Assembly: GCF_001262505.1 (NCBI RefSeq)
Contig: NZ_KQ410735.1
Coordinates: forward strand, 2,798 to 66,797
Source: Shinella sp. SUS2
GTDB lineage: Bacteria; Pseudomonadota; Alphaproteobacteria; Rhizobiales; Rhizobiaceae
Direction of reading: 5' to 3'
Length of the DNA stretch: 64,000 nt
Each line of letters opens with the position of its first letter. The first letter of the stretch is position 1. This document shows, in pieces, positions 1 to 64,000 of the stretch. Made by a program: the position numbers and the translations under genes. A model generated the notes under the pieces. The model was not told the DNA's origin, searched no databases, and saw only the letters and a list, made by a program, of their open reading frames with translations.

Positions 1-117
1 GCCGACGGCACCGTGAAAAACGTCCCCCTCCTCTGCCGTATCGATACACTCGACGAGGTCACATACATGAACAACGGCGGTATCCTGCAAACCGTCCTAA
101 GAGACCTCGCAGCTTGA
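1..117 (+). CDS. acnA: Aconitate hydratase, C-terminal end (partial)
   Basis: Only the last 38 codons lie in the window; the gene enters from the left and stops with TGA at 115-117. The tail contains VPLLCRIDTLDEV followed by NNGGILQTVLRDLAA, which matches the conserved C-terminus of AcnA-type aconitases, the TCA-cycle enzymes that isomerise citrate to isocitrate in the cytoplasm. Catalytic and iron-sulfur residues lie outside the window. A terminator-like hairpin follows at 254-288. The identification rests on recognising a short but very conserved tail, so an IRP1-like aconitase of the same superfamily is the only realistic alternative. Confidence 0.85.
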   Translation, partial: ADGTVKNVPLLCRIDTLDEVTYMNNGGILQTVLRDLAA

Positions 118-140
118 ACGGTTTCAGTGCCCCACCCACC

Positions 141-220
141 GCCATCATCCTCGGGTTTAACCCGAGGATCCATGCGGCACCTGCGGCTGTGGATGGCCGG
201 GTCAAGCCCGACCATGACGG
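141..220. repeat. Rhizobial intergenic palindromic (RIME-like) repeat
   Basis: Two palindromic modules stand in tandem: ATCCTCGGG-TTTAA-CCCGAGGAT at about 146-169 and GGCCGGGTCAAGCCCGACC at about 194-213, joined by a short linker. The architecture and wording (CCTCGGG..CCCGAGG, CCGGGTCAAGCCCG, CATGACGG) resemble the multi-copy Rhizobium intergenic mosaic elements found between genes in Rhizobiaceae. It lies between acnA and the next gene, upstream of the acnA terminator, so it would be transcribed. The family assignment is from memory; copy number elsewhere in the genome is unknown. Confidence 0.6.
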
Positions 221-253
221 AGGGGAGGTTGGGCGGACTTGATCAACAGTCTC

Positions 254-288
254 ATGCCGGGGTTGCAAACCCCGGCATTTCTATTTTC
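254..288 (+). terminator. Rho-independent terminator after acnA
   Basis: ATGCCGGGGTT and AACCCCGGCAT form a stem with a GCA loop (254-278), followed by TTTCTATTTT. It lies about 140 bp after the acnA stop, downstream of the palindromic repeat. Confidence 0.75.
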
Positions 289-397
289 CGGAGCATTTTT
301 CTCAGCTATGAAGCTCACTCCATCGTGACTTCCTGTTGAAGCGGCAAGCGCGTATGACGGGCTCAAAAGGCTGGCCACGGCCGGCGCTCCACTGGAA

Positions 398-1165
398 ATG
401 ATCATGCCGAGACCGCATATATCGCACTGTCTGGCGATCCTGCTGATGCTGGGAGCCGGCATTGACGCTGCCCATGCCGGGGAGACCATTCGTCCCAAGG
501 GTGTCGTCGAGCTGTTCACCAGCCAGGGGTGCTCGTCCTGCCCGCCCGCCGACAAGGCGCTGGAGACGCTGGCGCGCGAGGGCGAGGTGGTCGCGCTCTC
601 CTACCATGTCGATTACTGGAACTATCTCGGCTGGGCCGACACGCTCGCCTCCAAGGACAATACCGACCGGCAATATGCCTATGCCCGCATGTTCGGCCGC
701 AACGGCGTCTACACGCCGCAAGCCGTGCTGAACGGCCGCGAGCACATCAACGGCGCCGACATCACCGGCATCCGCTCGCGGATCAGCGCCATGCCCGGCG
801 AGAGCAAGGGCCTCGAAGTGCCTGTCGATGTCGAGGTGAAGAACGACGAACTGCGCATCCGCGTCGGCCCCGGCGAAGGCAAGGCCAACATCGTCATCGC
901 CTATTTCGAGCGCGAGCGCACGATCAACATCGACAAGGGCGAGAACCGCGGCAAGACCGTGAACTACTGGCACGCCGTCACCGACATGGAGACGATCGGC
1001 ATGTGGGAGGGCAAGGAGACCAACCTGGTCCTGCCTGCCGACATGCTGAAGAAGAAAAAGAAGTCCGGCGGCTGCGCCGTGCTGCTCCAGCGCATGCGCA
1101 CGGCCGATACGCCCGGCGCCATCCTGGGCGCGACGGTGCTGACCGGCGACAAGGCTACGCGATAA
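398..1165 (+). CDS. Exported DUF1223 thioredoxin-fold protein
   Basis: A 255-residue protein with an N-terminal signal peptide (hydrophobic stretch about residues 11-20, cleavage near AHA|G at 27). The mature part begins with VVELFTSQGCSSCPPADKAL, the hallmark of DUF1223. This is a thioredoxin-like family with a CxxC pair (C45, C48) and a cis-proline-like YTPQAV near residue 107. A lysine-rich run lies near residue 214. DUF1223 proteins are periplasmic and of unknown activity; a redox role is suggested only by fold and CxxC. The start may be ATG 398 or ATG 404 two codons later; neither has a strong ribosome binding site. It appears monocistronic, followed by a 408-bp gap. Confidence 0.85.
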   Translation: MIMPRPHISHCLAILLMLGAGIDAAHAGETIRPKGVVELFTSQGCSSCPPADKALETLAREGEVVALSYHVDYWNYLGWADTLASKDNTDRQYAYARMFGRNGVYTPQAVLNGREHINGADITGIRSRISAMPGESKGLEVPVDVEVKNDELRIRVGPGEGKANIVIAYFERERTINIDKGENRGKTVNYWHAVTDMETIGMWEGKETNLVLPADMLKKKKKSGGCAVLLQRMRTADTPGAILGATVLTGDKATR

Positions 1166-1573
1166 CATCCGCATAGGGCACAGCGCCTGCGGGTGCCTTG
1201 CGGAAACAGCTTGGGAAAAACGAACAACCTGGAGCGCGCAAGCGTTTCAGGGGAGGTCCGGTCCGGCTTCTTCGAGGGGCTTGGGGCTTGAGGGTTCGAA
1301 GAAAGACGGACCGGACCTGGACGAAGTCACCGGCAACGGAATACAGGGCGACTTCGACAGACGCCGCCCGTACCGCGCCGGCTTCCCGCACAAGGCAGCG
1401 GGCCGGTACAAGCTGCGACCGGCGAACTCTCTCCTGTAATTTGGGCGTCTGTTTGTCTGAATTGCGGCGAGACGGATTTTTGCGAAACCGCCCGGATCGA
1501 CCAGCCGCCTTGCATTTCGACACCGCTCAGGCACACTGTCATCGAGCCGTCATGCACCAAGCGCGGAGATTCG
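1166..1573. other. 408-bp gap with nested inverted repeats, possible structured RNA
   Basis: No convincing gene lies here; the open frames lack coding character and overlap the neighbouring gene out of frame. The gap is rich in secondary structure. Arms at 1254-1275 and 1296-1318 (AGGTCCGGTCCG...CGGACCGGACCT plus CTTCTTCGA/TCGAAGAAAG) form a stem of about 20 bp with a 20-nt loop. Farther on, ACAGACGCC (1357-1365) pairs with GGCGTCTGT (1444-1452), enclosing GTACCG/CGGTAC (1370-1375/1404-1409) and CCCGC/GCGGG (1385-1389/1398-1402). This could be a small RNA, a leader of the downstream gene or a decayed repeat. No known RNA family was recognised. Confidence 0.4.
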
Positions 1574-1948
1574 ATGACCGACCAGCCGGATTTGCAGGCT
1601 TCCAACGTCGTGGTCGACCTGCTGGACTATCGAAACGGCAGGGATCCGCTGCCGGTGACCTTCCATCGACGCGAGCTCGACGCAATCCTCTGGGTCTACG
1701 GCCGCATGGTCGGCGAGGGAGAGTGGCGGGACTATGCCATCGACCATCTGCGCGACAGGGCGGTGTTCTCTGTCTTCAAGCGTTCCGGCGAAATGCCGCT
1801 CTACCGAATCGAGAAAAACCCCAAGCTCGCTGCCAAGCAGGGTGCCTACAGCGTCATCAACACACACGGCACCATCCTGAAGCGCGGCCATGAGCTGAAA
1901 CAGGTGCTGAAGGTCTTCGACAAGGTGCTCCGTCTCGTCGAGACGTGA
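1574..1948 (+). CDS. DUF2794 domain protein
   Basis: A 124-residue protein matching the alphaproteobacterial DUF2794 family over its whole length. Characteristic segments are VTFHRRELDAILWVYGRMVGEG and the C-terminal KNPKLAAKQGAYSVI region. There is no signal peptide or membrane segment, so it is probably cytoplasmic. The function of the family is not known. The ATG at 1574 is preceded by GGAG six bases upstream, which supports this start over the longer frame reading in from 1198. The gene converges on the GNAT gene with only 4 bp between the stop codons, so the two may terminate into each other. Confidence 0.85.
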   Translation: MTDQPDLQASNVVVDLLDYRNGRDPLPVTFHRRELDAILWVYGRMVGEGEWRDYAIDHLRDRAVFSVFKRSGEMPLYRIEKNPKLAAKQGAYSVINTHGTILKRGHELKQVLKVFDKVLRLVET

Positions 1949-1952
1949 AGCC

Positions 1953-2504
1953 TTACGCCATCGTTCCCGGAAAAACCGCCGCCGACGGCTCGGTTTGCGC
2001 ACCGTCGCCGAGCGCGCGCTGCATGAAGACCGTGTCGAGCCAGCGCCCGTGCTTGAAGCCGGTTGCCGTCATGTGACCGCTGTGCACGAAACCCGCCGCG
2101 CTGTGCACGGCGATGGAGGCGGGGTGCGCCCCACCGATGACCGCCACCATCTGCCGGAAGCCGAGCTCCGTGCAGCGGCGGATCAGTTCGGCCAGCAGCG
2201 CCTTGCCGACGCCCTTGCCGCGTGCTTCCGGCGCCAGATAGACCGAATCCTCGACCAGCCAGCGATAGGCCGGCCGCGTGCGGAAGGCCGACGCATAGGC
2301 ATAACCGAGGATGAGGCCGGTCTGCTCCACCGCAACGATGTAGGGATAGCCCCTGTCGGTGATCGCCTTGAATCGAACTTCCATCTCGTCGAGCGACGGC
2401 GGGTCGATCTCGTAGCTCGCCACCCCGTTCAGCACGGATTCGCGGTAGATTTCGGTGAAGGCGGAAATATCGCCGAGGGCGGCGGTGCGGATGACGAAGC
2501 TCAT
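1953..2504 (-). CDS. GNAT N-acetyltransferase, phosphinothricin/MnaT-like
   Basis: A 183-residue acetyltransferase. The acetyl-CoA binding motif A is ARGKGVGKAL at residues 94-103. The N-terminal part (FTEIYRESVLNGVASYE) and the region SAAGFVHSGHMTATGFKHGRWLDT are typical of the PAT/YncA (MnaT) subgroup, which acetylates phosphinothricin, methionine sulfoximine or related amino acids. The natural substrate here cannot be told. The ATG has GAGG five bases upstream on the minus strand. It lies downstream of pyc on the same strand but behind a terminator-like hairpin, so it probably has its own promoter in the 140-bp gap. Confidence 0.85.
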   Translation of the reverse strand: MSFVIRTAALGDISAFTEIYRESVLNGVASYEIDPPSLDEMEVRFKAITDRGYPYIVAVEQTGLILGYAYASAFRTRPAYRWLVEDSVYLAPEARGKGVGKALLAELIRRCTELGFRQMVAVIGGAHPASIAVHSAAGFVHSGHMTATGFKHGRWLDTVFMQRALGDGAQTEPSAAVFPGTMA

Positions 2505-2571
2505 GGAAGCCTCAAGGTCTCGAAGGCGATTTCAGAAAAAGCGAGCGCCGGTTTTGCGTCCGAAACGGCCT

Positions 2572-2617
2572 GAAAACAAGAGAAGGATGTGGAATGGAGC
2601 GCCCATCCCACATCCTT
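2572..2617 (-). terminator. Terminator-like hairpin after pyc
   Basis: AAGGATGTGG (2583-2592) and CCACATCCTT (2608-2617) form a 10-bp stem. On the minus strand it is followed by CTCTTGTTTTC, a moderately U-rich tail, about 30 bp after the pyc stop codon. Confidence 0.55.
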
Positions 2618-2645
2618 TCTCGATTTTACGTCCTCACACCGCCGG

Positions 2646-5600
2646 TCAGGCGCCGTAGACGATCAGCAGGTCCTTGGCATCGATCTGGTCGCCGGCGCGC
2701 ACCAGAACCTCGGAAATCGTGCCGTCCTTTTCCGCATGCAGCGCCGTTTCCATCTTCATCGCCTCGATGGAGAGCAGCACGTCACCGGCCTTGACCGACT
2801 GGCCGGCCGAAACCGAGACCGTCGAGATGACGCCGGGCATCGGCGCGCCGAGATGCGCGGCATTGGCGGTATCGGCCTTCCGGCGCACGGCCGAGGTGGC
2901 GGCACGGTTGCGATCCGGCACCTTGATGAGGCGCGGCTGGCCGTTCAGCTCGAAGAACACCTTGACCATGCCCTGCGCGTCCGGCTCGCTCCTCGCCTGG
3001 TGCAGAATGACGAGGGACTTGCCCTTCTCGATTTCCGGCTGGAGCTCCTCACCCGGCGCAAGCCCGTAGAAATAGGCCGGCGTCGGCAGCACGCTGACCG
3101 GACCATACATGTCGGCGGCCGTTGCGTAGTCGGTGAAGACCTTCGGATACATCAGATACGAGGCGAACTCGAAATCGTCGACCTTGCGCTCCAGCTTGTC
3201 TTCGATCGCCTTGCGCTCGGCATCGAGATCGGCGGCCGGCAGCAGCGAGCCGGGCACGGCCGTATAGGCCGCCTCGCCCTTCAACGCCTTCTTCTGGAGG
3301 CCTGCCGGCCAGCCGCCCGGGGGCTGGCCGAGGTCGCCCTTCAGCATGGAGACGACGGAATCCGGGAAGGCGATGTCTTTTGCCGGGTTTTCCACGTCGG
3401 CCACGGTGAGATCCTGGCTGACCATCATCAGCGCCATGTCGCCGACCACCTTGGACGACGGCGTCACCTTGACGATGTCGCCGAACATCTGGTTGGCGTC
3501 GGCATAGGCCTGGGCGACACGGTGCCACTTGGTCTCGAGGCCGAGCGAGCGCGCCTGTTCCTTGAGATTGGTGAACTGGCCGCCCGGCATCTCGTGCAGG
3601 TAGACTTCCGAGGCCGGCCCCTTGAGGTCGCTTTCAAAGGCAGCGTACTGGAAGCGGACGGCCTCCCAGTAGAAGGAAATGCGACGGATCCATTCCGGAT
3701 CAAGGCCCGGATCCCGTTCGGACCCCTTCAACGCCTCGACGATCGAGCCGAGGCAAGGCTGGGACGTGTTGCCGGACAGTGCGTCCATCGCCGCATCCAC
3801 CACGTCGGCACCGGCTTCGACGGCCGCAAGCACGGTCGCGGCCGCGATACCCGACGTGTCGTGGGTATGGAAATGGATCGGCAGGTCCGTTGCCTCGCGC
3901 AGCGCCTTGAAGAGCACGCGCGCGGCCGCCGGCTTCAGGAGACCGGCCATATCCTTGACCGCGATCATATGAGCGCCGGCCTTTTCGAGATCACTCGCAA
4001 GGGCCGTGTAGTATTTCAGGTCGTATTTCGGGCGGGCGGAATTGAGAAGGTCGCCGGTATAGCAGATCGCCGCCTCGCAGATGCGGTTCTCCTCCGCCAC
4101 CGCGTCCATCGACACACGCATGTTGTCGACCCAGTTGAGGCAGTCGAAGACGCGAAAAACGTCGATGCCGCCCTTCGCCGCCTGACGGACGAAGTATTTG
4201 ACGACATTGTCGGGATAATTCTTGTAGCCGACGCCGTTCGCCCCGCGCAGCAACATCTGGAGCAGCAGGTTCGGCGCGTCCTCGCGGATGCGGGCGAGGC
4301 GATCCCACGGGTCTTCCGTCAGGAAGCGCATGGAGACGTCGAAGGTGGCGCCCCCCCAACATTCCAGCGAGAAGAGCTGCGGCAACGCCCGCGCATAGGT
4401 ACCGGCGACACGCGCGATGTCGTGGGTGCGCATGCGGGTGGCCAGCAGCGACTGGTGGCCATCGCGCATGGTCGTATCGGTGAGGAAGACCTGGTTCTGC
4501 GCGCGCACCCATTCGGCGAACTTCTTCGGCCCGAGCTCATCGAGCTTCTGCTTGGTGCCGGCGGGGATATCGCCCTCGATGAAGGGCACGACGGGCTTGG
4601 CGACATCGGCCGGCGGCTTCGGACGGCCCTTGGCTTCCGGGTGGCCGTTGACGGTGACGTCGGCGAGATAGGTGAGCAGTTTCGTCGCGCGGTCCTGGCG
4701 CTTCACCTGCTGGAAGAGCTCCGGCGTCGTGTCGATGAAGCGGGTCGTATAGCTGTTGTCGCGGAATTTCTCGTGGCCGATGATCGCCTCGAGGAAGGTG
4801 AGATTGGTGGCGACACCGCGGATGCGGAACTCGCGCAGCGCGCGGTCCATGCGGGTGATGGCCTCCAACGGCCCCGGCGCCCAGGCCGTGACCTTGACGA
4901 GCAGCGGATCGTAGAAGCGGGTGATGACCGCGCCCGGATAGGCCGTGCCGCCGTCCAGACGGATGCCGAAGCCGGAGGCCGAGCGGTAGCCGGTGATGCG
5001 GCCATAGTCGGGAATGAAGTTCTGTTCCGGGTCTTCCGTGGTGATGCGGCACTGCAGCGCATGCCCATTGAGGCGGATGTCTTCCTGCTTGGGAACGCCG
5101 GATTCCGGCGTGCCGATCGCCTCGCCGTCGAGGATGTGAATCTGCGCCTTGACGATGTCGATGCCAGTCACGACCTCCGTGACGGTGTGCTCGACCTGGA
5201 TGCGCGGGTTCACCTCGATGAAGTAGAACTTTCCGGTATCGACATCCATCAGGTACTCGACCGTGCCGGCGCCGACATAGTTGGTCGCCCGGGCGATCTT
5301 CAGCGAATAGTCGGCCAGTTCCTGGCGCTGCGCCTGGGAAAGGTAAGGCGCAGGCGCCCGCTCGACGACCTTCTGGTTACGGCGCTGGATGGAGCAGTCA
5401 CGCTCGAAGAGATGCACGACATTGCCGTGGGTGTCGCCGAGGATCTGGCTTTCGACGTGACGAGCGCGCTCGACGAGCTTTTCAAGATAGACCTCGTCCT
5501 TGCCGAAGGCGGCCTTGGCCTCGCGCTTGGCTTCCGTCACCTCGCGGATCAGGTCCTTCGGGTCGCGGATGGCGCGCATGCCGCGTCCGCCGCCGCCCCA

Positions 5601-6104
5601 GGAGGCCTTGAGCATGACGGGATAGCCGATTTCGGCGGCCAGACGGTGGATTTCCGTCTCGTCATCCGGCAGCGGATCGGTGGCGGGCACGACGGGTACG
5701 CCGACGGAAATGGCGAGATTGCGCGCCGCGACCTTGTTGCCGAGCTGGCGCATCGTATCGGGCCGCGGGCCGATGAAGGTGATGCCGGCAGCATCGCACG
5801 CATCGACGAATTCCGGGCTTTCCGACAGAAGGCCGTAGCCGGGATGGATGGCATCCGCGCCGGAAAGCCTGGCGACGCGGATCACCTCGTCGATCGACAG
5901 GTAGCTCTCGATGGGGCCGAGATCCCGCGAAAGATGCGAGCCGCGGCCGATCTGGTAGCTTTCGTCCGCCTTGAAGCGATGCAGCGCCAGTTTATCCTCT
6001 TCCGCCCATATCGCGACCGTTTTGAGCCCCAGTTCATTGGCCGCGCGGAACACGCGAATGGCGATTTCAGAACGGTTGGCGACAAGGATCTTGGAAATGG
6101 GCAA
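2646..6104 (-). CDS. pyc: Pyruvate carboxylase
   Basis: A 1152-residue single-chain pyruvate carboxylase that makes oxaloacetate from pyruvate, bicarbonate and ATP to refill the TCA cycle. Domains in order: biotin carboxylase (1 to about 450, with the ATP-grasp glycine loop KASWGGGGRGM near 170), carboxyltransferase (about 535-800, opening with DTTMRDGHQS near 541), a PYC/OADA tetramerisation segment, and a C-terminal biotinyl domain with EAMKME at 1114-1119 (K1117 is the expected biotin site). The length fits the family. The start is TTG, chosen because GAGGAG lies about seven bases upstream and the protein begins MPISKILVANR as in relatives. An orphan LuxR regulator gene lies 217 bp upstream on the same strand. 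Confidence 0.97.
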   Translation of the reverse strand: MPISKILVANRSEIAIRVFRAANELGLKTVAIWAEEDKLALHRFKADESYQIGRGSHLSRDLGPIESYLSIDEVIRVARLSGADAIHPGYGLLSESPEFVDACDAAGITFIGPRPDTMRQLGNKVAARNLAISVGVPVVPATDPLPDDETEIHRLAAEIGYPVMLKASWGGGGRGMRAIRDPKDLIREVTEAKREAKAAFGKDEVYLEKLVERARHVESQILGDTHGNVVHLFERDCSIQRRNQKVVERAPAPYLSQAQRQELADYSLKIARATNYVGAGTVEYLMDVDTGKFYFIEVNPRIQVEHTVTEVVTGIDIVKAQIHILDGEAIGTPESGVPKQEDIRLNGHALQCRITTEDPEQNFIPDYGRITGYRSASGFGIRLDGGTAYPGAVITRFYDPLLVKVTAWAPGPLEAITRMDRALREFRIRGVATNLTFLEAIIGHEKFRDNSYTTRFIDTTPELFQQVKRQDRATKLLTYLADVTVNGHPEAKGRPKPPADVAKPVVPFIEGDIPAGTKQKLDELGPKKFAEWVRAQNQVFLTDTTMRDGHQSLLATRMRTHDIARVAGTYARALPQLFSLECWGGATFDVSMRFLTEDPWDRLARIREDAPNLLLQMLLRGANGVGYKNYPDNVVKYFVRQAAKGGIDVFRVFDCLNWVDNMRVSMDAVAEENRICEAAICYTGDLLNSARPKYDLKYYTALASDLEKAGAHMIAVKDMAGLLKPAAARVLFKALREATDLPIHFHTHDTSGIAAATVLAAVEAGADVVDAAMDALSGNTSQPCLGSIVEALKGSERDPGLDPEWIRRISFYWEAVRFQYAAFESDLKGPASEVYLHEMPGGQFTNLKEQARSLGLETKWHRVAQAYADANQMFGDIVKVTPSSKVVGDMALMMVSQDLTVADVENPAKDIAFPDSVVSMLKGDLGQPPGGWPAGLQKKALKGEAAYTAVPGSLLPAADLDAERKAIEDKLERKVDDFEFASYLMYPKVFTDYATAADMYGPVSVLPTPAYFYGLAPGEELQPEIEKGKSLVILHQARSEPDAQGMVKVFFELNGQPRLIKVPDRNRAATSAVRRKADTANAAHLGAPMPGVISTVSVSAGQSVKAGDVLLSIEAMKMETALHAEKDGTISEVLVRAGDQIDAKDLLIVYGA

Positions 6105-6321
6105 GTCGGACTCCTCAATGACTTGGAAGCGGGAAATGCTGCACCCGCGAAGAGAATTATTAGCGGGTAATTTTCAAAGTTCAATTTTGGAGTCGCCATC
6201 CGGCGAAAGATTTGCGGCGGAGAGCGCAATTTCTGCAAAGACAGGCCGGTGCCGGCGCAAGGCTCTTGCGCAGATCAATGAGGATACGGCGTTTTCGTAA
6301 AGCGCGGTTCGCCACGAAGGC

Positions 6322-7062
6322 TCAGGAGACGAGCCCCAGCCGGAAGGCAATGGCGATGGCATGGTGCCGGTTGCGCGCACCGAGCTTTTCCTGGATGCCG
6401 TTCATGTACCAGTCCACCGTATGGCTGGATATGCCGAGAACACGGCCGATGTCGTGGGAGGTCATGCCTTCGGCAAGCAGGCTGAGCGCCTCCATTTCGC
6501 GGCGCGTCAATTCCACATCCACCACCGCCGAAAGACGGGCGGCAGCGTCCGGATCGGCGGCATGGATGAGCTTCCAGTAGAGCCGTCGCGCGATGCTGTC
6601 GAACAGCCCGACCTCCACGCTCTCCAGATCGATCGGCTTGCCGCCGAGGCTGAGGCTGCCGAGAAGCCCCCGGCGGCCGTGAACGGGGAAGACGTAGCCA
6701 TCCTCCAGCCCATTCTGGCGCGCATCCACCATCATGCGCTCCATGCGCTTGCGATGCGGGCTGAGGCGGAAGGCACCGAGCGTGTCGCGCCAGCGGAAAC
6801 CTGCCTGCGCATGGCCGAGATAACGCACCGTCGGATCGACCTGCATATAGCGCTTGCGCATATAGGTTTCCGGCCAGCCCTTGGGCCAGTGGCCGGCAAG
6901 CAAGAGGCTCGGCGGATCTTCCACCGGCTTCGGCGCCTGGAGAAGCCCGTAGTAGTCGAACCCATACAACTTGATGAGACGTTCGAACTCGGCCGTGGTT
7001 TCCTCCCGGCCGCGCAACTCGTCGATCAGTGCAAGAAACTGCACCAGCAAGTTGATCTTCAT
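6322..7062 (-). CDS. Orphan LuxR-type quorum-sensing regulator
   Basis: A 246-residue transcription factor with an N-terminal autoinducer-binding domain (about 15-165) and a C-terminal LuxR helix-turn-helix (about 184-244; LTRREMEALSLLAEG, then SSHTVDWYMNGIQEKLG). Residues that line acyl-homoserine-lactone pockets in TraR-like proteins appear to be present: W63, Y67, D76-P77 and W91. A lactone ligand is therefore plausible. No luxI-type synthase gene is in the window, so it is a LuxR solo here. Such solos include ExpR in Sinorhizobium and VjbR in Brucella; which one, if any, is orthologous is not settled. GCGGGG lies just upstream of the ATG. Confidence 0.85.
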   Translation of the reverse strand: MKINLLVQFLALIDELRGREETTAEFERLIKLYGFDYYGLLQAPKPVEDPPSLLLAGHWPKGWPETYMRKRYMQVDPTVRYLGHAQAGFRWRDTLGAFRLSPHRKRMERMMVDARQNGLEDGYVFPVHGRRGLLGSLSLGGKPIDLESVEVGLFDSIARRLYWKLIHAADPDAAARLSAVVDVELTRREMEALSLLAEGMTSHDIGRVLGISSHTVDWYMNGIQEKLGARNRHHAIAIAFRLGLVS

Positions 7063-7363
7063 GTGCCCCGCGCTTGAATAGCTTTGTTAAGCAACTGATA
7101 AAGCTGAACCCGGCCGCAATCGACCCAAGCGCCCCATTCATTGTCCCCATCTGACAGATGGCAGGAAGGCGGCGGGAAAATCAATCGCTTTGCATGCATG
7201 GCAGACCTGAAATCGCATAATCACGCAAGATTTCACCCGAGTCATGAAATTTGCTTGACTGGGAAGAACTTTTGCCTCTTCCGCTGATTAATACGCTGAG
7301 CCAAGGGACAGAAGGTGCCAACGCTGCACCGCACAACAGGTATCGCCGGAAAGGCCCGCATTC
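7063..7363. promoter_or_regulatory. Divergent promoter region of luxR-type gene and ndvA
   Basis: This 301-bp gap separates the minus-strand regulator and the plus-strand exporter gene, so promoters for both must lie here. An imperfect inverted repeat, GCAAGATTTCA (7225-7235) and TGAAATTTGC (7245-7254), about 110 bp upstream of ndvA, could be a protein binding site. No convincing -35/-10 pair was identified. Confidence 0.4.
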
Positions 7364-9121
7364 GTGTCTTTGTTTCAGGTCTATGCAAGAGCCCTCAGCT
7401 ATCTCGGGGTCTACAAGCTCCGCGTCGGCTCGGTCGTCGCCGCCAACATCGTGCTCGCGGTGATCGCGATTGCCGAGCCGATCCTGTTTGGCCGCATCAT
7501 CGATGCCATTTCCACCAAGGGTGACGTGACGCCCATGCTGCTCCTGTGGGCTGGTTTCGGCCTGTTCAACACGATCGCCTTCGTGCTCGTTGCGCGCGAG
7601 GCCGACAGGCTGGCGCATGGCCGGCGGGCGAGCCTGCTGACGGAAGCCTTCGGCCGCATCATCTCCATGCCGCTCGCCTGGCATAGCCAGCGCGGCACCT
7701 CCAATGCGCTTCACACCCTGCTGCGCGCCTGCGAAACGCTGTTCGGCCTCTGGCTCGAATTCATGCGCACACACCTTGCCACCGCCGTCGCGCTCGTCCT
7801 GCTCATTCCCACGGCATTTGTGATGGACTACCGCCTCTCGCTGGTGCTCGTGGTGCTCGGCGTACTCTATGTCATCATCGGCAAGGTCGTGATGAACCGC
7901 ACCCGCGAGGGCCAGGCTTCGGTCGAAAACCATTATCACACCGTCTTCTCCCATGTGTCGGATTCGATCAGCAACGTCTCGGTCGTGCATAGCTACAACC
8001 GAATCGAGGCCGAAACGCGGGAGTTGAAGCGTTTTGCCGAGCGACTGATCAATGCGCAGTATCCGGTGCTCGACTGGTGGGCACTCGCCAGCGCCCTCAA
8101 CCGCATCGCCTCGACGATCTCGATGATGACGATCCTCGTCATCGGCACGGTGCTCGTGCAGCGGGGCGAGATCAAGGTGGGCGACGTCATTGCCTTCATC
8201 GGCTTCGCCGGCCTGCTGATCGGTCGCCTCGACCAGATGAAGGCCTTCGCCACGCAGATCTTCGAAGCGCGTGCGAAGCTGGAAGACTTCTTTTCGCTGG
8301 AGGACGCCGTCAAGGAGCGCGAGGAACCGACCGGCGCGGGCGATCTCGGCGACGTCAAGGGCAAGGTCGAGTACCGCAACATCAGCTTTGACTTCGCCAA
8401 CGCCACCCAGGGTGTCAACGACGTCTCCTTCACGGTGGAGGCCGGCCAGACCGTCGCCATCGTCGGCCCGACGGGTGCCGGCAAGACGACGCTGGTCAAC
8501 CTGCTGCAGCGCGTCTACGAGCCGAAGTCCGGCCAGATCCTCATCGACGGTGTCGACATCTCGACGGTGACACGCAAATCGCTGCGCCGCTCGATCGCCA
8601 CCGTGTTCCAGGATGCGGGCCTGCTCAACCGCTCGATCTCCGACAATATCCGCCTCGGGCGCGAAGGCGCCACACAGGAAGAAATCGAGGCGGCGGCGGC
8701 GGCGGCGGCGGCAGGCGATTTCATCACCTCACGCCAGAGCGGCTACGAGACCCATGTCGGCGAGCGCGGAAACCGCCTTTCGGGTGGCGAGCGCCAGCGC
8801 ATCGCGATTGCCCGTGCAATCCTGAAGAACGCACCGATCCTTGTGCTCGACGAGGCGACCAGTGCGCTCGACGTAGAGACGGAGGCGCGCGTCAAGGCGG
8901 CCATCGATTCCCTGCGCCGCAACCGCACGACCTTCATCATCGCGCACCGCCTGTCGACGGTCCGCGAAGCCGATCTCGTCGTCTTCATGGATCACGGCAA
9001 GATCGCCGAAATGGGGACGTTCGACGACCTCAGCCAGAGCAACGGCCGCTTCGCCGCCCTGCTGCGCGCCAGCGGCATCCTGACGGATGACGACGTGCGC
9101 AAGAGCCACACGGCCGCCTGA
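7364..9121 (+). CDS. ndvA: Cyclic beta-1,2-glucan ABC exporter
   Basis: A 585-residue half-size ABC transporter with a six-helix membrane domain (about 1-315) and an ATPase domain (about 335-575: Walker A GPTGAGKTT, signature LSGGERQR, Walker B ILVLDEATSALD, H-loop AHRLST). The N-terminus MSLFQVYARALSYLGVYK and whole-protein pattern match NdvA/ChvA, which export cyclic beta-1,2-glucan to the periplasm. The start is GTG with GGAAAGG upstream. The gene converges on opgC with 7 bp between stop codons, and ndvB lies beyond, the classical ndvA/ndvB arrangement with opgC interposed. A run of GCG codons gives eight alanines near residues 444-451. Confidence 0.95.
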   Translation: MSLFQVYARALSYLGVYKLRVGSVVAANIVLAVIAIAEPILFGRIIDAISTKGDVTPMLLLWAGFGLFNTIAFVLVAREADRLAHGRRASLLTEAFGRIISMPLAWHSQRGTSNALHTLLRACETLFGLWLEFMRTHLATAVALVLLIPTAFVMDYRLSLVLVVLGVLYVIIGKVVMNRTREGQASVENHYHTVFSHVSDSISNVSVVHSYNRIEAETRELKRFAERLINAQYPVLDWWALASALNRIASTISMMTILVIGTVLVQRGEIKVGDVIAFIGFAGLLIGRLDQMKAFATQIFEARAKLEDFFSLEDAVKEREEPTGAGDLGDVKGKVEYRNISFDFANATQGVNDVSFTVEAGQTVAIVGPTGAGKTTLVNLLQRVYEPKSGQILIDGVDISTVTRKSLRRSIATVFQDAGLLNRSISDNIRLGREGATQEEIEAAAAAAAAGDFITSRQSGYETHVGERGNRLSGGERQRIAIARAILKNAPILVLDEATSALDVETEARVKAAIDSLRRNRTTFIIAHRLSTVREADLVVFMDHGKIAEMGTFDDLSQSNGRFAALLRASGILTDDDVRKSHTAA

Positions 9122-9128
9122 ACCGCCG

Positions 9129-10298
9129 TCATCGCTTCGGCGTATCGCTTTTGACCGGCAGGGCCTTCAGGCCCTGCCGTTTCGCATTCTGGGCGATGAC
9201 GGCGGCCTGCCAGTCGAGGTACCGCGCATAGGCGAAATGCAACGCAATGCCGACGATGGCATAGAGCGTGCCGAGGATCGGGTTCTTGCCCGTGACGAAC
9301 ATCATCACCTGTCCCACCATGGCGAGGATCGTGCCGAAAATGAAGACGGCGAGCGAATGCCGTCCGACCGCGACAAGCGGGTGGGAGAGCGGCAGCGCCG
9401 CCCAGTTCGAGAGGGCGGGGATGACCGCCAACAGATAGGCCCCTGCCAGCACATGGAGAAGGCGGGTCGTCGACAGAAAGGTCTTGTCGAAGCCGGTGAG
9501 CACGGCAGGCAAGCCATAGGAAAAGTCGATGTTCCACCAGGAGAACACGACCCAGACGAACGAGACGGCGAGATAGGTCGCCGAGAGCGCCATCAGGACC
9601 GGATTGCGCGAAAAACCCTTCTTCTTCGCGCGCAGCACACCGACAAAACCGATGACGAAGAGGAACTGCCAGGACAGCGGATTGAGGAACCAGTAGCCGT
9701 CGTCGAGAAAATTCGACGGCGCGATCTGCCAGATGCCTGCACAGAGCCAGAGCGTGCCGGAGACGGCGAGCAGCAGATAGGCGCTGCGCTGGTAGAGCCA
9801 GAGAAATCCCGGCAGCATCAGGAAGACCACGGCATACATGGAGAGGATGTTGTTGTAGCCGAACTGGTGGCCGAGCAGCACCATGCTGACGACGCCCTGC
9901 TCCGTGCGGTCGACGACGGCACGCAGGTTGATCTCCGACAGGAGATCCGGCCGGCTGAACCACAGCGCCCCGCCGGCAAAGATGGCGAAAGTGATGACGC
10001 TCATCATGATATGGGCGACATAGAGCGTGAGGGCCCGGCGCAAGATGCGCAGCGTCACCGCCAGCCGTTCGCCGATGGCGAAGCGCGATCCATAGGCAAG
10101 GCCGACCGACATGCCCGATATCAGCACGAAGGCTTCCGCCGAATCGGAAAAGCCGAAATTCTTGTGCGTCAGGTGCTCCAGATACTGGCCGGGAACGTGA
10201 TTGACGAAGATCGTCAGGAGGGCGAGGGCCCTGAAGACGTCGAGGCGCGTGTCGCGTTGCCGCGGCACGACGCCCGTCGGTCCTTGTCTGTCTGTCAT
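9129..10298 (-). CDS. opgC: OpgC-type glucan-substituting membrane acyltransferase
   Basis: A 389-residue polytopic membrane protein of the OpgC/acyltransferase-3 group, with about ten hydrophobic segments and the N-terminal motif RLDVFRALALLTIFVNHVPG typical of the family. OpgC in Rhodobacter and Cgm in Brucella add succinyl groups to periplasmic glucans. It begins about 25 bp after the ndvB stop on the same strand, so it is probably co-transcribed with the synthase. This context supports cyclic glucan as its substrate. ATG 10298 is preferred; a GTG at 10313 would add five residues, and neither has a clear ribosome binding site. Succinyl as the donor group is inferred from family members only. 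Confidence 0.88.
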   Translation of the reverse strand: MTDRQGPTGVVPRQRDTRLDVFRALALLTIFVNHVPGQYLEHLTHKNFGFSDSAEAFVLISGMSVGLAYGSRFAIGERLAVTLRILRRALTLYVAHIMMSVITFAIFAGGALWFSRPDLLSEINLRAVVDRTEQGVVSMVLLGHQFGYNNILSMYAVVFLMLPGFLWLYQRSAYLLLAVSGTLWLCAGIWQIAPSNFLDDGYWFLNPLSWQFLFVIGFVGVLRAKKKGFSRNPVLMALSATYLAVSFVWVVFSWWNIDFSYGLPAVLTGFDKTFLSTTRLLHVLAGAYLLAVIPALSNWAALPLSHPLVAVGRHSLAVFIFGTILAMVGQVMMFVTGKNPILGTLYAIVGIALHFAYARYLDWQAAVIAQNAKRQGLKALPVKSDTPKR

Positions 10299-10323
10299 GA
10301 TACTCTGATCCACATGGCGTGAA

Positions 10324-13300
10324 TCAGAGCAAATAACCCTCGTTTGAAGATTTGATGACAGAGCCGTTCACAGTTGTTTGCCATCCCCCGTCACCGCCAC
10401 GCTCGACACGGATCGACAGTTTCCTGCCGTCAAGATCGAGCGTCGCCTCATAGCCGTCCCACGAGGCCGGCAGCACCGGATTGACGAAAAGACGGCCACC
10501 TTCCTTGCGGATACCCAGAATGCCTTCCACCGCGGCGCGGTAGAGCCAGCCGGCCGAGCCCGTATACCAGGTCCAGCCGCCACGCCCCGTGCGCTCACCT
10601 TCGCCGTAGACGTCGGCGGCGACGACGTAGGGTTCCACGCGATAGAGCTCGGCGGCTTCGGGCGTCAGCGCGTGGTTGACGGGGTTGAGGATGTTGAAGC
10701 AGGCCCAGGCATCCTCCGCCCGGCCGAGGCGGGCAAGCGCCAGCACGACCCAGGTCGAGGCATGGGTATACTGCCCACCATTTTCCCGCACGCCCGGCGG
10801 ATAGGCCTTGATGTAGCCCGGATCCTGCGGCGTCTCGACAAAGGGCGGCGTGAACAGGCGGATGATTGCGTTCTCCCGGTCAACCAGCTCGGCCATGACT
10901 GCATCCATCGCTTGCCGCGAACGCGCCACATCACCGACACCGGACAGGACGCTCCAGCTCTGCGCGATGGAATCGATCCGGCATTCGGCGCTTTCGGCCG
11001 AACCGAGCGGCGTGCCGTCATCGAAGTAGCCGCGGCGGTAGTAGCCTCCGTCCCAGCCCGTGGTTTCCAGCACGACCTTGAGGCGGCCGAGATGCTCCTG
11101 CCACTGGTCCGCACGCGGTTGGTCGCCACGCTCGCGGGCGACCGGAATGAAGCCCGAGAGCGTGCCGGCCAGGAACCAGCCGAGCCAGACGCTCGTGCCC
11201 CGGCCCGCCTCGCCGACGCGGTTCATGCCGTCGTTCCAGTCACCGCCGAGGATGAGCGGCAAGCCGTTCTCTCCAGTGCGACGAAGCGCAAGATCGAGCG
11301 CACGGGCGCAATGTTCGTAGAGGGATGCCTCTTCCCCCGAGCGTTCCGGCGTGTAGAAGGCATCGTGCTGTCCCTCGGCGAGCGGAGCGCCCTGGATGAA
11401 GGCCAGCGTCTCATCGAGAATCCCGCGGTCGCCGGTGGTACGGCAGTAATACTCCACCGCATGGGCGAGCCACACCACGTCGTCGGAAATCATGGTGCGC
11501 ACACCGGCACCGCTGTCGGGCAGCCACCAGTGCTGCACGTCACCTTCGACGAACTGGCGCGCTGCCGCATTGAGGATCTGGCGGCGGGCCAGTTCCGGCC
11601 GGTGAAGCACAAAGGCCAGCGTATCCTGCAGCTGGTCGCGGAAGCCGTAGGCACCGCTCGCCTGATAGAAGGCCGACCGGGCCTGGATACGACAACCGAG
11701 CGCCTGATAGGGCAGCCAGTCGTTGACCATCCGGTCGAGCGCCGCATCCGGCGTCTTGACCTGCAGCGTTCCGGTGAAATCGCTCCAGTAGGCACGGACG
11801 GTGGCCATGACCGCGTCGAAATCAGCCGAGCGGCTCTTTTCGGCAAGCGCCCTGGCACCGTCGGCGTCGGCCGTATCGCCGAGCACGAAGAGCAGTTCAC
11901 GCTTCTCGCCAGGCTTCAGCACGATCTCGACCGCGAGCGCCGCGCAGGGATCGCCAATGCCCTCGGCCGAACCCGACAGCGCCTGCCCTGCCACGACCGC
12001 ACCCGGCAGCACGATATCGCCGCCACGGCCGATGAACTCGCGACGCTTGGCGGTGAAGCCTGCGACCGGCGCATCGACGGCGAAGAAGCTGGTTCTTCCC
12101 GCAAAATCGAAGCTGTAGGGATTGGTGGCAAAGAGCGCACCGCTCTCCTCGTCCTGACTGGTCAGGACAAAAGGCGCGGTCTTCGCCGGGTTGTTGCCAA
12201 GCACCCATTCGACATAGCCATAGACCGTCAGGCTGCGCTCCGTCTCACCGGTGTTCTTGAGGGCGAGACGGGAATATTTGACCGGCTCTTCCGGATCGAC
12301 CGTCTGCACGAGATCGAGTTCGATACCGTCCTCCCAACTGCGGAAGGCGGAATAGCCGAGGCCATGCCAGGTTTCGAACTTGACCGACTTCTTGCGCGAC
12401 AGGGCGGCAAACGGCGTGGTGACCGTACCGCGGTCGTTGTCCCGTATGTAGAAAGCCTCGCCCGGGCGGTTGATCACAGGATCGTTCGTCCAGTGCGTCA
12501 GCTGGAAATCGCGCGAATTGCGGCTCCAGGTGTAGCTCGCGCCTTCCGCAGAAACATGGAAGCCGAAATGCTGGTTGGCGATGACGTTGATCCACGGCTG
12601 AGGCGTCGCCTCGCCGCCGCGAAGGCGCACGGCATATTCCCGGCGCTCCTCGTTGAAGCCGCCGAAACCGTTCCAGAAGGTCAGGCCCTTGCCGTCGATC
12701 TCCACCGGTTCATCGGCGACCGGGGCGGGCAGTTTCGGCACCGGCGCCGGCGTTGCTTCCGCCTTCGCCTCTTCCTCGCCGCGCGGTGTCGAGAAGAGGG
12801 AGACCGTGCGGGCGATCTGGTCGGAGAGTGTGCCGTTGCGGGCGTGGAAGACGGCGCGGGCCGTTGCCAGCAGCGCCTGCCAGGTGGTGACGTCCATCAG
12901 GTCGCGGCGCACCGTGAAGACATGCTGGCGCGCACCGTCGGACTGGCTGCGGATGCGCAGGTTCTCGCACATATGGTCGAGCGTGTGCTGCATGTCCTGC
13001 GCATAGGAGGCGGCGCGCTCGTTGAGGATGACGAGATCCGCGACGACGCCGCGGTGGCGCAGGTAATCCTGCGCGCGCAGCGCCTCGCGGGCGACTTCCA
13101 CGTCGATCTCGTCGTTGATGCGCAGCACGAAGATCGGGAAATCGCCTGATATCGCCAGCGGCCAGAGCGCCGACTGGGCGGTGAGGCCGTTCTCGATCGT
13201 GCCGGTATCGGCCCTGAGATGCATGTCCGGATAGGTGAGGTAGCGGCCGAGCATCTGGAAACTCGCCGCCTCCTGCGAGGTGACGCCGACATGGCGCATA

Positions 13301-16300
13301 TGCACCTGCGAGCGCGTCCAGGCATGGATCATTTCGTGATTGAAACTGTCCGGGTGGCGGTAGCGGTCGATGGCGGCGTCCACTTCCGCACGGCTCGGTG
13401 CGGCAACGGTCCAGAAGATGACCTTGACCTTCTTGCCCGCCGGCACGCGCACGACGCGGCGCAGCGCCATCACCGGATCGAGCGTAAAGCCGTCCGTGCC
13501 CGAAAGCTGCGCGCCCGGCTCGAAGGCGGCGGCCGTCGCCAGCGAGCGGCCGCGGCCGATGAAGCGGCGGCGGTCGGTCTCGACCTCGGTGCGGCGCGAG
13601 GGCCCGGCATTGTCCACGATGAGATGGGCGATGGACATGTCCGGCTCGTTCGGATTGCGCTTCTGGCGTTCCGCGCGGATGACATCGCCGCGTTTGCCGA
13701 TCTCCGTCCTGATGAACATTTTCGAGAACATCGGATGGGCGCTGTCGGCGTCATCGGTCGAAATGACGGGCTCCATATAGGAGGTCACTTCGATGAAGCG
13801 GTCCTCCGGCCCGGTGTTGAGCAACGTCAGGCGGCGGCCTTCGGCATCGTGCTCGGTGGCGACGATGCATTCGACCTCGCTGGTCAGCGTGCCGACCGTC
13901 TTGATGAACTCCGCCTTGTCGTCGCCGAACTGGGTTTTCGTCACCTCGCCCTCGGCGCGCTTCGGTTCCGCGGTGGCGGACCACCAGTCGTTCGTCGCGG
14001 TGTCGCGCAGGAAGATGAAGGAGCCCCAGCGGTCTTCGGTCGGATCGGGTTTCCAGCGGGTGACGGACTGGCCGTTCCAGCGCGAATAGCCGGCACCGGT
14101 CGCCGTCAGCATGACGGCATAATGGCCGTTCGACAGGAAGACGGTCTCGCGCTCCTTGGAGAAGGGTTCCTTGATGATGCGGATTTCCGGGCGCAGGAGA
14201 TCGGCCTGCGTGCTGCCGACGGTTTCGGGCTCGCGCTTGGCGTTGATGACCGGAATGTCGCGCGGCGCCTTTTCCTGCAGCAGCAGCTCGGCCGCCTCGA
14301 TGACGGGATCGGCGTGGAAACGCTCACGCAGCGCGCCGTTGAAGACGACGTTGGCGACGGCGGCGATCGACATGCCGTGATGGTGCGCCATGTAGTTCTT
14401 CACCACGGCGCAGGTTTTTCCTTCCGGCACGCGGGTCGGCGTGAAATCGACGGCATCGTGGAAACCGTAGACGCCGAGCGCGCCGAGCTTGCGCAGGCGT
14501 TCGAGGTTTTCCAGCGCGGCCGTCGGCGCATATTGCGTCGCCAGCAGCGAGGCATAGGGCGCGATGACGGCGTTCTGGCCGAGGCCGCGCTTGAGGCCGA
14601 GCGTCGGCACGCCGAAATTGGTGTACTGGTAGGTCAGTTCGTGGTCGCGGGCGTTGAAGGCCGCTTCCGAAATGCCCCAGGGCGTGCCGAGGCGGCGGCC
14701 GTGGTTCATCTGCTCGACGACGACGAGATTGTTCGTCTGGTTCAGGATGCCGCCCTGGCGCTCCTGCATGACGAGCGGCGGCATCAGGTATTCGAACATC
14801 GAGCCGGACCAGGAGACCAGTGCCCCACGCGAGCCGACCGGCACGACCGGACGGCCGAGCTTGTACCAGTGCTCGGTGGGAAGGTCCCCCTTGGCGATGG
14901 CGAAGAGGCTGGTGAGGCGCGCTTCGGAAGCGAGCAGGTCGTAGCAGGCCTCGTCGAGTTCGTTGGTCTCGACGCGGTAGCCGATCGACAACAGGCGGCG
15001 CTCCGGCCGGAAGAGGAAGCCGAAATCCATCGTGAAGGCGATGTCGCGCGAGCGGTCGCGCAGCACGATGAGGCGTTCGCGCAGGCCCTCGATGCTGCCG
15101 AGGTCGAAAACGCTGTCGGCGATATGCGCCTCGCAGGTCGAGACCAGCGCGCCGGCCCATTTGGCAAGCTCGCCGCTCTCAGCCGATTTGATCTCGTGGT
15201 CGAGGTTGACGATCAGCTTGTTGACGTCGCGTGCCAGCACCGAGAGGTTGATGACGCGGATGGAGGCGAACTCATGCTCGCGCTTGACTGCGGCAAGCGC
15301 ATTCTGGAAGCCGGCGATACGCTCCTCGATGAGGCGGCGCAGCGGACGCACGGTCTTCCGGTCATCCGGCAGGTCCTTCAGCGTCTCGGAGAGGATCGAG
15401 GCAACGTCGCCGATGCCGTCAAGGCTGCCCTGGAGATGCGCGGAGGGGGCTTCGGCCCATTCGCGGCACATAGAGGAGATGGCGATGAGGTGACCCGCGA
15501 GGTTGCCGCTGTCGACCGCCGAAACGTAGCGCGGTCCCAGCGTTTCCAGCGTGTTGGTGCGATACCAGTTGTAGAGGTGGCCGCGATATTTCGGCATGCC
15601 GTCGATGGTGGCGATCGTCTGTTCGAGGCGGCGCACCGTCTCTTCAAACGAGATCCAGCCGAAATCGCGGGCGGAGATGACCGAGAGCAGGTAGACGCCG
15701 ACATTGGTCGGCGAGGTGCGCTCGGCAAGCACCGGCTGCGGCGTTTCCTGGAAATTGTCCGGCGGCAGGTAATGCTGTTCCGCCGTGACGAATTCCTCGA
15801 AATAGCGCCAGGTGCGCCGCGCGATCTTGCGCAGCTCCGTTGCAACATAATCGGAAACGACGAGCTGGTCCTCGGTCTCGGCTGTCTGGCTGACATACCA
15901 GGCGATCATGGGCGACAGAGCCCAGACGAGCGCAAAGGGTATGCCGATGTAAGGAAGGCCCGTATCCGAAATCATGGCAAGCGCCACGGAAAGGGCGGCA
16001 AGCGCCGGAGCCTGCCACATCGACTTGTAATGGGCGAGAATACCGCCGCGCGCCGCGCTGTCGGCCTGCGCGGCCGTGCGCCATTCCAGCATCAGCTTGC
16101 GGCTGACCAGCGTGCGATAGAGCGAACGCACGATGGCATCGGCCATCAGCGCCGCCGAATGGGCGATGAAGACGATACGCAGCGCCACCTGTGCGTTGGC
16201 CGCCCGGATGTCGGAGATCACGCGATGCACGTGCGCGCGGGCGACAATGTCGTTGCGGCGCGGCATGACGCCTGAAATCAGCGAGAGCGTGGGGGCGACG

Positions 16301-18825
16301 AAAAGCAGGAAGATCAGCACGAGCTGCCAGATCAGCGCCTGGCGCGGCTCCATGTAGTACCAGCCCATCACGGAGGCGACGAGCCAGCCGATCGGGATGA
16401 GGCTGCGGCGCAGGTTGTCGTACATCTTCCAGCGACCGAGCATGGAAATGCCGCTCGACGGGCCGAAAATATACGGCAGCAGCTGCCAGTCGCCACGCGC
16501 CCAGCGATGCTGGCGCGATGTTTCGACGCCGTAGCGCGTCGGGAAATCCTCGACCAGCTCCACATCCGTCACCAGCGCGCAGTGCGCCAAGGAGCCTTCG
16601 AGCAGGTCGTGGCTGAGCACCGAGTTTTCCTCGATGCGGCCCTTCACCGCCGCCTCGAAGGCATCGACATGGTAGAGGCCCTTGCCGGTGAACGTGCCTT
16701 CGCCGGCGAAATCCTGGTAGACGTCGGAGACCGTGAAGACATAGGGGTCGATGCCGCGGTCGGCGGAGAAGATGCGCTGGAAGGTCGAGGCTTCCTTGCC
16801 CGTCGTCAGGGACGGCGTGACGCGCGGCTGCAAGATGCTGTAGCCGGCGGTGACTTCGTTCTTTTCCGTGTCGATGACCGGACGGTTGATCGGGTGGTGC
16901 AGCTTGCCGACGAGCTTGGTCACCGCATCGCGCATCAGGCGCGTGTCGGAATCGAGCGTCATGACGTATTTCACGTCCGCCGGCACGATGTTGGCGCCCG
17001 GCAGGAAGGTCGTGTCGCCGTCACCGCGCAGGAGGAGGTTCAGCTCGTGCAGCTTGCCGCGCTTGCGCTCCCAGCCCATCCAGCACCCCTCGGACGGGTT
17101 GAACAGGCGGCGGCGGTGCAGGAGATAAAAGCGCGTGCGGCCGTCATAGGCATAGCGCGCCGAAAGCGTCGCGATCTCGCGCTTGGCATAATCGAGCACG
17201 TCGAGATCGGCGGGGGATTCCTCCGCCTGGCTGTCCGCCCAGTCGCTGAGCAGCGAGAAATAGATCTCGCCGCGCGGATTGGCGAGATAGTGGACTTCGA
17301 GATTGCGCACCAGTTCGTCGACATGGTCGCGCTTGGAGATCAGACACGGCACGACGACGAGCGTGCGCGCATCCTCGGGAATCCCGTCCTTGAACTCGTA
17401 GCCGACAAGGCGCGACGGCGTGACGAAGAAGGTGACAAGCGTGTTGAACAGGCCCGTCGCCCCTTCGGACGCCGGCAGCGCGAAAAGCACCAGCATGATC
17501 AGCCATGCGCCGTCGGGAATATCGAGCTGATCGAGGAAATAATAGACCGCGATCATCGCCAGCAGCGTCAGGATGATATTGGGTCCGGCAATGGCGAACC
17601 AGTCGAGCTTGCGGCCGAAACGCACGATGCGCTGGACGATCGACGGCCGGTAGCCGATGCGCTTTTCGAGCAGCTTCCGCTTCTTGCCCACGAGGAAGGC
17701 GGCGACATTGGCCTCGTAGTCGAGGTCCTCGACATGCGCCGCGGCGTCTTCCGCGGTCATCGCCAGTGCCGTCTCGGTCACCTCAAGCTCGGTCTTGCCG
17801 GATCTGCGGGCGAAGCGCTCGATCGTGTTGCGATACTTGTTGCGCGAGCCGAAATCGAGGTCGCTGTAGTCGGACCCCTGACGCAGCGCCTCGTCGAGGC
17901 GGCTGACGCTTTCAAACCAGACCGGCCACTCGGTATCGTCCACCGAGCGCAGGCTCTTGATGAGCGAACTCATCGTGACGTTGCCGGAGGAGAGGCGGTT
18001 GTTCTCCGCGACGATCAGTTCTTCGAGGTCGCTGCCGCGGCTCTCAATCTTGCGCTCCAGCCACTGGATCACCGCGCCGGAGGCCTGGAGGCCGTCGCGC
18101 AGGCGATAAAGCAGCTGGATGACGAACGTATTGTCCTCGATGAAGCTTTCCAGCGACTGGAGATGCGCGATGGACTTTTCCGGATCGTTGAGGCGGATCA
18201 GCTCATCGGCCACCTCGTTGGCCTTGAAACGCATCTTGCGCGAACGCTCGACGCGGCTGGAAATGCGGCGGAGGTTTTCAAGCAGCACGAAGCGGATGAA
18301 GGAGGGCAGCGCCCAGAGCTCGCCGATCTTCAGCGCGTCGATCTTCTGGAAGCCCTGAACAAAAGCCGTCAGCCCCTCATGCGAGACGCCGCTATGGGTG
18401 TGCGCGACATAGAGCCAGGCAAGCGCCAGCGTGCGCGGCATCACCTGCCCTTCGATCTCGATGGTCGGAAGCTGGCGATAGAAGCGGCGCGGAAAATCGC
18501 GTCGCACTTCCTGGATCGCCTCTTCGACGACGTAGTAGTTGTCGAGCAGCCATTCGGCCGCCGGCGTGATCTGCGCACCGGCTTCGACATCCTTGGCCGT
18601 GGCGCGATAGACGCGGAAGATTTCCTTCTCGTTTTCCTTGTGCCGGGCGCGGAATTCGAAAGGGTGGAAGCCGGGCAGCGCCGCGGTCTTGTCGCGCGCC
18701 AGCGCTTCACCGCAATCGGCGAGCTCCTCCAGCGACAGATAGGTGGCGCGGATCGAATCGTTATAATCGATCTGCTTGGCGTCGGCGTCGCGCGAAGGGG
18801 CTTGCGGCGTATTGTGAAGGGGCAT
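10324..18825 (-). CDS. ndvB: Cyclic beta-1,2-glucan synthase
   Basis: A giant inner-membrane enzyme of 2833 residues, close to the size of NdvB/ChvB/Cgs. It primes itself, elongates glucose from UDP-glucose in beta-1,2 linkage, trims chain length and cyclises. The N-terminal third has membrane segments (clusters near 475-530 and 830-1000) flanking a GT84 glycosyltransferase domain with a DSD motif near residue 624 and RQHRWARGDWQ near 770. The C-terminal part contains two glucan-phosphorylase-type (GH94) regions, with GGDWNDGMNRVG near 2528. ATG 18825 (MPLHNTPQ) is chosen to fit the family length; in-frame starts at 18906, 18927 and 19023 are possible. OpgC is encoded directly downstream. Confidence 0.95.
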   Translation of the reverse strand: MPLHNTPQAPSRDADAKQIDYNDSIRATYLSLEELADCGEALARDKTAALPGFHPFEFRARHKENEKEIFRVYRATAKDVEAGAQITPAAEWLLDNYYVVEEAIQEVRRDFPRRFYRQLPTIEIEGQVMPRTLALAWLYVAHTHSGVSHEGLTAFVQGFQKIDALKIGELWALPSFIRFVLLENLRRISSRVERSRKMRFKANEVADELIRLNDPEKSIAHLQSLESFIEDNTFVIQLLYRLRDGLQASGAVIQWLERKIESRGSDLEELIVAENNRLSSGNVTMSSLIKSLRSVDDTEWPVWFESVSRLDEALRQGSDYSDLDFGSRNKYRNTIERFARRSGKTELEVTETALAMTAEDAAAHVEDLDYEANVAAFLVGKKRKLLEKRIGYRPSIVQRIVRFGRKLDWFAIAGPNIILTLLAMIAVYYFLDQLDIPDGAWLIMLVLFALPASEGATGLFNTLVTFFVTPSRLVGYEFKDGIPEDARTLVVVPCLISKRDHVDELVRNLEVHYLANPRGEIYFSLLSDWADSQAEESPADLDVLDYAKREIATLSARYAYDGRTRFYLLHRRRLFNPSEGCWMGWERKRGKLHELNLLLRGDGDTTFLPGANIVPADVKYVMTLDSDTRLMRDAVTKLVGKLHHPINRPVIDTEKNEVTAGYSILQPRVTPSLTTGKEASTFQRIFSADRGIDPYVFTVSDVYQDFAGEGTFTGKGLYHVDAFEAAVKGRIEENSVLSHDLLEGSLAHCALVTDVELVEDFPTRYGVETSRQHRWARGDWQLLPYIFGPSSGISMLGRWKMYDNLRRSLIPIGWLVASVMGWYYMEPRQALIWQLVLIFLLFVAPTLSLISGVMPRRNDIVARAHVHRVISDIRAANAQVALRIVFIAHSAALMADAIVRSLYRTLVSRKLMLEWRTAAQADSAARGGILAHYKSMWQAPALAALSVALAMISDTGLPYIGIPFALVWALSPMIAWYVSQTAETEDQLVVSDYVATELRKIARRTWRYFEEFVTAEQHYLPPDNFQETPQPVLAERTSPTNVGVYLLSVISARDFGWISFEETVRRLEQTIATIDGMPKYRGHLYNWYRTNTLETLGPRYVSAVDSGNLAGHLIAISSMCREWAEAPSAHLQGSLDGIGDVASILSETLKDLPDDRKTVRPLRRLIEERIAGFQNALAAVKREHEFASIRVINLSVLARDVNKLIVNLDHEIKSAESGELAKWAGALVSTCEAHIADSVFDLGSIEGLRERLIVLRDRSRDIAFTMDFGFLFRPERRLLSIGYRVETNELDEACYDLLASEARLTSLFAIAKGDLPTEHWYKLGRPVVPVGSRGALVSWSGSMFEYLMPPLVMQERQGGILNQTNNLVVVEQMNHGRRLGTPWGISEAAFNARDHELTYQYTNFGVPTLGLKRGLGQNAVIAPYASLLATQYAPTAALENLERLRKLGALGVYGFHDAVDFTPTRVPEGKTCAVVKNYMAHHHGMSIAAVANVVFNGALRERFHADPVIEAAELLLQEKAPRDIPVINAKREPETVGSTQADLLRPEIRIIKEPFSKERETVFLSNGHYAVMLTATGAGYSRWNGQSVTRWKPDPTEDRWGSFIFLRDTATNDWWSATAEPKRAEGEVTKTQFGDDKAEFIKTVGTLTSEVECIVATEHDAEGRRLTLLNTGPEDRFIEVTSYMEPVISTDDADSAHPMFSKMFIRTEIGKRGDVIRAERQKRNPNEPDMSIAHLIVDNAGPSRRTEVETDRRRFIGRGRSLATAAAFEPGAQLSGTDGFTLDPVMALRRVVRVPAGKKVKVIFWTVAAPSRAEVDAAIDRYRHPDSFNHEMIHAWTRSQVHMRHVGVTSQEAASFQMLGRYLTYPDMHLRADTGTIENGLTAQSALWPLAISGDFPIFVLRINDEIDVEVAREALRAQDYLRHRGVVADLVILNERAASYAQDMQHTLDHMCENLRIRSQSDGARQHVFTVRRDLMDVTTWQALLATARAVFHARNGTLSDQIARTVSLFSTPRGEEEAKAEATPAPVPKLPAPVADEPVEIDGKGLTFWNGFGGFNEERREYAVRLRGGEATPQPWINVIANQHFGFHVSAEGASYTWSRNSRDFQLTHWTNDPVINRPGEAFYIRDNDRGTVTTPFAALSRKKSVKFETWHGLGYSAFRSWEDGIELDLVQTVDPEEPVKYSRLALKNTGETERSLTVYGYVEWVLGNNPAKTAPFVLTSQDEESGALFATNPYSFDFAGRTSFFAVDAPVAGFTAKRREFIGRGGDIVLPGAVVAGQALSGSAEGIGDPCAALAVEIVLKPGEKRELLFVLGDTADADGARALAEKSRSADFDAVMATVRAYWSDFTGTLQVKTPDAALDRMVNDWLPYQALGCRIQARSAFYQASGAYGFRDQLQDTLAFVLHRPELARRQILNAAARQFVEGDVQHWWLPDSGAGVRTMISDDVVWLAHAVEYYCRTTGDRGILDETLAFIQGAPLAEGQHDAFYTPERSGEEASLYEHCARALDLALRRTGENGLPLILGGDWNDGMNRVGEAGRGTSVWLGWFLAGTLSGFIPVARERGDQPRADQWQEHLGRLKVVLETTGWDGGYYRRGYFDDGTPLGSAESAECRIDSIAQSWSVLSGVGDVARSRQAMDAVMAELVDRENAIIRLFTPPFVETPQDPGYIKAYPPGVRENGGQYTHASTWVVLALARLGRAEDAWACFNILNPVNHALTPEAAELYRVEPYVVAADVYGEGERTGRGGWTWYTGSAGWLYRAAVEGILGIRKEGGRLFVNPVLPASWDGYEATLDLDGRKLSIRVERGGDGGWQTTVNGSVIKSSNEGYLL

Positions 18826-19279
18826 GTTTCTGATTCTGGATCCGGCCATATGGAACCATCCGGCGACGGCCTTTGCGCCGAACGGTTTTTTGCGGGCAGG
18901 TTTCATCTCGGTGCCGCGATCAGCCATGTGACCAAACAGCGCCCGGACGGCGCGATTGGAATGGACATGGCTCAAGCGACACGCTGGTTGGCATCCTGGC
19001 CGCGTGGTGCATGAAAACGGCATTTTTTAGCCGTAAGGACAGAGACTTGCAACATGTCAACATGACCGGATGGCGCAGCATCGACCCTCATCTGCGGTTT
19101 TGGTGAATCGTGCGCCCCTCGCAGGAGGCGAGCGGACGCAAGGAGCAGGAGAATGGCAAATGGATGCGGCAGGAAAAAGTTCCCGCCCGCCCATCTGGCT
19201 GCCCGCCAAGCTGTGTCCAACCCGCCGAACGGAGCCTTGCACCATTGACTCGGTGCCGGCGCCAAGCCAGTTTGACGCC
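18826..19279. promoter_or_regulatory. Upstream region of ndvB and of the riboswitch transcript
   Basis: This 454-bp stretch lies between divergent transcripts. Next to ndvB it may encode an extension of the synthase if an upstream start is used. Beyond 19024 no gene is supported. A short hairpin ACGGC-ATTTTTTA-GCCGT lies at about 19019-19036. Promoters for ndvB (minus) and the cobalamin-riboswitch transcript (plus) are expected here but no clear boxes were identified. Confidence 0.4.
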
Positions 19280-19471
19280 GTCAGGGTCTTCCGAGTCGAT
19301 TGGCTCGGAGGCTAAGAGGGAAGCCGGTGCGATGCTCCGAAAGGAGCACCAAGACCGGCGCTGCCCCCGCAACTGTGAACGGCGAGCTGCTGTCGCTCCA
19401 TGCCACTGGTGGATTTCACCGGGAAGGCGAGACAGACGCGATGACCCGCAAGCCAGGAGACCTGCCCTGAC
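19280..19471 (+). promoter_or_regulatory. Cobalamin (adenosylcobalamin) riboswitch
   Basis: The element contains the conserved pieces of the cobalamin riboswitch in order: AGAGGGAAGCCGGTG, GCGCTGCCCCCGCAACTGTGA, CCACTGG, ACCGGGAAGGCG, ATGACCCGCAAGCC, and the B12 box AGCCAGGAGACCTGCC at 19451-19466. The closing helix P1 is perfect: GTCAGGG (19280-19286) with CCCTGAC (19465-19471). It precedes a 69-codon reading frame whose ribosome binding site is held in a hairpin, pointing to translational repression when cobalamin is bound. Confidence 0.95.
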
Positions 19472-19558
19472 ACTCGTAACGTCCATGGGCGGGGTGTCCC
19501 AGTGGTGCGCTTGCTTATCGCCTCCGGGCGAAGTTCCAGCAGCGTGCGTCCGGTCATC

Positions 19559-19578
19559 CCCCAATTTTCCGATTGGGG
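19559..19578 (+). promoter_or_regulatory. Hairpin sequestering the ribosome binding site (riboswitch expression platform)
   Basis: CCCCAAT (19559-19565) pairs perfectly with ATTGGGG (19572-19578). The GGGG of the 3' arm is the Shine-Dalgarno sequence for the ATG at 19584. Placed 88 nt after the riboswitch core, it looks like the off-state of a translation-controlling platform. Confidence 0.65.
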
Positions 19579-19583
19579 AAGAA

Positions 19584-19793
19584 ATGCTTGCCATCACCGA
19601 CAATGGTTTCGCCGGGAAACCGGAATCCATCTTCATCTCCTGGCTGCTCTGGCAGCCGCACGGCGCCGACCTTGCCGTCGAGGCGCTGAAGGAGGTCCAG
19701 AAACTCTCGCGCTATGAAAAGGTCGATCCCGACATCGCCAGACTGAAGGCGCTGTTCGCCTCCCTGGCCGGGTCGAATCGGCCGATGCACTGA
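19584..19793 (+). CDS. Small riboswitch-controlled protein of unknown function
   Basis: A 69-residue frame starting at an ATG with GGGGAAGAA upstream. It begins MLAITDNGFAGKPESIF and has a hydrophobic stretch, IFISWLLW, around residues 16-23. This is followed by a probable helix (DLAVEALKEVQKLSRYEKVDPDIARLKALFASLAG). It has no cysteines and no motif I recognise. Its position directly after a cobalamin riboswitch with a start-site hairpin argues that it is really translated and repressed when B12 is plentiful. The next gene is metH, 83 bp on. It may act in cobalamin uptake, sparing or reactivation, but no function can be assigned; it could also be a leader peptide that couples the riboswitch to metH. 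Confidence 0.6.
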   Translation: MLAITDNGFAGKPESIFISWLLWQPHGADLAVEALKEVQKLSRYEKVDPDIARLKALFASLAGSNRPMH

Positions 19794-19801
19794 CCTCTAA
19801 G

Positions 19802-19837
19802 GCATAAAGACATATTGACATAAAGATATCTTTATGT
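19802..19837 (+). promoter_or_regulatory. Palindromic operator with overlapping -35 in front of metH
   Basis: ACATAAAGATATCTTTATGT at 19818-19837 is a perfect 20-bp palindrome. A further half-site, GCATAAAGA, lies at 19802-19810. TTGACA at 19815-19820 may be a -35 box overlapping the palindrome, though no good -10 is visible. Palindromes of this kind are expected for an ArsR-type dimer; a SahR-like S-adenosylhomocysteine-responsive repressor of methionine genes is a reasonable but unproven candidate. Confidence 0.6.
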
Positions 19838-19842
19838 GATTT

Positions 19843-19865
19843 CCGGTGCAGGATTATTGCACCGG
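19843..19865 (+). promoter_or_regulatory. Leader hairpin overlapping the metH ribosome binding site
   Basis: CCGGTGCA (19843-19850) and TGCACCGG (19858-19865) form a perfect 8-bp stem with a 7-nt loop. The last bases of the stem run into GGAGGGC, the Shine-Dalgarno sequence of metH, so the hairpin may limit translation. Confidence 0.5.
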
Positions 19866-19876
19866 AGGGCTTTGCC

Positions 19877-22800
19877 GTGGCCGAATCGCACCTGGACACC
19901 CTGTTCGGACCTGAACTGCCGCCACGCGATGGGCGCGAGATTCTCGCTGCCCTTCAGGCCGCCGCACGCGAGCGCATCCTGGTGCTCGACGGCGCCATGG
20001 GCACGGAAATCCAGACGCTGAAGCTGGTGGAAGAGGATTTCCGCGGCGATCGCTTCGGCGATTGCGCATGTCACCAGCAGGGCAACAATGACCTCCTGAC
20101 ACTGACCCAGCCCGGCGCGATCGAGGACATCCACTATCGCTACGCGCTGGCCGGTGCGGATATTCTCGAAACCAACACCTTCTCCTCCACGACCATCGCC
20201 CAGGCCGATTACGGCATGGAGGACATGGTCTATGAACTGAACCGTGACGGCGCCCGCCTTGCCCGCCGCGCCGGCCTCAGGGCCACCGAAAAGGACGGCC
20301 GCCGCCGCTTCGTCGCCGGCGCACTCGGCCCGACGAACCGCACGGCCTCCATCTCGCCTGACGTCAACAATCCCGGCTACCGCGCCGTCACCTTCGACGA
20401 CCTCAAGCGCGCCTATGCGGACCAGCTGCGCGGCCTCATCGACGGCGGCGCCGACATCATCCTGATCGAGACGATCTTCGACACGCTGAACGCCAAGGCG
20501 GCGATCTTCGCCACCCGCGAAGTCTTCGAGGAAAAGGGCATCGAGCTGCCCGTCATGATCTCGGGCACGATCACCGACCTCTCGGGCCGCACGCTGTCCG
20601 GTCAGACGCCGGAGGCCTTCTGGAACTCGGTACGCCACGCCGATCCCTTCTCCATCGGCCTCAACTGCGCACTCGGTGCCAACGCCATGCGCGCCCATCT
20701 CGCGGAGATCTCCTCCGTCGCGCAAACCTTCGTCTGCGCCTATCCCAATGCCGGCCTGCCGAACGCCTTCGGCAAATATGACGAGACGCCGGAGGAAATG
20801 GCCGCCCAGATCGAGGGCTTCATGCGCGATGGCCTCGTCAACATCGTCGGCGGCTGCTGCGGCTCGACGCCGGACCATATCCGCGCCATCGCGGCGGCCG
20901 CCGCACGCCACGCACCGCGCGCAATCCCCGACATCCCGCGCCACATGCGCCTCTCGGGCCTCGAGCCCTTCACGCTGACCGAGGCTATCCCCTTCGTGAA
21001 TGTCGGCGAGCGCACCAACGTCACGGGCTCGGCGAAATTCCGCAAGCTGATCACCGCGGGCGACTATGCCGCGGCGCTCGATGTCGCGCGCGACCAGGTG
21101 GCGAACGGCGCGCAGGTCATCGACATCAACATGGACGAGGGCCTGATCGATTCCGCCAAGGCCATGACGGAATATGTGAACCTCATCGCCGCAGAACCTG
21201 ACATCGCCCGTGTTCCGCTGATGATCGACAGTTCGAAATGGGAGGTGATCGAGGCAGGCCTGAAATGCGTGCAGGGCAAGCCGCTGGTCAATTCCATCTC
21301 GCTGAAGGAGGGCGAAGAGGCCTTCCTTCACCATGCCAAGCTCGTGCGCGCCTATGGCGCCGCCGTCGTCGTCATGGCCTTCGACGAGAAGGGCCAGGCC
21401 GACACGAAGGCACGCAAGGTGGAAATCTGCACCCGCGCCTACAAGCTGCTCACCGACGTCGCAGGCCTTGCACCCGAGGATATCGTCTTCGACCCAAACA
21501 TCTTCGCCGTCGCGACAGGCATCGAGGAGCACGACAATTACGGCGTCGACTTCATCGAGGCGACGGCAGAGATCACAGCAACACTGCCGCATGCCCACAT
21601 TTCCGGCGGCGTCTCCAACCTCTCCTTCTCCTTCCGCGGCAACGAGCCCGTGCGCGAGGCGATGCACGCCGTCTTCCTCTACCACGCCATCCAGGCGGGC
21701 ATGGACATGGGCATCGTCAATGCCGGCCAGCTCGCCGTCTACGACACGATCGAGCCGGACCTGCGCGAGGCCTGCGAGGACGTTGTGCTGAACCGCGTGC
21801 CGAAGACCGGCGGCACCGCTACCGAACGCCTTCTGGAGATTGCCGAGCGCTTCAAGGGCGCTGCCGGCAAGGAGGCCAAGGAGCGTGATCTCGCCTGGCG
21901 TGACTGGCCGGTGGAAAAGCGCCTCGAACACGCGCTCGTCAACGGTATTACCGAATTTGTCGAGATCGATACAGAAGAGGCTCGTCAGAACGCCGAGCGC
22001 CCGCTGCACGTCATCGAAGGTCCGCTGATGGCCGGCATGAACATCGTCGGCGACCTCTTCGGCGCGGGGAAGATGTTCCTGCCGCAGGTGGTGAAATCCG
22101 CCCGCGTGATGAAACAGGCCGTCGCCGTGCTGCTGCCCTACATGGAGGCTGAAAAGCTCGCCAATGGCGGCAGCGGCGAGCGCCAGAGCGCCGGCAAGAT
22201 CCTGATGGCGACCGTCAAGGGCGACGTGCACGATATCGGCAAGAACATCGTCGGCGTCGTGCTCGCCTGCAACAATTACGAGATCATCGACCTCGGCGTC
22301 ATGGTGCCGGCAACGAAGATTCTTGAGACGGCAAAGGCCGAAAAGGTCGACATCATCGGCCTCTCCGGCCTCATCACCCCTTCGCTCGACGAGATGGTGC
22401 ATGTCGCCGCCGAAATGGAGCGCGAGGGCTTCGACATCCCCCTCCTCATCGGCGGGGCGACGACGAGCCGCGTGCACACGGCGGTGAAGATCCATCCGCG
22501 CTACGACCGCGGCCAAACCGTCTACGTCACCGATGCCAGCCGCGCCGTCGGCGTGGTCGGCAGCCTGCTGTCGGCTGACATGAAACCCGGTTATGTCGAG
22601 ACGCTGAAGGCGGAATACCGCAAGGTCGCGGATGCCCACGCCCGAAGCGAGGCCGAAAAACAGCGCCTGCCGCTCGCCAAGGCCCGTGAAAATGCCTTCA
22701 AGGCTGATTGGTCTGCCTACCGGCCGAAGACGCCGTCCTTCCTCGGCACGCGCGTCTGGCAGGACTGGGACCTCGCGGATCTCGCCCGCTATATCGACTG

Positions 22801-23668
22801 GACCCCCTTCTTCCAGACCTGGGAGCTGAAGGGTGTCTATCCAAAAATCCTCGACGATGAGAAACAGGGCCCCGCCGCCCGCCAGCTCTTTGCCGATGCG
22901 CAGGCGATGCTGGAAAAGATCATCGCCGAAAGATGGTTCACGCCGAAAGCCGTCGTCGGCTTCTGGCCGGCCGGAACCGTGGGCGACGACATCCGCCTCT
23001 TCACCGACGAGGCGCGAAACAAGGACCTCGCCACCTTCTTCACGCTGCGCCAGCAGCTTTCGAAGCGCGACGGACGGCCGAATGTCGCCCTTTCCGATTT
23101 CGTGGCGCCTGTCGACAGTGGCAAGCCGGATTATCTCGGCGGCTTCGTCGTCACGGCCGGCATCGGGGAGATCGCCATCGCCGAACGTTTCGAGCGGGCG
23201 AATGACGACTACAACTCGATCCTCGTCAAGGCGCTGGCCGACCGCTTCGCCGAGGCCTTTGCCGAGCGCATGCACGAATATGTGCGCAAGGAACTCTGGG
23301 CCTATGCGCCGGACGAGACCTTCTCCCCGACCGACCTCATCGGCGAACCCTATGCCGGCATCCGCCCCGCGCCGGGCTATCCCGCCCAGCCGGACCATAC
23401 GGAGAAGACGGCGCTCTTCCGCCTGCTCGATGCCGAGAAGCAGATCGGTGTCGAACTCACCGAGAGTTTTGCCATGTGGCCCGGCTCCTCCGTCTCCGGC
23501 CTCTACATCGCCTCGCCGGAAAGCTACTATTTCGGCGTCGCCAAGGTGGAGCGGGACCAGGTGGAGGACTATGCCCGCCGCAAGGGCATGACCGTCATGG
23601 AAGTGGAGCGCTGGCTCGGCCCGGTACTCAACTACGTGCCAGTGACCGCGCGGGAAAACGCGGCCTGA
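19877..23668 (+). CDS. metH: Cobalamin-dependent methionine synthase
   Basis: A 1263-residue four-module enzyme that moves the methyl group of methyltetrahydrofolate to homocysteine via methylcobalamin. Modules in order: homocysteine domain (about 20-345, zinc cysteines in GLNCALG near 265 and [10 protein letters not shown] near 326), pterin domain (about 370-640), cobalamin domain with [10 protein letters not shown] (D783, axial H785), and the AdoMet reactivation domain (about 930-1250). The start is GTG with GGAGGG eight bases upstream. It follows a palindromic operator and leader hairpin, and farther upstream a cobalamin riboswitch and small gene, so cofactor supply and methionine demand may both be sensed. 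It converges on yeiH, the stop codons sharing a hairpin. Confidence 0.97.
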
Positions 23669-23682
23669 GTTTCCTCAGGCCG
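23661..23682. terminator. Shared hairpin spanning the metH and yeiH stop codons
   Basis: CGGCCTGAG (23661-23669) and CTCAGGCCG (23674-23682) form a perfect 9-bp stem with a TTTC loop. The TGA stop of each convergent gene lies inside the stem. There is no U-tract, so it may act as a bidirectional barrier or mRNA end rather than a classical terminator. Confidence 0.5.
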
Positions 23683-24709
23683 TCGCAAGGTTCAAGAACA
23701 CGACCATGCCATAGCTCACGGCGACCAGCACGCCGAGCGACAGGACGACCGCGGCCGTCACCCGCGGGCCGGCCCGCATCACGCGCCTGAGGTCGATGCC
23801 GAGGCCGAGGGCGGCCATGGAGAGGATGGTCAGTACGGTCGCAGCGCGCGCCATGCCTTCGGCAAGCCCCGCATCGATCAGGCCGAAACTGCGCGCAGCG
23901 AGCATAGCGAGGAAGCCGAGGATGAACCATGGCACCAGCCGGTGCAGCGCCGGGCGACGACCACTCTCCTTACCTGCTGCAAGCGACAGGAAGAAGATCA
24001 CCGGCCCCAGCATCAACACGCGCACGAGCTTGACGAAGGTGCCGATCTGGATGCTGAGCGCGGAGACCGGGGCGGTGGCGGCCAGCACCTGCGGCACCGC
24101 ATAGACCGTCATGCCCGCCATCACGCCGTAGCCCGTCGCCGAAAGGCCGAGCAATGGCACCAGCACCGGCAGCAGCAGCACCGTGACCATGCCGAGAACG
24201 GCGGTGAAGGCGATGGAGGAAGCGACGTCCTCCGCATCGGCGCGGATGACCGGCGCCGTCGCGGCGATGGCAGAGTTGCCGCAGATCGAATTACCGCAGG
24301 CAACCAGCAGCGCAACAGTGCGGGAGAGGCCGAGGCCGCGCCCGATGGCATAGCTTGCAAGGAGAACGACGCCCACCACCGCCGCGATCGCCCCGATCAG
24401 CAGCCAGCCCATGCCGGCAATTGCCATGGCGCTGACGCCCGCACCGAGAAGCACGATCGCAATTTCAAGGAAGTACTTCGCGGAAAAGGCGATGCCGGGA
24501 TCGAACACCGCCGGCCGTTTCAGCAGCAGGCGGCAGACGGCACCGATCAGGATCGCCAACACCAACGCCTCGATCCACGCCCCGCCCGACAGGTGCATTT
24601 CCAGCCGCTCGGCGAGCACGGCGAGGCCCGACACGAAGCCGGAGAGCAATACCCCGGGCAGAAGTACACGAATTCCAAGGAATGATGATTTATTAGGCGA
24701 ATTTTCCAT
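23675..24709 (-). CDS. YeiH-family (UPF0324) putative sulfate exporter
   Basis: A membrane protein of 344 residues from ATG 24709, with about ten hydrophobic segments. The conserved CGNSICGNSAIAATAPVI segment and the AVPQVLAA region are typical of the YeiH/UPF0324 family, inner-membrane proteins proposed to export sulfate or related anions. An ATG at 24745 would add twelve residues; the shorter start leaves room for a divergent promoter with the LysR gene. That divergent pairing mirrors the yeiH-yeiE pair of enterobacteria and suggests the LysR protein controls this gene. The transported compound has not been shown for this protein. Confidence 0.85.
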   Translation of the reverse strand: MENSPNKSSFLGIRVLLPGVLLSGFVSGLAVLAERLEMHLSGGAWIEALVLAILIGAVCRLLLKRPAVFDPGIAFSAKYFLEIAIVLLGAGVSAMAIAGMGWLLIGAIAAVVGVVLLASYAIGRGLGLSRTVALLVACGNSICGNSAIAATAPVIRADAEDVASSIAFTAVLGMVTVLLLPVLVPLLGLSATGYGVMAGMTVYAVPQVLAATAPVSALSIQIGTFVKLVRVLMLGPVIFFLSLAAGKESGRRPALHRLVPWFILGFLAMLAARSFGLIDAGLAEGMARAATVLTILSMAALGLGIDLRRVMRAGPRVTAAVVLSLGVLVAVSYGMVVFLNLATA

Positions 24710-24733
24710 GTGCGGACGATGCGCTTGAAAACC

Positions 24734-24783
24734 TGTTCGATCCATCGGTAAATATCGGACATTTCATTCGACTGGATCGAACA
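24734..24783. promoter_or_regulatory. Inverted repeat in the yeiH/lysR divergent promoter
   Basis: TGTTCGATCC (24734-24743) and GGATCGAACA (24774-24783) are exact inverted copies separated by 30 bp. They lie between the two divergent genes, the right arm directly abutting the LysR start. It is a candidate LysR binding site for control of both genes. Confidence 0.5.
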
Positions 24784-24784
24784 G

Positions 24785-25648
24785 ATGATGACGCTGGAAC
24801 AACTCCGTATCTTCGTCGCCGTGGCGGAACGGGAGCACCTGACGAGGGCCGCGGAGGCACTGAACCTCACGCCCTCGGCCGTCAGCTCAGCCATCCGCGT
24901 GCTGGAGGAGCGCTACGGCATCGCGCTGTTCCATCGTACGGGGCGGCGGATCGAGTTGACCGAGACGGGTGAGGCCTTCCTGCCGGAGGCGAAAGCCACG
25001 CTGGCGCGGGCGGGCAGTGCAGACCTCTTCCTCACCGAGATCGGCGGCCTGAAACGCGGCACGCTGACGCTTGCCGCCAGCCAGACCATCGCAGGCTACT
25101 GGCTGCCGCCGCGTCTCATGCATTTCCGCAAGACCTATCCGGCGATCGACATCCGCTTGACCGGAGGCAACACCGACGAAGCTGCCGAAGCGGTTCTCGA
25201 CGGGCGGGCGGAACTCGGTTTCGTCGAAGGCGAGATCGACCACCCTGCCCTCGTCCAGCGCGTGGTGGCGCGCGACCGGGTCGTCATCGTCGCGCCGTCG
25301 GGCCATCCGCTCGCCGGCAAGCCCGATATCGATGCGGACGACCTGGCCGCCGCCCGCTGGGTGCTGCGCGAACCAGGCTCGGGCACGCGGCGTGCCCTGA
25401 CGGCGGCGCTGCCCGAGGAGGCGCTCGACATCGCGCTCTCCCTGCCTTCCAACGAAGCCGTGCGCAGCGCCGTTCTCGTCGGCCAGACGCTGACAGCGGT
25501 CTCCGAATTCGTCGTAAAGGACGACCTTGCCGCCGGCCGGATGGCCCGCATCGCCTTCGAACTGCCGGAACGCGCCTTCCGCCTGCTCCGCCACAAGGAG
25601 CGCTACCGCTCCCGGGCCTCGCTCGCCTTCGAGGCCGAGCTAACCTAG
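24785..25648 (+). CDS. LysR-family transcriptional regulator, YeiE-like
   Basis: A 287-residue LysR protein: winged helix-turn-helix at 3-62 (LEQLRIFVAVAEREHLTRAAEAL, then TPSAVSSAIRVLEE) and a periplasmic-binding-protein-like effector domain from about 90. The effector domain begins with GTLTLAASQTIAGYWLPPRL, the pattern seen in the CysB/CysL/YeiE subgroup, which often responds to sulfur compounds. Start at ATG 24785 or 24788. The gene is divergent from the yeiH-type transporter, with an exact 10-bp inverted repeat between them, so control of that transporter and of itself is likely. It converges on cobM with a 56-bp gap. Confidence 0.9.
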   Translation: MMTLEQLRIFVAVAEREHLTRAAEALNLTPSAVSSAIRVLEERYGIALFHRTGRRIELTETGEAFLPEAKATLARAGSADLFLTEIGGLKRGTLTLAASQTIAGYWLPPRLMHFRKTYPAIDIRLTGGNTDEAAEAVLDGRAELGFVEGEIDHPALVQRVVARDRVVIVAPSGHPLAGKPDIDADDLAAARWVLREPGSGTRRALTAALPEEALDIALSLPSNEAVRSAVLVGQTLTAVSEFVVKDDLAAGRMARIAFELPERAFRLLRHKERYRSRASLAFEAELT

Positions 25649-25704
25649 ATCATTTCCGCTTTTCTTCGAAACGCGAACCGCCGTACACTTTGGCTGGGAT
25701 GGCT

Positions 25705-26469
25705 TTATAGTCCGTCGCGCCCCCGGAACCGGCGCTGGTATGCGGGATCGTAGAGCGAACTTTCGCGAAAATCCTCAGCGCCGAGCGAGCGGCCGACGAA
25801 GATCAGCGCCGTGCGCTCGATCGGCTCCTCGGCGACCTTCGCCGCGATATCCGCCAGGGTGCCGCGCACCACGCGCTCATCGGGCCAGGAGGCTTTCACC
25901 ACGATCGCCACCGGGCAATCCGCGCCATAGAGCGGTGTCAGGTCCGAGACGACCTTGTCCAGTGCGTGGATGGCGAGGTGGATCGCCAGCGTCGCCCCCG
26001 TCGCGCCGAAATTCGCCAGCGTCTCGCGGTTCGGCATCGGTGAGGCACGGCCGGAAACACGGGTGAGCACGAGGCTCTGGGCGACGGCGGGAATGGTGAG
26101 CTCACGCCCGAGCGCGGCGGCGGCGGCGGCAAAGGAAGGCACGCCCGGCGTCAGCGTGTAGGCGAGCCCGTGTTTTTCCAGCCGGCGGATCTGCTCGGCG
26201 ACGGCACTCCAGACGGAGAGATCGCCGGAATGCAGCCGCGCCACATCCTCGCCCGCCGCGGCGGCGCGCAGATATTCGGCCTCGATCTCGTCGAGCGACA
26301 TCGGCGCCGTATCGACGATGCGTGCGTCCGGCGGGCAATATTGCAGGAGTTCCGGCGACACGATGGAGCCGGCATAGAGGCAGACCGGGCAGGCGCCGAT
26401 GAGATCACGGCCACGCACGGTGATGAGATCGGCAGCACCGGGGCCGGCGCCGATGAAATGAACAGTCAT
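25705..26469 (-). CDS. cobM: Precorrin-4 C11-methyltransferase
   Basis: A 254-residue SAM-dependent methyltransferase of the corrin/porphyrin (CbiF/CobM) type, acting at C11 of precorrin-4 to give precorrin-5. Visible motifs are [18 protein letters not shown] at the N-terminus, the [13 protein letters not shown] segment and [12 protein letters not shown] 26469 is chosen: it has GAGGA nine bases upstream, and it overlaps the cobL stop by four bases (ATGA), a sign of translational coupling. It is the last gene of the cobLM unit and converges on the LysR gene. Confidence 0.95.
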
Positions 26470-27737
26470 ACTTGGTCCTCGATAGGTTGCGCCGGCTTCA
26501 CCCAGGCCCACTGCGTGACCGGCATGGCCGGCCGCCAGCCCGTCATCTGCCCGACAGGCGATGCGCGCGCGATGTCGATCCGGATCAGCGAACCGCCGAG
26601 CCGGGCGTGCTGGGCGAGGAGCACGGCTTCCATTTCCGTCGTCACCGCATTGGCGACAAGCCGGCCACCCGGTTTCAGACGGTCGATCGCCGCCGGCATG
26701 ACGCCCGCCTCACTGCCGCCACCGCCGATGAAGATCGCATCCGGCGCGGCCAACCCCACCAGAGCCTCCGGCGCCATGCCCTCGACCACCGCAAGACCCG
26801 GTACACCGAAGCACCCGGCATTGCGGTGAATGCGAGCGGCCCGCTCCGCATGGCCCTCGACGGCGATGGCCCTGAGCGAGGGGTCGGCCAGCATCCATTC
26901 GATACCGATGGAGCCCGAGCCGGCCCCGATATCCCAGAGAAGCTCGCCGCGGCGCGGCGCGAGAGCCGAGAGCGTCAGCGCGCGAACCTCGCGCTTGGTG
27001 ATCTGGCCGTCATGCTCGAACAGCCCGTCGTCGAGGCCCGGCGTGTAGGCGAGCACCCGCGCCCCGTCTCCGGCGACAATCTCCACCGCGCAGACATTCA
27101 GCATGTCAGCCTCATCGAGGGCGAACTGCCCGGCCCGATGGTGGCTCACTCGTTCCCGTGCGCCACCGAGGGCTTCCAGCACAGTTAGCGCCGAGCCGCC
27201 GAACCCGCTTTCAGCCAGAAGAGCGGCAAGCGCCGCCGGCCCGTCGCTGTCCGAGGTCAGCGCCAGGATACGGCAGCCGGGATGCAGGTGCGGGCGGATG
27301 AGGTCGACGGGGCGGCCGTGCAGCGAAACACAGACCGTGTCCTGCAGGGCCCAGCCCAAACGCGATGCAGCGAGACTGAAGGCAGAGGGGGCAGGAAAAA
27401 CGCGCATCTCCGCCCGCGCGATGCGCCGGGAGAGCGTGACGCCGACGCCATAGAAAAAGGGATCGCCCGAGGCGAGCACGACGACGGCCCTGCCGCGCGC
27501 AGCCAGAACAGCCTCCACCGAGCGCTCGAAGGGACTGAGCCAGCCATGGCGGTCGCCACGGATCGCCGCATCGGCAAGCTCCAGGTGCCGCGCGCCGCCG
27601 AAGACGATCTCCGCGCGGCCGATCGCGGCCTTGGCCTCGTCGCCGAGACCCGCTAGACCGTCTTCGCCGATCCCGACGATGGAAAGCCAGGGAGCGGCTG
27701 TCGAAAGGGACTGATCAGGCGTGGACAAACGACGCAT
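26466..27737 (-). CDS. cobL: Precorrin-6Y C5,15-methyltransferase (decarboxylating)
   Basis: A 423-residue fused enzyme that methylates C5 and C15 of the corrin ring and decarboxylates the C12 acetate side chain. The N-terminal half is a CbiE-like methyltransferase ([11 protein letters not shown], then [11 protein letters not shown]). The C-terminal half is CbiT-like, with the SAM loop [20 protein letters not shown] 27737 is chosen; ATG 27743 or TTG 27728 are alternatives. Every usable start overlaps the 5' end of the oppositely oriented cobK, whose GTG at 27721 is forced by an upstream stop. Its 3' end overlaps cobM by four bases. Transcription may begin within cobK or continue from cobFGHIJ. 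Confidence 0.95.
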
Positions 27738-28491
27738 CCTCATCTTGGGCGGCACGGCGGAAGCCCGCAACCTTGCAGGCGTGCTCGCCGACAGAACCGA
27801 TCTTGCCGTAACGCTGTCGCTCGCCGGCCGCACGCTCGACCCCGCGCCGCAACCCGTACCCGTGCGCACCGGCGGCTTCGGCGGCGTCGAGGGGCTTTCG
27901 GCCCATCTGCGCGACGAGGCCATCGATCTCCTGATCGACGCGACGCATCCCTTCGCCCGGCAGATCTCCGCCAACGCACGCGCCGCCAGCGCGGCGACCG
28001 GCATTCCGCTGCTGCGGCTGGAACGGCTCGGCTGGGATATGGTGGAGGGTGACCGCTGGACGCGCGTCGCCAATATGACGGAGGCCGTGGGCGCGCTCGG
28101 CAAAGTGCCGCGCCGCGTGTTCCTTGCCATCGGCCGCCAGGAGGCGAAGGCCTTCGACGCCGCGCCGCAACATCACTATCTCGTGCGCAGCGTCGATCCC
28201 GTCGACCCGACGCTTGTCGCACCCGATGTCGATTATCTGCTCGCCCGCGGCCCGTTTACCGTGGACGCGGAGGTCGAACTTCTGCGCGGCCATCGTATCG
28301 ATGTCGTCGTCAGCAAGAATTCCGGTGGAGACGCCACCTATGGCAAGATCGTCGCGGCGCGCAGTCTCGGCCTGCCCGTCGTTCTGGTCGATCGGGCAGA
28401 GGCACAGGATGGCCACCACGCAGGAACCGTCCAGGATGCGGTGCGGCTCGCCGATCATCTCATCGGCTCTTCGAGGAAGCGCGGCGTATAG
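27721..28491 (+). CDS. cobK: Precorrin-6A reductase
   Basis: A 256-residue NADPH-dependent reductase that converts precorrin-6A to precorrin-6Y (dihydro-precorrin-6). It starts [19 protein letters not shown], has DLLIDATHPFARQISANA near 72-90, and ends with the SKNSGGDATYGKI region typical of CobK. It is the only cob gene here on the plus strand. Its GTG start is fixed because an in-frame TGA stands three codons upstream. The 5' end overlaps cobL by 17 bp, and the 3' end overlaps cobJ by 37 bp. It therefore lies antisense inside the cobFGHIJ-LM array. Confidence 0.94.
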   Translation: MDKRRILILGGTAEARNLAGVLADRTDLAVTLSLAGRTLDPAPQPVPVRTGGFGGVEGLSAHLRDEAIDLLIDATHPFARQISANARAASAATGIPLLRLERLGWDMVEGDRWTRVANMTEAVGALGKVPRRVFLAIGRQEAKAFDAAPQHHYLVRSVDPVDPTLVAPDVDYLLARGPFTVDAEVELLRGHRIDVVVSKNSGGDATYGKIVAARSLGLPVVLVDRAEAQDGHHAGTVQDAVRLADHLIGSSRKRGV

Positions 28492-29219
28492 ACGAGATCC
28501 GGCAGGCCCGGACGGGAAATGACGCGCGTTGCCGGCGAACCGATGACGACGCAAGTCGCCATATCGGCACGCTCCGCCTCTGCCTCGCCGAGCGGCATGA
28601 CCAGTATGCGCTCATCCGGGCGACCCGCGGCACGGCCGAAGATGACGGGCGTTGTCGCCGGAAGCGTCTCCCGCAGGATTTCAAAGGCCCGGCCGAGTTG
28701 CCAGGGCCGCGCTTTGCTGATCGGATTGTAGAGCGCGACAACAAGACCCGCCTCGGACACCAGGCGCAGCCGCTTCTCGATGATCTCCCAGGGTTTCAGG
28801 TTGTCGGAAAGCGAGATCGCGCAGAAATCATGGCCGAGCGGCGCACCGATGCGCGCGGCGACCGCCAGCATGGCGGTGACACCGGGCACGATGGTGAGAT
28901 CGACCGCCTTCCACTCGTCCGGTCCCGCATCGATCGCCTCGCAGACGGCCGCCGCCATGGCGAAGACCCCGGGATCCCCGCCCGAGACGACACAGACATC
29001 GACACCCTCGGCCGCCCGCTTCAGCGCGGCTTCGGCCCGGTTCAGCTCCTCGCGATTGTCGGAGGCGACCTTGATCTGGTCCGGCCGGAGGTTCAGCCGG
29101 TCGATATAGGGAAAGTAGCCGAAGAATTCGCGCGCAGCCTCGACCGCCTGTCTTGCCTCCGGCGTCATCTGGTCCGGATTGCCCGGCCCGGTGCCGATCA
29201 CGAAAAGCCGGCCGGTCAT
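28455..29219 (-). CDS. cobJ: Precorrin-3B C17-methyltransferase
   Basis: A 254-residue CobJ/CbiH-type methyltransferase that methylates C17 and contracts the ring of precorrin-3B to precorrin-4. Motifs: LFVIGTGPGNPDQMTPEA at the N-terminus, CVVSGGDPGVFAMA near 77-90, LTIVPGVTAM and the VALYNPISKARPWQL segment specific to this step. The ATG overlaps the cobI stop by four bases. It is the last gene of the cobFGHIJ run, and its 3' end overlaps that of cobK by 37 bp on the opposite strand. Confidence 0.96.
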   Translation of the reverse strand: MTGRLFVIGTGPGNPDQMTPEARQAVEAAREFFGYFPYIDRLNLRPDQIKVASDNREELNRAEAALKRAAEGVDVCVVSGGDPGVFAMAAAVCEAIDAGPDEWKAVDLTIVPGVTAMLAVAARIGAPLGHDFCAISLSDNLKPWEIIEKRLRLVSEAGLVVALYNPISKARPWQLGRAFEILRETLPATTPVIFGRAAGRPDERILVMPLGEAEAERADMATCVVIGSPATRVISRPGLPDLVYTPRFLEEPMR

Positions 29220-29959
29220 GCGCGGCCGCTCCAGCCCGGCACGAGCACCAGCGAGAAATAGGGCGCGGTGTCGTCGGGCTTTTCGGAAAGCCGCATCGAC
29301 CGGCTGGTCGGCATGGTGCCGCGCTCGACATAGATCGCCTCGCCGAGCCGGCCGGCCTTTTCCAGCGCCCGCCGGATTTTCGGCAGGTTGCGGCCGACCT
29401 TCATGATGACGGCGGCCTCGGTGTCGACGAGGCGGCGTGACAGCTCGCCCTCGCCCATCGTGCCCGGGAGCACGGAGAGCACGTCGTCACCCTGCACGAT
29501 GGGCAGGCCCGACAGCGACCAGCAACCGGACATGGCCGTGATTCCGGGAATGACCTCGGTCGGGAACCGATCGGCGAGCCTCACGTGGAGATGCATGTAG
29601 GAGCCGTAGAACATCGGATCGCCTTCCGAGAGGATGGCGACCGTGCGGCCGGCGGCAAGGTACTCCGCAACGGCGGCGGCCGAGGCGTCGTAGAAGGCGG
29701 TGATCTGGCGCTTGTAGTCGTCGTGGTCCTTGTCGATTTCCGTCGTCACCGGATAGTAGAGCGGCAGCTCCGCCATTCCGGGCTTCAAGAGGCCCTCAAC
29801 GATCGCCCGCCCATTGCCCGCGCGGCCGGCCTTGGCGAAGTAGGCAAGCACATCCGCCTCGCCGATCGCCCGCACCGCCTTCAGCGTCAGGAGTTCCGGA
29901 TCGCCCGGTCCCGTGCCCACGCCATAAAGTCGTCCCGTCACCGTCGCCACCCTGTTCAT
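29216..29959 (-). CDS. cobI: Precorrin-2 C20-methyltransferase
   Basis: A 247-residue methyltransferase of the CobI/CbiL type, converting precorrin-2 to precorrin-3A. It shows GRLYGVGTGPGDPELLTLKA at the N-terminus, the AILSEGDPMFYGSYMHL motif, and VIPGITAMSGCWSL. The start ATG overlaps the cobH stop by four bases and the stop overlaps the cobJ start by four bases, as throughout this operon. Confidence 0.96.
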   Translation of the reverse strand: MNRVATVTGRLYGVGTGPGDPELLTLKAVRAIGEADVLAYFAKAGRAGNGRAIVEGLLKPGMAELPLYYPVTTEIDKDHDDYKRQITAFYDASAAAVAEYLAAGRTVAILSEGDPMFYGSYMHLHVRLADRFPTEVIPGITAMSGCWSLSGLPIVQGDDVLSVLPGTMGEGELSRRLVDTEAAVIMKVGRNLPKIRRALEKAGRLGEAIYVERGTMPTSRSMRLSEKPDDTAPYFSLVLVPGWSGRA

Positions 29960-30588
29960 AGCCCCGGCCTCGCCAGAGAATTGAGCGCCGCGGCCGTCAT
30001 GGCGCTGCCGCCGAGGCGACCCCGCACGATGGCGAAGGGCACGTCGTAGGAGTTTTCGGCAAGCGCATCCTTGGATTCCGCGGCACCGACGAAACCGACC
30101 GGCATGCCGAGGATTGCCGCCGGCTTCGGCGCGCCGTCGCGCAGCAATTCCAGCAGGTAGAACAGCGCCGTCGGCGCATTGCCGATAGCGACGACAGAAC
30201 CGGCGAGACGATCGAGCCAGAGGCGGATGGCCGCGGCCGAGCGCGTGTTGCCGATATCCCGGGCGATGTCGGGCGTGCGCGGATCGCGCAGCATGCAGAG
30301 CACCTCGTTGCCGGCCGGCAGGCGGGCGGCCGTCACGCCGCGCGCGACCATCTCGGCATCACAGAAGATCGGCGCACCGGCCTGGAGCGCGCCGCGCGCC
30401 GCCGTGACGAAACCGGGAGAGAAAACGAAATGCGGTGCCGCCTCGACGAGGCCTGCGGCATGGATCATGCGCACGGCGACGTCCGATTCCTCTTCGGAAA
30501 AGCGCGAGAGATCGGCTTCGGCGCGGATGATCGCGAAGGATTTTTCGTAGATGGCCGTGCCATCCTTGATGTAGTCGTAATCGGTCAT
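29956..30588 (-). CDS. cobH: Precorrin-8X methylmutase
   Basis: A 210-residue isomerase that moves the C11 methyl to C12, giving hydrogenobyrinic acid. It starts MTDYDYIKDGTAIYEKSF and carries the catalytic histidine in RMIHAAG at H43, the same position as in the characterised enzyme. The AIGNAPTALFYLLEL and GFVGAAESKDAL segments are also typical. The longer upstream frame is rejected because ATG 30588 matches the family start and overlaps the cobG stop by four bases. Confidence 0.97.
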   Translation of the reverse strand: MTDYDYIKDGTAIYEKSFAIIRAEADLSRFSEEESDVAVRMIHAAGLVEAAPHFVFSPGFVTAARGALQAGAPIFCDAEMVARGVTAARLPAGNEVLCMLRDPRTPDIARDIGNTRSAAAIRLWLDRLAGSVVAIGNAPTALFYLLELLRDGAPKPAAILGMPVGFVGAAESKDALAENSYDVPFAIVRGRLGGSAMTAAALNSLARPGL

Positions 30589-31943
30589 TGTTGGCCTTGA
30601 TAAGCAGAAACCAGGGTGTCGGACGCGGTGCGGTCGATGAGGTTTCCCGCCGTCTCGCCGTCCACACGACGCGCGCGCAGGAGGGCACCGAGACGATGCA
30701 GGGCGGGCCGCAGCGCATCGGCGGGCAGGATCGCGGCGGCGCCATCGCCCGCACGCCCGCCAAGAACAAGACCGACGCCGGCGGCAGTGCCGCAAAGCGT
30801 GACCGCGGCCGCGGCCGGATGGGCGCAGCCCTTCGGGCAGCCGGAAACATGCACGTCGAAGGAACCATCCAGGAGATCGCCGGCTTCCGCCACAAGGGCA
30901 TCGGCGGCGGCGTGGGTATCGAAGCTGGCCGAAGCGCAGCCGGCGGAACCGGCGCAGACGGAGACGGTCCGACCCGGCGCATCCTGCGTGCTCCAGACAC
31001 GTCCCCGCGTCGCACAGGCCTGCGCGGCGGCCACCGTTTCCGCGCAGAGCCCGCGTACCAGCAGCGCGTGATGCGGCGCGAGGCGGAACTCCGTTGCGCC
31101 ACAGGCGACCAGCTCCCGTGTCAGGGCGGCAAACCGGTCGGCATGGATCTGACCATAGGCCGGGGCGAGCCCCAGAACCGTTTCGTCTCCGATCCCGTGC
31201 ACACCGAGCGGATGAACGGGTGAAGCGACCGGAATCGGCGGCACCGGAGCCGCACCGAGAGCCGCCGCCAGCAGCGTTGGATCGAGATCCCGCCCCCGCG
31301 CCGCCGGCCCGATGGCGGCAAGGGCAGCGGCGACTGTCATCACGCCGTCGACAGCCTTTTCGCCGGGCAGCAGCGCAACGGCCCGCGCCGTCATGCGATC
31401 ACCACCGAGGGCAAGCCGCCAGGCAAGGCCTCGTGTGCCGGCGACCGCATCGAGGCGGATATCGGCAACCATGTCGGCAAGAGACAACACACCGCCGCCA
31501 TCGACGACGACGGCAAGCTTCGGCGCGAGAACAAGAGCGGCATCGGCAAGAGCCGCCCGCAGTGCATCGGCAAACGGCGCAGCATCGGCAAGTTCGGACG
31601 GATCGATGCCGGCAAGCGGCGGCACTTCGATGGCAACGCCCGTCTGCGGGACGATGCCGGCCGCGGCGAGCCCGACGGCAAGGTGCGGAACGGAAGCATC
31701 CGTAAGGCCGCGAAGCTGGAGATTGCCGCGCGCGGTGATTTCGATAAGGCCATTGCCATGCGCCCGCGCCAGATCGGCAAGCGCAAGGAGATCGTGCGCG
31801 GTGAGGGCCGCCGCGGTGGGGCGCAGGCGCACCAGCAGGCCGTCGCCAGTCCGCATCGGAGTGGCGAGGGAAGGGCAGGCGCCGCGCCGCAACGCGCCGA
31901 TCTCGCCCAGGGGGCCCGGAAGCATCGCACAGGTCACCGTCAT
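30585..31943 (-). CDS. cobG: Precorrin-3B synthase (oxygen-dependent)
   Basis: A 452-residue siroheme-reductase-like monooxygenase that uses O2 to make precorrin-3B, marking the aerobic B12 pathway. The iron-sulfur cysteines are present as C330-X5-C336 (CAGSAGC) and C369-X3-C373 (CPKGC). The start ATG 31943 overlaps the cobF stop by four bases and matches the family; the frame open upstream to 32111 is within cobF. The protein is very alanine-rich in its middle. CobG with CobF argues for an aerobic lifestyle. Confidence 0.94.
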   Translation of the reverse strand: MTVTCAMLPGPLGEIGALRRGACPSLATPMRTGDGLLVRLRPTAAALTAHDLLALADLARAHGNGLIEITARGNLQLRGLTDASVPHLAVGLAAAGIVPQTGVAIEVPPLAGIDPSELADAAPFADALRAALADAALVLAPKLAVVVDGGGVLSLADMVADIRLDAVAGTRGLAWRLALGGDRMTARAVALLPGEKAVDGVMTVAAALAAIGPAARGRDLDPTLLAAALGAAPVPPIPVASPVHPLGVHGIGDETVLGLAPAYGQIHADRFAALTRELVACGATEFRLAPHHALLVRGLCAETVAAAQACATRGRVWSTQDAPGRTVSVCAGSAGCASASFDTHAAADALVAEAGDLLDGSFDVHVSGCPKGCAHPAAAAVTLCGTAAGVGLVLGGRAGDGAAAILPADALRPALHRLGALLRARRVDGETAGNLIDRTASDTLVSAYQGQQ

Positions 31944-32719
31944 GCCGCGCCCTCCTCCGCTTCGGGCGCCGGGCGACGGATCAGGTAGGTGTCCATGATC
32001 CAGCCATGCGCGGCGCGCGCCTTTCGGCGCGTCTCGCTGATCGTATCGGCGACGTCGGAAAGCCGGCCGGACAACAGGATCTCGTGCGGCGTGCCGAGAT
32101 AGGCGCCCCACCAGATCTCCGCTTCCGGATCCTCGACCGTCCGAAAGGCTTCGACGCCGTCGAGCATGACGAGCGCATCGCGCGAGGATTCCGGCCAGGC
32201 GCCGGCAAGGCGGCGGCCTGTGGTGATCTCGACCGGCAGGCCGATGCGGTTGAGCGTGATGGCATGGCTGGCGCAGAGCGCCTGGACGCTGGTGATGCCG
32301 GGAATGACCTCGATCTCGAAGGCGACACGGCCGGCCATGCGCACGTGATCGATAATACGCAGCGTGCTGTCATAGAGCATCGGATCGCCCCAGACGAGCA
32401 GGCCGAGCGTCTCGTCCGCACCGGTCTCGTTGAGGAGAGTGCGTTCGTAGATGGCCGCGATGGCGCGGTGCCAGTCGTTGACGCCATCCTCGTAGCTTCC
32501 GTCGGCGCGGCGCACCGGCACGGGGTAGTCGAGGATGCGGCAAGCGGCATTGTCGAGGAAACGGTCGCAGATTTCGCGGCGCGCATCGGCGAGAAAGGCC
32601 TTTTCATCGCCCTTCGTCGGAATGAGCAGCACATCGGCCCGGTTCAGCGCCTGAATTGCCTGAACAGTCATGTGCTCGGGATTGCCCGCGCCGATCCCGA
32701 TGACCAGTATCTTTCTCAA
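31940..32719 (-). CDS. cobF: Precorrin-6A synthase (deacetylating)
   Basis: A 259-residue methyltransferase that methylates C1 of precorrin-5 and releases the acetyl fragment, specific to the aerobic pathway. It begins LRKILVIGIGAGNPEHMTVQA and has LVWGDPMLYDSTLRI and EVIPGITSVQALCA. The start is TTG at 32719, chosen because GGGAG lies about eight bases upstream, the resulting N-terminus matches the family, and no ATG fits. It is the first gene of cobFGHIJ. The 128-bp gap behind it shows no cobalamin riboswitch, so the operon's control is not visible. Confidence 0.93.
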   Translation of the reverse strand: MRKILVIGIGAGNPEHMTVQAIQALNRADVLLIPTKGDEKAFLADARREICDRFLDNAACRILDYPVPVRRADGSYEDGVNDWHRAIAAIYERTLLNETGADETLGLLVWGDPMLYDSTLRIIDHVRMAGRVAFEIEVIPGITSVQALCASHAITLNRIGLPVEITTGRRLAGAWPESSRDALVMLDGVEAFRTVEDPEAEIWWGAYLGTPHEILLSGRLSDVADTISETRRKARAAHGWIMDTYLIRRPAPEAEEGAA

Positions 32720-32847
32720 AAGCCCGTCTCCCGTGCGACCCTGCGCTCCCGGTTCGCGGCCCGACTTGGGTCCCGCACCCCTTCCTAATCCCAAAAGCCG
32801 GCGGAAAACAGTACCCGAATCGCGTCCTTTGCCGGTCTTTTTGAGAC

Positions 32848-33669
32848 TCAGGCGGCAGTGCGGCTCGTCAGATAGGCCCGCGGCGCGGTTCCCAGCATGC
32901 GCTTGAACATGGTTGTGAAGGCCGGCACGCTCTCGTAGCCGGCATCGAGCGCCACCCGCGTCACCGGTTCGCCGGCGGCAAGGCGCGGCAAGCAGGCGAA
33001 AAGGCAGGCCTGCTGACGCCAGGTGACGAAGCTGACACCCATCTCCTGGCGGAAGAACCGCGTGAAGGTGCGCCGGCTCATGTTCAGCCTTCGAGCCCAG
33101 TCGTCGATCTTGGCCACCGGCGACGGCTGTTCGACAAAATCGCGGCAAAGGCCCGCCAGCCTTCCACTTGCCGGAAACGGCAGGCCGAGCGGACGCTCGG
33201 GCAGGCGGCCGATTTCGTCAAGCAGCAGCGCCATGACGAGGTCGCTGCGCCGGCGATCCTCCGATAGGCCATCATGCCGAACGGTCTCCGCGATCAACTG
33301 GCGGGCAAGGTCGGTGACTTCCAGCACGGTGGGCACCTGCGAAGCGGCCCGGCCCTCCGGTGAATAGATATAGACCGAGCGCATGCTGACATCGCTGATC
33401 ATCTCGACGGAATGTTCGAGACCGCGCGGAATGAGCAAGGCGTGGCCGGGTGGAATCATCCAGCGCCCACGCTCCGTCCCCACCAGCACTACACCGGCAA
33501 AAACGCAGAGGAACTGCGTGCGGCGGTGACGGTGCGGCGGCACCGTATAGCCACCCGGGATGTCCGAACTGTGAACCAGAACATCCGTATTCGCCTGTTC
33601 CATCCGGAAGAGGTTGCGGATGTGGTCGTCATCGAGCGCCCTGCGGCGTGCATCGCTCAGTTTTTCCAT
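32848..33669 (-). CDS. AraC-family regulator with N-terminal cupin
   Basis: A 273-residue regulator from ATG 33669 (a GTG at 33705 would add twelve residues). The N-terminal half is a cupin sensor domain (PPHRHRRTQFLCVFAG, then WMIPPGHALLIPRGLEHSVEM). The C-terminal half is a double helix-turn-helix of the AraC type (DDWARRLNMSRRTFTRFFRQEMG, then VALDAGYESVPAFTTMFKRMLGTAPRAY). It is divergent from the MFS exporter gene, so it probably controls that exporter. The effector is unknown. Confidence 0.88.
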   Translation of the reverse strand: MEKLSDARRRALDDDHIRNLFRMEQANTDVLVHSSDIPGGYTVPPHRHRRTQFLCVFAGVVLVGTERGRWMIPPGHALLIPRGLEHSVEMISDVSMRSVYIYSPEGRAASQVPTVLEVTDLARQLIAETVRHDGLSEDRRRSDLVMALLLDEIGRLPERPLGLPFPASGRLAGLCRDFVEQPSPVAKIDDWARRLNMSRRTFTRFFRQEMGVSFVTWRQQACLFACLPRLAAGEPVTRVALDAGYESVPAFTTMFKRMLGTAPRAYLTSRTAA

Positions 33670-33780
33670 CTTTGGCCCACTTGCGTAAGAAATGGACCTC
33701 AGCACGAAAGCAGGCCTATAGCAATCCCTGTATGGGAAGCAGCCATGACGCGGAATCTGCGCGTATCATTCGAGGCCATC

Positions 33781-34980
33781 ATGTCGACAGTCGTTCCCGC
33801 GGCACCCCGCAGCGCCGCCACCACCACCTATTCCATCATCGTCGCCGTCAGCGCATGCCACATGCTGAACGACATCATGCAGTCGCTGCTGACGTCGCTC
33901 TATCCGCTGCTGAAGGAAAACTACGCGCTCGATTTCGTGCAGATCGGCCTACTGACCATGGCCTTCCAGGTCACCGCCTCGCTGCTGCAGCCGGCCGTCG
34001 GCATCGTCACGGATCGCTGGCCGATGCCCTTCTCGCTGCCGGTCGGCATGGGCAGCACCTTCGTCGGCCTCATCATGCTCGCCTATGCGCACAGCTTCCC
34101 GGTTCTGGTCTTCGGCGCCTGCCTGATCGGTCTCGGCTCGGCGATCTTCCACCCGGAATCCTCGCGTGTCGCCCGTCTCGCCTCCGGTGGCCGCCACGGG
34201 CTTGCACAATCGCTGTTCCAGGTCGGCGGCAATGCCGGCACGGCGATCGGGCCGCTGCTCGCCGCCTTCATCGTGTTGCCCCTCGGCCAGACGAGCGTCG
34301 CCTGGTTCTCGGCCGTCGCCCTCCTCGGCATGGTCATCCTTACCTGGGTCGGCAACTGGTATGCCGGCGAGCGCCGCCTTGCCGCCGGCCGGCCGGCCGT
34401 CAGCCGCGAACTGCCGCTGCCGCGCGGCCGCGTCGCCTGGGCCCTTGCCGTGCTGGTGCTGCTGACGACCACGAAAAACGCCTATCTCGCCAGTATCTCC
34501 AGCTATTTCACCTTCTACACGATGGAGAATTTCGGCCTTGGCGTGCGCGACGCACAGCTCATGCTGTTCCTCTTCCTCGGAGCTTCGGCACTCGGCGTCT
34601 TCATGGGCGGGCCGATCGGCGACCGGTTCGGCACGCGCTTCGTCATCTGGTTCTCGATCCTCGGCGTCATCCCCTTCGCCCTGTTGCTGCCCTATGCGAA
34701 CCTCTTCTGGACGGGCGTGCTGACCGTGCTGATCGGGCTGATCTTCTCCTCGGCTTTCTCCGCCATCGTCGTCTTCGCGCAGGAGCTGATCCCGGGCCGC
34801 GTCGGCATGATCGCCGGCATCTTCTTCGGCTTCGCCTTCGGCGCAGGCGGTCTGGGTGCGGCAGTCCTTGGCATCTTCGCCGACAGCCACGGCATCAACT
34901 TCGTCTACCAGATCTGCTCCTACATGCCGCTGCTCGGCATCCTCACGATCTTCCTGCCGCGCCTGCCGGCACACCGCTGA
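33781..34980 (+). CDS. MFS exporter, fosmidomycin-resistance-protein-like
   Basis: A 399-residue major facilitator with about twelve membrane segments. The N-terminal SACHMLNDIMQSLLTSLYPLLKE segment is the signature of the Fsr (fosmidomycin resistance) family, and GIVTDRWPMPFSL follows. Fsr-type pumps expel fosmidomycin and other small molecules by proton antiport; the natural substrate is unknown. Start ATG 33781 has GAGG six bases upstream; ATG 33745, with GGGAAG upstream, would add twelve residues. It is divergent from an AraC/cupin regulator and ends before a strong terminator shared with purU. Confidence 0.88.
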   Translation: MSTVVPAAPRSAATTTYSIIVAVSACHMLNDIMQSLLTSLYPLLKENYALDFVQIGLLTMAFQVTASLLQPAVGIVTDRWPMPFSLPVGMGSTFVGLIMLAYAHSFPVLVFGACLIGLGSAIFHPESSRVARLASGGRHGLAQSLFQVGGNAGTAIGPLLAAFIVLPLGQTSVAWFSAVALLGMVILTWVGNWYAGERRLAAGRPAVSRELPLPRGRVAWALAVLVLLTTTKNAYLASISSYFTFYTMENFGLGVRDAQLMLFLFLGASALGVFMGGPIGDRFGTRFVIWFSILGVIPFALLLPYANLFWTGVLTVLIGLIFSSAFSAIVVFAQELIPGRVGMIAGIFFGFAFGAGGLGAAVLGIFADSHGINFVYQICSYMPLLGILTIFLPRLPAHR

Positions 34981-35006
34981 ACCGGCCACAGACGTGTCCG
35001 AACATG

Positions 35007-35036
35007 AAAAGGCCGGCGAATTCGCCGGCCTTTTGT
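35007..35036. terminator. Bidirectional terminator between the MFS gene and purU
   Basis: AAAAGGCCGGCGAA and TTCGCCGGCCTTTT form a perfect palindrome (35007-35034) with A-runs on one side and T-runs on the other, so it can terminate both convergent genes. Confidence 0.9.
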
Positions 35037-35042
35037 TTTGGA

Positions 35043-35927
35043 TCAGCCCATGCGCTCGGAAGCGTAGCTGCCCGGGCTGGGCGGGAAGACGATGGTCTTG
35101 TTGCCGTTCATGAAGGTGCGGTGGTGGATGTGGGCATGCACGGCGCGGGCAAGCACCTGGCTCTCCACGTCACGGCCGATCGAAACATAGTCCTCGGCCG
35201 ACTGCGCATGCGTGATGCGCGCGACATCCTGCTCGATGATCGGGCCTTCGTCGAGATCTTCGGTGACGTAGTGCGCCGTCGCACCGATCAGCTTCACGCC
35301 GCGCTCGAAAGCCTGCTTGTAGGGGTTCGCACCCTTGAAGGACGGCAGGAACGAGTGGTGGATGTTGATGATGCGGCCCGACATCTTCTTGCAGACGGCA
35401 TCCGACAGGACCTGCATGTAGCGGGCGAGAACGATCAGCTCGGCGCCAGACTGTTCGACCACTTCCATCAGGCGTGCCTCGGCCTGCGGCTTGTTCTCCT
35501 TCGTCACCTTGATGTGGTGGAAGGGGATGTCGTGGTTGACGATGACCTTCTGGTAGTCGAAGTGGTTGGACACGACGCCGACGATATCGATGGGCAGCGC
35601 GCCGATCTTCCAGCGGTAGAGCAGATCGTTGAGGCAATGGCCGAAACGCGACACCATGAGCAGCACCTTCATGCGCTCGTCGCTGTCGTTGAAGCGATAC
35701 GTCATGGCGAACGTCTTGGCGACGGGGACGAAACCGGTCTTGATGTCTTCCTCCGAAATACCCTCCTGGGAGAGGAAGGTCAGGCGCATGAAGAACAGGC
35801 CCGTCTCGAGGTCGTCGAACTGCGACGAGTCGGAGATGTAACACCCCTTTTCGGCGAGGTAGCCGGTGATCGCGGCGACGATGCCGCGGGTCGATTGGCA
35901 GGATACGGTCAGGACGTGGCTTTTCAT
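35043..35927 (-). CDS. purU: Formyltetrahydrofolate deformylase
   Basis: A 294-residue enzyme that hydrolyses 10-formyl-tetrahydrofolate to formate and tetrahydrofolate, balancing one-carbon pools. It has an N-terminal ACT domain (about 3-85; VLTVSCQSTRGIVAAITGYL) and a C-terminal formyltransferase-fold domain with INIHHSFLPSFKGANPY and the YVTEDLDEGPIIEQ segment. The start ATG 35927 fits the family and has GAGAAA upstream; an in-frame ATG at 35963 is less likely. A stem-loop lies in the leader at 35948-35972. Confidence 0.95.
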   Translation of the reverse strand: MKSHVLTVSCQSTRGIVAAITGYLAEKGCYISDSSQFDDLETGLFFMRLTFLSQEGISEEDIKTGFVPVAKTFAMTYRFNDSDERMKVLLMVSRFGHCLNDLLYRWKIGALPIDIVGVVSNHFDYQKVIVNHDIPFHHIKVTKENKPQAEARLMEVVEQSGAELIVLARYMQVLSDAVCKKMSGRIINIHHSFLPSFKGANPYKQAFERGVKLIGATAHYVTEDLDEGPIIEQDVARITHAQSAEDYVSIGRDVESQVLARAVHAHIHHRTFMNGNKTIVFPPSPGSYASERMG

Positions 35928-36240
35928 CGGTTCGTTTCTCGCGTTCGGCCGGTGCGGGGGCAAGGCACCGGCGGATCCCCTTGTCTGCGGGCCGCACTCA
36001 CGGCTTGGCGCATATTTCAGGCCGCTTGCCTCTGCGCAAGCCCCTGCAATGGCCAGAAGCTACGCCGGCTCTTGCAAGGAATCCCTCCGGTTCGCGACAT
36101 CCAATGCGTCGAAACTGCCAAGTGGGGCCTTCACAGCCCGCTCTACCGCGTTCGCGCCATCGCGCATGATCCGGCCTGACGAAGCTCGCGAACGAATCTT
36201 TCATCGATGCAAGACCGCCTCTGCCCGGCAAAAATCCTTC
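35928..36240. other. Gap between purU and the 36298 gene
   Basis: No gene is supported. GCCGGTGC (35948-35955) and GCACCGGC (35965-35972) form a perfect 8-bp stem in the purU leader, about 21 bp before its start. The rest, to 36240, shows no motif I recognise. Confidence 0.5.
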
Positions 36241-36278
36241 TGGACACTATTATGGACACATGTTCTATAAACTGGACA
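36241..36278 (+). promoter_or_regulatory. Tandem palindromic operator upstream of the 36298 gene
   Basis: TGTTCTATAAACTGGACA at 36261-36278 fits TGTYCW-N6-TGRACA. A second, less regular 18-mer, TGGACACTATTATGGACA, lies at 36241-36258. The same arrangement occurs upstream of the ABC transporter operon at 45740-45776, in the gap shared with an IclR regulator gene. The shared pattern suggests that this gene and the operon are controlled together. Confidence 0.65.
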
Positions 36279-36297
36279 GATTCGACGGGAGCTCGCC

Positions 36298-37482
36298 ATG
36301 CATCTTTCCATGTGGACCTACCCCTGGGACATCCAGGACCAGGGCATCGCGGCACTCGCCGCCGACCTTTCCGGCCGCGCCGGCCTCAACACAGTGAGCC
36401 TTGCGACCTCCTACCATGCCGGCCGCTTCCTGCAGCCGCGCAGCCCTGAGCAGAAGGCCTATTTCCCTGAAGACGGTACCGTCTATTTCCAGCCCGACGA
36501 AACGCTGTGGCAGGGCAAGACGATCCGCCCCCTTGTGGCGCAGAACGTCACCGACCGCGGCGACATGCTGGAAGCACTGACCAGAGCGCGCGCAACCACA
36601 GGACTTGCCGTCTCCTGCTGGACGGTCTGCCTGCACAACACCCGCCTCGGCATGCTGCACCCCGATCATGTGACCCGCAACGCCTTCGGCAATGCCAATT
36701 ACTACAATCTCTGCCCCTCCAGCCCGGCGGCACGCGACTATGTCGTGACGCTGGTGCGCGACATCACGGTGAACCACAAGCCCGACATGCTGGAGCTGGA
36801 AAGCCCGAACTTCATGGGCTTTGCCCACGAATACCACCATGAGAAGGACGGTGTCGGCCTCAACGCCGAGGATGACTTCCTCCTGTCGCTCTGCTTCTGC
36901 CACCATTGCACCGCCCGTGCGCGGAAGGCCGGCATACCTGTCGACAGTGCACAAAAAACGGTGGCGCGCTTCATCGCCGAACTGTGCGAACGGGCGGTGC
37001 CTGAAAAACAGTTCCCCGACTTCCCCGCCGCCGGTATCGATGCCTTCCGCGACCATCCGGAACTGCACGCCTTCCTCACCTGGCGCTCCGAGCCGGTGAC
37101 GAGCCTGATCGGCGAGATCAAGGCGGCTGCCGACCCGGCGACGCGCATCGTGCTGATCGACCTGAAGGACGGCTGGCTCGGCGGCGCCGACCTCGAGGCG
37201 GTCGGAAAGCTCTGCGACGGCGCGATCCTCTGCTGCTACGGCATGACGCCCGAGGCCGTCGGCGAGGTCATCCGCACCGGCCGGGCGATGCTCGGCCCGG
37301 ACAAATTCCTGGGGCTGGGCCTGCGCGTCTTCTATCCCGAGGTCGATGGCCCGGCCATCCTCGCCGCCCGCGCAAAGGCAGCCGTCGAGGCTGGCGCGAA
37401 CGGCGTGAACTTCTACAATTACGGGCTCATTCCGGCAAAGCGCCTCGACTGGGTGAAGGAAGCCGTCGGCGCGATCACATAG
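36298..37482 (+). CDS. Unknown enzyme-like protein, glycosidase-type barrel suspected
   Basis: A 394-residue cytoplasmic protein without signal peptide. It starts MHLSMWTYPWDIQDQG. It carries LCFCHHCTARARK with C199, C201 and C204, which could bind a metal, and an acidic strand LELESPNFMGF (E167, E169). Alternating strands and helices (SLATSYHAGRF, LAVSCWTVCLHN, AILCCYG, GVNFYNYGLI) suggest a TIM barrel like those of glycoside hydrolases. I do not recognise the family with certainty and assign no activity. It converges on the catabolic operon (40-bp gap) and shares its palindromic operator, so it likely acts in the same pathway. The ATG is preceded by GGGAG. Confidence 0.8.
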   Translation: MHLSMWTYPWDIQDQGIAALAADLSGRAGLNTVSLATSYHAGRFLQPRSPEQKAYFPEDGTVYFQPDETLWQGKTIRPLVAQNVTDRGDMLEALTRARATTGLAVSCWTVCLHNTRLGMLHPDHVTRNAFGNANYYNLCPSSPAARDYVVTLVRDITVNHKPDMLELESPNFMGFAHEYHHEKDGVGLNAEDDFLLSLCFCHHCTARARKAGIPVDSAQKTVARFIAELCERAVPEKQFPDFPAAGIDAFRDHPELHAFLTWRSEPVTSLIGEIKAAADPATRIVLIDLKDGWLGGADLEAVGKLCDGAILCCYGMTPEAVGEVIRTGRAMLGPDKFLGLGLRVFYPEVDGPAILAARAKAAVEAGANGVNFYNYGLIPAKRLDWVKEAVGAIT

Positions 37483-37522
37483 AGTCCGCCAGCTTCATAC
37501 TGAATCTGCCGAACTCCAAGGC

Positions 37523-38536
37523 TCAGCCGTCGATCGGCTCGGCGACCTGGATCAGGCAGTCGCCGGCCTGGCTGTCGCAATGCAGCCGGTGGGAGATGAC
37601 GATGCCGCCCTCGGCAAAGCGCAGCGCCTCCTCGGGCTGCTCAAGCCGTTCGAGATCGTGATACCAGCCAGCCAGATCACCTGCCGAGACGTGCGCACCG
37701 AGCGGCACGGCAGGCTCGAACCAGCCGCGCCGGCCCGCATAGATGCCCTGGCTGTGCCGGGAGAGCGACAGGAGCTGCAGGGCAGGTGGAGCTGCGAGCG
37801 GCCCGCGCGACAGCACCGGCTCTCCCGCAATGCCGAGTGCGACGAGCAGACGGTCGATCGCCGCCGCCGTAAACGCCATGCTCTCGGGCGACACGGTGCC
37901 GCCACCGCCGAACTCGCCCGAAAGGCCGATCGTGCCAGCCCGACCGGCCGCGCCCATCGAGGTCGGCGCGGCCGGCCCGTTATCGGCGATGAAGGCATGT
38001 GCGGCCCCCATCGCCCGCATCAACGTGACCGCGCGCGCAAAGCGCTCGGCATCCGCCTGCCGCTCGATCAGCGTGCAGGACAGATGCGCCATGGAGGTAC
38101 CGCCGGAGTGCAGGTCGAGCACGGCATCGTGGTGCGGGAAAAGATCATGTTCAAGGAAATGCGCCAGCCGCGCCGTCGGCGTGCCGGCCGGATCGCCGGG
38201 AAAGGCGCGGTTGAGATTGCCGCCGTCGAAGGGCGAGCAGCGCTTGGCCACCATCACCGCCGGCAGGTTCGCCATCGGCAGGATGGTGACGGCACCGCGG
38301 ATTTTCGTGATATCGAGCTGGCGCATCAGCCGCCCGAGCTGGAGCTCACCCTCGTATTCGTCACCATGGTTGCCCGCCATCAGGAGCAGGCTCGGCCCCT
38401 CGCCGTTCTTCAGCCGCAGGATGGGGATGCGGATCTGGTAGTAGGGCGAACGGTCGACGGAATAGGGAATCGCAAGATGCCCGGCCTGCCGGCCCTCCCG
38501 GAAAAGATCGATCGGATTGACGAGGCCGCTGTGCAT
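37523..38536 (-). CDS. Succinylglutamate desuccinylase/aspartoacylase-family deacylase
   Basis: A 337-residue zinc carboxypeptidase-fold protein. AGNHGDEYEGEL provides the metal ligands H57 and E60, and LDLHSGG gives H143, the set used by AstE and AspA, which remove acyl groups from N-acyl amino acids. GLSGEFGGGG near 205-213 may hold the catalytic glutamate. It is the last gene of the minus-strand operon, 24 bp after ridA. In context it may release an amino acid from an acylated compound imported by the ABC transporter. The actual substrate is unknown. Confidence 0.85.
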   Translation of the reverse strand: MHSGLVNPIDLFREGRQAGHLAIPYSVDRSPYYQIRIPILRLKNGEGPSLLLMAGNHGDEYEGELQLGRLMRQLDITKIRGAVTILPMANLPAVMVAKRCSPFDGGNLNRAFPGDPAGTPTARLAHFLEHDLFPHHDAVLDLHSGGTSMAHLSCTLIERQADAERFARAVTLMRAMGAAHAFIADNGPAAPTSMGAAGRAGTIGLSGEFGGGGTVSPESMAFTAAAIDRLLVALGIAGEPVLSRGPLAAPPALQLLSLSRHSQGIYAGRRGWFEPAVPLGAHVSAGDLAGWYHDLERLEQPEEALRFAEGGIVISHRLHCDSQAGDCLIQVAEPIDG

Positions 38537-38560
38537 GGTGGCTCCAGTTCGGGCGGGTTT

Positions 38561-38905
38561 TCAGAGTGCGGCGACGGCAGTCATCTCGACGCGCAGGTCC
38601 GGATCGGCAAGGCGCGCCTCGACGCAGGCGCGGGCCGGCGGGTTTTCCGGGTCGATCCAGGCATCATAAACGCCGTTCATCGCCTCGAAATCGACGATCG
38701 CCGGCAGGAAGACATTGACAGCGAGCAGTTTCGAGCGGTCCGTACCGGCTTCCTTCAGAAGGGCATCGATCTTGCCGAGCACGTCGCGCGTCTGGTCCTC
38801 AAGGCCGGCCTTGCGGTTTTCCGCGACCTGGCCGGCGATATAGACGAGCCCGCCATAGCTGACGGCCTGGCTCATGCGCGAACCCTTCTGGTAACGCTGG
38901 ATCAT
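38561..38905 (-). CDS. RidA-family enamine/imine deaminase
   Basis: A 114-residue Rid protein. The arginine that contacts the substrate carboxylate in RidA is present as R92 in NPPARACVEARL, and the first half (VYIAGQVAEN) is typical. RidA proteins speed hydrolysis of reactive enamines and imines, such as 2-aminoacrylate, made by PLP-dependent dehydratases. It lies 27 bp downstream of a D-serine/D-threonine deaminase-like gene, exactly the enzyme type that produces such intermediates, so a detoxifying or step-completing role is likely. AAGGAAA precedes the ATG. Confidence 0.92.
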   Translation of the reverse strand: MIQRYQKGSRMSQAVSYGGLVYIAGQVAENRKAGLEDQTRDVLGKIDALLKEAGTDRSKLLAVNVFLPAIVDFEAMNGVYDAWIDPENPPARACVEARLADPDLRVEMTAVAAL

Positions 38906-38932
38906 GGGTATTTTCCTTTCTTCCCGGGAGGA

Positions 38933-40246
38933 TCAGCCGAAGCTGGTGGTGTAGGCCGCCGTGACCGTGTGGTCAGGTGCAAGGCCGTAGAGGATCGCGT
39001 GCCGGTCGAGGCAGGTGCAGGGATGCGAGATGCCGAACTCGACCACATCACCGACGCGTACATCGCTGCCGGCGGAAAGCGCCACGAAGGCATGCTGGTC
39101 GTTGAGACGAAGCACATCGGCCCCCGCAAGAGCGGCGAGCGGCACCCCGTCGCGATAGAGAGCCAGCGGCCGCGGCAAGCCCTGGTCCATCGCGACATCC
39201 CGCAGGCCCATACCGCAGATCGCGAGCGCCGGCTCGGGCAGCGACAGCACCTCGGCCCAGACCCGGAGCACCGGCTTGAAGTCGCTGCCGGCGGAGCGGA
39301 CCTGCCCGCCGAACCGGAAGCCCGCACGGGCGTCGAGGCCGGCAAGACCGCGCTCGTAAACGCCGTGGTCATGGAAGAAGATCGCCCCGCTGCGCAGCAC
39401 GAGCAAACTATCGGGATCGGCCGCGACGGCGGCAGAGAGACCGGCGATCACCCGGTCGAAAAAGACCGAACCGCCCGCTGTGACGATCAGCGGCCGCGCA
39501 TCGCCAATGCGGGCGCGAACCTCCGGCAGGAAGGCCGCCGTCATCGCCACCAGCCCGTCGATCCGGCGCAGCGTCTCTTCCGCATCCGCCGTTGCGGCGG
39601 CCCCCTCGTAGGCGGCGATGCCAGTGAACCGGAAGGTGGGCGTTTCCGCGGCAAGGATGGCATCGAGGATCGCGCCTGCCGCCTCGGCGCTGCGTGCTCC
39701 GGCACGGCCCGCGCCAAATTCGACGAGAAGGCCGAGCGGCGGCAGACCGCTGCGGCCATGCCAGGCGACCCGCAGGGCTTCGACCAGGTCAATGGAATCG
39801 ACGAAGACATGCAGCGCTGCATCGGGATAGTTTGCGGCAAGCGCTGCAAGCCGGCGTGCAGCCGCGGCCCCGCCGATCTCGTTGGCGAGGATCAGCCGGC
39901 GCTGGCCAGCCTTCAGCAGTACCGCCGCCTGGCGGATATCCGCCACCGTGGTGCCCCACGCGCCGGCCGCCAGCAGCGTGCCGGCAATCGCCGCCGACAT
40001 CGGCGTCTTCGCATGGGGTGCGATCGCGACGCCGTGATCGCGTACATACTCCATCATCAGCGCGACATTGCCGGCAAAGGCCGCACGATCGAGCGAGATC
40101 AGCGGCAGCGCCATCGCACCGTCATAGGGCTTCCAGCCTTGCTTGCCGACGGCATCCAGCGGCAGGGGCGCATGGCCCGGCGGGAAGCCGCGGATGCGGT
40201 CGTCGATTACCGGATTGTCCGGTCCGGTCACGGAAAGGTCAGGCAT
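38933..40246 (-). CDS. D-serine/D-threonine deaminase-like PLP enzyme (DSD1 family)
   Basis: A 437-residue fold-type III PLP enzyme. The N-terminal alanine-racemase-like barrel has IAPHAKTPMS, where K80 is the likely PLP lysine. The C-terminal domain ends with ISHPCTCLDRHAILYG, giving H408 and C410 as the metal pair of eukaryotic-type D-serine dehydratases and D-threonine aldolases. Proteins of this length are often called amino acid deaminase and occur next to RidA, as here. Substrate preference (D-serine, D-threonine or hydroxy-amino acid) cannot be told. GGGAG precedes ATG 40246, which overlaps the end of the upstream amidohydrolase gene by eight bases. Confidence 0.88.
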   Translation of the reverse strand: MPDLSVTGPDNPVIDDRIRGFPPGHAPLPLDAVGKQGWKPYDGAMALPLISLDRAAFAGNVALMMEYVRDHGVAIAPHAKTPMSAAIAGTLLAAGAWGTTVADIRQAAVLLKAGQRRLILANEIGGAAAARRLAALAANYPDAALHVFVDSIDLVEALRVAWHGRSGLPPLGLLVEFGAGRAGARSAEAAGAILDAILAAETPTFRFTGIAAYEGAAATADAEETLRRIDGLVAMTAAFLPEVRARIGDARPLIVTAGGSVFFDRVIAGLSAAVAADPDSLLVLRSGAIFFHDHGVYERGLAGLDARAGFRFGGQVRSAGSDFKPVLRVWAEVLSLPEPALAICGMGLRDVAMDQGLPRPLALYRDGVPLAALAGADVLRLNDQHAFVALSAGSDVRVGDVVEFGISHPCTCLDRHAILYGLAPDHTVTAAYTTSFG

Positions 40247-41195
40247 GGTTTTCTCCCTTGGCCGCGACGGGATCGGCGATCCCGAGGCGATAGGTGTCAT
40301 TGGCAGTCGTGAAAAAGAGGGCACGCTGCTCGTCGAGCGAAAGCGGCGCGGCCGCGGCGCGGAAAACGGCGTAGACCTCGTCGAACGAGGCGTGCAGGCC
40401 GGCGACCGGAAAATCGCTGGCGAACATGGTTCGAGCGGGGCCAAAACAGGCGAGGCAATGCTCGATCACCGGCCGCAGGCTTTCCGGCGTCCAGTCATTG
40501 TCATAGGCGACGAGGTCGGAGATCTTCAACCGGACATTCGGCTCACGACCGAGCGCCGCAAGGCCACCGCGCCAGAGCGTCATACCCTCCGCGCTGCGAT
40601 CGGCCGGGCTGCCGCCATGGTTGAGCACGAAGAGTATCTGCGGAAAGGCCCGCACGAGATCGAGCGCCTCATCCATCTGCCACGGATAGAGCATGAGGTC
40701 GAAAACGAGGCCGAAACGGGCGAGACGGGCAAGGCCGGCGCGCCAGCGGGGATCGGCCATGCGGCGGGCGCGGGGTGCGAAGCTCTTTGCCGGTTCGGGA
40801 TGCCAGCTGACGATATCGCGGATGCCGGCGACATCGGGATTGGCGGCCTCCGCCTCGATCAGGCGCGCGGCATCCGGGCTGTCGAGCGGCACGCGGGCGA
40901 TGATACGCTTCGCCACACCGGAGGACCGGTCGAGACCGGCAAGCCAGCGGCTTTCCTCCAGCGGATGGGCGTCGGACCAGCCGGCCTCGACATGCACGGT
41001 GGCCACCACGTTCTGGCTCGCCGCATCGGCGCTGTAGTCCGCAACGCCATAATCCCTAAGGATCGGCGCCAGGCTGCCGAAGACCATCTCGCCGCCGGTC
41101 GCCCGGGCCATTTCCAACCAGGGATGACGTTTGAGCGACAGATCCCAGAGATGGTGGTGCGGGTCGATGACCGGCCCATCATAACGCACCGTCAT
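40239..41195 (-). CDS. Amidohydrolase-family protein, lactonase-like
   Basis: A 318-residue TIM-barrel hydrolase of the amidohydrolase_2 family (PF04909 type). It begins with VIDPHHHLWDLSLKRHPWL, the form seen in sugar lactonases and 2-pyrone-4,6-dicarboxylate lactonases. The active-site region near the end includes MFASDFPVAG, with the expected aspartate. It may open a lactone or cleave an amide in the imported substrate. The gene overlaps the permease upstream by four bases and the PLP enzyme downstream by eight, so expression with the transporter is tight. Confidence 0.87.
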   Translation of the reverse strand: MTVRYDGPVIDPHHHLWDLSLKRHPWLEMARATGGEMVFGSLAPILRDYGVADYSADAASQNVVATVHVEAGWSDAHPLEESRWLAGLDRSSGVAKRIIARVPLDSPDAARLIEAEAANPDVAGIRDIVSWHPEPAKSFAPRARRMADPRWRAGLARLARFGLVFDLMLYPWQMDEALDLVRAFPQILFVLNHGGSPADRSAEGMTLWRGGLAALGREPNVRLKISDLVAYDNDWTPESLRPVIEHCLACFGPARTMFASDFPVAGLHASFDEVYAVFRAAAAPLSLDEQRALFFTTANDTYRLGIADPVAAKGENHA

Positions 41196-42133
41196 CGGCG
41201 CGCCTCTCGGCCGGAAATGAGCAGAAGCGCGAGGATCAGCGAACCAAACATGATCGAGCGCCAGCCGGGCGAGGCGTTGACGACGGTGATCAGCGCCGTG
41301 GTGGTGACGAGCAGGATGGCACCGGGAATGGTGCCGGCATAAGTGCCGCGCCCACCGAGGATAGAGGTGCCGCCGAGCACGACCGCGGCGATCGACATCA
41401 GGAGATAGGGATCGCCGATGCCGACATAGCCTTGCCGGTTCATGCCGAGCACCAGAATGCCGGCAAGCCCCGCGAAGAAGCCGGACAGCGCATAGAGAAG
41501 CAGCGTGTTCCTGGCAACGCTGACGCCGGAAAGCCGGGCAGCCAGCGGATTGGCCCCGAGCGCGAGGAAGCGCGCGCCGAGCGGCGTGCGATGGATGATG
41601 AGCAGTACCGCGATCGAAACGACGATCCAGAGGATGATGCCGGCGGGAACGCCGAGGGGGCGCGCCTGGCCGAGCAGGATGACCGCCGGGTTGCTCACCG
41701 TGACCGCGCTGCCGCCGGCGACGATGACGAGCAGTCCCTGAAGAAACGTCGCCATGGCGAGCGTCATGATGATCGGCGGCACGCGCAGATAGGCCGCACC
41801 CGCCCCGTTGAGGAGGCCGATGCCGGTGGCGATGGCAAGGACGAGCACGATGCCGACGAGGCCGGTCGGGTCCGAGGCCGGCGAGATCAGCGGCAACAGG
41901 ATCGCCGTGACGGTGATCACGGCCCCGACGGAGAGGTCGATGCCGCCCATCAGGATGACCAGCGTCTGCCCGGCCGCGACGATGCCGATGACGGCGGCAA
42001 GCTCCAGGAGATAGCGCAGGTGCCCGTAGGCGCCGAAGCCGCGCAGCGTGAGGCTGGCGACAAGCCAGACGAGCGCCACAAGGAGGAAGGTCAGGAGCGG
42101 CGGATTGCGGAACACGGATTTCACGGCCTTCAT
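41192..42133 (-). CDS. Sugar-type ABC transporter permease (second)
   Basis: A 313-residue membrane protein of the RbsC-like branched/ribose permease family (PF02653 type), with eight to ten hydrophobic segments. Family segments include GQTLVILMGGIDLSVGAV and the cytoplasmic coupling region LGANPLAARLSGVSV. GGIDLSVG is well kept. ATG 42133 has GGAG upstream and overlaps the preceding permease stop by four bases. Two different permease genes follow one ATPase gene, so the channel is probably a heterodimer. Confidence 0.93.
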   Translation of the reverse strand: MKAVKSVFRNPPLLTFLLVALVWLVASLTLRGFGAYGHLRYLLELAAVIGIVAAGQTLVILMGGIDLSVGAVITVTAILLPLISPASDPTGLVGIVLVLAIATGIGLLNGAGAAYLRVPPIIMTLAMATFLQGLLVIVAGGSAVTVSNPAVILLGQARPLGVPAGIILWIVVSIAVLLIIHRTPLGARFLALGANPLAARLSGVSVARNTLLLYALSGFFAGLAGILVLGMNRQGYVGIGDPYLLMSIAAVVLGGTSILGGRGTYAGTIPGAILLVTTTALITVVNASPGWRSIMFGSLILALLLISGREARR

Positions 42134-43095
42134 CGCCTTGCCCTCCACTGTTTCAAGAGTTCCGGCACCGCGACGGCACCGACAATGATCAGGCCCTGCG
42201 CGACATATTGTGCGACCGGCGGAAAACCGAGGAAGAACATCACGTTGATCATGACCGAGAGCAGCAGGCTGCCGCAGATCGCGCCACGCATCGTGCCCTT
42301 GCCGCCGAGGAAACCGACGCCGCCGAGCACGGCGGCCGCGATCGAATTCAGCGTGAAGGGCGTGCCGATGACCGGATCGCCCGAGCCCGTCTGCGCCGCG
42401 ACAAAGAGGCCGGCCAGCGCCGCCAGCAGACCGGACAGCGCGAAGGCGACGATCTTGACCCGCTCGACCGGAACGCCCGAGCGGAAGGCGCCGATCGGGT
42501 TGTCGCCGGCGGCATAGATGCCGATGCCGAGCGGTGTCGCGAGAAATGCTTTCCAGGCGAGAAGGACGACGACGAGCAGCAGGAAGGCAACCGGCGTGTG
42601 GCCGGCGAGCGTGGTCGACAGCCAGTCCGGAATGAAGCCGCCCGGGCGCGGCAACAGGATCAGCGCGACACCGGTAATGATGAAGGAGCCAGCCAGCGTG
42701 ACGATGATGGCCGGCAGCCGCAGATGCGCGACGATGGCGCCGATGACGGCACCGATGGCAAGGCCGGTGAGCGCGACAGCGAGGATGCCGCCGGGCACGC
42801 CGAATGCGCTGCCCATCGTCGTCGCCGCAATCACGGCGCCAAGGCTCACCAGCGGGCCGATGGCGAGCGTGATGCCGCCATTCAGCATCAGGAGTGCCTG
42901 CGCCATGGTGACGAGCGCCAGCGGGAACCAGTTCTGCGTGAACTTGGAAAAACCGCCGACCGAAAGGATGCCGGGAAAGAGCACCGCATAAAGGACGAGG
43001 AAGGCGGCGACGACCAGGTAGAGGCCGCCAAGACCGCGATTGCGACCGCGCTGGATGGCGCCGTAGAGCCAGCCGGAAGACGGAACGGCACTCAT
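42130..43095 (-). CDS. Sugar-type ABC transporter permease (first)
   Basis: A 321-residue RbsC-like permease with about nine membrane segments, a long N-terminal cytoplasmic part (MSAVPSSGWLYGAIQRGRNR) and the coupling region GIYAAGDNPIGAFRSGVPV. In place of GGIDLSVG it has NGGITLAIGPL, a divergent version that often marks the partner subunit in two-permease systems. It overlaps the ATPase gene and the next permease gene by four bases each. Confidence 0.92.
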   Translation of the reverse strand: MSAVPSSGWLYGAIQRGRNRGLGGLYLVVAAFLVLYAVLFPGILSVGGFSKFTQNWFPLALVTMAQALLMLNGGITLAIGPLVSLGAVIAATTMGSAFGVPGGILAVALTGLAIGAVIGAIVAHLRLPAIIVTLAGSFIITGVALILLPRPGGFIPDWLSTTLAGHTPVAFLLLVVVLLAWKAFLATPLGIGIYAAGDNPIGAFRSGVPVERVKIVAFALSGLLAALAGLFVAAQTGSGDPVIGTPFTLNSIAAAVLGGVGFLGGKGTMRGAICGSLLLSVMINVMFFLGFPPVAQYVAQGLIIVGAVAVPELLKQWRARR

Positions 43096-44600
43096 GCGGC
43101 CTCTCCCTGTTTGTGGATGCCCATGGCGGCGCCGACGATGGCCTCCTCGCTGATTGCCGCACCGGAAAGCCGGGCAGCGACGCGCCCCTCGCGCAGCACG
43201 ACGACACGATCGCACAGGTGCACGAGTTCCGGTGTGTCGGAGCTTGCAAGGATGACGAGCCGCCCCTCGGCAGCGAAGGCGCGCAGCATGAGGTAGATCT
43301 CGCGCTTCGTCTCGATATCGACGCCGCGCGTCGGATCGTTGAGCAGCAGCACGGACGGATCGAGCGGCAGCCACTTGGCGAGCGCCACCTTCTGCTGGTT
43401 GCCGCCCGAGAGCGCCTGGACCGGCCGGGCGACATCGCCCTTGATCGTCAGGCGCCGCGCCAGGTCGGCGATCAGCCCGGCCTCCGCCGTGCGGTCGCGA
43501 AAGCCGCCCCGCGCGAGCCGGCCGAGCGAGGGCAGGATGAGGTTGGAGGCGATGGAATGGGGCAGGACGAGCCCCTCATGCTTGCGGTCCGCCGGCACAT
43601 AGACGATGCCCGCTGCATTCGCCTCGCCGACATGGGCCGGCAGGCGGGGAAGACCGGAGACCTCCGCATGGCTCGCCTTCGCGGGAATGGCACCGTAAAG
43701 GCCGAGCAAAAGGTCTTCCTGCCCCTGCCCGACAAGGCCGCCGATGCCGACGATCTCGCCGGCGCGGGCGGAAAAGCCGATCTCGCGTACGAGGCCGGCC
43801 GAGAATTTCTCGACAGTGATGCGTGTCGCACCGGCTTCGGCAACCGGGCGCGGCGGGAAGAGATCGCCCGTCTCCCGGCCGACCATGAGGCGAACGAGCC
43901 CCTCGCCGTCGATGCCGGCGAGCGACTGGTCCGCCGTGACGCCGCCATCCTTCAACACCGTAACATGCGAGCAGAGCGCCTGCACCTCGTTGAGCCGATG
44001 GGAAATATAGAGAAGCGCCGTGCCGCGATCGCGCAGCGTCTCGATGAGACGGGCGAGAATGCCGGCCTCATGCGCGGAAAGCGAGGAGGTCGGCTCATCG
44101 AGGATGAGCACGCGCGGCTTGCGGAACAATGCCTTGGCAATCTCCACCATCTGCCGGCGGCCGAGCGCAAGATCGGCGACCGGCATGTCGAGCGGCTCGG
44201 TAAGCCCGACCATGTCGCAGACCTCCCGCACGCCCCTGTGAAGCGCGGCATAGTCGATGAGGCCGAAGCGGCGCGGAAAGGCGCCGAGCCCGATATTCTC
44301 GGCGATCGACAGGTCGGCGGTGAGGCTCAGCTCCTGCTGCACCACAGCGATACCCGCACCGCGGGCGGCAGCCGGGCTGAAACGCCCGACCGGCCGCCCC
44401 TCGACGAGGATGGCGCCGCTGTCCGGCTGGAGAGCGCCGGAAAGGAGATTGATCAGCGTGGATTTTCCAGCGCCGTTCTCCCCGAGCAGGGCATGGACCC
44501 TGCCCGGGTGAAGGGCGATATCGACGCCCTTCAGAACCGGATTGCCGAAAAATCCCTTGAACACCTGCCGGGCTTCCAGCAGGGGTCTTGTTTCCGTCAT
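43092..44600 (-). CDS. Sugar-type ABC transporter ATP-binding protein, RbsA-like
   Basis: A 502-residue protein with two nucleotide-binding domains in tandem. The first has Walker A GENGAGKST at 40-48, Walker B VLILDEPTSSLS and LALGRRQMVEIAKAL. The second has the degenerate Walker A typical of RbsA-type proteins and the signature ALSGGNQQKVALAKWL with LLNDPTRGVDI. ATG 44600 has GAAGGA upstream and lies 19 bp after the binding-protein gene. It energises uptake through the two permeases encoded downstream. Confidence 0.94.
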   Translation of the reverse strand: MTETRPLLEARQVFKGFFGNPVLKGVDIALHPGRVHALLGENGAGKSTLINLLSGALQPDSGAILVEGRPVGRFSPAAARGAGIAVVQQELSLTADLSIAENIGLGAFPRRFGLIDYAALHRGVREVCDMVGLTEPLDMPVADLALGRRQMVEIAKALFRKPRVLILDEPTSSLSAHEAGILARLIETLRDRGTALLYISHRLNEVQALCSHVTVLKDGGVTADQSLAGIDGEGLVRLMVGRETGDLFPPRPVAEAGATRITVEKFSAGLVREIGFSARAGEIVGIGGLVGQGQEDLLLGLYGAIPAKASHAEVSGLPRLPAHVGEANAAGIVYVPADRKHEGLVLPHSIASNLILPSLGRLARGGFRDRTAEAGLIADLARRLTIKGDVARPVQALSGGNQQKVALAKWLPLDPSVLLLNDPTRGVDIETKREIYLMLRAFAAEGRLVILASSDTPELVHLCDRVVVLREGRVAARLSGAAISEEAIVGAAMGIHKQGEAA

Positions 44601-44619
44601 GACGGCATCCTTCAGGGAA

Positions 44620-45690
44620 TTACTGGGCGAGCAGCTTGTCGAACAGCGCCTTGTCGTAATCCGAATAGATGTAACCGTCGGCCGGGAACTTGTCGGCGCG
44701 GGCGAGATAGGTGTCGATGGTGCTGTCGTCGATGACCGGCAGCGGCACCTTGATGAAGGCCGGCACGTCCTTGCCTTCCAGCGCCTGTACGGCCGTGTAG
44801 ACCGAGAGCGCACCAAGCCAGTTCGGCTGCATGGTGGCCCAGCCCTTCAGGCCCTTTTCCTTCCACAGTTCGAGGAACTGGCGGGCGTTTTCGCCGGTGA
44901 TCGGCACCTGCTCGCGACCCTGGCGATCAAAGGCCATGACGGAACCGGCCGAAATCGCGCCACCGAGCGAGAGCACGCCGTCGATTTGCGGATTGGCGAA
45001 GAGCAGGCTGGTCATCGCCTCCTGCGCCGGCGCGGCATTGTATTCCGTGTTGGTCTCGGTGATGATTTCCAGGCCCGGATTGGCGTCGAGCACAGGCTGG
45101 GCACCCTTGCGGCGGTCATCGCTGACGGAAATGCCGGCCGGACCGTTCATGACGATGATCTTGCCCTTGCCGCCGAGCTTGTCGGCAAGCCACTTGGCAG
45201 CGCCCGCGCCCCATTCGTTGGAATCGGTATTGATCTTCGCCGTCACCTTGTCCGTGTTGACGAGGCTGTCGAAGTTCACCACGGCGATACCCTTGTCGCA
45301 GGCATCCGAAATGACGCGGTCGAGCGCATTGGAGGAACCGGCGATGACCACGATCGCGTCGACATTCGCGTCGATCATCGACTGGATGTGCTGGATCTGC
45401 GTCTGGGCATTGCCCTGCGCGTCCGTGATCATCAGGTCCTTCACGAGACCGGCCTTCTTCAGCTCCTCGACCTCGGCGGCGATGGTGCCTTCGGTCTGCT
45501 TCATCCAGGTCGGCACCGAATAGATGTTCGCCCAGCCGACCGTATACGGCGCCTTGCGGTCGCCCTTGATGCAATTGGCGGCGGCCGAGGCGGTGCCGGC
45601 CGACAGGACGAGGACGGCCGCAGCGGCGGCGGCACCCGCAAGAAGGCGGCTGCGCAGCGAGACGGTCGAGCTGTTTTCGAGAGTTTTCAT
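44620..45690 (-). CDS. Periplasmic substrate-binding protein, ribose-type
   Basis: A 356-residue exported protein: signal peptide about 1-36 (RSRLLAGAAAAAAVLVLSAG, cleavage near ASA|A), then a type-I periplasmic binding domain (Peripla_BP_4 type) with SMIDANVDAIVVIAGSS and the hinge region ISDACDKGIAVVNFDS. No lipobox cysteine stands at the cleavage site, so it is soluble. ATG 45690 has GGGGAA five bases upstream. It is the first gene of the operon, behind a tandem palindromic operator. The ligand is unknown; the family binds sugars, but also autoinducer-2 and amino-acid conjugates. Confidence 0.93.
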   Translation of the reverse strand: MKTLENSSTVSLRSRLLAGAAAAAAVLVLSAGTASAAANCIKGDRKAPYTVGWANIYSVPTWMKQTEGTIAAEVEELKKAGLVKDLMITDAQGNAQTQIQHIQSMIDANVDAIVVIAGSSNALDRVISDACDKGIAVVNFDSLVNTDKVTAKINTDSNEWGAGAAKWLADKLGGKGKIIVMNGPAGISVSDDRRKGAQPVLDANPGLEIITETNTEYNAAPAQEAMTSLLFANPQIDGVLSLGGAISAGSVMAFDRQGREQVPITGENARQFLELWKEKGLKGWATMQPNWLGALSVYTAVQALEGKDVPAFIKVPLPVIDDSTIDTYLARADKFPADGYIYSDYDKALFDKLLAQ

Positions 45691-45739
45691 GTCGTTCCCC
45701 TTTTTTGGTGGCAGCAGGTACGGGCTTGCCATCCGTCTT

Positions 45740-45776
45740 TGTCCATTATATTGAACATTTGATCTATATATCGGAC
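45740..45776 (-). promoter_or_regulatory. Tandem palindromic operator upstream of the ABC operon
   Basis: TGTCCATTATATTGAACA at 45740-45757 is an 18-bp imperfect palindrome; a weaker copy, TGATCTATATATCGGACT, follows at 45759-45776. Read on the minus strand, ATGTTCAATATAATGGACA matches ATGTTCTATAAACTGGACA at 36260-36278 at most positions with identical spacing. The gap is shared with the IclR gene, the natural candidate for the protein that binds here. Confidence 0.65.
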
Positions 45777-45919
45777 TGGCGCGATCTTATGCCGAATTTT
45801 CGGCCTCGCAAGAGGGGGCCTTCGGAAATTTCGCGCACGGCAATGCCGCGTCCTGCGCATTGACAGATGGCGCGGGCGGCGGGAGAAGCTTGACGGGACG
45901 AAGGGCAAGGACGGACGAG

Positions 45920-46702
45920 ATGGATGCTATTGCGGATGATGCAGGCGGCAAGCGCGCCCGAGGGCTCGATCGCGCCTTCGAGATCCTCGATTTCCTGCGC
46001 CAGAAACGGCAAGCTCTGAAACCGAACGAGATCGCCGCGCAGATCGGCGCGCCGCGCTCATCGGTCTATGAGCTGGTGAACCTCCTCCTGCGCAACGGCA
46101 TCCTGGAATTCACCGGCGGCGACGGCCGGGTCTATCTCGGGCGGAAACTCTATTTCCTGGGGGCTGCCTACGAGAACCATTTCGACTTCACCCGCGAATG
46201 CGAGGCGGCACTGGATCGGCTGGCCGACGAAACGCGCGAGACCGCGCAGTTCTGCATGCTGGATGGCAACAAATATACCGTCGTGCGCATGCGCGAGGGC
46301 GCAAGGCCCTTCCGCATCTCCACCGATATCGGCCAGTCGGTACCGATCCCGTGGACGGCTTCAGGACGCCTGCTCGTCGCGCATATGACGAACGAAGAAA
46401 TCCTCACCTTCATCCCGCCGCAGGATTTCCAGCTGCCCGGCGGCGAATGGCTCGATCCGCAGGTTTTCCTCGCCGAGGTGCGCCAGGCCGGGCAGGACGG
46501 TTTCTTCACCTTCAACAGCATCGTCGACAGCTTTACCCATTGCTTCGCCGTGCCGGTCATGGACGAGGGACATGCCGCCGCCACGCTCTGCCTCGTCACC
46601 CCGCGCGACGACGGGCTGGCCAACCGCGATCGCTACCTCGTCTGCCTGAAGGACGCCGCCGCCAGCCTGAGCCAGGCGCCGACGCGGCCGAAGCGCAGCT
46701 AG
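45920..46702 (+). CDS. IclR-family transcriptional regulator
   Basis: A 260-residue regulator with a winged helix-turn-helix at about 15-75 (LDRAFEILDFLRQKRQALKPNEIA, then RSSVYELVNLLLRNG) and an IclR effector domain from about 90 (CMLDGNKYTVVRMREG, DIGQSVPIPWTASGRLLVA). It is divergent from the binding-protein gene, and the 229-bp gap holds the tandem palindromes. It therefore probably controls the transporter operon, itself, and by the shared site the 36298 gene. ATG 45920 is preferred over an in-frame ATG at 45860. The effector is presumably the imported compound or a breakdown product. Confidence 0.92.
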   Translation: MDAIADDAGGKRARGLDRAFEILDFLRQKRQALKPNEIAAQIGAPRSSVYELVNLLLRNGILEFTGGDGRVYLGRKLYFLGAAYENHFDFTRECEAALDRLADETRETAQFCMLDGNKYTVVRMREGARPFRISTDIGQSVPIPWTASGRLLVAHMTNEEILTFIPPQDFQLPGGEWLDPQVFLAEVRQAGQDGFFTFNSIVDSFTHCFAVPVMDEGHAAATLCLVTPRDDGLANRDRYLVCLKDAAASLSQAPTRPKRS

Positions 46703-46712
46703 GGATCCGGCT

Positions 46713-47930
46713 TCAGCCGGCCCGGCCGGTAAGCCAGCGGTCGATCCCCTCCGCAGCCGCCCGCCCGGTCGCAAAGCAGGCCGTCAGCAGATAACCGCCG
46801 GTCGGCGCCTCCCAGTCGAGCATTTCGCCGGCCGCAAAGACACCCGGAAGGGCCTTCACCCCATAGTCCGCATCGAGGGCATCGAACCGGATGCCCCCTG
46901 CCACGGAAATCGCCTCCGCAATCGGCCGCGGCCGGATGAGCAGAACGGGCAGGGCCTTGATCACCGAAGCCAGCGCATCCGGCAGCAAGGCCGAAACATC
47001 CCGGACACATTCCCGCAGCATGGCCGCCTTGACCCCGTCGAGGCCGGCCCCTTTGCGAAGCCGGCTGGAAAAGCTCGCCTTGCCGCCCTGCCGGGCCAGA
47101 TCGGCTGCAAGCCGCGCGTGGCTCCGCCCGGGCACAAGATCGAGCAGGAAGGATGCAGCGCCCGACGTTTCCAGCGCATCGCGCAACACCGCCGCATGAG
47201 CATAGACGAGGCTGCCCTCGATGCCGGTCTTCGAGATGACGAATTCGCCGGGGATCGTGCCCGCCGCAGACCGCGCCGTAACACCCTTGACCGGCGCGCC
47301 CGCAAAGCACTCGACGAAGAACGGCGACCAGTCCACATCGAAGCCGCAATTGGCCGGACGGAAGGGCGCAATGTCGACGCCCCGTTCCGCAAGACCACCG
47401 ACCCAGGCCGCGTCCGACCCGAGCCGCGGCCAACTCGCACCGCCGAGCGCCAGCAGGACCGCATCGAAGGCCATCACGGCCACGCCCTCGGGCGTTTCAA
47501 AGCGCAGTCCTTCGGGCGCAAACCCGATCCAGCGATGGCGTACGCGGATATCGACGCCCCGCCCCTCCAGCCGCGCCCGCCAGGCGCGCAGCAACGGCGA
47601 CGCCTTCATGGCGACCGGAAACACCCGCCCGGAGGACCCGACAAAAGTCTCCGTGCCAAGCTCCTCCGCCCAGGTCCGCAGATCCCCGGGCGTGAAAGCA
47701 TCGAGCGCCGCCCGCAGATGCGCGCCCGCCGCACCGAAGCGGGCGGCGAAACGGTCGTAGGGTTCGGAATGGGTGATGTTGAGGCCCGATTTTCCGGCCA
47801 GCAGGAACTTTCGCCCGATGGTCGGCATGGCTTCGAGCACGGTCACTGCATGGCCCCGCGCCGAAAGCACTTCTGCCGCCATCAACCCGGCCGGCCCGCC
47901 GCCGACGATCCCTATCCGCCGCCTGTCCAT
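46713..47930 (-). CDS. BaiN/RdsA-like NAD(P)/FAD-dependent oxidoreductase
   Basis: A 405-residue flavoprotein of the HI0933/BaiN family. The FAD-binding motif GIVGGGPAGLMAAEVL lies at 7-22, followed by GRKFLLAGKSGLNITHSEP, the family hallmark. The C-terminal FAD contact is GVFAAGEMLDWEAPTGGYLLTAC. The activity of most members is not known. It converges on the IclR gene with a 10-bp gap and seems unrelated to that pathway. Confidence 0.9.
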   Translation of the reverse strand: MDRRRIGIVGGGPAGLMAAEVLSARGHAVTVLEAMPTIGRKFLLAGKSGLNITHSEPYDRFAARFGAAGAHLRAALDAFTPGDLRTWAEELGTETFVGSSGRVFPVAMKASPLLRAWRARLEGRGVDIRVRHRWIGFAPEGLRFETPEGVAVMAFDAVLLALGGASWPRLGSDAAWVGGLAERGVDIAPFRPANCGFDVDWSPFFVECFAGAPVKGVTARSAAGTIPGEFVISKTGIEGSLVYAHAAVLRDALETSGAASFLLDLVPGRSHARLAADLARQGGKASFSSRLRKGAGLDGVKAAMLRECVRDVSALLPDALASVIKALPVLLIRPRPIAEAISVAGGIRFDALDADYGVKALPGVFAAGEMLDWEAPTGGYLLTACFATGRAAAEGIDRWLTGRAG

Positions 47931-48036
47931 TCCGCACCCGCCTTGAAACCCTGCGCCGTTCTCATAAATCGTCTCCGACGGCTTCGCCAGCGTTCTTGCC
48001 GGTATATGATCCGCACAGCAGAATCAGGAGACGGAT

Positions 48037-48438
48037 ATGGATATCAAGCGCAACGGCACCAGCCCCTCGGCGCCAGGCCCGGCCGACTACTTCACCGGCA
48101 AGGTCCGCCTCGACACGCCGTTCAAGGCGGAAGCCCCCGGGCGCGCCGGCGGCGCCATCGTCACCTTCGAGCCCGGCGCCCGCACCGCCTGGCACACCCA
48201 TCCCCTCGGCCAGACCGTCATCGTGACATCAGGCCTCGGCTGGGCGCAACGTGAGGGTGGGCCGATCGAAGAAATCCGCCCCGGCGACGTCGTCTGGTTC
48301 CCGCCCGGCGAAAAACACTGGCACGGCGCCACGGACAAGACCGCGATGACCCATGTCGCCATCGCCGAGGCGCAGGATGGATCGCCGGTGACCTGGCTGG
48401 AGCAGGTGTCGGACGCACAATATCTCGGCAAGGCCTGA
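48037..48438 (+). CDS. Cupin-domain protein
   Basis: A 133-residue single-domain cupin. Metal ligands are in WHTHPLGQT (H53, H55, Q59) and HWHGA (H94, with H96 nearby). The pattern matches small cupins annotated as mandelonitrile-lyase-like or carboxymuconolactone-decarboxylase-associated. No activity can be assigned. It stands alone between an oppositely oriented flavoprotein gene and a convergent ABC-F gene. Confidence 0.88.
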
Positions 48439-48463
48439 AGTCTGTCCGCCGCAAACCGGACGA

Positions 48464-50086
48464 TCAGTTCGGAAGGCCGGGCGCCTCGTGGCCGGTCTGG
48501 GCGACATACTCGGTATAGCCACCCGGATATTGGTGCACGTCGTCGCCGTTGAGTTCCAGCACGCGGTTCGACAACGCGCCGAGGAAATGACGATCGTGCG
48601 AGACGAAGAGCATGGTGCCCTCGTACTCGGAAAGAGCCTTGATCAGCATTTCCTTGGTGTCGAGATCGAGATGGTTCGTCGGCTCGTCGAGGATCAGGAA
48701 ATTCGGCGGATCGAACAGCATCGCTGCCATCACCAGCCGGGCCTTCTCGCCGCCGGACAGCACCCGGCACTTCTTCTCGACGTCGTCGCCGGAAAAGCCG
48801 AAGCAGCCCGCCAGCGTGCGCAGCGGCCCCTGCCCTGCACGCGGAAACTCCGTCTCCAGCCACTGGAACACGGTCTGGTCGCCGTCGAGCAGATCCATAG
48901 CATGCTGTGCAAAGTAGCCGACCCTGACGCTCGCCCCGATCGTCACGCTGCCTTCGTCCGGGTTCGCCGCCCCGGCGACGAGCTTCAGCAGCGTCGACTT
49001 GCCGGCCCCGTTGATGCCCATCACGCACCAGCGCTCCTTCCGGCGGATAAGGAAGCTGAAATCCCGGTAGATGGTACGGCTGCCATAGGCCTTGTCGACA
49101 TTCTTGAGGCTGGCGACGTCCTCGCCCGAACGCGGCGCGGGCTGGAACTCGAACATGACCGTCTGGCGGCGGCGCGGCGGCTCGACACGCTCGATCTTGT
49201 CGAGCTTCTTCACCCGGCTCTGCACCTGCGCGGCATGGGAGGCACGCGCCTTGAAGCGCTCGATGAACTTGATCTCCTTGGCGAGCATCGCCTGCTGGCG
49301 TTCGAACTGCGCCTGCTGCTGCTTCTCGTTCTGCGCCCGCTGCTGCTCGTAGAAGCCGTAGTCGCCCGAATAGGTGGTGAGCGAGCCGGCATCGATCTCG
49401 ATGATCTTGGTCACGATGCGGTTCATGAACTCACGGTCGTGCGAGGTCATCAGCAGTGCCCCGTCATAACCCTTCAGGAACTGCTCCAGCCAGATCAGGC
49501 TTTCGAGATCGAGATGGTTGCTCGGTTCGTCGAGCAGCATGACATCCGGCCGCATCAGGAGGATGCGCGCCAGCGCCACCCGCATCTTCCACCCGCCGGA
49601 GAGCTTGCCGACGTCGCCGTCCATCATCTCCTGGCTGAAGCTCAGGCCCGCCAGCACCTCGCGCGCCCGGCTCTCCAGCCCGTAGCCGTCGAGTTCCTCG
49701 TAGCGCGCCTGCACCTCGCCGTAGCGCTCGATGATGGCGTCCATCTCGTCGAGCCTGTCCGGGTCGACCATCGCGGCCTCGAGCGCGCGCAACTCCGCGG
49801 CAACCGAACTGACCGGCCCTGCCCCGTCCATCACCTCGGTGACGGCACTGCGCCCTTCCATCTCGCCGACGTCCTGGCTGAAATAGCCGATCGACACGTT
49901 CTTTTCCGTCGAGACCTGCCCCTCGTCCGGCGCTTCCTGCCCGGTGATCATGCGAAAGAGCGTCGTCTTGCCGGCCCCGTTCGGCCCCACAAGCCCGATC
50001 TTCTCCCCCCGGTTCAACGCGGCGGACGCCTCGATGAAGAGGATGCGATGGCTGTTGGACTTGCTGATATTCTCGATGCGGATCAT
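48464..50086 (-). CDS. ABC-F family ATPase
   Basis: A 540-residue protein with two ABC ATPase domains and no membrane segments. The first Walker A is GPNGAGKTT (34-42) with signature LSGGWKMR; the second is GINGAGKST with LSGGEKARL. Each has an LDEPxNHLDL Walker B. The linker between them is rich in Q, K and R ([20 protein letters not shown]), as in ribosome-associated ABC-F factors of the YbiT/Uup/EttA group. These act on translation, usually by relieving stalled ribosomes. Which subgroup is not settled. Confidence 0.92.
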
Positions 50087-50201
50087 GGAAACCGGGCCTC
50101 GTCGTGGTCCCGCGCCCTATGCCATGACGCACGGCATCAAGTCCATGCGCCCGCAGCAGGAAAGCACGCAAGTCAGGCAGGAAAACCCGGAAGGAAGTTT
50201 A

Positions 50202-50291
50202 TGGCGGAGAGGGTGGGATTCGAACCCACGATACCCTTGCAGGTATGCCGCATTTCGAGTGCGGTGCATTCGACCACTCTGCCACCTCTCC
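50202..50291 (-). tRNA. tRNA-Ser(CGA)
   Basis: Read on the minus strand it begins GGAGAGGTGGCAGAGTGGTC and ends GGTTCGAATCCCACCCTCTCC-G-CCA. The acceptor stem GGAGAGG/CCTCTCC is perfect and CCA is encoded. The anticodon loop CTCGAAA gives anticodon CGA, reading UCG serine codons. A long variable arm (CATACCTGCAAGGGTATC) confirms a class II serine tRNA. Total 90 nt with CCA. Confidence 0.97.
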
Positions 50292-50636
50292 GCGGTCAGG
50301 TCGGCGCCCTTTGAGCGCGGGGCGGTTAATAGCGGGTGTCGGGCGGGCTTGCAAGGGGGCCAGGCCACGGAAAGTTCATCTATTTGTCATGGTGACGGAA
50401 ATCCCCTTGACAGTTTTCATCGGCTCACCTATTGCGCAAGGTGCAGTGGCATAGGTCTCACTTGTGCCGCGACGCTGGTTCTTTGTGCCGTCCGGCCTTG
50501 CCTTTTGCAAGCGTCCAGTCTCGCAACGAACCATTTGAGCCGGCGATGCGCCAATGCATCGCCATCCCCGCGACTGATAAAAAGACGGCCTTGCCCTTTG
50601 GGACAAAGAGCCGGCACGAACATGAAAGGATATAAA
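50292..50636 (+). promoter_or_regulatory. rplU promoter and leader
   Basis: CTTGACA with TTGACA at 50407-50412, a 17-bp spacer and TATTGC at 50430-50435 make a good sigma-70 promoter for rplU-rpmA. Transcription would leave a leader of about 195 nt. No gene was seen in this stretch. Short G/C-rich pairings occur, but no known L21 leader motif was recognised. Confidence 0.6.
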
Positions 50637-51005
50637 ATGTTCGCAGTCATCAAGACCGGCGGTAAGCAGTACCGCGTGGCCGCCAACGACGTTCTGACGA
50701 TTGAAAAGCTGTCGGGCGACGCTGGTGCGAAGATCGAATTCACAGAAGTGCTGATGGTCGGCGTCGGCGCCGATGCAACGATCGGCGCGCCCTTCGTCGA
50801 AGGCGCCGTCGTGACCGCAGAAGTCGTCGAGCATGGCCGCGCCAAGAAGGTTATCGCCTTCAAGAAGCGCCGTCGCCAGAACTCGAAGCGCTCGCGCGGC
50901 CATCGTCAGCACAACACGACCGTCCGCATCATCGACATCGCCGGCGCAGGCAAGGCTAAGAAGGCTTCCAAGAAGTCTGATGCCGCTGAAGCTGCAGCCG
51001 AATAA
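50637..51005 (+). CDS. rplU: 50S ribosomal protein L21
   Basis: A 122-residue L21. The first 103 residues hold the family core ([35 protein letters not shown]), which binds 23S rRNA. The last 20 residues are a Lys/Ala/Glu-rich tail ([17 protein letters not shown]) found in rhizobial versions. ATG 50637 has AAAGGA upstream. It is co-transcribed with rpmA, 25 bp downstream. Confidence 0.97.
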
Positions 51006-51030
51006 TCCGGACAGGTAAAGGAGAACTCCT

Positions 51031-51300
51031 ATGGCACACAAAAAAGCTGGCGGCTCCTCGCGCAACGGTCGCGATTCCCAGTCCAAGCGCCTTGGCGTGA
51101 AGAAGTTCGGCGGCGAAGCCGTACTTGCAGGCAACATTATCGTCCGCCAGCGCGGCACGCAGTGGCATCCCGGTGCCAATGTCGGCCTCGGCAAGGATCA
51201 CACGATCTTCGCACTTACGGCTGGCAATGTGAATTTCCGTACGAAGGCCAACGGTCGCGTATACGTGTCTGTAGCCCCGAAAGCGGAAGCAGCGGAATAA
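51031..51300 (+). CDS. rpmA: 50S ribosomal protein L27
   Basis: An 89-residue L27 beginning [20 protein letters not shown], the conserved N-terminus that reaches the peptidyl-transferase centre. There is no N-terminal extension needing removal, unlike in Firmicutes. A strong AAGGAG ribosome binding site precedes the ATG. A terminator follows at 51369-51406. Confidence 0.98.
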
Positions 51301-51368
51301 GCCGGTAGCGCTCTAAAACAGCCGGCGTCTCATCGACCCGGCTGACGCTACAGGTTCAGGCCTGAAGA

Positions 51369-51406
51369 AAAAAGGGGAGATGGGGCGAGACCCATCTCCC
51401 CTTTTT
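51369..51406 (+). terminator. Rho-independent terminator after rpmA
   Basis: AAAAGGGGAGATGGG and CCCATCTCCCCTTTTT form a 15-bp stem with a short GCGAGA loop, ending in a T-run. It separates the ribosomal protein genes from the acetyltransferase pair. Confidence 0.92.
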
Positions 51407-51424
51407 GCTCTGGAGGACTGAACC

Positions 51425-52057
51425 ATGCAGACCGAATTGTTGAGGGAAGGCCAATCACGGTCTCCCAAGGAACGGCTGAGGCCTGAACGGTCGAGGACCG
51501 ACTGCCCGATCTTGCTGTCGCAGAGGCTCGTCATGAGAGCCCCGCACGAAGACGACATCGACGCCCTTGCCCATCTCGCCAACAACGCCAATATCGCCAA
51601 CATGGTCGCCCGCATGCCGCACCCCTACACGGTTGCGGACGCTGCTGATTTCGTGCGACGCACACGCGCCGGCGCGATTGGCAAGTGCGTCTATGCCATT
51701 ACGAAAGCCGACAACGGCGCCTTCCTAGGATGCTGCGGCATCGAGCCGCATGAGGATGGGCGCACGGTCGAGCTCGGCTACTGGCTGGGCGAACCGTACT
51801 GGAACCAGGGATATGTCACCGAGGCGGCCCACGCGCTGATCGACATGGTCTTCCGCACCCGCGACATCGAGCAGATCGATGCGCGCTGCCGGGTCATGAA
51901 CATTCCCTCGCGCCGGGTCATCCAGAAGTGCGGCTTCCAGTTCCAGGCGACCGGCATGGTGCAGAGCCTCGCGGTCGGCGGCATGGTGCCCGTCGAATGG
52001 TACAGGCTGGACCGCAAGACCTGGGTTTCGCTGAAGAGCTGGGGAGGCATGCGATGA
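51425..52057 (+). CDS. GNAT N-acetyltransferase, RimJ/RimL-like (first of a pair)
   Basis: A 210-residue acetyltransferase of the RimJ-like GNAT_3 type. The core runs from about residue 28 (ILLSQRLVMRAPHEDDIDAL); ELGYWLGEPYWNQGYVTEA holds the acetyl-CoA motif, and IPSRRVIQKCGF is the usual third motif. The first 27 residues are basic and atypical. Homologues in rhizobia lie after rpmA. The target, possibly a ribosomal or other protein N-terminus, is unknown. It overlaps the next gene by four bases. Confidence 0.88.
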   Translation: MQTELLREGQSRSPKERLRPERSRTDCPILLSQRLVMRAPHEDDIDALAHLANNANIANMVARMPHPYTVADAADFVRRTRAGAIGKCVYAITKADNGAFLGCCGIEPHEDGRTVELGYWLGEPYWNQGYVTEAAHALIDMVFRTRDIEQIDARCRVMNIPSRRVIQKCGFQFQATGMVQSLAVGGMVPVEWYRLDRKTWVSLKSWGGMR

Positions 52058-52644
52058 ACGCCATGCAGACCCAGATCGAACGCGAGCGCGTCACCGGCGC
52101 CGGGCCCTGCCCGACCATCACGACGGCGCGCCTGGCGCTCCGCCCGCACCGCATGTCCGATGCGGAGGCGATCGCCCAGTCGCTGAACGACTTCCAGGTC
52201 TCGCGCATGCTGGCGCGGGTACCCGCACCGTATGACCGGCAGGATGCGACGGAATGGCTTTCCGTCACCACCACCGATCTCAACGAGGGCTGGGCCTTCG
52301 CCATCACGGCCGGGGACGACGTGCATATCGGCTGCGTCTCCTTCGAGCGCAGCAATGGCGGCTGGGAGATCGGCTACTGGCTGAACCGCTTCTACTGGGG
52401 GCGGGGCTATATGAGCGAGGCCGTGCATGCGGCAACGGCGCGCTTCCTGATGCGGATGCCCGGCACGGACATCCGGTCCGGCATCTTCGCCGACAACCTC
52501 GCCTCGCTCAGGGTGCAGGAGAAGGCAGGGTTCCGCATCACCGGCTGCAGCGACCTCTTCTGCGTCGCCCGCGGCGCGATGGTGCCGCATATCGAAACGC
52601 GGCTGGAGCCTGGTGACTTCCGCCCGGCAGCACCGCGGCACTGA
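52054..52644 (+). CDS. GNAT N-acetyltransferase, RimJ/RimL-like (second of a pair)
   Basis: A 196-residue RimJ-like acetyltransferase: ITTARLALRPHRMSDAEAI at about 22-40, the acetyl-CoA loop EIGYWLNRFYWGRGYMSEAV, and NLASLRVQEKAGFRITG. ATG 52054 overlaps the first GNAT stop (ATGA) and is preceded by GGGGAGGC. The two proteins share architecture and probably arose by duplication, though they have diverged considerably. Confidence 0.88.
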   Translation: MNAMQTQIERERVTGAGPCPTITTARLALRPHRMSDAEAIAQSLNDFQVSRMLARVPAPYDRQDATEWLSVTTTDLNEGWAFAITAGDDVHIGCVSFERSNGGWEIGYWLNRFYWGRGYMSEAVHAATARFLMRMPGTDIRSGIFADNLASLRVQEKAGFRITGCSDLFCVARGAMVPHIETRLEPGDFRPAAPRH

Positions 52645-52651
52645 AAACGAG

Positions 52652-52673
52652 CGGGGCGGAGAAATCCGCCCCG
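52652..52673. terminator. Hairpin between convergent GNAT and nuclease-family genes
   Basis: CGGGGCGGA (52652-52660) and TCCGCCCCG (52665-52673) form a perfect 9-bp stem closed by a GAAA tetraloop. There is no T-run, so it is a stable transcript end or a weak bidirectional terminator. Confidence 0.55.
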
Positions 52674-52683
52674 ACCGCTGCCG

Positions 52684-54634
<1,951 letters not shown>

Positions 54635-54635
54635 G

Positions 54636-55808
54636 ATGACAACGCACCGCAAACCGCTCGGAAAACACCGCCGGATTGTGATCAAGATCGGCTCGGCCCT
54701 GCTCGTCGACCGCGCGAGCGGCCTGAAGAAGGCCTGGCTCGACGCGATGTGCAGGGATATTGCGGCGCTGCGCGCCGGCGGCACTGAGGTGCTCGTCGTG
54801 TCCTCCGGCGCCATCGCGCTCGGCCGCTCCGTGCTGAAGGTGCCCTCGGGCGCCCTGAAGCTGGAGGAGAGTCAGGCCGCCGCCGCCGTCGGCCAGATCG
54901 CGCTTGCCCGTGCCTGGTCGGAAAGCCTCTCGACGGACGGCATCGTCGCCGGCCAGATCCTCCTGACGCTCGGCGATACGGAAGAACGGCGGCGATATCT
55001 CAATGCACGCGCAACGATCAACCAGCTCCTGAAGCTCGGCTCCGTGCCGATCATCAACGAGAACGACACGGTCGCGACGACGGAAATCCGCTACGGCGAC
55101 AACGATCGGCTCGCCGCCCGCGTCGCCACCATGACCGGTGCCGACCTGCTGGTGCTGCTCTCCGATATCGACGGGCTCTATACGGCGCCGCCGCATCTCG
55201 ATCCCGACGCGCGTTTCCTCGAGACCATCGACGCCATCACGCCTGCTATCGAAGCCATGGCCGGCGGCGCCGCCTCGGAACTGTCGCGCGGTGGCATGCG
55301 CACCAAGATCGACGCTGGCAAAATCGCGACGGGTGCGGGCTGCGCCATGATCATCGCCTCGGGCAAGGTCGACCATCCGCTGCGCGCCGTCGAAGAGGGC
55401 GCGCGGTCCTCGTGGTTTGCACCCTCCGGCTCGCCGGTCACGGCAAGAAAGACGTGGATTGCCGGGCAGCTCCAGCCGGCCGGCCGGCTGGAGATCGATG
55501 CGGGGGCGGAAACGGCGCTGACATCGGGCAAGAGCCTGCTGCCCGCAGGCGTGCGCGGCGTCTGGGGCACGTTCTCGCGCGGCGATACGGTGTCGATCTA
55601 CGGCACGAACGGGCGCGAGATCGCCCGTGGGCTTGCCGGCTACGATGCGGACGAAGCGCGCATGATCATCGGCAAGAAATCGGCGGAGATCGCCGCCATC
55701 CTCGGTTATGCCGGCCGCGCCGCCATGGTGCACAGGGATGACCTCGTGGTGACCGGCCTTTCCGCGCCGCTCGCCGCCGAGGCGGGAAAGGACGTGAGCC
55801 ATGCTTGA
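54636..55808 (+). CDS. proB: Glutamate 5-kinase
   Basis: A 390-residue enzyme for the first step of proline synthesis. It has an amino-acid kinase domain (about 10-265: [40 protein letters not shown]) and a C-terminal PUA domain (about 285-375). It is feedback-inhibited by proline in most bacteria. It sits between obgE and proA and overlaps proA by eight bases. Confidence 0.97.
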
Positions 55809-57078
55809 CCAGGTCAAAACCGAGATCGACGGCCTGATGGCCGAGATCGGCCGCAATGCCCGCACTGCGGCAAGGCCGCTGGCCATCGCCACCGCCGAGG
55901 CCAAGAACCGCGCGCTCGAAGCGATGGCCGCCGAAATCCTTGGCGGCCGCGATGCCATCCTCGCCGCCAATGCCGTCGACCTTGCCAATGCCCGGGAAAG
56001 CGGCGTCGCCGCGTCCTTCATCGACCGGCTGACGTTGACGGCAGAGCGCATCGAGGGCATTGCCGACGCGATCCGCGACATTGCCGGCCTGAAGGACCCG
56101 GTCGGCGATATCATCACCGAATGGGACCGACCGAACGGCCTGCATATCGAGCGTGTGCGCACGCCGCTCGGCGTCATCGGCGTCATCTATGAAAGCCGGC
56201 CGAACGTAACGGCGGACGCCGGGGCGCTGTGCCTCAAGGCCGGCAATGCCGTGATCCTGCGCGGTGGTTCAGACAGCGTGAATTCATCGCAGGCGATCCA
56301 TTCCTGCCTCGTCGCCGGCCTCAAGGCCGCCGGCCTGCCGGAACATGCAATCCAGTACGTGCCCGTGACGGACCGGGCCGCCGTCGGCGCCATGCTGTCG
56401 GGCCTTGGCGGCACGATCGACGTTATCGTGCCACGCGGCGGAAAAAGCCTCGTCGCCCGCGTACAGAGCGAGGCGCGCGTGCCTGTCTTCGCCCATCTCG
56501 AAGGCCTCTGCCACATCTATATCGACAAATCCGCCGATCTCGACATGGCGAAACGGATCGTCGTCAACGCGAAGATGCGCCGCACGGGCATCTGCGGCGC
56601 TGCCGAAACCCTGTTGATCGACCGCGCCACCGCCGATACGCACCTTGCACCGCTTCTCGAAGGCCTGCGCGCCGCCGGCTGCGAGGTGCGCGCGACGGAC
56701 GAAATCCGCACCCGCATCGAAAACCTCGTCGCCGCAACGGAAACGGACTGGTCGACGGAGTATCTCGATGCCATCATCTCCGTCGCGCTCGTCGACGGCA
56801 TCTCGGGTGCGATCGAACATATCAACCGCTGGTCTTCCGCCCATACGGAGGCCGTGATCGCGGAGGATCCCGCCGTCGTCGAGCGTTTCTTCACGGAAAT
56901 CGATTCGGCGATCCTGCTGCACAATGCCTCTACCCAGTTCGCCGATGGCGGCGAGTTCGGCATGGGCGGCGAGATCGGCATCGCGACAGGCAAGATGCAT
57001 GCGCGCGGCCCGGTTGGCGTCGAGCAGCTCACCTCCTTCAAATACCGGGTGCGCGGCACCGGACAGGTGCGACCCTAA
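55801..57078 (+). CDS. proA: Gamma-glutamyl phosphate reductase
   Basis: A 425-residue aldehyde-dehydrogenase-fold enzyme for the second step of proline synthesis, giving glutamate 5-semialdehyde. It shows [20 protein letters not shown], the catalytic cysteine in [13 protein letters not shown] near residue 265, and [21 protein letters not shown] near the end. It is translated directly after proB with an eight-base overlap. nadD starts immediately after its TAA. Confidence 0.97.
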
Positions 57079-57723
57079 GTGACGTCGGACGTGGTTGCAG
57101 AGCGCTACCTGAGAATGCCGCATGCGGAAAAGGGCATGGCGATCGGCCTGTTCGGCGGCTCGTTCAACCCGCCGCACCAAGGCCATGCGCTCGTCGCGGA
57201 AATCGCCCTGCGGCGCCTCGGCCTCGACCAGCTCTGGTGGATGGTGACCCCCGGCAACCCCCTGAAGGACCACCGGAACCTCGCCCCGCTCAGCGAGCGC
57301 ATCCGCCTCAGCGAGGACATCGCACCGGGCCCGCGCGTCAAGGTGACGGCCTTTGAGAAGCGGCTCGGGCAGAGCTATACGGCCAAGACGCTGGAGCGCG
57401 TGCAGGCGCTGAACCGCGGCGTCCACTTCGTCTGGATCATGGGCGCCGACAATCTCGGTACCTTCCACCGCTGGCAGAACTGGCAGAAGATCGCCCGCAC
57501 CTTCCCCATCGCCGTCATCGACCGGCCGGGCTCGACGCTCGCCTATCTCTCCTCGCGCATGGCGAAAACCTTCGACTATGCGCGCATCGACGAGGAGGAT
57601 GCGATGTCGCTGGCCGGGCGCCCGGCGCCGGCCTGGACCTTCATCCACGGCCCCCGCTCACCGCTCAGCTCGACCGCGCTGCGCAGCCAGGCGGCCCTAG
57701 AGAAAACCATCCCTCAGAAGTGA
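57079..57723 (+). CDS. nadD: Nicotinate-nucleotide adenylyltransferase
   Basis: A 214-residue enzyme that makes nicotinate adenine dinucleotide from NaMN and ATP in NAD synthesis. The nucleotidyltransferase motif is GLFGGSFNPPHQGH (H33, H36), with WIMGADNLGTFHRW and SPLSSTALRSQ farther on. The GTG start directly abuts the proA stop; an internal ATG at 57115 is possible and would still keep the motif. It belongs to the obgE-proBA-nadD-rsfS run. Confidence 0.95.
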   Translation: MTSDVVAERYLRMPHAEKGMAIGLFGGSFNPPHQGHALVAEIALRRLGLDQLWWMVTPGNPLKDHRNLAPLSERIRLSEDIAPGPRVKVTAFEKRLGQSYTAKTLERVQALNRGVHFVWIMGADNLGTFHRWQNWQKIARTFPIAVIDRPGSTLAYLSSRMAKTFDYARIDEEDAMSLAGRPAPAWTFIHGPRSPLSSTALRSQAALEKTIPQK

Positions 57724-57823
57724 CGTCTTGAAAGTGGTAACCTTTGATGCCTACATTTGGTAAGTGCCGGCCCGACACACCGGTACAAGACGTGCTTGTC
57801 CTGTTACACAGAAAGGAACGAAC

Positions 57824-58237
57824 CTGACAACAGTGCACGCGAAGGGAAACGTCATCGGCGTTTTCTCAAAGAGCGCGGGAAGGGGCGACGATGCCGCCGA
57901 CCGTGCCCTTCAACTGGTCCTCGCAAGCCTCGAGGACTCGAAGGCAGAAGATATCGTCACCATCAACATTGCCGGGAAATCGGCGCTGGGCGACTACATG
58001 GTGGTCGTGTCCGGACGCTCGAACCGTCATGTCATGGCGATTGCCGATCACCTCATCTCCGATCTCAAGGACGAAGGCCTGGGCAATGCCCGCGTCGAGG
58101 GCCTGGAGGCGGGCGACTGGGTGCTGATCGACACGGGCGATATCATCGTTCACGTGTTCCGGCCGGAAGTCCGGGAGTTCTACAACATCGAACGGATGTG
58201 GGCAGCTCCCGAGATCGAGGACGGTACCGTCCATTGA
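57824..58237 (+). CDS. rsfS: Ribosomal silencing factor RsfS
   Basis: A protein of about 137 residues of the RsfS/Iojap family, which binds L14 and blocks subunit joining when nutrients run low. Core segments: ASLEDSKAEDIVTINIAGKSALGDYMVVVSGRSNRHV and DWVLIDTGDIIVHVFRPEVREFY. There is no ATG in a suitable place. A CTG at 57824 (reading MTTVHAKGNV) stands five bases after GGAACGAAC with AAGGAA upstream, so it is a candidate non-standard start. GTG 57833 and the upstream ATG 57764 are the alternatives. Confidence 0.9.
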   Translation: MTTVHAKGNVIGVFSKSAGRGDDAADRALQLVLASLEDSKAEDIVTINIAGKSALGDYMVVVSGRSNRHVMAIADHLISDLKDEGLGNARVEGLEAGDWVLIDTGDIIVHVFRPEVREFYNIERMWAAPEIEDGTVH

Positions 58238-58317
58238 CATGACGCCGGGCGCCTGTCCGGCGAGGAAAAACGGTGGCGTGGCTTCAGGCGTCACCCGAGC
58301 GGACAGGGCTTTGGGCG

Positions 58318-58800
58318 ATGCGGGTTGGACTTTTTGCGGTTGGACGGCTGAAGGCCGGCCCTGAGAAGGATCTTGCGGCCCGCTACATGGACCGTTTCGC
58401 CAAGGCCGGCCCCGCGATCGGCCTCGAGCTTGGCAAGCTTGCCGAGGTCGGCGAAAGCCGCGCCGGCAATGCCGAGACGCGCAAGCGCGAGGAGGCGGCC
58501 ATGCTGCAGAAGGCGCTGCCCGACGGCGCCGTACTGATCCTGCTTGACGAGCGCGGCAAGGCGCTCGATTCCCCCGCTTTCGCCGATCTCATCGGCGGGT
58601 TTCGCGATGCGGGCAAGCGCGAGCTGATGATCGCCATCGGCGGCGCCGACGGGCTCGACCCCGCCCTTTACGAGCGCGCCGATGCCACGCTCTGCCTGGG
58701 TAAGATGACCTGGCCGCATCAGCTCGTGCGCATCCTCATCGCCGAACAGCTTTATCGCGCGGTCACCATCCTTTCCGGCCACCCCTACCACCGCAGCTGA
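58318..58800 (+). CDS. rlmH: 23S rRNA (pseudouridine1915-N3)-methyltransferase
   Basis: A 160-residue SPOUT methyltransferase that modifies helix 69 of 23S rRNA. It begins MRVGLFAVGRLKAGPE, contains the knot motif MIAIGGADGLDP, and ends with SGHPYHRS, the conserved C-terminus. ATG 58318 matches the family length; the longer frame from 58273 is unlikely. It follows rsfS, the usual ribosome-linked neighbour, after an 80-bp gap. Confidence 0.96.
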   Translation: MRVGLFAVGRLKAGPEKDLAARYMDRFAKAGPAIGLELGKLAEVGESRAGNAETRKREEAAMLQKALPDGAVLILLDERGKALDSPAFADLIGGFRDAGKRELMIAIGGADGLDPALYERADATLCLGKMTWPHQLVRILIAEQLYRAVTILSGHPYHRS

Positions 58801-58940
58801 GACAGGCGTCACCGCCACGCAAGGCTGGAAGGGCAGAATGGGCGCAGCCGTATTTTCGGCACGGTTTGTTGGCCAAGTGAAATTCTTGGCGAAAGCGCCA
58901 AATCAGCATAGAGCGGGAGAGAACGGACGTTCGGGGAGCG

Positions 58941-60371
58941 ATGAGGACAGCCCATAGAGTCAATCCAGGGAAAGGCATCGCCCGCGTGCTGCGGCCGGCC
59001 TGGCTTTGTGCTGCCCTGACGCTGGCCCTTTTCCCCCATCCCATCGCCGCCGAACCGAACGAAACCGGCGTCGCGCTGGAAAAGACCGGTTCGCTGCCAA
59101 GGGCCGAGCCCGATCCGGCCGCGGCCCTGACCCTGCGCCGCGACAGTACGCGGCGCGAGCTTGAAACGCTCTCCCAGTCGATCACGGTTTCCGAAGAGAA
59201 GACGAAAGAGCTCGAAGCCGAGATCGCCAAGCTGGAAAAGACGCGCCAGAGCCTGCGCGAGGAAATCGTCAAGTCAGCCGCCATGCGCAAGAGCATGGAA
59301 GAGAAGATCCTTGCCGGCGAAAAACGGCTGGAAGGCATGCGGGAGCGGGAGGCGGGCGTTCGGGCCTCGCTGCACGAGCGCCGCGGCCTCCTGGCGGAGG
59401 TTCTCGCCGCGCTCCAGCGCATGGGCCGAAACCCGCCGCCGGCCCTGCTCGTCAACCCGGAAGACGCGCTGTCTTCGGTCAGAAGCGCCATCCTCCTCGG
59501 CGCGGTCGTGCCCGGCATCCGCAAGGAAACGGAAGAGCTGGTCGATGACCTGACGGCGCTGATGGACATCAAGAGCGATATCGACCGCGAGCGAACGGAG
59601 CTGACCGATGCCATGCAACTGCGCATCGAGGAGGAAAAGCGCTCCGAACTGCTCGTCGCCCAGAACGAGGCCCTGACGCAGACCAACAACCGCACGCTCG
59701 CCGCCGAACGCCGGCGCGCCGAGGAGCTCGCCGCCCGCGCGACAAGCCTTGAAGGCCTGATCGGCAGCCTGGAGCGCGACATTGGCTCCGTACGCGATGC
59801 CGCCGCGCTCGCCCGCGCCAAGGAAGAGGAGCGGCGCAACCTGAGCGAGGCGGAGCGGGAGAAGGCGAGAGCCCTCGCCCGCGACAGCGTGCCCGACAAA
59901 AACCGCATTGCTCCGGCATATGAATTCTCCGAACTGCAGGCAAAACTTGACTTTCCCGTGGCCGGCGACGTTCTGCGCCAATTCGGCGAGGCGGACGGCA
60001 CCGGCCATGATTCGCAGGGCCTTACGCTGGCGGCCAATCCCGGCGCACTCGTCACGGCCCCCTCCGACGGATGGATCGTTTTTGCCGGCACGTTCCGCAG
60101 TTATGGGCGCATGATCATCCTGAACGCCGGGGAGGGTTACCATCTGGTCCTCGCGGGCATGGATCGGGTGAGCGTGCGGGAGGGTCAGTTCGTCGTGGCG
60201 GGAGAACCACTCGCCGTGATGGGTGAAAAAAGGGTGGCGAGTGTCAACGCTTTGACGCTGGAAACGGACAAGCCGACACTTTACATTGAATTCCGAAAGA
60301 ACGGAAAACCGGTTGATTCCCGGCCGTGGTGGTCCGCAAAAAATTCTGGAAAGGCACGCAATGATACGTAG
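58941..60371 (+). CDS. EnvC-like murein hydrolase activator (degenerate LytM)
   Basis: A 476-residue exported protein: signal peptide about 1-37 (ending PIAA), long coiled coils (about 62-160 and 200-315), and a C-terminal M23/LytM-type domain (about 335-470). The zinc ligands are missing: the usual H-x3-D and H-x-H motifs are replaced by GHDSQGLTLAA and LYIEFRKNG. It is therefore probably not an enzyme but, like EnvC, an activator of periplasmic amidases at the division site. GGGGAG precedes the ATG. Its end overlaps ctpA by 11 bases, so the two are translated together. Confidence 0.88.
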   Translation: MRTAHRVNPGKGIARVLRPAWLCAALTLALFPHPIAAEPNETGVALEKTGSLPRAEPDPAAALTLRRDSTRRELETLSQSITVSEEKTKELEAEIAKLEKTRQSLREEIVKSAAMRKSMEEKILAGEKRLEGMREREAGVRASLHERRGLLAEVLAALQRMGRNPPPALLVNPEDALSSVRSAILLGAVVPGIRKETEELVDDLTALMDIKSDIDRERTELTDAMQLRIEEEKRSELLVAQNEALTQTNNRTLAAERRRAEELAARATSLEGLIGSLERDIGSVRDAAALARAKEEERRNLSEAEREKARALARDSVPDKNRIAPAYEFSELQAKLDFPVAGDVLRQFGEADGTGHDSQGLTLAANPGALVTAPSDGWIVFAGTFRSYGRMIILNAGEGYHLVLAGMDRVSVREGQFVVAGEPLAVMGEKRVASVNALTLETDKPTLYIEFRKNGKPVDSRPWWSAKNSGKARNDT

Positions 60372-61683
60372 GGCTTCTCTTGTTCTCGTCGGTGCACTCA
60401 TGGGTGCCACGGCGATGAGCGTCATCAACACGGCCACTCTGCCGGCCGAAGCCGCCGGCTCGTCGACCTATCGCGAGCTTTCCATCTTCGGTGATGTCTT
60501 CGAGCGCGTGCGTGCGCAGTACGTGACGCCGCCCAAGGAAGACCAGCTCATCGAGAATGCCATCAACGGCATGCTCACCTCGCTCGACCCGCATTCCTCC
60601 TACATGAATGCGAAGGACGCCGAGGACATGCGCACCCAGACGCGCGGTGAGTTCGGCGGCCTCGGCATCGAGGTCACCATGGAGGACGAGCTCGTCAAGG
60701 TCATCACCCCGATCGACGATACGCCGGCCGCCCGCGCGGGCGTCCTTGCCGGCGACTTCATCTCGAAGATCGACGGCGCCGATGTGCGCGGCCTGAAGCT
60801 GGAAGAAGCGGTCGAAAAGATGCGCGGCGCGGTCAACACGCCGATCAAGCTGACGCTGATCCGCAAGGGCGCCGAAAAGCCGATCGAGCTGACCATCATG
60901 CGCGACATCATCGCCGTGAAGGCCGTCAAGTCGCGCGTCGAGAACGATGTCGGCTACCTCCGTGTCATCTCGTTCACGGAAAAGACCTATGACGACCTGG
61001 AAGCCGCGATCATCAAGATCAAGGAAGAGGTTCCGGCCGACAAGCTGAAGGGTTACGTGCTCGATCTCCGCCTCAATCCGGGCGGCCTGCTCGACCAGGC
61101 GATCAACGTCTCCGACGCCTTCCTGGAGCGCGGCGAGGTCGTTTCGACCCGCGGCCGCAACGAGGACGAGACCCGCCGCTTCAACGCGACGCCGGGCGAT
61201 ATCACCGACGGCAAGCCGGTCATCGTCATGGTCAACGGCGGCTCGGCCTCGGCCTCGGAAATCGTTGCGGGTGCCCTGCAGGACATGCGCCGCGCCACCG
61301 TGCTCGGCACGCGGTCCTTCGGCAAGGGTTCGGTCCAGACCATCATCCCGATGGGCGATGCCGGCGCGCTGCGCCTCACGACCGCGCTCTACTACACGCC
61401 GTCGGGCAAATCGATCCAGGGCACCGGCATCACCCCCGACATCACGGTCGAGCAGCCGCTGCCGCCCGAGCTGCAGGGCAAGCTGGAATCTGCCGGCGAA
61501 TCCAACCTGCGCGGCCATATCCAGGGCCAGAGCGAAACGGAAGCAGGTTCCGGCTCTTCGGCCTATGTCCCGCCGGAAGCCAAGGATGACCTCCAGCTTC
61601 AGTATGCGCTGGAACTGCTGCGCGGCCAGAAGACCGACAAGGCCTTCCCGGCCAATCCGGAAAAGGCCGAGCTGAAGAAGTAA
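60361..61683 (+). CDS. ctpA: Carboxyl-terminal processing protease, S41 family
   Basis: A 440-residue periplasmic protease: signal peptide about 1-32, a PDZ domain (about 90-180; GLGIEVTMEDELVKVITPIDD), and an S41 domain with the serine cluster NGGSASASEIV near 293-300 and the catalytic lysine K322 in RSFGKGSVQ. It trims or degrades envelope proteins such as peptidoglycan hydrolases or their partners. ATG 60361 lies within the end of the EnvC-like gene, so the two are translationally linked. Confidence 0.96.
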   Translation: MIRRASLVLVGALMGATAMSVINTATLPAEAAGSSTYRELSIFGDVFERVRAQYVTPPKEDQLIENAINGMLTSLDPHSSYMNAKDAEDMRTQTRGEFGGLGIEVTMEDELVKVITPIDDTPAARAGVLAGDFISKIDGADVRGLKLEEAVEKMRGAVNTPIKLTLIRKGAEKPIELTIMRDIIAVKAVKSRVENDVGYLRVISFTEKTYDDLEAAIIKIKEEVPADKLKGYVLDLRLNPGGLLDQAINVSDAFLERGEVVSTRGRNEDETRRFNATPGDITDGKPVIVMVNGGSASASEIVAGALQDMRRATVLGTRSFGKGSVQTIIPMGDAGALRLTTALYYTPSGKSIQGTGITPDITVEQPLPPELQGKLESAGESNLRGHIQGQSETEAGSGSSAYVPPEAKDDLQLQYALELLRGQKTDKAFPANPEKAELKK

Positions 61684-61692
61684 CCTGCCATC

Positions 61693-61720
61693 TCCGGGCC
61701 CGCGACCACGCGGGCCCGGA
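61693..61720 (+). terminator. Strong stem-loop after ctpA
   Basis: TCCGGGCCCGCG (61693-61704) and CGCGGGCCCGGA (61709-61720) form a perfect 12-bp stem with an ACCA loop, ten bases after the ctpA stop. No T-run follows, so it may protect the 3' end or partly terminate. Confidence 0.55.
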
Positions 61721-61866
61721 ATTCCATGCACCAGACGCATGTCGTGATCGCTGACTACCGCACGCTTTTGCGCGACATGCCCTAGAGGCTAGTTTTTACC
61801 GCATCTCCGACGCCGGCGCGGCACCGCCCCGGCTGGAAATGCTCCAGCGGCCGGCGCGGACTGACC

Positions 61867-63069
61867 TTGGGCACAGACATTCACGCACCTCTCGGCCAGG
61901 ACCGCAAGGCAAGGCCCCGACCGACGGGACCGTCGCGGTTCCCGGCTGGCACGATCCTGTTCACCCTTGCCGCCATCGGCCTCATCGGCTTTTCAGGCTG
62001 GACCGCAACCGCCCCGAGCGGCCTCGGCACCACACCTTACGCGCCTCCGGCAGAAGAGACCGCCTCCCAGGCGACCACCGAGGGCAAGGCCGACCAGAAG
62101 ACGGCGACTGCGACGGACGGCGTGCGCCGCGCGAACGGCCTTTCCGGTGCCCGTGTCGAGGAAACGCTGACCGACGACGGCACTGTCGTGCGCACGTTCA
62201 CACCCGGCACGCGCACCGGTACAGGCCCGCTTATCATCGAGGCGAACCGCATCGGACAGGATGCCCGCTCGGCCGCCTTCCCGAACGAGGACCTGCTGGA
62301 GGAGACTTCCGACGGCAAGATCCCGATCATCGGCCTCGACGGCACGCGCCCGATGGATCAATACGCCCGGCCCTGGTCCGGCGCGCGTGGCACGCGTATC
62401 GCCATCGTGGTCGGTGGCCTCGGCCTCAGCCAGACGGGCACGCAACGCGCCATCCGCGAACTGCCGGGAGAAGTGACTCTTGCCTTCGCCGCCAGCGGCA
62501 ACAGCCTGTCGCGCTGGATGCAGGAAGCGCGCCGTGGCGGCCATGAAATCCTGCTGCAGATGCCGCTGGAGCCCTTCGACTATCCGCAGAACGACCCCGG
62601 TCTCTACACGCTGCGCACGGATCTCGGCGAAGCCAAGAACCTTGCCGAGCTGCACCGCGCCATGGCGCAGGTCACAAACTATACCGGTATCGTCAATTTC
62701 ATGGGCGGCCGCTTCCTCTCCGATGCCGATGCGCTGGAGCCTGTGATCCGGGACATTTCCAGCCGCGGCCTGCTCTTCCTCGACGACGGCAGCTCGGCGC
62801 AGTCGCTGTCCGGCACCATTGCCGGCGCCGTGGAGGCCCCGCACGCCTTTGCCGATCTCCAGCTCGACGGCGATCTTTCACGCGAGGCGATCCTGAAGAA
62901 GCTGGACGAACTCGAGCGCGTCGCCCGGCGCAACGGCACGGCGATCGGCATGGCCTCGGCCTTCGACGAAAGTGTGGACGCGATCCGCGAATGGTGCGAG
63001 GAAGCGAGCGGCCGCGGCATCGAGATCGTCGGCGTCGCGTCGCTCGCAGCGGTTCCCGCCAAACAATAG
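61867..63069 (+). CDS. Divergent polysaccharide deacetylase family protein (YibQ-like)
   Basis: A 400-residue protein with a TTG start, one N-terminal membrane segment (about 28-47; ILFTLAAIGLIGFSGW), a low-complexity linker to about 170, and a divergent polysaccharide deacetylase domain (about 175-395; RIAIVVGGLGLSQTGTQRAI, LLQMPLEPFDYP, NFMGGRFLSD). The domain is of the YibQ/DUF610 kind, often encoded after envC and ctpA. An envelope role is likely; activity is not shown. rppH begins nine bases after its stop codon. Confidence 0.87.
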   Translation: MGTDIHAPLGQDRKARPRPTGPSRFPAGTILFTLAAIGLIGFSGWTATAPSGLGTTPYAPPAEETASQATTEGKADQKTATATDGVRRANGLSGARVEETLTDDGTVVRTFTPGTRTGTGPLIIEANRIGQDARSAAFPNEDLLEETSDGKIPIIGLDGTRPMDQYARPWSGARGTRIAIVVGGLGLSQTGTQRAIRELPGEVTLAFAASGNSLSRWMQEARRGGHEILLQMPLEPFDYPQNDPGLYTLRTDLGEAKNLAELHRAMAQVTNYTGIVNFMGGRFLSDADALEPVIRDISSRGLLFLDDGSSAQSLSGTIAGAVEAPHAFADLQLDGDLSREAILKKLDELERVARRNGTAIGMASAFDESVDAIREWCEEASGRGIEIVGVASLAAVPAKQ

Positions 63070-63078
63070 GAATTTTCG

Positions 63079-63606
63079 ATGGGCAAGGAAAAGGACAAGG
63101 TGATCAGGGCCGAGGACCTGCCGTACCGCCCCTGTGTCGGCATCATGGTGCTGAACAGCGAGAACAAGGTCTGGGCAGGCCGGCGGATCCCTGTCGGCAA
63201 CTCCGAATATGACGGTTCGCCGCAGCTCTGGCAGATGCCGCAGGGCGGCATCGACAAGGGCGAGGACCCGCTGAAGGCCGCCTACCGCGAACTCTACGAG
63301 GAAACCGGCATCCGCAACGTCTCGTTGCTCGGCGATGCCGGCCGCTGGATCAACTACGATCTGCCCGCCCACCTGATCGGCATCGGCCTCAAGGGCAAAT
63401 ACCGCGGCCAGACGCAGCGCTGGTATGCCTTCCGCTTCGAGGGCGCCGAAGACGAGATCGCCATCAACCCGCCGCCGGGCGGCCACGCTGCGGAATTCGA
63501 CGCCTGGGAATGGAAACCGATGCGCGACCTGCCGGACCTGATCGTGCCTTTCAAACGCGGGGTCTACGAAGAGGTCGTCGCCGCCTTCGCGCATCTGGCA
63601 CCCTGA
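63079..63606 (+). CDS. rppH: RNA pyrophosphohydrolase
   Basis: A 175-residue Nudix hydrolase of the RppH/IalA type, which removes pyrophosphate from the 5' end of mRNA to trigger decay. The Nudix box runs from G56 to I78 (E62, R70-E71, E74-E75). [13 protein letters not shown] and [15 protein letters not shown] are typical flanking segments. In Bartonella the orthologue is called the invasion protein IalA and lies next to ctpA, as here. A terminator follows. Confidence 0.96.
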
Positions 63607-63619
63607 TGGGCCCCAAGAA

Positions 63620-63650
63620 AAAACCCCGGTCGCAAGACCGGGGTTTTCTG
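63620..63650 (+). terminator. Rho-independent terminator after rppH
   Basis: AAAACCCCGGTC and GACCGGGGTTTT pair around a GCAA loop (63620-63646). The T-run on either strand allows it to serve rppH and the convergent bacterioferritin gene. Confidence 0.9.
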
Positions 63651-63672
63651 TATCGGGCGTAGGGCTTGCGCC

Positions 63673-64000
63673 TTATTCGGCTTCGTTCGCCGGCGCGGCG
63701 TTGAGCTGGCCGTACTTTTCCTCGCCGAGCTTGCCGAGCAGCTCCAGCTGGGTTTCGAGGAAGTCGATGTGACCTTCCTCGTCGATCAGCAGCTCTTCGA
63801 ACAGCTTCATGGTGACGTAGTCACCGGCGTCATGACAGATGTCGCGCGACTTCTTGTAAGCCTTGCGGGCGTCATATTCGCCGGCAAGATCGGCTTCCAG
63901 CACTTCCTTGACGTTCTGGCCGATGCGAAGCGGCGCGACGGTCTGGAGGTTAGGGTGGCCTTCAAGGAAGATGATGCGGGCGACGAGCTTGTCGGCGTGC
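63673..64000 (-). CDS. bfr: Bacterioferritin, C-terminal part (partial)
   Basis: The last 109 codons of a bacterioferritin gene; the 5' end lies beyond the right edge. The visible start [19 protein letters not shown] corresponds to the ferroxidase-centre helix, and [16 protein letters not shown] supplies further iron ligands. Bacterioferritins store iron in 24-subunit shells and bind heme between subunits; the heme-ligating methionine lies just outside the window. It converges on rppH across a shared terminator. Confidence 0.93.

What the first reader, a model, noticed from the sequence alone, without database searches (positions are those of the whole stretch)
36241..46702. Undescribed catabolic regulon: ABC importer, lactonase-like, D-amino-acid deaminase-like, RidA, deacylase, IclR
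Eight minus-strand genes in tight series (overlaps of 4-8 bases, or gaps of 19-27 bp) encode a ribose-type importer plus four enzymes. A ninth, unknown enzyme gene converges on them and has the same palindrome upstream. Family knowledge: DSD1-type enzymes release reactive enamines that RidA hydrolyses, AstE/AspA proteins remove N-acyl groups, and PF04909 proteins open lactones or cleave amides. Inference: import of a conjugated amino acid (perhaps D-form or glycosylated), hydrolysis, deacylation, then deamination to a keto acid. I know of no described pathway with this exact set.
Basis: partly seen in the sequence, partly recalled or inferred. Interest (0 to 1): 0.75.

Follow-up and report, generated by a model that had tools for sequence, protein, structure and literature searches.

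The report
Rhizobial operon for acylated amino-sugar acids?
A set of ten genes shared by many soil and root-nodule bacteria, whose substrate I could not find described, looks like a machine for importing an unusual nitrogen-containing sugar derivative and breaking it down, and it includes a protein that matched no entry in the two family catalogues searched.

Summary
Eight minus-strand genes (37523-45690) encode a ribose-type importer (B-E), a COG3618-type hydrolase (F), a fold-III PLP deaminase (G), RidA (H) and an AstE/DoeB-type deacylase (I), between a divergent IclR gene and a convergent gene, J (36298-37482), without Pfam match. Of the 80 best J loci kept, 61 hold all of B-I beside J, in Shinella, Rhizobium (also plasmid pRL10 of R. 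johnstonii 3841), Mesorhizobium, Labrys and Nitratireductor. The shared palindrome is confirmed: a full-score site lies upstream of J in 34 of 39 loci where J needs its own promoter, in 0 of 29 where J is co-directional with the operon. AlphaFold (pLDDT 88) gives J a barrel nearest glycoside hydrolases (PgaB, GH42). One distant J locus combines it with a deaminase, RidA, a D-aminoacylase and 2-keto-3-deoxy-aldonate kinase/aldolase genes. Best reading: uptake of an N-acyl amino-sugar acid as glycoside or lactone, then ring opening, deacylation and RidA-assisted deamination. It works like the ong pathway for oxidised chitin but is not a member: other importer, other deacylase, G outside the OngC clade. 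Substrate unproven.

The parts
45920..46702 (+). R: IclR-family regulator (ORF open from 45860; ATG at 45920 preferred)
   Evidence: Pfam IclR_C and HTH_IclR; best NCBIfam hits PcaR/PcaU and BhcR, far below their cut-offs
45740..45757 (-). predicted operator upstream of B, TGTTC-N8-GGACA
   Evidence: score 9 or 10 in 300 bp upstream of B in 50 of 68 loci
44620..45690 (-). B: periplasmic substrate-binding protein, ribose (CUT2) type; N-terminus reads as a signal peptide
   Evidence: Pfam Peripla_BP_4 4.5e-52; closest solved chain 2ioy, 4.4e-26
43092..44600 (-). C: double ATPase of the sugar importer
   Evidence: ABC_tran, two stretches; AraG/RbsA-like, below equivalog cut-offs
42130..43095 (-). 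D: importer permease 1
   Evidence: BPD_transp_2 2.4e-31 (the reference given was out of frame and gave no hit)
41192..42133 (-). E: importer permease 2
   Evidence: BPD_transp_2 2e-30
40239..41195 (-). F: COG3618-type metal-dependent hydrolase (COG name recalled), predicted sugar lactonase
   Evidence: Amidohydro_2 5.8e-35; only NCBIfam hit L-fucono-1,5-lactonase at 97 bits of a 400-bit cut-off; closest solved chain 4dlf
38933..40246 (-). G: fold-III PLP, metal-dependent D-amino-acid (predicted hexosaminate) deaminase
   Evidence: D-ser_dehydrat + Ala_racemase_N; 3gwq over residues 10-432; motifs PHAKT and HPC present
38561..38905 (-). H: Rid-family enamine/imine hydrolase
   Evidence: Ribonuc_L-PSP 5e-26; TIGR00004 68.5 bits, below its 106.25 cut-off
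37523..38536 (-). I: AstE/AspA/DoeB-type zinc deacylase
   Evidence: AstE_AspA_cat 1.4e-46; DoeB model 189.7 bits of 402.7; motifs GNHGDE, DLHSGG and SGEFGG; the last is SGEFGG in 24 of 29 aligned sequences
36298..37482 (+). J: (beta/alpha)8-barrel protein without a Pfam match and without a signal peptide by my reading, predicted glycoside hydrolase
   Evidence: no Pfam; sub-threshold GHL10/GHL6/DUF4015 hits in 6 of 10 distant homologues; AlphaFold pLDDT 88.0, pTM 0.89; nearest folds PgaB, Cwp19, a fucosidase, GH42
36261..36278 (+). predicted operator upstream of J, same motif as upstream of B
   Evidence: full score in 34 of 39 loci where J is convergent

Best explanation
It is a catabolic regulon, probably controlled by the IclR protein. 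(1) A CUT2 importer (B-E) brings in a neutral or lactone-form conjugate that contains an N-acylated 2-amino-2-deoxy-aldonic acid; a C1-oxidised amino-sugar disaccharide such as chitobionate is the best single guess. (2) J, a glycoside-hydrolase-like barrel, cleaves the glycosidic bond in the cytoplasm. (3) F opens the aldonolactone. (4) I removes the N-acyl group; some relatives add a second, D-aminoacylase-type hydrolase K. (5) G eliminates the amine as an enamine, and (6) H hydrolyses it to a 2-keto-3-deoxy-aldonate. (7) Kinase and aldolase genes elsewhere in the genome (a DGOK gene next to an aldolase gene, and a second aldolase gene) finish the route. Shown: gene content, spacing, conservation, operator conservation, predicted fold of J, presence of the downstream gene families. 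Inferred: regulation by R, every reaction, their order, and the substrate. I put about 0.65 on 'N-acyl amino-acid-like compound, deacylated then deaminated', and about 0.35 on the hexosaminate version.
Confidence: 0.42

Rival explanations
1. Conjugated D-amino acid route: the substrate is an N-acylated or glycosylated D-serine, D-threonine or beta-hydroxy-D-amino acid. J removes a sugar, F cleaves an amide or ester, I deacylates, and G plus H give a simple 2-keto acid.
For: The closest solved relative of G is named D-serine deaminase (3gwq). The clade around G includes clusters with polar-amino-acid importers, hydantoinases and SolA-like genes. OngC itself also deaminates D-Ser and D-Thr.
Against: The importer is of a sugar type; the only NCBIfam match of F is a sugar lactonase, below cut-off; one distant J cluster carries 2-keto-3-deoxy-aldonate kinase and aldolase genes.
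Confidence: 0.27
2. N-acyl amino acid lactone route, for example an acyl-homoserine lactone or a related signal: F opens the lactone, I removes the acyl chain, G and H deaminate.
For: Lactonase-like, deacylase and deaminase genes in one operon; rhizobia meet such lactones (search listing only).
Against: Fold-III deaminases act on D-amino acids while these lactones are L (recalled); a glycoside-hydrolase-like J has no role; one distant J homologue sits in a sugar-acid cluster.
Confidence: 0.05
3. Ordinary sugar regulon: the operon is for a simple sugar or polyol, and G, H and I act on a side product or repair damage.
For: Importer and F are of sugar types; binding proteins similar to B include CUT2 carbohydrate-uptake entries; L202 lacks G and H.
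Against: No dehydrogenase or kinase for a simple sugar in the operon; all of B-I stay next to J in 61 of 80 loci, which repair genes would not need; ribose-type pocket residues are replaced.
Confidence: 0.1
4. J is not a glycosidase but a metal-dependent barrel enzyme (isomerase, epimerase or lyase), and the substrate is a single modified sugar acid.
For: Invariant His40, His113 and His181 with Glu168 (19 of 19) and CFCxxC (18 of 19 sequences); no acid at beta7 in 7 of 19.
Against: The top structural matches are dominated by glycoside hydrolases; weak GHL10 hits recur in 5 of 10 distant homologues.
Confidence: 0.15

Closest known systems
ong cluster for oxidised chitin, Pseudoalteromonas prydzensis ACAM 620 (PMC9537276; OngB structure PMC12017989)
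   Same: Deacetylase, fold-III PLP deaminase and a RidA-family gene together, with a dedicated regulator; a 2-keto acid as expected product.
   Different: CUT2 ABC importer instead of an SSS symporter; AstE/DoeB-type deacylase instead of the D-aminoacylase-fold OngB; extra COG3618-type hydrolase; J instead of GH20 OngA; IclR instead of RpiR; no KdgK in the operon; G outside the OngC-side clade.
Amino-acid-importer clusters with G, RidA and AstE in Azospirillum and Agrobacterium fabrum pAt
   Same: Relatives of G (56% and 45%) and of I (66% and 60%) plus an annotated RidA gene.
   Different: Polar-amino-acid ABC importer and LacI regulator; no F and no J in the stretches read; substrate not annotated.
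DoeB / EutE, N2-acetyl-L-2,4-diaminobutanoate deacetylase
   Same: Same protein family as I; similarity over residues 9-331 to 6twl/6twm.
   Different: 189.7 bits against a 402.7-bit equivalog cut-off; no other ectoine genes in the operon.
L-fucono-1,5-lactonase (NF052480)
   Same: Same hydrolase family as F.
   Different: 97 bits against a 400-bit cut-off; no fucose genes in the operon.
PgaB C-terminal hydrolase domain and GH42 beta-galactosidases
   Different: About 12-14% identity; beta7 acid not conserved in the J family.
BhcC/BhcR hydroxyaspartate system
   Same: G resembles BhcC and R resembles BhcR in family.
   Different: 84 of 690 bits and 60 of 350 bits; no other bhc genes in the operon.

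Membership tests
ong oxidative chitin pathway | D-aminoacylase-fold GlcNAc1A deacetylase (OngB) with motif SSS...Q | tested here: not met
   No such gene in the window operon; of 13 K sequences aligned only the Pseudoalteromonas one has SSST (residue roles from PMC12017989 passages)
ong oxidative chitin pathway | Deaminase within the OngC clade | tested here: not met
   G falls in the other of two sister clades; support 0.984 for the one with the Pseudoalteromonas NC201 protein, taken as OngC from its place beside an OngB
ong oxidative chitin pathway | RidA-family gene in the cluster | tested here: met
   H, Ribonuc_L-PSP 5e-26
ong oxidative chitin pathway | SSS importer, GH20 hexosaminidase and KDG kinase in the cluster | tested here: not met
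   Importer is an ABC type; no GH20 or kinase among the operon proteins
ong oxidative chitin pathway | Turnover of GlcNAc1A to KDG, acetate and ammonia | not testable with these tools
   Needs enzymes and substrate
Fold-III PLP D-amino-acid deaminase/aldolase family (DSD1 type) | PLP lysine motif and C-terminal metal site (His-x-Cys) | tested here: met
   PHAKT and HPC motifs aligned across homologues; motif roles recalled
AstE/AspA zinc deacylase family | Catalytic domain over the curated cut-off | tested here: met
   158.9 bits against 25
DoeB equivalog | Score over TIGR02994 cut-off | tested here: not met
   189.7 of 402.7 bits
L-fucono-1,5-lactonase equivalog | Score over NF052480 cut-off | tested here: not met
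   97.4 of 400 bits
RidA subfamily (TIGR00004) | Score over the subfamily cut-off | tested here: not met
   68.5 of 106.25 bits; the wider Rid superfamily is met through Pfam
CUT2 (ribose-type) ABC importer | Binding protein, double ATPase and permeases of the sugar type | tested here: met
   Peripla_BP_4, two ABC_tran stretches, two BPD_transp_2 proteins
Glycoside hydrolase barrels (PgaB-like, GH42-like) for J | Same fold | tested here: met
Glycoside hydrolase clan GH-A for J | Catalytic glutamates at the ends of beta4 and beta7 | tested here: not met
   beta4 Glu168 19 of 19; beta7 position 348 Glu 7, Asp 5, other 7 of 19
Known Pfam glycosyl-hydrolase-like families for J | Match over the gathering score | tested here: not met
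   Window J has none; 10 distant homologues only sub-threshold hits

The most novel reading that the evidence does not exclude
An alphaproteobacterial counterpart of the ong pathway: rhizobia and relatives scavenge oxidised amino-sugar conjugates (C1-oxidised chitin fragments, or the 2-aminogluconate part of rhizobial lipid A) through a CUT2 importer, a new glycoside-hydrolase family (J), an aldonolactonase and an AstE-type N-acyl-hexosaminate deacylase. The genes are widespread on rhizobial plasmids.
Probability: 0.3. Interest if true: 0.7.

Novelty: new variant of a known kind. Interest (0 to 1): 0.5.

Why it matters
The operon is present in a model legume symbiont (R. johnstonii 3841, RL_RS29475-RL_RS29520) and a J relative is on 114 Rhizobium plasmid records, yet my searches of the open-access library showed no described substrate. 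If right, it adds a nitrogen and carbon source to the known diet of root bacteria, links oxidised chitin (or lipid A) turnover to the rhizosphere, and gives a first role to a barrel family (J) without a Pfam match that also occurs in haloarchaea.

Tried and rejected
Papers. Old locus tags of R. leguminosarum pRL10: a guessed set gave 0 papers; 'pRL1004' gave 8 papers, and the passages seen in two of them (PMC5118466, PMC11103875) name pRL100469 and pRL100453 only, which I did not map to this operon. Term searches for a described pathway (listings of at most 40 papers) showed only the ong papers as close matches to my eye. For PMC9537276 I saw passages, the outline with abstract and sections 13 and 17; for PMC12017989 passages; for PMC4192682 passages (glucosaminate in bean root exudate, found without phosphate but not with it at 10 days); for PMC11901934 one reference-list passage (a 1994 title on 2-amino-2-deoxygluconate in Rhizobium lipid A); all others as search listings only.

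Considered and dropped. 'K is OngB': rejected, specificity motif missing. 'J is a standard clan GH-A glycosidase': not accepted. 'Operator proven by genome-wide motif count': not accepted, the bare pattern is common. 'Divergent F/G promoter in Mesorhizobium uses the same operator': not found, at least 6 mismatches in all 23 F-G gaps scanned. Acyl-homoserine lactones: see rivals. One distant J (L167) gave a sub-threshold hit to a phage cell-wall-binding domain instead of GHL10. The 50 rows shown of the pdb_via list are nearly all glycoside hydrolases, with glucosyltransferase and beta-amylase rows; absence there proves nothing.

Limits. E-values of the genome search are per genome. The 80 J loci are the best 80 of 101; many are close Rhizobium or Mesorhizobium relatives, so counts are not independent. 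L040 and L101 are one Labrys locus, L044 and L109 one Faunimonas locus, fetched twice; the counts on 80 loci use L058-L137 only, without duplicates. Gene calls in fetched genomes are my own crude ORF picks and only some were checked with Pfam or NCBIfam. Operator controls are 400 random pieces of the window per length. Recalled, from no call: pocket roles in ribose-binding proteins, PLP/metal motif roles of DSD1 enzymes, the name COG3618, what PgaB hydrolyses, Cwp19 as a peptidoglycan enzyme, typical CUT2 cargo.
Full report
What is there. The window comes from a 7.0 Mb, 109-contig genome that looks like Shinella: the closest J loci are S. granuli and S. yambaruensis at 93-94%. On the minus strand eight genes run in series from 45690 to 37523: B binding protein, C double ATPase, D and E permeases, F Amidohydro_2 hydrolase, G fold-III PLP protein, H Rid-family protein, I AstE/AspA deacylase. 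An IclR gene (R) starts divergently from B. J (36298-37482, plus strand) converges on I and has no Pfam match.

Regulation. TGTYC-N8-GGACA sites lie at 36261-36278 (before J) and 45740-45757 (before B). Across the window and 80 J loci I scored the best TGTYC-N8-GRACA site in 150 bp upstream of J. Where J is convergent to I and must have its own promoter, 34 of 39 loci (window included) have the full score of 10; the 5 misses (L084, L093, L094, L101, L109) score 7 or 8. Where J is co-directional with I, 0 of 29 reach 10 and one reaches 9. In 13 loci no I over 60% identity is near; one of them, L108, has a full-score site. Of 400 random 150-bp pieces of the window 1 reached 10. Upstream of B (300 bp) 50 of 68 loci score 9 or 10, against 19 of 400 random pieces. 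Most Mesorhizobium-type loci have a related site (TGTCTGAAATACCGGACA type) before B, with a diverged R of 44-47% where R was in the stretch. Many loci are close relatives, so these are not independent events, but the site goes with the need for a separate promoter. That R binds it is inference.

Conservation. One genome-contig scan with J found 101 relatives; the best 80 are kept. At 50% identity or more, 61 of 80 have all of B-I near J. Of the other 19, 6 have J in a second operon type (another ribose-type importer, a PTE-like protein whose best NCBIfam hit is phospho-furanose lactonase below cut-off, a creatininase-family protein, a GntR regulator, a xylulokinase-like kinase); 5 have neither set; 5 lack one gene of B-I (L083 and L109 F, L094 and L100 H, L135 G); L124 has no G or H at that level; L117 is cut by the contig end; L106 keeps only H and K. 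In Faunimonas (L044/L109) F is missing and the PTE and creatininase genes of the second type stand beside J. A D-aminoacylase-like gene K sits between I and J in Labrys, Nitratireductor and others. In R. johnstonii 3841 the whole set is RL_RS29475 to RL_RS29520 on pRL10. 152 plasmid records hold a J relative, 114 of them Rhizobium; those of haloarchaea are at roughly 26-32%.

What the parts may do. G has the PLP-lysine and metal motifs of the DSD1-type family and matches 3gwq over nearly its full length. In a tree it lies with proteins from Azospirillum, Agrobacterium and Sinorhizobium; in Azospirillum and Agrobacterium G, RidA and AstE genes come with a polar-amino-acid importer. The OngC type, here the protein of Pseudoalteromonas NC201, whose neighbouring K-type gene matches solved PpOngB at 4.6e-173, lies in a sister clade (support 0.984). 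I is a DoeB-like deacylase and F lactonase-like. Eight loci around F relatives (45-57%) give a mixed picture: L203, L205 and L209 carry Gfo/Idh-like and sugar-type ABC genes by my reading (Gfo/Idh checked by Pfam in L203 only), L204 a ribose-type importer with a Rid gene, L206 a branched-chain-type binding protein, L207 and L208 no sugar genes that I could see, and L202 is itself a J operon.

Distant contexts of J. I read seven distant bacterial loci (L053, L163-L168) and four haloarchaeal ones. L167 has J with an SDR, an ABC ATPase, a deaminase of the OngC side, an RpiR regulator, a D-aminoacylase, a 2-keto-3-deoxy-galactonokinase and a KDPG-type aldolase, with a binding protein, permeases (my reading) and a Rid gene divergent. 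Its D-aminoacylase lacks the OngB motif. L053 has J (34%), a G-type protein (36%) and a K-type protein (40%) in one stretch. L164 has Gfo/Idh and amidohydrolase proteins by Pfam, a remote G-type protein (27%) and a Rid-like ORF; L163 and L165 have Gfo/Idh-like ORFs by my reading; L166 and L168 creatininase-like, Rid-like and other genes. Haloarcula has J with a creatininase-family gene, an enolase-superfamily gene, an SDR and a Rid gene; Haladaptatus pallidirubidus with a dipeptide epimerase, an aminotransferase and an M20 peptidase; Halomontanus shows neither amide hydrolase nor Rid gene nearby. So J often, not always, goes with an amide hydrolase, a PLP or Rid gene and a sugar oxidoreductase; a kinase and aldolase for 2-keto-3-deoxy-aldonate were seen in L167 only.

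Modules. In L124 the J-F-E-D-C-B block lies next to a Rid-like ORF, G, an amino-acid-type importer (Rid and importer by my reading) and I, and there G and I belong to the Agrobacterium clade (supports 1.0 and 0.996). In Aureimonas the block B-G plus J lies next to an amino-acid importer with its own AstE gene. I read this as two modules: importer, F and J deliver an N-acyl amino-acid-like compound; I, G and H degrade it. L202, with B-F, I and J but neither G nor H in the stretch, shows that the last two can be absent together.

Interpretation. The ong work showed deacetylation of GlcNAc1A, deamination of the product to KDG, and loss of growth on deleting the RidA-family gene, whose biochemical role is left open since OngC made KDG without it (PMC9537276, passages and section 13); GlcNAc1A is in equilibrium with its lactone (PMC12017989, passage). 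The window operon fits that chemistry with extra steps for a glycoside (J) and a lactone (F). The own genome has a DGOK gene beside an aldolase gene and a second aldolase, no AA10 LPMO match and two GH20 genes, so it would scavenge rather than make oxidised chitin. None of the reactions is shown. Membership in the ong pathway fails on the deacetylase, deaminase clade, importer and in-cluster enzymes; the claim is that it works like it.

Verdict. A real, conserved regulon with no substrate that I could find described; a new variant of a known kind; substrate class inferred at moderate confidence; J is the most interesting single part.

Noticed in passing
L107, L110-L115, L119-L122, L125-L129, L131-L134, L136, L137, L045: In these 23 loci (mostly Mesorhizobium) F lies on the opposite strand in the middle of the operon, divergent from G (gap about 80-140 bp); the B operator motif is not found in that gap.
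   Followed up: partly
L095, L098, L099, L102, L108, L130: A second J operon: J, ribose-type importer, PTE-family lactonase-like protein, creatininase-family protein, GntR regulator, xylulokinase-like kinase on the other strand; substrate unknown.
   Followed up: partly
L139, L140, L143, L144: Haloarchaeal plasmids encode J homologues (about 27-32%) near creatininase, Rid, enolase-superfamily, M20 or Gfo/Idh genes, varying by locus.
   Followed up: partly
L169 (9357-9624): A same-family genome holds two short J fragments (67% and 65%) in different frames, a probable J relic.
   Followed up: no
window 19267-19483 and 19877-23668: Cobalamin riboswitch upstream of a B12-dependent methionine synthase; ordinary.
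   Followed up: no
window 10324-19023: 2,899-aa minus-strand protein with GH94 and glucoamylase-like domains, resembling cyclic beta-1,2-glucan synthase (name recalled; domains).
   Followed up: no
L108, 150 bp upstream of J: A full-score palindrome TGTCCCCTTGTGCGGACA upstream of J in a locus of the second operon type; chance or another regulator.
   Followed up: no
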